Shown here one piece after another: positions 1 through 32,787 of a stretch of 32,787 nucleotides of DNA. Source of the DNA: Ettlia oleoabundans. Its lineage: Eukaryota; Chlorophyta; Chlorophyceae; Chlamydomonadales. Numbering within the stretch: the first letter of the stretch is position 1; every line of letters starts with the position of its first letter. Where the stretch lies: the NCBI GenBank assembly GCA_019693395.1, contig JAAMXP010000846.1, forward strand, positions 6,859-39,645, given 5' to 3'. Under the pieces are notes generated by a model. It was not told the origin of the DNA, ran no database searches, and saw nothing but the letters and a program-made list of their open reading frames with translations. A program made the position numbers and the translations under genes.

Positions 1-178
1 GGGCAGGCGGCGGCAGTGAGGTCTGTGCGGAGGCAGGTCGAGATGGTGTTTAGGTATAACTGCTCTTTCATTCAATACAAGCACCCTTGAATTGGAAATG
101 AGACAACAGGGCGTCATCGCAGGGTTTCTTGACATCATCTCTCCCTGTGCACTCCCCCGCCTGTGTGCGAGTTTGCAG

Positions 179-1399
179 GTGGATGTGCAGGCAGTTGTTG
201 TGGCGTACAAGGAGCTGCTGTTGCGGTATGAGGCCTTGTCTCGCACATTGCAGCAGCAGCTGGGGGTGCCTGGCGTGGCAGGCAACGCTGTGACCCACCG
301 CTCCAAGCATGAGCAGCAGCAGCACGGCTTTGGTAGCATTGTGTTGTCCGAGCCAGAGGCGGGCGCATACCAGGGAAGCGGCAGCACCTACAGCGACCCT
401 ATGGCCGTTGCTGCAGGCTCAGGTGGCCATGGCCTAGGTTCAGGATCAGAGGATGTCTGCCTCACAGCCACAGGCAGATGGTCTCCAGGCGGCATTCTGC
501 ATCGCATAGCAAGCAGCAAGGCACGCCTGAACCCAGTGGAACTCAAGGATGGCAGAACAGCGGCAGCAGGCACAGTAACACAGCAAGGCCAGCAGCATGG
601 GGAGTCTGGCCGGCTGTCACGCAGCATTGCCCGCCTGAGCCCAACCAAGCAGTCGGGTCAGCAGGCTTTCTTCTCTGCCATTTTTGGCAGCAGCAGTTCC
701 GCGGCCAGCAGTGCAAGGATTCTGCCAGCAGGAAAGCAGGAACAGCAGCAGCATTGGCAGCAGAAACAAGAGTCGCTGCGGGCACATGAGCAGGAGGTGC
801 AAGCGGCGGCTTGTCAGGTGGCCTTGGCGCTGCCCCAGCAGGCTGATGCAGAGTCGGTGACATTGCAGCTCAACAGTAGCAGCGAGGCAGGTGAAACCCC
901 TTTCACTCATCGTCCGCATGAGCAGTATCCCGCTGCCTGGGCTGATGCAAGCCCAGGGTTGAGGCTGATGGAGGAGGCACCCCAGCTTTCCCTGGACGCT
1001 GACTCCGCGGCAGCAGCTTCACATATAGATGGCATAACGGAGCAAGCCGAACAAGCCACGGTGCTCAACCAACCTGAGCTGCCGCCCGCTTCTGCCGGGG
1101 TGGTTCCCGCAGCCTCAAGCGCGGCTGGTTGGGAAATCACATCAGCAACAGCAGGGCAAGGCGATCAGGCTGGGCCCCGCGCAGCAGCTGCACCTGCCCA
1201 TCTGCACCTCACTCCCCTGGGGGAGGTATCAGAGCTACAGCCGGCTGCACACTCCGCGGAACTGGTCGTGCCTAGGCAGCAGCAGCAGGAGCAGCAGCAA
1301 GAAGGCCCTGAGGTGGCTGACGCGCCGGCTGATGGCACCGCTGTTGGTCTTTGTGCCGTTGGGGAAGAAGCAACAGCTAGCCAGCCAGCTGCTCTGTAG
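179..1399 (+). CDS. C-terminal exon of an unrecognised Gln/Ala/Ser-rich protein (partial)
   Basis: I do not recognise this protein. The exon starts at 179, after a pyrimidine-rich tract ending in a TTTGCAG acceptor (AG at 177-178), and stays open for 406 codons to a TAG at 1397-1399. The first ~30 residues (VDVQAVVVAYKELLLRYEAL...) look like a short amphipathic or coiled-coil helix. The rest is low complexity with many CAG-coded Gln runs, Ala and Ser, and one basic Ser-rich patch (SRSIARLSPTK). No catalytic motif, signal peptide or membrane segment is visible. Upstream exons lie outside the window; bases 1-33 may hold the end of the previous exon (CAG|GTCGAG). An open frame of this length in GC-rich DNA is weak evidence alone, but the acceptor and the helix-like start support it. 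It is convergent with the PEBP gene. Confidence 0.5.
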   Translation: MDVQAVVVAYKELLLRYEALSRTLQQQLGVPGVAGNAVTHRSKHEQQQHGFGSIVLSEPEAGAYQGSGSTYSDPMAVAAGSGGHGLGSGSEDVCLTATGRWSPGGILHRIASSKARLNPVELKDGRTAAAGTVTQQGQQHGESGRLSRSIARLSPTKQSGQQAFFSAIFGSSSSAASSARILPAGKQEQQQHWQQKQESLRAHEQEVQAAACQVALALPQQADAESVTLQLNSSSEAGETPFTHRPHEQYPAAWADASPGLRLMEEAPQLSLDADSAAAASHIDGITEQAEQATVLNQPELPPASAGVVPAASSAAGWEITSATAGQGDQAGPRAAAAPAHLHLTPLGEVSELQPAAHSAELVVPRQQQQEQQQEGPEVADAPADGTAVGLCAVGEEATASQPAAL

Positions 1400-1759
1400 T
1401 CAGGTGGAGGCAGAGCCCCTGCATCTGCGCCTCCCATCTCTTGTGCTTTGCTTTGCTTGCGCGCATCATTGAAGGTACAATCAATCGTCCTGTATGATGT
1501 CCTCTTGATCTCGTGCATACGTTTTGATGCATATTAAGCTGCATCAACCCATTGTTTGTACAGGAAGGCTGGCTGGGTGGTTGAGAAGCAAGCGGGCAGG
1601 CAGTTGTACGGCTTCAAGCACTCAGTAAGTTGCTAAGGCGTAATGGAGGCAAGACAGCTTTCCGTGCACGTTACCACAGATGGGTAGCAAGTGCAACAGT
1701 CCCAAGCAGGGAGCTTCAAACTTTTTACTACGTCTTGGTTGGACAGCCAACCCTTGCCA
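1400..1759. other. Convergent 3' UTR region between gene 1 and the PEBP gene
   Basis: These 360 bp lie between two stop codons facing each other. No family-like reading frame is visible. I did not find the chlorophyte TGTAA poly(A) signal on either strand here, so the mRNA ends are not placed. Confidence 0.4.
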
Positions 1760-3140
1760 TCACTTGTGGCTGTTGAACCACCTCACGGCAATCTGCAGGG
1801 GATATAGATTTGCAGGGCTGTGGGGAGAGGGTTGTGATGGCATTTTGTATGACGCCTGAAAAACAAAATACCTCTTGGGGTCCGGCACGGCTCCCATGCG
1901 TAGCAGAAAGAAACCACCACAGCACATTTCCTTCCATGCAGCTGCCCTCACCGGGTCGCCCAGGTTGTGGGCTGATGCCCATTTACGCACTGCAACACAA
2001 CAGCCATATATGCTTGTAATCAGTTTGTGGGCGCCAATTCCACGAGGGGGTGAACAGGTCTGAGGAATGCCTGCATGGTGCACTACTGAGCTCCCACTGG
2101 TGCACTAGGGGGCAGCAATATCACGCAATGAGAATGATTGCCAGGCGTACTGGATTGTCAGCAGCGCACGAAATGCATAGAACTTGCCTTTAAAGTTTGC
2201 CCTCTTGGTCCTGTCGCCAGCACAGGGGTCATCCACCTGCACACAAACAGGCAAGGGTGTTTTCATGCCAGTGCAGTGGTATGCCTATGCCTTTTCCTGC
2301 GACGCCCATTTTAGAGCAACAAAAATGTGCTGGAACGATTTACCTGGAGAGGCTCCTGGTTAGGCTGCTGGTAGAGCAGGAAGATGTAGCGGTGGGTGCC
2401 GATTGGGGGGTTGGGTCCCATCCAGCTGGTGACCTGCACCGCGGCAGGCAGGTCAGGCAGAACATCAGCAGGGAGGAGATGGGTTGCAAGTGTTCGGCAA
2501 GTTCGGCCTCAAAGGTGCCTAGCCCCTAGTTTGAACTTGCACTTGCCCTTGCATTCGCGCTTGCATTCGCACTTGCCCTGGCACATGCCGTCGCAATCTC
2601 GCTTTTCCCAGCTCAACTCGCCTCATTCCCCTGGCTTGCAGCACCGCCTGATGGAATGTTTGTGACCACCCAGTGCAACCACTCCGCACGACCTGGGTTG
2701 GTTGGGTCTGGTGCATCGGGATCGGTGCAGACCAGCGCAAACAGGGCCCCCTCACTGCCGCCCTCAACGCGCGCAGTTGGAGTGCTGGCGGCATCGTCTG
2801 GTGCAATGGTCACGCCATTCTGCAAAAGGGCCCAAAACACCAGCTGCCCACTTGGTTGCAACCTTTGGTTGCATACCCGCAGGAATAATAGGCTGTGGGT
2901 TGCAAGGTCAGTTGGGCAGGACAACGCTGCGGGTGCTTAACAAGATGCCGTTGGCCAAAGGCAGCAGCAGGATACTTGGGGTGGTCCCACAGCGGAACCC
3001 ACCTGCACTTGCTTGCCACCAAAAGACACCTCTATCTCTGCATGGCTGACCGTTGACACACGATCAATGACATCAGGAATGATGCGTGACTCATCAAGAG
3101 CACCCCTGCAACGGAGGCGCCCAGACGTGGTGAGTGACAT
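1760..3140 (-). CDS. PEBP-family protein (phosphatidylethanolamine-binding; FT/TFL1/MFT superfamily)
   Basis: Exons on the minus strand: 3140-2976, 2819-2622, 2433-2344, 2236-2188, 1989-1760 (about 243 aa, all phases consistent). The family ligand-site motifs are present: DPDAP (residues 88-92), WLHW (102-105) and GTHR (133-136) followed by YIFLLYQQ. The C-terminal part ANFKVRKWASAHNLGDPV matches the conserved PEBP helix. The residue corresponding to FT Tyr85/TFL1 His88 is Trp (102), as in the MFT-type proteins of plants. PEBP proteins bind phospholipids or anions and act as scaffolds or regulators; in land plants they control flowering and germination, but the algal role is unknown. Two introns (2621-2434, 2187-1990) need GC donors, GAG|GCGAGT and AAG|GCAAGT. 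The C-terminal tail after residue ~185 is longer than usual and may contain another intron (donor-like GTGAGG after GGCGACCCG). The first ATG in the frame was chosen; an upstream exon cannot be excluded. Confidence 0.85.
2536..2583. repeat. 12-bp tandem repeat inside a PEBP intron
   Basis: Four degenerate copies of a 12-mer of the form CTTGCATTCGCR start at 2536, 2548, 2560 and 2572. The array lies wholly within the intron between PEBP exons 2 and 3. Confidence 0.75.
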
Positions 3141-5556
3141 TACAGCAGCATGGCCAACAAGGCGCTAGCTGCAATGATCGCCGCCACACTGTAGAAATGT
3201 AGTGCTCTTGCACACATGTCTATGACAGGCGAGTGAGTCCACCACGAGCTCCGCTCAGGATGAGCCGCAGGGTTTCGATGGTCAGTGTTCGGACAGATCA
3301 AGCCCACGAGCCTTACACTCTAAAAAGACGGGCCTTGGAGCTAAAATAGTGGAAACGATAAGTGAGTGAGGACCCCCTCTGTACCTTCCATACAGGACTT
3401 TCCACCCCGTTATACAAGAGTCCGAGATAAATTGTTAGCTGTGTCAGCTCCGTCCGGCGCGTTCGAAAGTTGGCAACGTTTGCAAGCAATTGAAACTGCA
3501 AAAAATCAGCCCGGGGTAAGAGTAGACCTCCCCCCCTTGCTCACTGTACGGTAAAGAGAGAAATGTAACGCGAACCGTGTCGCCGCTGGTGACTCCCTTC
3601 TCGCGCGGTTTAGCGCATCAGAATCCCCCTGCGCGGAAGTCGTGGATTTGGGGGGGACCGCCGGCGGTAAGGCCATCCTCCAGCTAGCAAGCGTCATATC
3701 GTGACTGCAGCTTGTCGGAGGACCGAGCCGCCCGGTGGGACCGCGCAACAGCGGACGCAAAAGGTAGAACAGAGAAGAGCAAGCGCAACGCGCCCAATCG
3801 CGGCAGGCAGCGCGAGGTCGCCGCCGCAGCGGCAGCCGCCGTCCCGGACCCCAATGTGTTGGCTGCGTCTCAGGTAGCTGACCGACCTCAAAAGTGGGCG
3901 GTGGTATGTCGGAAGTTTTAATGGCCGGCTCACGAGGCATGCGTAGTGCGAATCGCAGAGTTAGGTTGCCAGCAAAGCTATCACCGCCCTGCGCACTCCC
4001 ACAGGGAGCCCATGGGGATTTGCCAGCAGCAGCTTCGCCTGGCATTCAGCAGGACAGATTCTGGCAAAAGAAGTGGGAGGACAAGTGCGCGGCACACACA
4101 TCATAGCAGCAAGCAGGGCAACTTGCCAAGGTGCGACGGCGGCAGCGGCAGCGGTTAGGAAAGCGGCCCCCTGGCCCGAACAGACCTTTGACCTGGGACG
4201 ACAGATTCGGAAATGATTGTCTAATCATCTACCGCCTGATAAATCGCTGGTTGTGTGCCACACAGTCGGGAACGCAGAAATTATCACCAGAACGCTTGAG
4301 CTTCATATCACCAGCTGCTGCCATCGCCGCCACCTTCAGCAGGCGGTGGTCTATTGTGCGGCTTCCCGACTGAAGAGGGATGTGAATGCGTTGTTTGAAC
4401 GTCAATTGGTTTACATCGCAGTACAAATAACCGATAGTATTGGTCGGGAATGGGGTGGCAGAACTGGTTCCACCCCACATATAGCGGACGACGGATTTGG
4501 TCGAGACACCGCCCGGCTCCCGCGGCAAACCGCTCGGGACGACCTCCAAATCGCGAAAAAGGGCAGAACGGGCGCCGCGCGAGCCACTACGGGATCTGTT
4601 AATGCGGATTGCGTCGCGGGCGCCGCATGCTTTGCGGCTCCGAAGCGCTAATTGTGTTGGTGCGGTGCGGAAGTTTGATTTTGTGGAACCGGAACGACGT
4701 TTCTTTGCTGTCGCTGGGGCGCAGCATGAGCGTGGGGGGCCCCGCCAGCTCTGCCGCCATCCAGTCTGCCTGCCCATGCAAACTCACCCTGCATGGATCA
4801 TCTACGGCACCTCTGGCGACCGGCTCCGGCCAGTGGCTGATATTCAGTGAAGACGCCATGCATTTGGCTGCAACCAGCTCACTTGCACGTCAAAGTGCAG
4901 CGCTGAGTGCCTCACTAGGCAAGAGCAGAGGTGGCGGTGGCGCTCGTGAAAGTGGCACCCGCTCGCCAGAACTGTTTCCAACATTTGCCTTTGCTACTCC
5001 TCCGCCTGATCACATGCTTCTGCTCATTCTGTGGAGCATATTCGTGGAAAATATAGGGTTGCCAGCAACGAGGCTGGTTCCTGGGAACGGGCTTCACTTG
5101 CCAGGCGGCGGTGGCGGCAAGGCACTGGCAGGGCACCGAGGCCTCCACCCACCGCTCCACGCTTTCAACGCATGGTTGACCTTTCATCAACAGAACCACG
5201 CAGCACCTGCGCACGGATAATCGACGACAAGAAAGGGTGGCAACCCTGGTTCTTCCTCCGTGGGCCCCGCGACCCGCCCCGGGCCCATCCGCGGGCCTCG
5301 CAGGCCCCGACCCGCTTTTGGCCCTTGCGCATCCTCGAAAGGCCGACAATCCAGCCGCATCCGGTGAGGACGACGTCCAGCAGTTGGCGTGGTTCTCCGT
5401 TCTGTCCCCCGTTCCCCCGCGGCGGCTTGCGCTTCATATTAATGGGCACATACTTGCTTGCACTGACAAGGCGTTCACGCGTCTTCTATGCACCGACACC
5501 TCTTTGGCACTGCTGCAGCTGAACTGGCGCCTGAGGCACAGCGCAGCACGGCCCTT

Positions 5557-5645
5557 GGGGTGGGAATCCGCCCGTAGGGTGGGAGTCTGCCCTTAGGGGT
5601 GGAGGACAGGCTGGTTTTAGGGGGGGGTGGGGACGTCCGCCCTTA
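5557..5645. repeat. Degenerate G-rich tandem repeat (units ending TTAGGG-like)
   Basis: Four imperfect units of about 19-26 bp occur at 5557-5576, 5577-5595, 5596-5619 and 5620-5645. Each starts with a run of 3-8 G and ends in GTA or TTA, so the junctions read (T)TAGGG. One unit begins TTTTAGGGG. The plus strand has many G-runs. Confidence 0.6.
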
Positions 5646-6165
5646 GGGTTTTGAAACGTGTCTTTCTTATGGGCACAATCATCACAAGTTAGCTCCCGCC
5701 TTATCTCACCATTGCAGCACGGTTGTTGGCCACAACGGAACCGCTGCACCATTGAAACAACAATGCATGCTAAGTTCCCTCATGCCATATTATATCTGTG
5801 TGCATGCGCCTTCGATGCAATGCCCCATTAACATCCACCAATAAGTGCACTCGGCGGACAACCTGTATGTAAAAGGGCCGCTGGCCACGCGCAAGCATTC
5901 ACCCACGCTGGTGCCAGACATGCACAGCGCTCCTCTCCTCCACGCGTTCAAGCGTCAAACATTGACAACGTTCCAGAACTTGTCGGTGCTGCATCAAATC
6001 ATTTCATACACGACAATCAATAACCGGAAACATTCGCTGGCGCTGCCACTGCCACTGCCGCCACCACTGCAGCGCTGCCTGCAACGCTGCTTCAGGACAG
6101 CGCGGCAACCCCACCGACGCGCAGGCAGCCTGAGGCCCGCGGCCGGAGCGAGGGGTAAGGCGCGA

Positions 6166-6178
6166 GGTGCGAAGCACC
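6166..6178. repeat. GC-rich hairpin (GGTGC-GAA-GCACC)
   Basis: A perfect 5-bp stem with a 3-nt loop, embedded in a dense run of CGAG/CGAAG words (about 6140-6220) like the short palindromic GC-clusters seen in chlorophyte organelle and nuclear spacers. No function is inferred. Confidence 0.45.
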
Positions 6179-6461
6179 GAGCGCCGCCGAGTGAGGCAGC
6201 GAGCCGAAGGCGGACGGGGCGAACGGGGCGACTGCCCGGTCTTCACCGCCAACGATTTCCTTGGGGGGGTCCTCCCAAGTCAACATCGGGCGAGTCGGCA
6301 GGGTTTCAGGCCGGCGGTATCTTTCTTCTTCCAGCTGGCGGAGCCGCGGCGCGGCGGCGCAGCGGCGACAGCGGCTTGAGCGGCTCACTGCTTCAACCAC
6401 ACTTTTGGGGCCACACCTTTGCATGAGCGCCCTCTAATTATGGCTCCCTAAATGAAGGCCC

Positions 6462-6466
6462 TTACA
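6462..6466 (-). terminator. Poly(A) signal TGTAA for the dynein-tail gene
   Basis: TTACA on the plus strand is TGTAA on the minus strand, about 60 nt past the in-frame TGA at 6527-6525 of the last recognised dynein-tail exon. TGTAA is the canonical chlorophyte poly(A) signal, so this supports an mRNA that ends here. Confidence 0.5.
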
Positions 6467-6524
6467 AGACAGGTAAATAATGCAACAAAGTTCCACTGGC
6501 AATCTTGTGGTCTCCGCCGGCAGG

Positions 6525-9500
6525 TCAAACCCACAGGTCACGAAGCCTGGCTGGCACCCTATCTATAGCCAACACAAACTCTTCCCAGAGAACTGGCAAG
6601 CGGTCGATCTGCTCAAGCTCCTCGTCAGACACTCCCGTCTGCAGGTCCGGCATAGTTGTGTGCGGGCAGGCAGGGGTCAAAGCAGGTGAAAAGCAGGAAA
6701 TGCCCGATCTGCGGAGCAGTGGCTCGAGCACTTGAGGAGGCTCAGGATTCTTCTCACAACAACTGTGGAGCACAGCAGGCGCCAATAAAATCGCCGGATT
6801 ATGAGGCGCCGGAGGTCAAACCAACACCAAGCCCTGCTAAATTGCCCCACCTGCATGTTGATGAGTGCGTCGTACTTGTCCTGGCAGTCGGCGATGCGCT
6901 GGTGCAGCTCCTGCCGCTCCCCCTCCAGCCGCCCATGTAGCGCCTCCAGCCTCTCAAACGCCTGCCTGTGCATCTCCTCATTTACAGCACACCGCACTTC
7001 TGTGGCCACCTCCACTTGCACATGCTCTGCCGGCACTGGGTCCTCCGCCTCCTGCACTCCTCCCCCTCCTGCCGCCGCTTTCTGCATGGCTCCCTGACCT
7101 GCCTCTTGCACAGCTTCCTGTCCGCCCTTCTCCTCCTGCATCCCTTGCATCTCTTCTTGCTTGCTTAACTGCTGCTTGCTCTCATTCGCTGGACGTGCAG
7201 CTGCGTGTCCTGTAAGCTCTGCAATGTGCTGCTCCAGCTCCTCGTGCAGGGCGTTGAGCTGGCGTGACGCCATGCTGGCCAACAGCCCTGAGAAGGCCGC
7301 CACCCAGCTGTCACATAGCATCACCAGCTGATGCTTAAATGTAGAGGCGTTGAGGTGCAGCCAGCGCACCTTTAAGGTGCTGTCCTCTGAGAGGACCTGC
7401 ATCACAACAATGAGGCCTTGCCTCCAGGCTTCACATCTAGGCGCTTTGTCTGTAAGCTACTTGCCCCACTGGCTGTGCTCAGGTACGGTGAACATTGACC
7501 CCTTCGTTCATACACCACCCGCAGCACCACAACACCGCCGCACCTCCTCCTTCAGGTCCTGGTACTTTTGTATGTCGGCCAGGAAGGACGTGACGGGCTT
7601 GTTGGCACGCTCATACCGCTTCATGTAGGCTGCACAGTCTGTCTGCCACAACGACACCATATACTTCCTCTCGTGGAAGGTCAGCACCTGCATTAACCCA
7701 AGGAAGAGATGCAGCACAATGACAGTGATACACAGAGCACACGCAGCCTTTTTGTACAAGGGCTCCAAGGGTTCAACGGCAACAACACACCCACCATGCA
7801 AACCAGACAGCAGGGCTCAGCTATCTGGGCCAACCACCATGACGATTGGCCCAACAGCCATCGCCCTACCTGTTGCACCCTCTCCACGATGCTGCTAATG
7901 CCTCGCGTGATGGCATGCATCTGCTTGGTCACTGCCTCCTCATTCTTTCCAACCACCTCCATAAAGGACGGCGGCACCTTTGCCTCCCTGTACATAGGGC
8001 AGCATCTGATAAACCACTGCACAGATGCGCATGAAGATCGCGGTGACCCGCAGAGCACCACAGCCTGCCCAGCTTATGAGAGACCGGGCAACAATAGCTG
8101 AGGCAATCGGTGCTGAAGAGTAAACCGGCCTCCTTTACCCACCTGAGGCACCCTGGCAGAGGCCCTGACGCTGAGCAGCCGGTCAAAACCTCGGGCAGCA
8201 GCCTAGGCAGAGCGTCCAGCGCTGCTATCGTAGACTTGCTAGTGTTGTGCACAGTGTCAAACAGGTGCTGCAGCGTGGGCTGCAGCTCCACCCTGCAGGC
8301 CAGAGATAACGTCTACCTGGCACAATGCGAGGATACCTACCATCCAGGCAGGGAAAAGCAAGACGCTGGTATACTGCAGACCATTGAGGCGTCTCCCACA
8401 TTTATTGATTGGTTGAGGGTGCAAGCCAAGCCAGAGCAGCAGCTGTGGGCCTTCACTTGCCTGCCATTTGTGTCCAAAATGATGCTGAGCACAAACACTG
8501 GTGGCATTTCCATGGCTTTTTGGTCCCCCTGCAGCACCTGCGCCACCTCATGCAGGCTGCGCCGCACGCAGCAAGTCAGAGCCTCCAGCAGCTGCGCATC
8601 AGAGCGCTGCAGGAAGGCCAGCCATTCCCTCTGCACATCCTCACTGTCTGCCTCAAAGCGACGGTACAGGCTGATCAGGGAGGCGCATAGGTGGCTGTAC
8701 GCATCCTGCATCTTCGCGCAAACAGCGACCTGCAAGCATGAGCAGAAGATACCCACATCGACAGTCAAGGTCCATTGACTTAGCGGGCGCTCACACATTC
8801 AACAGCGTAACTTGTAAGCAAGGCCGATTGAAGTAATGAGCTGGCTTGCAGTACTGCATAAATCACACCTGGTGCGCTGCCTGGTGCTGCTCATAGCCAG
8901 GCAGATCGTACAGCCTCTTGCGCTCCATGCGCACTAGCAGCGCCTCCCTAAACAGCGTGCAGGTAGCAGCCACCGCAGCGCTGGCGGTCTTGAGCTCAGC
9001 CACCGTTACAGCCACCTGCTTGCAGCAGCGCAGCGCATCCTTGTGGAAAAAAACCGTCTGGCGGTGCGGCGAGCCCCAGGTGAGCTTGTTAATGCCGGGC
9101 AGCACGCGGCGGTCCAGGAACCTGCATGCCGAAGGGTACGCAGTATGCCTTAGGAGAGCCAAATCGCTATCTAGTCTCCAAGGAGCACAGGATGCTAGCA
9201 GGAATAGCCCCTCCATGTCGCACCTGATGCGGTCCTTGCACAGACGCCGCTCCTCGGCTGACAAGCTGCTCAACACCGCATTGTAACAGCGAGAAACCTG
9301 CACTGAGCCGTTCCATGCTGCAAGGAGCAGGTGCCGCTCGGATAGCAGGTCTGCCGTCGCCAACGGCACTCCCAAGCGCTGCCGCTCAAACAAATATCCC
9401 TCCTCCAGTGCCCGGTGTAGCGGCCAGGAGATGTTGACGTGCAGAAGCCCGCCAGTTGCCTTGTCCTGGTAAAAAAGGTTGTCCTGTAGGTGGCTGGCAA

Positions 9501-11948
9501 TGTCAGGCGGCATGCTGCCATACCACTGCAGGCAGAAAACATGCGGTTTGTTCGTAGATGGCACATAACTGTGCAGATCAACGGGGCCAGGCTACCAGCA
9601 GTGCTAGTCCACAGTGCAACCAGAGATTTCCTTGCCTGCATATTGAGGTTGTTGATGGACTGCTGCAAACCCATATGCAGCGCCTCATACGCTGCCGCTG
9701 ACTGTGCTGCCATTGGCACCTTAGGGAGGTAGCCTGCCATGGCGGCAAGGTGATCCCATGTGTGCTCAATACGCTGCAGCAGGCCCGACAGCAGCACTAC
9801 ACGCCCAGCATGGTGTGGCAAGCGCATGCCAGAGGGCATCTCGCTCTGAATAGCATGAAACAGCTGCTTCACCACCGCCACCTCATGCAGGAACTGCAGA
9901 TGCCAATCTGACATGCTCAAATCCAGTGCTTTCCTGCAGCCGATCAGGATGAGGGGCAGTGGAGAGATGGCGCAATTGGCAGAAGGCTTTGCACTGCTGC
10001 ACTGCAAAGCACCCTGCACATCAAGCAAGCGAACCAATAGCAGGTGTGCCCGACCACGCCAGCCAGCTACATGCCTAAGCCCGTCACGTGTCGTGATGTG
10101 CGCAAATGCCTCAATCACGTCTAGTTTGGTGGTAAGGCAGGAGGCGTGCCCCACCGCTGTGGCAAGTATGTTGCCCAGCATCTGCTCAAGGTCACGCAGT
10201 ATGGTGCGGAAGGCGGACATGTCCTCGTACCAGTGGCCCAGCCTCACATCCAGCACATCATAGTCCAGGCCTTGCAGCCTGCACCCATAGCAACTTTCCT
10301 GGGACAAACTGTTGGGGCAAGGTCCCCTGCTGATGTACACCAGTAATGCAAAGCGTTGGAGCCTTCTAGTCGACAGCAGCAGGCACTGTCAGGCAACAAA
10401 AATGATGGCATTTCTGTTAAAAGCTAGGGCAGGCGGTTATTGCTAGTAGTCCTGCAACGACAGTAGGGCACACCTGCGCATTTGCCGGGCGAAGGCTTGG
10501 TGCACCTCCTCAAGTGTCCGAGCAATCTCAGATGCCTTGTTGCCGCTAAGCATCGCAGTCAGATGCTGGCTGCAAGAGAACTGGCGCTGCGCAGCGCACA
10601 CCTCCTGCAAGTCCTGGCAACGCTGCAGAAACGCCTCCACATGTGCATAGATGGATGCAGGATTAGATGTCCAGGGGCGCTGTGGCAAAGCGTCCGCCAC
10701 ACGCTGGGCCGCAACCTCATATGCCGCACGTGCAGCAACAACTGCATCGCAGCATTGCTGCAAGCGCTGCTCCGCTTCTGATATCTCCAAACCGTCAAAT
10801 ATGCTGTTCACGTCCAGCACCCCGCGGCATTGGGCTACCACTGCGCTGCCCACCTTGTGCAGCAAGCCCGTCATCTGGTCAGGTGTGTTGTAATGTGGGG
10901 CCAGCGTCCACACCATGCGGCATGCATCCAGCATGACTGGCAAGGCGTCAGCCAAGTGTGCAGGGGCTTTGCCGTTCAGTTGTGAAATTGGGATCTCCAG
11001 TGCCTCCAGGAACGACAGGTTGCTGGCTGCCTGCTCGGCTTCAGCAGCGATGCTGCCTCGCATCTTGAGAAAGGCAGGCACATGTGGGGAACGTGCTGCT
11101 TCCAGAACACGTAGAACGCCAGCCATCCCCGCACCCTCCAGCTGAGCCTGCAGTCTGCTCAGGTCGATGGTGCGCCGCCGCCAAAACGCCACCTCCTCCA
11201 TCGGCCCCTCCATATCTGCTGCTCTTTGCTCCCGTGCCTGTTGTTGTGCAAGCAGGTTGCGAATCTGGTGCGTCCAGCGCAGCAGCTGCACTTCCAACCG
11301 CTGCACCAACTCCTGCTGACGTGCTGCTACATTGGGGTCGCCCAGTCCCGACTCAGGTGGAACATGCAGCATCGTCAAACCATGGGGTGCATGAATCGCT
11401 TCGCTGAGCACCGAACAGAAGGTGTTTGTGTGGGTAGCCCAACCATGCTGCAGCTGCCCAGGCCAGGAACTTCCTAAAGCTTGCAGTCGAGGAAGATGCA
11501 GTCCCACCAGGACCTGCTGCAGCTGCCGCAGTGGCTCATGGCCGTTGAGTTGCCCTGCTGCTATGCGGTCACAAGCGCTGTTGCCTGGCTCACGCAGCAG
11601 GTATAGCAGCTTGCCAAAGCGCTTCGGTATGCTATGGGCCACATGCAGCTGTTTTATGTTATCAATGTAGCAGAACAAAGCGGGAACCCCACCACGCTCA
11701 AACTGATCCACCAGCTGCACAGCGTGGGCGGGACGGGAGTCCAAGGCAGCGGCAGCAGCGGCCTCGCTGCCGAGTACCTGCGTCACTCGCAAATCGCTCT
11801 TGATCGTAGATGGCGCAAGCCTTTTGTGGCAAGGTGCAAGGCTGCAATGTCCAAGGAGCCGAGCGCTTGTAGCGCTGTGACGCACCTGTGTCAGCCACGA
11901 ACGCAGCCGAGCCTCCATCGTGGCATGTAACCATTCTAATTTACGCAT
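6525..11948 (-). CDS. Dynein heavy chain N-terminal tail only (no linker, no AAA+ motor)
   Basis: Eleven minus-strand exons: 11948-11886, 11777-10474, 10278-9636, 9525-9224, 9121-8869, 8729-8461, 8292-8190, 8016-7870, 7687-7544, 7396-6851, and 6638 to a TGA at 6525. They give about 1,295 aa with all phases consistent. The protein follows the DHC_N1 tail of axonemal-type dynein heavy chains: VQLVDQF near residue 40, GPMEEVAFW (~212), HYNTPDQM (~316), DYDVLD (~461), LPGINKLTW (~777), WQTDCAAYMKRYERANKP in exon 9, then VSDEELEQIDRLPVLWEEF at the end. The tail normally dimerises and binds intermediate chains. A complete heavy chain is over 4,000 aa; linker, six AAA+ modules and stalk are absent, and a different gene (PEBP) follows. 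Exon 10 carries an extra Gln/Glu/Ala-rich insertion of ~60 residues. Two introns (9635-9526, 8460-8293) need GC donors (CAG|GCAAGG, CAG|GCAAGT). At 6535 a GTGGGT donor is also possible, so the last exon could splice onward. Start ATG at 11948 begins MRKLEWL; the first intron (11885-11778) is optional because it is in frame without stops. Confidence 0.85.
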
Positions 11949-13039
11949 GCAGCACCGAAATGCAGCTAACCGCCGTTGACCGCTCCAGGGGAGCGGTACG
12001 TCTGTACTGTGATGCGCGGCGTACAAGGAAGAATAGCAGTGATTGCGTCGTATTCTTTCCACATAATTGGTGATTATGTCATTTTTCGCTGTCGGGAGGG
12101 GTGCCCAGCGGGGTTCCGTGCGCTCGTCACGGCAGCTGCTTGAGGGCCATCTCGAGGAGTGCAGGCTCCCGAGCAGCTTCGGACCGGGCGAGGCCATGCT
12201 GCCTATCTGCCGTGCGTCACAAGGTCGCGTCAGCTTTTCTCCGCTCAAAGGAGCTTGCGCTGCCGCTATCAGCGCTGCCGCTATCAGCGCGTCGTGGGTA
12301 GCATCGTAGCTCCTGGAAGGCCTGCCAGTCCCTTAACTCCACTGGCAGGCTGATGGCGGCCTCAGCCCACATGCTATTCCTGCGACAAATGGCCATGGGC
12401 AGCAAGGAGGTAGCACCACTTTTCTACGCGCCGGCGCAACAATTTAGCTTAGGCAGCTGCAAGGGTGAGCGAGGTATGTTAGGTGTGCATGCTGCCCAGC
12501 TGGTGGCAGCATATTGATGTTTGTGCCTAAGTGCTATGCCACGTTTGCTGACACTGCAAATGTGCATGCTGCGCAGGTGAAAGTATCTAGATTTTTCTTG
12601 TCGATTGTTTGCAACTTCAAGGTTGTGCAGTTTGATGGCCACATCCTGCCGGGGTACTGGCTGAGCCGCAATTTGGCAGGCTGGCTAGTTGCTATGGCCA
12701 AGAGTAATGCTACTTGCTGAGTAATGATGTGCATAAGCTTGAAGGCTGAATCATACCATTGCAATGGTTGAGTAGGCACGGCATACCCTCAGGAATTCGC
12801 AAGTTGTTTTGGCGCAGCATTGTTCCAAAGATGCACCCTTGCCACATGCTGCTACCGGTCCGAAACATTACAACTACAAGCAGCGGTCGCAGCAGACGTT
12901 TACAGAACATAACCCTTGTAAGTCTGCATGTTGAGTGGATGCCACTGCATGATGCATCGATTCGTGCAGGGATCTGAGTTTGGAGAGGTCAGCTTGGAAC
13001 AATACCACTAGGGGTCTGAAGACGAAAAGTTGTGCCCCA
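11949..13039. other. Spacer: dynein-tail 5' region and DarP 3' UTR
   Basis: The dynein frame stays open upstream to 12248, but that sequence does not resemble dynein and is treated as 5' UTR/promoter. Two minus-strand TGTAA motifs (12872-12868 and 12904-12900) lie 136-172 nt past the DarP stop and probably end that mRNA. Short plus-strand frames near 12514-12720 show no family similarity. Confidence 0.45.
12868..12904 (-). terminator. Two TGTAA poly(A) signals downstream of the DarP homologue
   Basis: TTACA on the plus strand at 12868-12872 and 12900-12904 reads TGTAA on the minus strand, within the expected 3' UTR of the gene that stops at 13040. Confidence 0.45.
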
Positions 13040-13904
13040 TCACTCTTCCTGGCCAACCTCTGCGAACTCACGTGATGCCAATTGCTGGAGCAGCTTACTG
13101 AGCTGCTTCCTGGCTGCCAGCGCCTTGGCGGTTGGGCGTGCCGCACCTCCATTACCAGTGCTGCCTGTTGTCGCTGCTGCCTTTGCTGCTCCATTTCTGA
13201 TGTCATTAGCGTCAAGTGCAGAAATGTCAGACTCTGCTGCTGCCGGCATTGCATATGTTTGCTGTGCCAGCCGCAGCAGCTGCCGCACCTGCTGCAAATC
13301 AGTGCCGCTGCTCTGCACCAGCCCAAACACTTCTGTTACACCCGCGGCGTCACCAGCCAGCAGCGCCTGCATCCACAGCTGCACCTGCTGCTCTGCGGCT
13401 GGGTTTGCAATAACTCCCTGTCCCGACTTCACGCTCTCAATGGCCAGCTGCAGCTGCACCACCTCAGCTTCTTGCACCGACTCGCGCAGTTTCTTAGCCA
13501 CAAGGCTCTCCTGCCGCTGGCGGCCCTGGTTGCGGTGGCTGATGCGTGCAGCCAGCCCAACGGCATCTACCAGCTCCTTCCCTATGAGTGGTTGCAGTCG
13601 CATGAGCTGTTTTTCTGTCAGCCGAGAGAGCTGACGTGCAATTTGATGGAATAGCTTGGCTGCGGTGACAAAGTTGGGACAGGAGAGAGTGAGGCCGGCC
13701 TGCAGGGAATACTGACAAGGGTCACACAAGTAAGGACGGACCGAAAGAGTTGTTGACAATTTGCTCACCTTCCTGCTTTGCTGCCGTCTTGCTGGGCCGA
13801 CCCACACTCCGTGGCGGCCCACCGCCTGACTGCTCAAGCCTGCCAACTGAGGCCCGTATCACACTGGTGCACAGATGCCTACCACAACGAACCGTGTGTT
13901 GCAT
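13040..13904 (-). CDS. DarP/YjgA family (DUF615) ribosome-associated protein homologue
   Basis: Two exons: 13904-13769 and 13659-13040 (about 251 aa). The splice joins SKTAAKQE to AKLFHQIARQL in phase 1. The core (residues ~36-100) follows the DUF615 pattern: a basic entry, an LxxLTEKQLMRLQPLIGKELVDAV helix, then ARISHRNQGRQRQESLVAKKLRE, matching the bacterial R-x-x-RRRQLQYIGKLMR segment. Bacterial DarP (formerly YjgA) assists late maturation of the 50S ribosomal subunit. The N-terminus, rich in Arg, Ser and Thr with no acidic residues before residue 24, could be an organelle transit peptide, so I infer work on a chloroplast or mitochondrial ribosome. The C-terminal half (Gln/Ala-rich, then a basic QLSKLLQQLASREFAEVG helix) is longer than in bacteria. 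An in-frame ATG at 14015 would add 37 residues. A Helitron end sits about 480 bp upstream. Confidence 0.75.
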
Positions 13905-14393
13905 CGTAACTCTACCCTCTCTGCGATTCCCAGCCGCCAAACTGAGCCCCACACAGACAAGGTGAATAGCTGCCAACGCAACTGGCCGTGCACTTGTCTG
14001 CCTTAAGTGCCGCAAAAGGCATTACGGGGGTTGCGGCTGATAATCAAACGGCATGACAGGCCCTCACGAGGGCCGCCCTCGTGTACAGCTGTAGTGGTGC
14101 CGCGGCATACCGCTCTCTCCACTGGCTCGCCAGCGTGTGACATCTCTGCTTACAAGTTGCCTTGAACGCACCAACCTGGAGGCACCTGGCTGCTTGGCTA
14201 CCAAGTTTGTGTAGTCGGGGAGCGCATGTTGATTGAGTAAACGTTAGCATCGCTGTCGATATCATCCCTCCCACCGAAGGCACCGACTGATTGTAGGAGT
14301 CCGACACTGGTGAGCTAGGTTGCCCAGCAAGATTTCTAAACAGTGGGCAACCATTGCTTTCACATGTGTCCAGTTCACACATACTAGTTGGAG

Positions 14394-14411
14394 CCCGTGC
14401 GTATGCGCGGG
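14394..14411 (-). repeat. Helitron 3' terminal stem-loop
   Basis: An 18-nt palindrome, CCCGCGC-ATAC-GCACGGG when read on the minus strand, with one mismatched pair. It sits six bases before the terminal CTAG, the spacing typical of Helitron termination signals. Confidence 0.8.
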
Positions 14412-14634
14412 TTGTTAGTTTGGGATTGGTGGGCCTTAAGGGTGTGGTGGCACAGCACTCAATGCCTTTGCCAGGTGATATGTGTGAGTGTGTGTGGCTG
14501 TTATAGTGCAAGGGAAAACATTGATGAAATAATTAAGAAATGAAGAATCAAAATTGGAGGGAAAATGGTTCCCCAAAAATCATGTCAAAACCTCAGTAAA
14601 AACAATGTTTTTTGTGTAGGTGCCTTGCACCCCC

Positions 14635-15162
14635 TCAGCCAGCAAAGTGGCCAGCGTGCAGCGGTGATGCCGGCGGTACGCATATCACCAGCTGCTGCCA
14701 TGAGCCAACACGCGACAGAGCAACATACAACTGGCCGTGGGTGAACACTGGCTTTGGCAGGAAGATGCCTGCCTTGCCAAGTGTCTGCCCCTGCGACTTG
14801 TTGATGCTCATAACGAAAGCGGGGCGCACAGGGAACTGCCGCCGCTGCATGTCAAACGGCAGGTCCATGTCAGAAGGCTGCATAGTGAAGCGTGGGATGA
14901 ACACACTGGTGCCTGCACGGTTGCCACTGGCAATCTTAGCCACAATGACACGATCAGTCAAGTGCTCTACCACCAGCCGTGTGCCATTGGCCAGGCCAGC
15001 AGCAGCGTTGATGTGGCGCAGTAGCATGATGGGTGCGCCTGGCTTGAGGCGCAGCTCGTGCGGTGGGATGCCAGCTGGCGTCAGGCTGTGCAGGAACTCC
15101 ACTGGGTATATAGCAACACGGTGTGGGTCCTTAAGGGAGTCCACGCTATTGTACACGCGGTC
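14635..15162 (-). pseudogene. Helitron PIF1-like helicase, C-terminal fragment
   Basis: One exon of 175 codons behind a good acceptor (TTTTCTGTGCAG, AG at 15164-15163). It matches the C-terminal third of Helitron/PIF1 helicases: EFLHSLTPAGIPPHELRLK, GAPIMLLRHINAAAGLANGTR, then the superfamily-1 motif V/VI region with INKSQGQTL and HGQLYVALSRVGS. These helicases unwind DNA during rolling-circle transposition. Walker A/B motifs and the Rep nuclease are not found in the 600 bp upstream, so the gene looks 5'-truncated or interrupted, although this fragment has no internal stop or frameshift. The stop is close to 14635, followed by AT-rich sequence and then the Helitron 3' end. Confidence 0.85.
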
Positions 15163-15186
15163 CTGCACAGAAAACACGAATGGCAT

Positions 15187-17588
15187 TCATGCCTTGTTCA
15201 ACCACCGTTCACGATTATTATAATGCACACGTGATCTTGGTAAGTCAACGTATGTGACAGTGCGGTCTTCAACCCACAAATTGGCCAGGCAGTCGGGCCT
15301 TCCTGCCACGCGAAAACCAAACTTGTAAAGCAACGATAAAACCCTTGGCAGACGTGCTTTGCTGGTGCTTCATGAACAACAACTTGGGTGATTGAGTTTC
15401 GGTCACTTGTTATGTTTGGCACACGTGTCAATTGCGTTTAGACATATGCATTAATACTGCCACCTTGACTTGCCCTGCTGGCCAACTGTCGTCAGACACC
15501 TGTCGTCACTGCCAGCTAGCATGCGGCCCAACGTTGTAGGACTGATGACCGCTTTATAGCCTGGCCTAAATAGGCTCTGTAGGCACGGTTTTACAGACCG
15601 CAGGGCGTCAGTCACACGAGGTGAAAGACCACGAACAAGCGTGTGGATCAGACCAAGAAGATACAGCACAGCATGCATAGCATAGCACGCATGACAGGGT
15701 GGCAGCAAATGTGCTATCCTGCCACACCCAATATTGGGATGTAGAACACAAAGGGCCCGAGTTTGAGCACTGTTCAAATCGATCACTCGCCTGATAAGCA
15801 TATTATTATCTACTCCGTGTCCCTATCCTTTGGGCTGTTGTACGAGACACCACTGGCTTGATGGCAGCTACCACCACACGTCCCACGCTGCACCCCAGCA
15901 GCAACGGGGAGACCCATTGCCTCCCCAGCCCGCAGCACAAACATCAGAACGCAAGCAAGCTTTATCGCCGCACCCACACCGCCACAGCCCACACCCCATT
16001 ACTGCAACACTGCTCAATCAATACTTGAAACATATGATTATGGAGCAGCTTTCGGCAATGTTGGCGCAGCCCCTGTCCTAATCCACACTGAAGTCTTTGC
16101 ACCACATTAGTGCAATGCCTGTGCCCCTATCGCAGCCGGTAGCATATTAGCAGGTGAGGAACTCAGTTCCAAGGCTTGCGGGCGCCGACCCCTGCACCAC
16201 CCGCTGTTGATGCGAAATGCAATAAATCGCCATTATTAGAACCTGGTGCGGCCCTGTTTCTAGCCCTCATGCGGTGCAGGTTCACACTTTTGCCGAGGTC
16301 ACGTTTGTGATTAAGGCAAAACGAAGGCAGCAAAGTGCTGGTGGTTGGGGCTGCTGTGGGTGGGCTGCCTCATTATAATTTGCAAGGTGAGCTAATCAGC
16401 AACGTGAGCTATACCCGACCGACGAAGGGTTGCTCCGGCTGCATTAGTTCTTTGCATTTGCCGTTGAATGAGCCTTGCATGTCACCCTGCCTTGTTCCCG
16501 ACTGGTCACTGTGGCTTGCAGGCAGCTGAATGCCGTTCCCCCTGATATTCTGCCCATTGTTGCACAGGGCCCACTGGTTGCATCACCTGCTTTGCTTTCC
16601 TGCCTGCCTTGTCTGCAGTCTTTACTGCAAAATATGCACATTGAGTCACAGCGGTGGGTGTCACAAGTGCTCCTTCTAGAGGTTGGCTTGCATCCTGAGG
16701 AGCTGGGGATGTCAATTGTAGCAGGTCAAGCGTGCCTTTAGATCGCCGTGCTTTGAAACCTCCAAGCTGCCCTGCATCGCCTTGCTGCATGATGGAGAGC
16801 TGCTGGCATGCTTGAAGGCCGAGGAGGCTGAGCAATCCTCCAGGCCAGTGGCAGCTCAGAGGGCAGCCTTATTAATCGGCGCCTCTGCATTGCAGTTGCC
16901 GCGGCTTGTCTGCATTCTGTCCCGTTGTGAAATGAACGCCCCCTTGCCAGCTTGTGCCTTGCCTGGAGTTGCTGTGGCAATGCACGTTGTGGGGCAATCC
17001 GATACATCATCCTTGCAGCAGCTGATGCTGCCATGGATTGGTGTCCAGCGCATTGCTTGGTGCCGTTCGGCATGATTCAACTTGATGGTGCACCGCTGTT
17101 AAATCCAGCACCTGCATTCACTAGATGAGCTGGGTACCTGCAAATTGCCCATTGCATCGATACAGTTTGGCTACTTACTCTATCCAACATGTTTCTGGCA
17201 TACTATCACATGATGTACTGCACTGTTAAACACAATCATCCCTCAACACCTTTCTCAGCAACAGCCGGCCTTGTTGCCGCTCTTTTGTGTGCCACGGTGC
17301 CCCGCAAGGCAAGGGTAGGGCCAAATGGTGTACCCCTCGAACTATTGGATCCTAGCAATAGCTTGTCGACACCTGCTGGGTACAGCCCGTGCAATAAATA
17401 GGTGTGGTTGGAACTGGCCACCAGATGGCTGGAACTGACGGCCAAACTAGCACTGTGCTTTGTAGCTGCATCTCTCTCTCTTTGGTGACCCACGCGCGTC
17501 ACCCTTGTACCTCTTCTTCTCCTCCTCCTCCTTCTCCTTTTCCCCTTCTTCTTGTTCTTCTTGCGGCGGAGCGCAACAGACCGACCGC
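15187..17588. other. Unexplained 2.4-kb stretch, probably part Helitron and part ACBD6 promoter
   Basis: No complete gene can be supported. Minus-strand frames at 15198-15431 and 15451-15801 do not resemble helicase. Plus-strand frames at 16475-16741 and 16782-17075 have gene-like codon use; the first ends in WVSQVLLLEVGLHPEELGMSIV, faintly like an mTERF repeat, but no splice model joins them. They could be gene fragments carried by the Helitron. The last ~90 bases (about 17500-17588) are the pyrimidine-rich leader of the next gene. Confidence 0.35.
17511..17570 (+). promoter_or_regulatory. CT-rich leader before the ACBD6 start codon
   Basis: A run of CTT/CTC/CCT triplets lies about 20-80 nt upstream of the ATG at 17589. 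It is probably 5' UTR or core promoter. No TATA box is evident nearby. Confidence 0.35.
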
Positions 17589-18535
17589 ATGACGGACTCC
17601 GACGTGCTTGAGGCGGCGTTTGACGCTGCCACGCAGTTCGTAGGAGCGGTATCTGCCAACGGTTCACTGACCGCCAGCCAGTTATTGCGGTTTTACGGGC
17701 TTTTCAAGCAGGCGACAGCGGGCGCTCCGTCCGCCAACAGCAAGCCCAGCATCTTTGACCGCCGCGGCAGGGCCAAATGGAACGCCTGGCAGTCATGCGG
17801 TGCACTAAGCGCCACCCAGGCGCAGCAGCAATACATAAATATGTTGACGGAGTTATACCCAGGGTGGGCTGGTGAACACAGCAGCAACGGCGGGAATGGC
17901 AGAGCAAAGCGGGGGGGCGCTGGCGGTCCGGTGCAGAGCCGTATGGCAGACGCATTAGAGGAAGAAAGTGAGGTGAGATGCTGCCGTGCCATGTAGCACA
18001 TGTGGACCCATGCTGCAGTTTCTACTACTTGAACATTTGTGCTAGTGTGGGGCGGTTCCGCGATAATTGCAGCTTAGAGGAATGTATGCCAGCCCACCTC
18101 GCTGTGACATGCTTACCTGCGACCGCCTTGCTGCTGTCCTTTCTGCAGGATTTAGACACTGCGCCACCATTGCTCCAAGCAGCCAGAGCAGGTGATGCAC
18201 CCGCTGTCCACCAACTGCTGCAGCAGGGGGCTGACCCAAACCTAGAGGACTGCGAGGGCGCCACCGCGCTTCATTGGGCAGCGGACAGGGGTCATGTTGA
18301 AGTCCTGCGACTGCTGTTGTCATATGGTGCGGAAGTCAATGCCACTGATTGCGATGGCATGTCCCCGCTGCATTATTCAGCACTGGCAGAGCAGGAGGCA
18401 GCCGCACGGCTGCTGGCGGCAGCACCCGGAGTCTGTATGGACCTGCGCAACAACGTTGGCGAGACGCCAGCGGATGTGTCGCCGGCCAGCTGGGCCTTTT
18501 TCAAGACAGAACTTGAGCCTTACAGCCATGCCTGA
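17589..18535 (+). CDS. Acyl-CoA-binding protein with ankyrin repeats (ACBD6 type)
   Basis: Two exons, 17589-17972 and 18149-18535, joined in phase 0 (256 aa; animal ACBD6 is ~280). Residues ~3-92 form an acyl-CoA-binding domain: FDAATQFVG, then LLRFYGLFKQATAG (matching the YGLYKQAT signature, with Phe for one Tyr) and RAKWNAWQS, which carries the conserved Lys and Trp that hold the acyl-CoA. A Gly/Asn-rich linker leads to two to three ankyrin repeats from residue ~131 (LLQAARAGDAPAVHQLLQ..., GATALHWAADRGHVEVLRLL, GMSPLHYSALAEQEAAARLL). Such proteins are soluble carriers of long-chain acyl-CoA; the ankyrin part binds partner proteins, as in plant ACBP1/2. There is no N-terminal membrane helix, unlike plant ACBP1/2, so ACBD6 is the closer match. 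The ATG was chosen because the domain starts directly after it. Confidence 0.92.
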
Positions 18536-18765
18536 CAGTTGATGGCATCAGCACAACACAGTATTGCGTAACAATTGTATGGTGCAAAAACAGAGTTGGG
18601 TAGAGGAGGGTGGCAGGAGGATGACGGTCAGGAAGCGGCAAGTCTGCGCTCAATTTGAGGAATGGTCTGATAGACAGAGTGAGCTAACTGCATCGGGTAT
18701 AAATAGCGTGGTTGATTGAAAGATGGTCGGTCTTGATTGAATCCCTGGAACTAGGCATTGCTGTA

Positions 18766-19306
18766 TTAGGTTGGCGGGGCCTGTGGCACAGCTGCAGCTT
18801 CGGCATCGCTGTTGTTGTTGTCGGCGTCGCCTTGTTTAGGTTGTTCTGCCTGTGGTTGCTGCTGTTGCGTCATATACTGTGAAAAACTGTCACCTATGCT
18901 CTTGTAAGCCCGCATGACCTGTGGGCAGCCAGCAAAGAGGGACACAGTGGTGGGTGGGAGGGCAGTGGCATTGGGGCAACCAGCCTTCCGTGCTCACCGC
19001 AGCTATGTTTGTGTTGAGCTCTCGGATGAGAAAACAGTTCCGCGCCAGCGCCTCCGGCGTCTGGGACTCGTGATTAGCCTTGATTTCCTTGATGATGCGC
19101 CTGCGGGACAAGCGCTTCGGCCAGCCAGTGTATGAACGGAAAACATTGCGCGGGGATGCGGTCACACCCGCGCTTCCAGCGCCGCACTTGTTGTGATCGA
19201 GTATATCTTGAGCCGAGTCGAACAGCCTGAAGTCAGGGAAAGCGATGGGAGCTCTGCTGCTGGGGTCGTCACTGCTGGTCACGTCTCGTCCGTGTGGAAC
19301 TGCCAT
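18766..19306 (-). CDS. ELF4: EARLY FLOWERING 4-like protein (DUF1313)
   Basis: Three exons: 19306-19188, 19100-18998, 18918-18766 (124 aa; Arabidopsis ELF4 is 111). After splicing, residues ~30-90 read FDSAQDILDHNKRIIKEI, KANHESQTPEALARN, CFLIRELNTNIAAVMRAYKS, IGDSFSQYM. This follows the ELF4 core (VLDQNRLLINEINQNHES..LSRNVGLIRELNNNIRRVVDLY) at nearly every conserved position. In land plants ELF4 is a small dimeric helical-hairpin protein that joins ELF3 and LUX in the evening complex, a night-time repressor of the circadian clock. The C-terminus here is a Gln/Asn/Ala-rich tail. The frame remains open upstream to an ATG at 19450; the ATG at 19306 was preferred because it gives a family-sized protein. 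It is convergent with the ACBD6-type gene (230 bp between stops). Confidence 0.85.
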
Positions 19307-19900
19307 TCTGTAACTAAACGCAAACAGCGCGGTGAATCGGGCCCAGCGACAGACATGCATTTCGCGAGCCACGTCAGCGCCGTCGCCGGCAGCCGGTGCG
19401 GCGACAGCGCTGCTTCCCTTGCAGCTGCGTCTGCTTGCTGCCCTTACCATGGTACATGCCCACCACTTACAAAACAGGTAAAAGGCAGCATAGCTGGTGC
19501 GCCAGCCCGTTTTGCCTTGACCCCATTGGATGGAGAGCCCACCCTAACAGTGTTGGGAGACGCCATTGCATGGAGAGCCCACTCAAAGGGGTTTGATTGG
19601 TGAAGTAGGACCTGCCACCCTCAAATCCTCCATATGAAAGCTTTGGGCAGGGCTAATGCAGTGGCTTGCACAGGCAGAGCCAAACTGCGCCGGGGACTGT
19701 AGTAGAAAGGAAAGTAGCATTGATTGCATGGGAGATGGGCAAATTGGCAGGACTCCAGAGGTTGCTCACAGCATATCCCAGTAACCCACGCTCCACAAAG
19801 TGAGAGACATGTCACAGTGTAAACAACTACCCAAAGGTGCAGGGATCATGCTGCGCTGCGATAAGCTGGCAGGTCAACGCAAGGTGGTAAAAAATCATGT
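19307..19900. other. Spacer between the ELF4 start and the FolD 3' end
   Basis: It should hold the ELF4 promoter. Apart from a 20-bp direct repeat (separate entry) I see no gene, RNA gene or clear promoter box. Confidence 0.4.
19523..19582. repeat. 20-bp direct repeat, 40-bp period
   Basis: CCATTGGATGGAGAGCCCAC at 19523-19542 recurs at 19563-19582 with one change (G to C at the seventh base). It lies about 220-280 bp upstream of the ELF4 start, so it is a possible paired regulatory element; it could equally be a chance tandem duplication. Confidence 0.6.
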
Positions 19901-19905
19901 TTACA
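19901..19905 (-). terminator. Poly(A) signal TGTAA of FolD
   Basis: TTACA on the plus strand, about 11 nt past the FolD stop codon at 19916 on the minus strand. Confidence 0.6.
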
Positions 19906-19915
19906 TGCGGTTGCA

Positions 19916-22527
19916 TCACATGGACCTGGTATCACTGAATGAGTTTGTGGGCAACATTGATCTTGCGGAATACTGCTCCAGCCCCAGGTTGTACCGTGCC
20001 GCCTGCACCGTGTTGTGCAGCACCGCCGCAATTGTCATGGGCCCCACGCCACCGGGCACCGGGGTGAGTGCGGAGGCCACTTGGGCCACGTCACAAAAGT
20101 CGACATCACCAACCACATGCCATGGCTGCTGTGACTCAAAGATCTCCTCCACATATTCATGCCGCGCATACTGCGAGCCATCTCCTGCTGCCGCAGCCTC
20201 TTGATGGCACACTCCTGCGGCTCCTGGCGCTGCTGGCTGCCGGTGCCCATGTGCCGCATCTGACACCGACGGTGAGACACCATTGCCAGATGTCTCGTGG
20301 TGCTGCTGCTGCAGCAAGTCATTACCACCACCCTGCGCTGATACCTCGCTAGTGCTGCTGTGGCCATCCATGCTGCTAGAGCGGTTCACCACGTTAATAC
20401 CCACATCAATCACCACTGCTCCCGGCTTCACCCAGTCCCGCTTGACCAGGTGTGGATAGCCCACCGCAACCACCAGGATGTCGCCTGTGCGGGTGATGCT
20501 GGGCAGGTCGGAGATGTGGGGTTGTGGATGGTGTGGGCTGCTTGAATGCATCACGCTAACCTGCACCTGTGCTTGCTGCGACTGAGAGATTTGCGATGTG
20601 TGTTGCTGCTGCTCCTCCCGCTGCCGCTGCTGTGGCAGCTGCCACGACGATTGTTGCTGCAGGTGAGGTGGATGCAGGCTCTGAATTGCAGTAGACGGCC
20701 GCAGCACACTTGAGTGATGCTCCACCTCATAAGGGTGGTGCTGTGCTGCTGCACCCGACTTTGCCAGGGTGCTGCTGCTGCTGCTGCTGCTGCTAGCCCC
20801 ACCCTCTTTGTTTCCAGTGCTTTCACGTCCCACGGTGTATGCAGCCATTGGCCCAGGGACGCGCGGTAGGCAAGCAGCTGCCTGCGCTCGCTGCTTGGCA
20901 CGCTGCAGGCAGACGACCGGGGGAGCTAGGGACACAATCCGCATAGATAACTCGTGACTGTTGCCTTACCAGCTTATATCTCAGGCACCGCACCAAACAT
21001 GCGCCACCACAGCACTGCTGGCATTGCCGGCAATGGATTTTCATGCAATAGTCAGGAGGGTGACACGTGCCCACCCATTCAGTAGCTCCCGCGCAGGCAG
21101 CAATACGCATTGGCACAAGTATTGCAGCCCGGAGATACGGCTATGATACAGGCACGCACCTCGGCTGAGGTGGCATCAGTAAAGAGTTCCCGATACGAGT
21201 TGCGGTGCAGCACGGTGACGGTGGCTGCACCGGCGTCCCTGAACAGCATTGCCAGGGGCATGCCCACCACGTTGCTGTCACCCATGACAACCACGCTCTT
21301 GCCCCGCACCCCCACGCCACTGCGACGCAGCAATTCAATCACGCCCAGTGCAGTGCAGGGGATGAAGCGGGCATCCCGTCCGCGCATGAGGATGCGGCCT
21401 GCGTGGAGGGGCGGATGCAAGATTTACTTGAGTTATGTATAGTTCGGCAGAATGGCTGGAGATCGGTGCAAAGTGTTGGTTGACTGCACCAAAGCATGCC
21501 AGTTGCCGGCGCCATTAGATGAGGGCCAAATGAATGGCACCTACGTTGCCTGCCAGCCTGGCAGCTGCCAGCAAGACTGTTAACGCTCCCATCCTTCAGC
21601 TGCCTCCTGGCAGCGCCTGCACCCCCTCTCACCCAGGTTGAGCGGATGGAAGCCATCCACATCCTTCTGCGGATCGAAGCCGTCGATGATTGCCTCTTCA
21701 TCAATGTGGGCAGGCAGCGGAAGTTGCATCAGCACGCCGTCTATGCGCGGGTCACCGCACAGCGCCGCAACTGCCGCTTCCAGCTGGCGCTGTGTCACGC
21801 TCTCAGACAGCTGGCGCACCTCGGCAAAGATGCCCACCTGGATAGGGTCGACGGCCAGCGCAGGTAATGTGTGTGTGTGTGGGTGTGTNNNNNNNNNNNN
21901 NNNNNNNNNNNNNNNNNNNNNNNNNNNNNNNNNNNNATGAGGCGGAGAGGGAAAAGGCAAAACGCGCTGAATCAATCATAACTTTCGCCCTGCTGACTTG
22001 ACTGGGCGAAAGCTATTGCCCAGCCCACTGCATCAAGGTGTGCGTGACATGCAACCCACCCGTTCACAGGCCTCCCTCTTGCGAGCGACGTACAGGAGGC
22101 TGTCAGGTCGGGAACCGACTAGCACCACGCCTAGCCCTGGTGGGCGGCCACCCTTTGAACAGACATCGCTCACATCCCACGCAAGCTCCTCCTGCCAGGC
22201 AGCTGATATGGTACGCCCATCCAGCACGCGTGTGAAATGCAGGGTTGTGGGCTCAGCTGCAGGAGGCGCCGGCAGTGAGCGGGTGCTTTGCCGGTAAGTT
22301 ACTTGCAGCCAGCGCCGCTGCTGCCAACCCAGGCAGCGCAGATCTGCATGGGATGGGCAGAGGTGCTCAATGGGAGTGAAGGGCGGAAAGTCGTGGCAAA
22401 AAGCCGGAGAAGACGACAGGGAGCCTCGCGCATCACCTTGCCATGCGCACGCTACGAGGGGAGTTTGCGACAGGGGCACCACCAGACGTCCCAAAAATGT
22501 TTTGGCCATTACCAAGACACTGCCCAA
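19916..22527 (-). CDS. folD: Bifunctional methylenetetrahydrofolate dehydrogenase/cyclohydrolase with large insertions
   Basis: Four exons: 22527-22060, 21837-21633, 21398-21160, 20902-19916 (632 aa; usual FolD is ~300). It converts 5,10-methylene-THF to 10-formyl-THF with NADP+. Visible family motifs: [12 protein letters not shown], catalytic YVARK (146-150), [49 protein letters not shown] (the nucleotide-binding loop), [41 protein letters not shown]. Two low-complexity tracts interrupt the NADP domain: residues ~305-435 (poly-Ser, Gln/His-rich), after the TVTVLHRNS strand, and ~478-565, between DVGIN and GDVDF. Normally only ~10 residues lie at each place. The first ~70 residues may be an organelle targeting sequence or leader. 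An acceptor nearer 20558 or an in-frame intron in the second tract would shorten the protein. Intron 1 holds a CA/TG run and the assembly gap. Confidence 0.9.
20769..20793 (-). repeat. (AGC)n microsatellite coding poly-Ser in FolD
   Basis: Eight consecutive AGC/GCT-type triplets on the minus strand encode a run of eight Ser inside the first FolD insertion. Such a repeat is prone to length change. Confidence 0.7.
21868..21936. other. TG microsatellite and assembly gap in a FolD intron
   Basis: A (TG)n tract at about 21868-21888 runs directly into 48 unknown bases (21889-21936). Both lie inside FolD intron 1 and do not break an exon. The true gap size is unknown. Confidence 0.95.
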
Positions 22528-22730
22528 GTCGCTAGGGGCGGGTGGGGCCGCAAGACAGAAACAACCGCAAAAGGTTTACGGTTGACGCGTCGACGGATGA
22601 TGGGAACGGTTGCATTGGACAACAAGGGAGGAGTAACAAGGGCTGCTGAGCTGGCCTTGTGGGGGAAAGGGCACTGCCGCGTGAAAGGACGATAGGTGCT
22701 TTCCTGCGTGGAACCGTCCACATACCGAAA
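22528..22730. promoter_or_regulatory. Short divergent promoter between FolD and MsrB
   Basis: Only 203 bp separate the two start codons, which face away from each other. I see no clear TATA box; a shared bidirectional promoter is inferred from spacing alone. Confidence 0.4.
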
Positions 22731-23665
22731 ATGGCCCTGGCAGCTCGTGCTGTGTACCCCCGTTTGGCCCTGCGGCATTGCCTGGCTCGGAAACCCCAGC
22801 GCTTCTCCGTTCGTGCAATGTCTGAGCAGGCACCGCAAAAACTGGACAAGACAACGAGTGAAGAGGTATGCTGGTGTGGTTGGGTGAACCAAAGAGGGTA
22901 GCGGCGGTGCTGCACTTTTAATGGCAGCGCAGGTTCAAGAGCTGGCTGCATCCTCCCTGGTTGCCATTATTTTCGCCAGGTTTTGCCCCTGCTGTCTGTT
23001 GGACCTGCAGGTGTGGAAGAAGCTGCTGAGTGCCGAGGAGTTCCACGTGCTACGTGACAAGGGCACGGAACGGCCGGGCACGGGCGAGTTCAACAAGGTG
23101 TACCCAAAGGGTGGCGTCTTTGTCTGGTGAGCATATCCAGACTGTGCTTGTGATAACATAACAGCCACAATCAGCCATCATGTTCGGTGTCCTTTCTCGG
23201 ACTGCTGACCTCCATCTTGTGTCAGCGTGTGGGCAGCCTGGGCCTCACTCCCATCGGCACCCGCTACCTAGCTCTACCTACCCACCCACACCCTCCCACA
23301 GCCGCGGCTGCAATGCACCGCTTTATCAGGCGGATACAAAGTTTGATAGCGGATGCGGCTGGCCTGCCTACTACGACAACATTCCAGGCGCAGTGGAGCG
23401 GCATGAGGACAACACCTTTGGCATGCGACGTGTGGAGATCACCTGCGCGAACTGCGGCGGCCACCTGGGGCACGTGTTTGAGGGAGAGGTAAGTAACATT
23501 CCTCAGGACCCGATTTTGAGCTCCAGAAGCAGCCAGCTGCATCTGCTAGCAATGATGCTTAGCTGACTTGTTGGCCTTTCTGCGATCGTGCAGGGTTTCA
23601 ACACCCCCACTGATGCTCGCCACTGCGTCAACTCGCTTTCCATCAAGTATGTGCCAGACGCATAA
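22731..23665 (+). CDS. msrB: Peptide-methionine (R)-S-oxide reductase B
   Basis: Four exons: 22731-22865, 23011-23126, 23302-23488, 23594-23665 (169 aa). The enzyme reduces the R-epimer of methionine sulfoxide in proteins, using thioredoxin. The whole MsrB fold is readable: VWKKLLSAEEFHVLRDKGTE, GVFVCRGCNAPLY and ITCANCGGHLGH (Zn ligands Cys84, Cys87, Cys132, Cys135), SGCGWPAYYD, and the catalytic RHCVNS (Cys157) near the C-terminus. Cys102 in GCGWP is at the place where 1-Cys plant MSRB1 has Thr, so this looks like the 2-Cys plant MSRB2 type. The N-terminus (MALAARAVYPRLALRHCLA...) is rich in Ala, Arg and Leu with no acidic residues for 30 positions, a good chloroplast or mitochondrial transit peptide. 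An in-frame ATG at 22659 would add 24 residues; ATG at 22731 is in better context (AAAATGG). Confidence 0.95.
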
Positions 23666-23832
23666 GCGCCAAGCACGTTGTTGGGGCACAAAATATGGCT
23701 TTATTGCCATCTAATTTCACACACACTGGTTGGGCATGTCACCTCAACCTCGCAAAAGTTGACGGTTTAACCAATACTACCAATTTTCCAGGCACAATTT
23801 GATGTTGACCTTTCCGCCTGCAAGTGGCCTGC

Positions 23833-23837
23833 TTACA
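23833..23837 (-). terminator. Poly(A) signal TGTAA of the coiled-coil gene
   Basis: TTACA on the plus strand, about 36 nt past the minus-strand stop at 23873. Confidence 0.55.
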
Positions 23838-23872
23838 ACAGAGGCATCGAGTGGGCTGTGCAGCAAGTTATT

Positions 23873-26800
23873 TCAAGGGGACTTAAGGTTATAGTTGCGC
23901 ACTCGAGGAGGGCTAAATGCCTTGGTTTTGCTCACTCTTGCTTGCTGCTTCTGTGGCAGCCCCTCCAGCTGCTGTTCTCTGCCCTTGCCTGTTGCGGGCA
24001 CAGCCTCGCATCCAGCGGCTGCTGTTGGGCTAGTGGGTCCGTGAATCGGCATCCCGACAACCTTTATTGCTGCCTTTTGTGATGGCAAGGCAGGGCTGTG
24101 GGGCACTGCTGCCTTCGAGGCATGCACTTCCTGCCTGACCTGCCTGAGCTGCTGGCCATTCTCCATGACTGGGATGTCTGGGGTTCTCAGATTGCTATCG
24201 CTTGCAGATTGTTGCAAACGTTGAGGCAGGCCAGGCAGTGCTAACAAAGGCCACATGCCAGATGGACCTATAAGTGGTGGTCGCACGGCTGCTTGCAAAT
24301 CCAACCTGGTGCCAGCAGCACTGCTAACTCTCTGCTTGTCCCTCCAAATGCACTCTGCCAGCTGCAACCTGGCCAACCGGTGGTGCTCAGCCCGCAGGCT
24401 GTTGCTCATTTCCATCAGTCGTTCATTCTCCAGTGCAAGTTGCCGCAAACGTGCTTGTGCCCTGGCAACCTGCCTCACCAGCTGCTGCAATTCGCTGTTG
24501 CGCTTCCCACGCTGTGAATGCTCCTGGTTTGTCACATCTTCGAGGGCAGTTGAATGCTTGCTTGGCTCACCGCTGCTGGGACCTACTCCTTGCTGCTGCT
24601 GCCGCAGCTGCTGCTGCTGGTTCTGCTGGAGCTCCTGTTGCAGGCGCTGCATCTCCGTTGTTAGTGCCTGCAGCACGGCCTGCAGATGCTGTGTCTGCTG
24701 CTGCTCGGCCGCGAGAGCTGCCTGTAGACCCGCAATTATTGACTGGTCGTGGTGCTCTCCTCCAACTCCTGCCCCTCTCAAGTGCTGAACGACATCCTCC
24801 ATAGATTTTAAGGACAGATTGGCTGGCCATAAGGAGCGCTCCGTAATTGGTGCAAAACCGTCATCATGCTTGTGTCGGTGCTGTTGCCCCTCCAACTGTG
24901 CCTGAAAATGTTGCGCCTGGGCATCTTGCAAAGATACCTTGACCTGCGCCTCTGCTGCCAATGCATGTGGTGCGTCATGCTGGGCTGTCAGCGGGCCCAA
25001 TATGCCCAGGTCATGAAGGCTGGGGCCCTGGCCTGCTGCTAGCACGGCCGTCCGCCGCTTGGCAGCATCCAACCCCTCCTGCAACTGCCCACATCTAGCT
25101 GCAAAGGTAGCCAACTCCTCCTGCATATTAGAAACGATCAATTAGCTGGTCATGGCAGTCTTCACCAGTGCGCAGCACGCCATGGTCATGTTGCAGCAAG
25201 CCCCCAACCCGTCACATATAACACTGGACACTGAATTACCATGCTTCATCTCGAACATCCTCACCTTTGCAAGGATCAACTCCTGCTGCTGCTTCTCCGC
25301 CAAGCCCTGCAGTGCCACATGCCGCTCCCAAAAAACCCTCCCTTCCTCTGTTCGCTCCCGCAGAGTGGCCTGCAGCTGTTGCTGTTCCTGCAGCAATGCC
25401 GCATGCGCTGCCAACACCTGCTGTTCCCTTTCTGCACAAATCTGCTGCACCTGCTGCTGCAGGGCTGCATGTTGAATTTCCAGGGCAGACTGCGCCCCAT
25501 GTAGCTCACTTGCTAACCGCTCCGTCTGCTCGTTGACAGTTTGTGCCTCAAGTTGAGCGGAATGCAATTGGCTGGTGAGATGCTCCTCAGTGCAGCGCAG
25601 CTGCTCCCTCCAATCAGCACGCTGATCCTCAAGAGCATTGCGCAGGGCCTCCGTTATGCGTCGCAACTCGCAGGTCTGGCTGGCATGCTCCTGCCGCTCT
25701 GCCCGCAGCTGCTGCTCCATGTGCACATTAGCTTCACGGGCCTCCTGCAATCGCCGTTCATGGTCATCTGCTTGCTTCTGCAGTGCCTGCAAATAGTTGC
25801 AGAAGAAAACATGCGCATCAATGCTGTTGCAACTGAGGATGCAGTTTGAAGGCGTAGCTCCAGTTCTTGGGTGTGAAGGGTAAAAAATGGATCATGAATG
25901 CAGCAAAGCTGCTAAGGTGAGCAACGAGCCATTGTTATGTCCAACCAAGTTGCTCACCGTGAGTTGATCGGCTTGACCTCGTAGCTGCTCCTTTGCTTCC
26001 TGCACCTCAGCATCTCGCCTGTGCGCCAGCTGCTCAGCAGCCTCCGCCCGTAGCTTAAGTGCTTGCAGGTGGTTAGCATGCTCCGCCTTCGGGCACAGGG
26101 CAAACAAGTCATGAGCGTTTAGCACCAAGTGCAAGGGGTGGGAACACAACGACCATAACGCCGCCAATATCAAAACAAGTAGTTGTACTAGGGACGGGAA
26201 CGAGTCAAACCTGCAACCGTTGAATGCCAGCATCGTGGGCTGCCACCAGTGTGGATCTTTGCTCATGGGCCTGCAGTGCTTGGCGGTTCAACTGGGTCTC
26301 CAACTCCCGTCGCTGCATGTCGCACTGGTGCTGCACCTGGCGCAGCTCCTTTTCCCCCGCCGCCGCAACATGCCTCATCTCCTGCAGCAATGCCCGGCGC
26401 TGCTGCGCAAGATTGTGCTCCGCTGTGGTGCGTGCTGCATGCTCACCGCTTAGGGCTGCAAGCATTGGCAGACAGGTAATTCGCAACCGTAAACATTACG
26501 CAGACATGCAGAATGCACCCTGCTCCAGTGCCAAGACACACAGCCAATCCGCCAGTCTTTGTGGACCCACCTAGCTCTGCTTCAAGCAAAGCCTGCTTCA
26601 TCTGGGTAATGAGCTCCACCTTGGCCTTTAGCTCTGCGCCAACGCCGGCCAGCGCCTGCTCACGGTGTGACAGCTGACGCTCACGTTTCTCCAACAGGTT
26701 GTGCATGTAGTCAAATTCTGCCTGCAGAGCCACTAGCCTTGCCTCTGCCGCTTGCACTGCTTCATGTTTGCGCGCTATCTGCACAGGATGGCCAGTGACC

Positions 26801-26996
26801 CTTCGTATGGGCAGCCTTCCGTGAAGATCCACCGCTCCTCATTTCAATTAAAGTGAAGCGTCATGCAACTGCTCGCCTGTTGCTCCAATGACTTGATGCT
26901 GCCCAGCCGCAGCTGTGCCAGCTCCTGCTCTCGCTGGGCAATGAGCGCAGCGCCGCCACAAGTCCACTCGCTGGCAGCATCACTGTTGTCTCCCAT
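23873..26996 (-). CDS. Long coiled-coil protein, CCDC57-like
   Basis: Six exons: 26996-26877, 26778-26571, 26455-26211, 26086-25958, 25786-25265, 25120-23873 (823 aa; all phases fit). Residues ~15-420 are almost continuous heptad coiled coil, very rich in Gln, Glu, Leu, Ala and Arg. The start (ALIAQREQELAQLRLG, then LQAEFDYMHNLLEKRERQL) resembles the N-terminus of animal CCDC57 (LLARKEEEW..., EDFVYNLQVLEERDLEL). CCDC57 is a centriole/centriolar-satellite protein found in ciliated species, which would fit an alga with basal bodies. A second coiled coil follows a Gln-rich stretch (QQELQQNQQQQLRQQQQ), then a Pro/Ser-rich basic tail ending NLKSP. The first intron (26876-26779) needs a GC donor, CAG|GCGAGC. 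Coiled-coil similarity is easily misleading, so the family name is tentative. Divergent from Sec22 (431 bp between starts). Confidence 0.8.
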
Positions 26997-27427
26997 CACC
27001 CCGCTGCCGCGGAGAGCTTTCTATGTGATCGAGCTGGACCTGCCGCGCATTGAGCGGGCTGAACGCCCAGGCCGTGCGAGAGGCGGCGGTAGCGTTGACT
27101 CGTCCCGAACGAAAGAGGAGCGGCGCTCGTTGGTTTGAGGGCGGCAGAGCAACAAGCCACCGAGACGGATGTTGAGAGAGCGAACAAGGATGGGAGGCAG
27201 CGATGGCCGCGGCCGGCCGTCTAGGCCAGGCTGGCGCCGTCATGGGGCACAGTCATGACTCATGCCAGACTCTACGCGCTCTCGCGGCCCGCCTAGCATC
27301 CATAAGTACAAACCGCTGGCGTTTATTTGTTTGGCCCCGGCGTTTAAAAAAGCTTACAAAGGGCAAGCGGGACAGTTCAATAGCCTGAACTGGGTGTAGG
27401 CCCGCAGCAGTGGCAGGCAGGGCCAGC
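26997..27427. promoter_or_regulatory. Divergent promoter region, coiled-coil gene and Sec22
   Basis: These 431 bp lie between two outward-facing start codons. The left half is GC-rich and stays open on the minus strand to 27243 without protein-family similarity. Near 27320-27360 it is AT-richer. No specific element is recognised. Confidence 0.35.
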
Positions 27428-28667
27428 ATGGTGCGACTTACGCTGATCGCGCGCACCCGGGATGGCCTGCCCCTGGCTGAAGGCCTGGACGCGGACAAGG
27501 AGCATGAAATGTACTCGTACAAGTCCCAGGCAAAGGTAAGGAGGCGGAGATTAGATGCAGGGTGCAGTGCATAGCACCAGCACTAAGCGCGGAGGCAGAG
27601 CGCCGGCGTCACCAAAACCGCCTGTCTGTGCTGCCGCCTGCTTGCTATCTGCCATGTAAGTACAGGGCATCCTAAAAAAGATGGCTGTTAGCACCAGCCG
27701 ACCTCCATCGCGCATGTCTATTGAGTCGGGGCCCTTCACCTTCCATTATCTGATTGAAAGCGACGTGGTTTTCTTGACGCTGGCGGAGAAGGCTTACCCT
27801 AAAAAGCTGGCATTCCAGTACCTAGAGGAGCTGCAGAGCGAGTTCTCACGCCTTTACGGGGGCCAGATAGAAGCTGTGACGCGGCCATATGCCTTTATCA
27901 AATTTGGTGCGCAGCAGCGGTCACTCTGGCTGTGGCAGCTGTTTGGTTGACTTGTGACCAGTCAACCATTCTGGTTGATACTGCAGCAGCATTCTGCACT
28001 GTAGCCATGTAGCAGCAGGCACTATTCTGTGTCACATGCAGGGCCAACATTGGAATTGCTGCTTTGTTGCATCATGGCACATTGTCAGGGACTGCTGCCC
28101 ACAGAGCCCTGACGTGTCCACATTTCCCCTTTTGCGTGCTGCCTCTGCTTTTGCAGACACCTTCATTCAGAAGACCAAGAAGCTATATCTTGATACCCGC
28201 ACGCAGCGCAACATTGCCAAGTTAAATGCCGACATTGCGGAGGTGCACTCTATCATGACTCGCAACATACAGGATGTGCTGGGCCAGGGAGAGAGGCTAG
28301 ACAGTGAGTGGGGAGCTGGGTGGTGCAAATGTAGTACCATAGAGTGCACATGTCGCTGATAGATGTTGATCGGTGCCAATCGGTTGATAAATGTTGGCAT
28401 GCAGCTGCTGGCAGCGCCCGTTCCATCAGGGCCCGCCCCGTGCCATACGAGCGTCTCTGAGTGCAATGCCCTGATGCTTGACCACCTGCCCTCCTGTTGG
28501 CGCCCACAGGGATGACAGAGATGTCCAACGCGCTGTCGCAGGACGCCAAGCAGTTTGCTGTAAAGGCCAAGGACCTGTACCACCAGGCCCTCTTCCGCAA
28601 GTACCTTCCTCTCATTGTTGTGGTGGGCGTGGCCCTGTTTGTGCTTGTCATCAAGCTGACCTTCTGA
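27428..28667 (+). CDS. SEC22: Sec22-type longin R-SNARE
   Basis: Four exons: 27428-27535, 27666-27906, 28157-28303, 28510-28667 (217 aa, the usual Sec22 length). It mediates fusion of vesicles between ER and Golgi. Residues 1-~120 are a longin domain (MVRLTLIARTRDGLPLAEGL, HYLIESDVVFLTLAEKAYPKKLAF, AVTRPYAFIKFDTFIQKTKK). A SNARE motif follows (RNIAKLNADIAEVHSIMTRN, IQDVLGQGERLDRMTEMSNAL), then a C-terminal membrane anchor of ~20 hydrophobic residues (LPLIVVVGVALFVLVIKLTF). At the ionic zero layer, where R-SNAREs normally have Arg, this protein has Gln (VLGQGE). From memory, plant Sec22 also lacks Arg there (VLGVGE). The start is fixed by the family-wide MV-x-L/M-T-x-IAR beginning. Confidence 0.95.
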
Positions 28668-28981
28668 TTGCCCGACCATATGTAGCAACATCTGCATGGG
28701 CCCTGCATCGATCTCCTTCTTGGATCACTCTAATGTGATCCAGCAAGCAACCCACAGCCCCCGTCTGCTATGCAGCTTCCTCTGTTGCCCTCCATCCCTC
28801 CCTCGCCTGCACACCGGCACTTTGCTGCCAACCTTCTATTCTCCCGATTGTTCCGGCACTTGATACTGACCATTACTTCTGTAGATGTACTGTTTTGTGC
28901 AAAAAGCCATCCCACATAATTACACATTTGTAGGAATTGTAAACGTTACAAACCACCCGGGGAGCGACCAGCAGCAGAGAA
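28668..28981. other. Convergent 3' UTRs of Sec22 and Elongin B
   Basis: These 314 bp between two converging stop codons hold no coding sequence. Both poly(A) signals sit at the right end, so the Sec22 3' UTR is about 270 nt and the Elongin B 3' UTR about 35 nt, or the two transcripts overlap slightly. Confidence 0.55.
28937..28951. terminator. Back-to-back poly(A) signals, TGTAA on both strands
   Basis: TGTAA on the plus strand at 28938-28942 serves Sec22. TTACA at 28946-28950 is TGTAA on the minus strand and serves Elongin B, 32 nt past its stop. The two are separated by three bases and form a near-palindrome. Confidence 0.65.
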
Positions 28982-29717
28982 TCAAGCTGTCTCCTCCTGG
29001 GGTGCTCCGTCGTACCGCTCAACGCTGAGCACCTCAAACTGGCCGCCTGCAACCAGGAAGCAGTGAGAAGCGGACACCATCAGCCGACATGCACGATTTC
29101 ACTATGGCACCAGTACCAGCCACACAGGGAGAGGGTTATCTGCAGGACATGCAGCCCAGCCAGCAGCGAAAAGAGAGCAGGCATGTCTGGATATGACACT
29201 TCCAGTAAAATTCAAGCTGTTTCTGCACGTGCCTTCCAAGCGGTATGCCACTGCCAGCTCGTCGTCATTCTCAACTTTGAGCTCCGCCAAGGTCTTACCC
29301 TCTTCTAAAAACACGCCATCCTTGTACAACCGCTGGTCTTCTGCTGGCTGAACACAGCAACATCAGAAATTAGGAGAACGCCAAGGGCAAGCAAGCCATG
29401 CAGCAGCAAGGTTTGCTACCCTCCTCTAACGACTCACGGCTCCACCACATATGTCGCTCCCGCCCCAGCACGGCGCATGCACCTTTTGTAGCAGCTCTTG
29501 AAGCTTGTGTTGAAGAATACCAACAGTGTCCGTGGGCTCTACATGTAGAAAGACAGTCTGCGGGCAAGGCACAAGCAGATTGACGCCTGGCCAGAATTCT
29601 GTACCGTGTTCACCGCATTGACTGGCTCATATAGTGCTGCGCAACAGTGTGCATCTGCTGCATGCCAGTGACAACAGGAGACCTCACCAACTTTTCCCGT
29701 TTCACCCGTACGTACAT
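28982..29717 (-). CDS. ELOB: Elongin B homologue (ubiquitin-like)
   Basis: Four exons: 29717-29688, 29557-29483, 29347-29233, 29046-28982 (94 aa; human Elongin B is 118). The spliced protein follows Elongin B along its ubiquitin-like fold: MYVRVKREKLTVFLHVEP (human MDVFLMIRRHKTTIFTD), TDTVGILQHKLQELLQK, PAEDQRLYKDGVFLEEGKTL (human [20 protein letters not shown]), ELAVAYRLE, GGQFEVLSVERY (human DDTFEALCIEPF). Elongin B pairs with Elongin C as adaptor of cullin-2/5 ubiquitin ligases and in Elongin A/SIII. The acidic C-terminal tail of the animal protein is much shorter here. The last intron (29232-29047) needs a GC donor, AAG|GCACGT. An in-frame ATG three codons upstream (29726) is an equal alternative start. 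Divergent from RFC2. Confidence 0.85.
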
Positions 29718-30249
29718 GCTCTGCATACAGCGATAGGGGCTTGCGCCAATAACTGGCCACCGTTGGGGTGGCGGTGACAACCAGAGATCGATTGCAGCTG
29801 ATGCATCGTAAGAGAAAGCGTGGCGCACCATGATTGCTACGTACTGCCAGCCCCGCACATCTGGCGACCAGGAAAAAGCGGAGCAGGCCGATCACTGCTG
29901 TTGATCAGAGGGTGTTTGTCAAGCCAGACTTCAGCTGTTCATCCATGGATGTCCAAAGATGCTCAACGTACCCCAAACAAGCGCTTCTTTCCATCCATTA
30001 TAGAGTCGCAGTGGGTTTGAGTGACCTGGCACTTGCACGCTGGCTGGCGTGGCTTCAAACAACCGACCCCGCATTACACACGTTGTACACGGTGATTAGG
30101 ATATTGGCGCAGGATAACAGATAGCAGCCACAACCCAGTGCGCGGGATCGAGACTCAGGTTTGAGTTTGCTGGTCGTGCTGAACGTAAGAAGGGCGCAGG
30201 GCACGCCGGTAATTGGGCGGCTTAGCGGAGTGGCAGGGTAGCACAGGCG
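29718..30249. promoter_or_regulatory. Divergent promoter region, Elongin B and RFC2
   Basis: These 532 bp between outward-facing starts show no coding similarity in either direction. No TATA box or repeat stands out. Confidence 0.35.
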
Positions 30250-32507
30250 ATGGCGAGCACCATGGATGTGGACAGGCCCACCACAGGGGCAGTGGCGCCG
30301 GGAGCAGCAGAGGGCCCCTCCATGTCCAAGTCGGCCTACGCGCTACCCTGGGTGAGCAGCCTTGGCCAGGCTATTTGTCTATGTTCCGCAACAAGCAACC
30401 TCAAGGCGGTTCATACTGCTGCAATGCACTCGAGCATGTCCTGCATGGGCGTGCAGGTTGCCCCACCCATCTTATGCTGACCTGTGTGCTACCTTCGCTT
30501 TGCACAGGTTGAAAAGTATCGTCCCAACCGGATCAAGGACATCGTTGGGAATGTGGAGGCAGTTTCACGGCTGCAAATCATTGCCAAGGAAGGCAATATG
30601 CCAAACATCATCCTGGCGGTAAGGAGGCGAAGGCTGGGTTTCATCCCCTACAGTGTGTCCCACAGTTGGTTTAACACGCTAGCACAATATACAAGTCCGA
30701 TGAAGGGCAAGGAACGGCAGGGCTTAGCAGACCTCAACATGCCTTACACGGAGCACACGATTTGCAGCAAATGAACCTGGGGGAGCTTTTTGTTTGTGTG
30801 GGAAGGGTGGTGGTGGTGGGGGGGGGGCTATGAAAGGGCCTGGTCAAGTTGTCGCGGACCAGCACTGAGTTTTCAAGTGATGAAGCAGCTGTGAACTTGG
30901 CATCCTACAGCGACCCCACGACCAAGCACCCGGAGCAGCCCCGACTCGTAACGCTTTGTGGCCCCGCCTATTGCCCATCCACCTGCCTTGCTGCAATCCT
31001 TTCCCCACCCATGCAGGGACCTCCTGGCACTGGCAAAACAACTAGCATCCTGTGCCTGGCACACGAGCTGTTGGGGCCCAACCTCCGTGGTGCGGTGCTG
31101 GAGCTGAATGCCTCTGATGATCGCGGGATTGATGTGGTGCGCAACAAGATCAAGATGTTTGCGCAGCAGAAGGTCACTTTGCCGCTCGGGCGCCACAAGA
31201 TTGTCATACTGGATGAGGCAGACAGGTGCACAATCTGCTTTTGGGTAATGGGGTGGAGTGGGGCGGTTCTAGTGCGCTGTGCAGAGCGCAGTGCGTTGGT
31301 ATTGGTGTGCCATCCATACGACGCTGATGGATGCTGTGTCGGGGCAGTGGTCAGTTTGGAAGCCTTGGCAGGATGGGGGAGATCGGGGCTTCAATTCTGT
31401 GGGGCACAACTGTTCATGAATGTGGCAGTGTACAGGCAGACAGTTGTGGCTGCAAGGGGCTCAGGGCGTGTAAACGTGCGGCATTGCATGAACCCAACTC
31501 CCACAGTGAGCCCAGGCGGCAGGGCTTGGTGCCCCCTCCACTTGGCAGCTCCCCCAAGTCTGGCATACTTGACCCTTTGTGCATGCGCCGGCAGTTCGCT
31601 TTGCCCCTGTTTACCGCTTGTGCTCCTTGCTTGTGTGACCGGGACTGCCGCTGCAGCATGACGCCTGGTGCTCAGCAGGCACTTCGGCGCACGATGGAAA
31701 TTTATTCTTCCACCACCCGCTTTGCGCTGGCCTGCAACCAGTCCTCAAAAATCATTGAACCCATCCAGAGTCGATGTGCGATTGTCAGGCGCGTTGTGGT
31801 CGAGGCAGGGGACAGGCAGGACTGTTTGGGTGGGATGTGGGCATGCTGGGTGGTTCTTCCTAATCAAGGTTGCAATCAGCGGCAGGTGTGTTTTGTGTTT
31901 CCACAGGGTGCTGCCAAAAATCCATTCAGCCCCACATTCTAACTGCTGCTGCTGCTGCTGGTTGTGATGTGCCGCCGTTTGGGTGCAGGTACAACAAGCT
32001 AAGTGACAAGGAGCTGCTGCAGCGCATGCTACACGTGTGCCAGACAGAGGCTGTGGCTCACACACCCGATGGCCTGGAGGCGGTGGTGTTTACCGCTGAT
32101 GGGGACATGCGTCAGGCACTCAATAACCTGCAGGTGGGCTGCGTAAACGTGCAACACATGGCAGCAAACCCGTTGTGCTATGCTATGAGTGGTATGTGGG
32201 TGCAGTATTGCTACCATGCTCAGCCTTGAGTGATGCTGGGTGTGCATCAACCCATCAACATGTAAGCAGCGTTATAGGGGCTGCTAGGCTGTTCTAACAG
32301 CTGGCAGATTGCCCTCAGCAACTAGAAACTGTCTTCCGCTGCAATCCGCGCGCTTTCTGGCAATCGCAGGCCACTGCCAACGGCTTTGGGCTGGTCAGTC
32401 AAGACCACGTGTTCCGTGTGTGCGACCAGCCGCACCCCGTGCTGGTCAGCAGCGTGGTGCGGCACTGCATGGAGGCACGCATCGATGATGCATATGAAGG
32501 GCTGCGG
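30250..32507 (+). CDS. RFC2: Replication factor C subunit 2 (clamp loader), 3'-truncated by the window
   Basis: Six exons: 30250-30351, 30508-30618, 31017-31225, 31657-31788, 31989-32133, 32370-32507, giving 279 of ~330-350 residues; the C-terminal collar domain lies beyond the window. RFC loads the PCNA clamp at primer ends using ATP, in the nucleus. Motifs: LPWVEKYRP entry, Walker [10 protein letters not shown] (72-80), [18 protein letters not shown], Walker B ILDEAD (to 140), [12 protein letters not shown], sensor-1 ACNQS, and the subunit SRC motif in IEPIQSRC. It is much closer to human 40-kDa RFC2 (yeast Rfc4) than to other small subunits: [60 protein letters not shown]. Intron 4 (31789-31988) needs a GC donor, CAG|GCGCGT, to keep IVRYNKLSD in frame. 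The donor at 32508 (GTGCGG) leads out of the window. Confidence 0.95.
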
Positions 32508-32787
32508 GTGCGGAGGAGACTGTTGTGGCTATATTAGTGTTGCCAGGATGTGCTTCGGTAGAGGAAACGAAGAGCCATGTGGGGCTGGCACTGTGTGTTG
32601 TTGCAGCATTGCCCAATGTCGCTGGAGCTGATAGCAGCGGCCTTTCCTGGCACGCCATGGAATAACAGTTGGCATTTTACTTACTGTGTAGTCAAGTGGT
32701 GCTTTTAGTACACTGGTGGGTGATGCCACCTGTTATGTGTTTTAGGCTCCGCCATGCCACCGCCCCCGCCGTCCCCCACCCCCGCGC

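Follow-up and report, generated by a model that had tools for sequence, protein, structure and literature searches.

It is the motor that defines a dynein heavy chain. The locus studied here lies in a window of 32,787 nucleotides from Ettlia oleoabundans, by which we mean the whole stretch of DNA that was analysed, and it raises the question of whether a dynein heavy chain gene can be maintained with its tail alone. A first-pass annotation had read the minus strand as eleven phase-consistent exons covering the tail to just before the linker and closed by a TGA at 6525, and had proposed a tail-only gene that is, or recently was, under selection.

In the spliced model, the minus-strand exons from 11948 to 6525 did join into a single open frame of 1290 codons, with 11 exons in consistent phase followed by TGA at 6527-6525. 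Splice sites were picked by agreement with P0001, a predicted protein of Micractinium tetrahymenae, in a scoring that slightly rewarded consensus sites and penalised GC. The 10 introns are 102-212 nt long; AG precedes every donor (7 GT, 3 GC), and every acceptor is CAG. A pseudogene test of this model gave zero frameshifts, stops and broken splice sites. The features are listed below, with identities to the P0001 residues given.

10474..11948, minus strand: exon 1, with the putative start ATG at 11948; N-terminal region and first half of DHC_N1
10075..10278, minus strand: exon 2; DHC_N1 continues; 66% identity to P0001 824-894
9636..9933, minus strand: exon 3; GC-AG intron on each side; 63% to P0001 890-993
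9224..9525, minus strand: exon 4; DHC_N1 positions 438-539 of 562; 63% to P0001 991-1093
8869..9121, minus strand: exon 5; 69% to P0001 1090-1179
8461..8729, minus strand: exon 6; 68% to P0001 1175-1267
8143..8292, minus strand: exon 7; 66% to P0001 1261-1319
7870..7987, minus strand: exon 8; 67% to P0001 1314-1356
7544..7687, minus strand: exon 9; 72% to P0001 1352-1405
6851..7396, minus strand: exon 10; low-complexity stretch inside; 49% to P0001 1402-1571
6525..6638, minus strand: exon 11, the last; ends ...LWEEFVLAIDRVPARLRDLWV, then TGA 6527-6525; 57% to P0001 1564-1605 of 1607
6529..6534, minus strand: GTGGGT, a weak donor-like site in the last codons, by sequence, with no AG before it
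6462..6466, minus strand: TGTAA, candidate poly(A) signal, 58 nt 3' of the stop

Similarity to P0001 starts only at 11780, downstream of the putative start, and residues 1141-1200 in exon 10 are poorly conserved (31.6% identity to Micractinium over 38 aligned positions). TGTAA acts as a poly(A) signal in green algae. The copy noted earlier at about 60 nt past the stop was present, but it lends mild support only, because the window's minus strand holds 20 TGTAA (0.61 per kb). The donor that had been suggested at 6535 did not hold up: the site reads CCT/GTGGGT and lacks the AG found before all 10 modelled donors, and is therefore a poor one. It is possible that GTGGGT is a relic of an ancestral intron boundary.

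The DHC_N1 profile matched exons 1, 2 and 4 above the Pfam cut-off, and the tail aligned to residues 84-1104 of the 4513 in Chlamydomonas dynein-1-beta, in agreement with the proposed extent. The best PDB match was that same chain (8glv_Co, E 7.9e-209), followed by DNAH2 (2e-106) and outer-arm beta (5.9e-49), so that 1-beta was best by far and the DHC_N1 tail is closest to 1-beta/DNAH2. The earlier assignment to an axonemal dynein can thus be sharpened: by sequence, the window protein is the tail of a DNAH2/dynein-1-beta heavy chain of the I1 (f) inner arm. An AlphaFold model of exon 1 (residues 1-491; mean pLDDT 74.4, with residues 1-73 at low confidence) also ranked 8glv_Co first by E-value in the PDB. 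In these 491 residues the predicted structure has the tail fold of N-terminal strands followed by helical bundles. The tails of the window protein and Chlamydomonas dynein-1-beta (DHC10, I1/f) are homologous, but the latter carries a linker, AAA+ ring and stalk, and the window protein none of them.

Two further predicted algal proteins are tail-only. P0001 (ABPG75_012976, 1607 aa) carries DHC_N1 without any motor family, and is identical to the window protein at 754 of 1214 aligned residues (62.1%). It stops at the same place, ending ...ARLRQLWDA where the window protein ends ...ARLRDLWV, 2 residues beyond the last residue aligned. It differs in having about 340 additional N-terminal residues, perhaps from a fused model. 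P0009, of Parachlorella kessleri (N2152v2_007496, predicted, 1044 aa), is identical at 444 of 1034 aligned residues (42.9%); its model is missing two internal stretches, and its last nine residues, RHLSEPTQA, are unlike the window protein's end. Both are protein predictions whose models could be truncated. Both are annotated 'hypothetical protein'. The database search for tail relatives missed the full-length Chlamydomonas 1-beta, though C. reinhardtii is present (P0024); other full-length algal 1-beta chains may have escaped it as well, and their absence from its results is no evidence.

Replacements between the window protein and Micractinium are milder than neutral, with a mean BLOSUM62 of -0.10 against -0.61 (SD 0.07) in 60 neutral simulations run to the same 62% identity. 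Stops numbered 0, against a mean of 20.4 and a minimum of 10 in the simulations, a difference weaker than it looks because P0001 and the spliced window model are partly stop-free by construction. With two tail-only relatives, an end shared with one of them and these mild replacements, the proposal of a tail-only gene under present or former selection is supported. Judged from these sequences, the window gene is probably not one broken copy, and a conserved motor-less dynein gene is likely.

What such a gene might do is less certain. The best reading is that a motor-less 1-beta tail is conserved in Chlorellaceae, either in a reduced axoneme, where it would be a static scaffold, or in a non-flagellar job. 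Given a conserved motor-less gene, an axonemal scaffold role seems somewhat more probable than its absence. As an explanation of the whole, we favour, at barely better than even chances, a 1-beta tail that lost linker and motor, was kept by selection and serves as a static I1 platform in a reduced axoneme. The inner-arm 1-beta (DNAH2, I1/f) chain would have lost linker and motor once, probably in the ancestor common to Micractinium and Parachlorella, and selection on the tail would have retained it since. The tail would still fold as a helical dynein tail and, as a static platform binding intermediate and light chains or a microtubule doublet, would fill the I1 place in an axoneme that is reduced, seldom seen and powered by outer-arm dyneins. 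Among the functions that had been suggested, that of a scaffold or place-holder is the best fit. A brake on 1-beta is less probable, since the searches turned up no full-length 1-beta with which it could compete.

A possible axonemal context comes from a profile search of the assembly. NYD-SP28 matched at two places, a dynein light chain at one, and IFT57 just at its cut-off, a borderline result; the stretches bearing these matches are 56-61% GC, like the window. Together with the outer-arm alpha and beta motors described below, NYD-SP28 and the borderline IFT57 indicate that an axoneme may still be built. Casc1_N (IC97) and Radial_spoke gave no match in the assembly, but the control genomes also lacked matches, so this says little. 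The searches with DHC_N1 and Casc1_N brought up no further subunit of I1. The HEATR2 paper (PMC4168999) describes C. variabilis as retaining outer-arm dynein subunits.

That axoneme also bears on the unlikely, though best surviving, alternative, in which the flagellum was reduced and the 1-beta tail kept a second, motor-free function, for example as a cytoplasmic microtubule or light-chain platform. If the I1 role were unchanged, the constraint profile should match that of motor-bearing orthologs; no block-level match was found (rank correlation -0.28, n 14, p 0.34), as the alternative would have it, though identity between the window protein and Micractinium was more frequent at sites identical in Chlamydomonas and Priapulus (240/316 against 277/466). 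Of the sites identical in Chlamydomonas and Priapulus, the window protein keeps 160/316, M. tetrahymenae 168/316 and P. kessleri 153/270, compared with 171/240 deep sites for the outer-arm beta tail in Micractinium, where a fish chain was used for the measurement; this low retention speaks against an unchanged I1 role. The failure to find the partner 1-alpha in the assembly, which is incomplete, would also fit a non-axonemal job. Against it stand the signs that an axoneme may still be built and the possibility that fast divergence is general: for the outer-arm beta tail, identity to Chlamydomonas is 45.0% in Micractinium against 63.7% in Myrmecia, and by these sequences Chlorellaceae dyneins may diverge fast in general. 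A bolder reading, that a dynein heavy chain of Chlorellaceae has turned into a non-motor protein and its 1-beta tail alone has a conserved function, under changed constraint, without its 1-alpha partner and separable from force, is possible but is not what we would expect.

Laboratory tail-only mutants are known in Chlamydomonas (1-alpha of pf9-3 transformants, ida2 alleles of 1-beta, and oda4-s7 beta), in which a tail fragment is enough for an arm to assemble without the motor concerned. Those are laboratory alleles, whereas the type seen in the window would be a gene fixed in several species. A motor-less tail kept by selection in several species would separate the I1 scaffold from the motor role in nature, beyond mutants, and makes Chlorellaceae a group in which to seek a concealed flagellum or a use of axonemal proteins outside any flagellum. 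It also makes testable a question from 2007, why Ostreococcus has I1 dynein genes without an axoneme. A function of the 1-beta tail alone, if true, would help explain I1 dynein genes in some flagella-less green algae. In Wickstead and Gull (2007, PMC2239267), cytoplasmic, outer-arm and single-headed dyneins were not found in Ostreococcus, and its IAD-1alpha and 1-beta chains are called apparently canonical, unlike the motor-less window protein. In the open-licence literature searched, no naturally occurring tail-only dynein heavy chain was found described.

The tail frame stops just before the linker, a natural boundary, as would be expected of a split dynein whose motor comes from a separate gene, the halves being assembled or trans-spliced. 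Residues 1101-2600 of 9 dynein heavy chains, used as tblastn queries, gave a best E of only 0.03 in window 1-6540, in line with the earlier statement that no linker or AAA+ follows, and 0.075 in window 11901-32787. Splicing onward from 6535 was rejected, with no dynein sequence found in window 1-6540 and the donor poor. An orphan motor half, whose search had been proposed, was not found: a six-frame, exon-by-exon profile search for five motor families (DHC_N2, AAA_6, AAA_9, MT, Dynein_C) across the 32.9 Mb assembly, its counts being lower bounds, matched only C833, C87 and C616, and the motors were outer-arm alpha and beta only. C87 (10,088 bp) opens in residues just before the linker, near the tail's end point, and so resembled the missing half, but was rejected as outer-arm beta (E 7.9e-59 against 4.3e-9 for 1-beta; best match 7kzm_B). 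C616 encodes a C-terminal portion of an outer-arm beta chain (best 7kzm_B). C833 is outer-arm alpha: its best match is 7kzm_A (1.8e-107), Kelch repeats lie upstream, and TIG matches weakly. No second DHC_N1, such as that of a 1-alpha partner, was found in the assembly; that of outer-arm beta was not found either, therefore the assembly is incomplete and may lack a 1-beta motor as well. For the linker to transmit force, it probably has to be joined to the tail without a break. A split dynein is improbable.

Still less probable is an artefact, a contig misjoined between 3.1 and 6.5 kb combined with shortened gene models for the other two proteins. No gene was recognised in that interval when ORFs were compared with Pfam, the left flank (C299 1-6858) reads N, and shortened models of long dynein genes exist in the same database, for example P0035 of Elliptochloris (2554 aa). 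Five ORFs were scanned between 2.6 and 6.5 kb; four had no Pfam family match, and the other is the PEBP gene, on the same strand as the tail gene as had been noted (PBP match E 1.2e-9). A misjoin is unlikely, though possible, because the Micractinium end matches: misjoin and model break would both be needed within three codons of the same residue. As an annotation control, the outer-arm beta of Micractinium sp. CCAP 211/92 is modelled at full length (4532 aa), a control from another Micractinium, with none from M. tetrahymenae or P. kessleri among the 120 matches listed. A dying relic, its motor lost recently and its tail decaying, would suit the fast divergence and the retention of only about half of the deep sites, but is similarly improbable given conservative replacements, the lack of stops, intact splice sites and the like architecture of the predicted M. 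tetrahymenae and P. kessleri proteins.

Eleven spliced exons on the minus strand, from window 11948 to 6525, gave a single frame of 1290 codons closed by a TGA at 6527-6525, with a TGTAA 58 nt beyond it. The first-pass annotation had proposed a motor-less dynein tail gene of eleven exons with its own stop, and its main points are borne out. Splice sites were picked for their fit to a related protein, consensus sites receiving a slight bonus. Across the ten junctions, the pair that came out best had a GT (7) or GC (3) donor, with an AG ahead of the donor, and a CAG acceptor. The GC donors lie in introns 2, 3 and 6 (10074-9934, 9635-9526 and 8460-8293) and were chosen although the model penalised them; 3 of 10 is far over the usual share in most eukaryotes. 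Because codons 1-56 are without similarity support, the true start may lie within exon 1.

Exon 1 alone matched the Chlamydomonas dynein-1-beta heavy chain best (E 1.1e-70) and DNAH2 second (6e-39). The full tail matched residues 84-1104 of 1-beta at E 7.9e-209, DNAH2 at 2e-106 and outer-arm beta at 5.9e-49. Exon 1 (491 residues) was also modelled with AlphaFold (mean pLDDT 74.4; residues 1-73 under 50), and when this model was compared with the PDB, the Chlamydomonas 1-beta chain (8glv_Co) ranked first by E-value (1.7e-18), with a modest TM-score on the query of 0.54; some other axonemal tails scored higher, up to 0.67. On these sequence and exon 1 fold matches, the gene therefore encodes the tail of a 1-beta/DNAH2 chain, which belongs to the two-headed I1 inner arm.

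To look for a downstream linker or motor, nine dynein heavy chains (residues 1101-2600) were compared with window 1-6540, and nothing better than E 0.03 was found. The whole assembly (1230 contigs, 32.9 Mb) was searched for five motor families in six frames, exon by exon, so that the counts are lower bounds: AAA_6 matched 10 times (5 on contig C87, 5 on C833), DHC_N2 11 times (6 on C87, 5 on C833), Dynein_C 6 times (3 on C616, 3 on C833), and AAA_9 and MT 3 and 4 times, all on C833. C833 carries outer-arm alpha: its best match is 7kzm_A (E 1.8e-107), and Kelch repeats lie upstream. C616 is outer-arm beta (7kzm_B, E 3e-99). C87 looked like a candidate for the missing half, since it starts just ahead of the linker, but it too is outer-arm beta (7kzm_B, E 7.9e-59, versus 4.3e-9 for 1-beta). 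No 1-beta motor was found with the five families in this lower-bound search of an incomplete assembly; the orphan motor half that the first-pass annotation had proposed seeking did not appear in it. The assembly is judged incomplete because the DHC_N1 tail belonging to outer-arm beta was not found in it either. The window is bases 6859-39645 of a 39,645-bp contig, C299, whose entire left flank (1-6858) reads N; a further run of N lies at window 21889-21936.

When exon 1 was used as a protein query, with partner length limited to roughly 1530-4870 residues, the first protein listed was P0001, a predicted Micractinium tetrahymenae protein (ABPG75_012976, 1607 residues) with DHC_N1 (E 7.1e-109) and a sub-threshold match to the DNAH2/5/8 coiled coil; a motor family was not found in it. 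P0001 gave 12 matches in this genome, all of them on C299; they span residues 348-1605 of its 1607, and the final match is the last exon of the tail gene. The proteins end ARLRQLWDA (P0001) and ARLRDLWV (window); that the window DNA and another alga's model end within 3 codons of the same residue is the strongest point. Residues 1-340 of P0001 hold, by eye, an N-terminal leucine-rich stretch absent from the window protein, which may come from the fusion of an adjacent gene. With P0001 itself as query and partners of about 884-2812 residues, the one further protein listed was a tail-only model of Parachlorella kessleri with 1044 residues; its exact end is less certain because its final nine residues are unlike those of the window tail and two inner stretches are absent. 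The motor-less tail thus seems not to be confined to the window alga. These searches score only candidates having exact words in common with the query, and full-length Chlamydomonas 1-beta was absent from the exon 1 listing though C. reinhardtii (P0024) is in the database; full-length 1-beta of other algae may therefore have been missed. Shortened dynein models occur in the database, e.g., P0035 (Elliptochloris, 2554 residues). As an annotation control, Micractinium CCAP 211/92 has a complete outer-arm beta of 4532 residues (DHC_N1 plus motor families), this being a different Micractinium genome, with no M. tetrahymenae or P. kessleri among the 120 proteins listed.

The window tail is identical to that of Micractinium at 754 of 1214 aligned residues (62.1%) and to that of Parachlorella at 444 of 1034 (42.9%). 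In 60 neutral simulations, in which window codons were mutated to matching identity, stops averaged 20.4 (minimum 10) against 0 observed, a count that flatters the case because P0001, being a predicted protein, is bound to lack stops. Selection is better judged from the kind of replacement: mean BLOSUM62 was -0.10 observed versus -0.61 (SD 0.07) under neutrality, in a comparison where alignment itself favours mild pairs. The proposal that the tail is, or recently was, under selection is supported by this comparison. The common end point suggests that motor loss preceded the divergence of the two lineages; if so, selection acted on the tail alone.

The stretch of Chlamydomonas 1-beta used for comparison is missing the start and the end of the tail. 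Its identity to an animal DNAH2 is 40.4% (782 positions), against 34.0% to the window tail (879), 36.5% to that of Micractinium (879) and 39.3% to that of Parachlorella (791). Sites identical between Chlamydomonas and animal were kept at 160/316 in the window, 168/316 in Micractinium and 153/270 in Parachlorella. For the outer-arm beta tail, Micractinium kept 171/240 and Myrmecia 202/242 with a fish chain as yardstick, and 184/267 and 231/269 with a snake chain. By these counts Micractinium outer-arm beta is itself fast-changing, and the motor-less tail seems to change even more quickly, albeit on yardsticks that are not the same. The most conserved tail blocks are not the ones that Chlamydomonas and Priapulus conserve most, and the pattern of constraint fits an altered role better than an unaltered one.

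The observation of a tail-only gene is confirmed, and the case for it is now stronger than from the window sequence alone: in all probability the gene encodes a dynein heavy chain that is conserved and lacks a motor. Chlamydomonas heavy-chain tail fragments can assemble arms without their motor. Matches in the assembly that may give an axonemal context are NYD-SP28 at two places, one dynein light chain and IFT57 just at the cut-off. Outer-arm dynein subunits of Chlorella variabilis are noted in a passage of a HEATR2 paper (PMC4168999). On these grounds we prefer the reading that an inert 1-beta tail would fill the I1 site of a reduced axoneme bearing outer arms. Our second choice, that the tail does a job outside the axoneme, agrees with what a 2007 paper (PMC2239267) proposes for Ostreococcus. 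The motor may have been lost at an old exon boundary, since the window codons CTGTGG for LW, common to both protein ends, overlap a weak donor-like GTGGGT, itself without the usual preceding AG.

Other features of the window are as follows.
13040-13858, minus strand: DarP-like ribosome maturation protein, near the dynein tail (PF04751, E 6.5e-17)
14635-15186, minus strand: Pif1 2B-domain helicase fragment (PF21530, E 6.3e-17)
17595-18535, plus strand: acyl-CoA-binding domain, then ankyrin repeats (domain matches)
23162-23566, plus strand: SelR/MsrB domain (domain match)
30834-31661, plus strand: AAA ATPase, replication factor C subunit-like (domain match; RFC name by eye)
PF04751 is a chiefly bacterial family, the Pif1 fragment is perhaps a Helitron remnant, and the domain order at 17595-18535 is ACBD6-like.

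The outer-arm beta pieces on C87 and C616 have GC contents of 47.6% and 51.2%, whereas the window, the stretches on C833 and four more that were measured lie at 56-61%, and GC3 is 0.545 in the C87 exons versus 0.691 in the tail; C87 and C616 may belong to another alga present in the sample. In the outer-arm beta tail, identity to Chlamydomonas (P0024) is 63.7% for Myrmecia, 61.3% for Asterochloris and 45.0% for Micractinium (P0010), the last value pointing to fast axonemal dynein change in one member of the Chlorellaceae.
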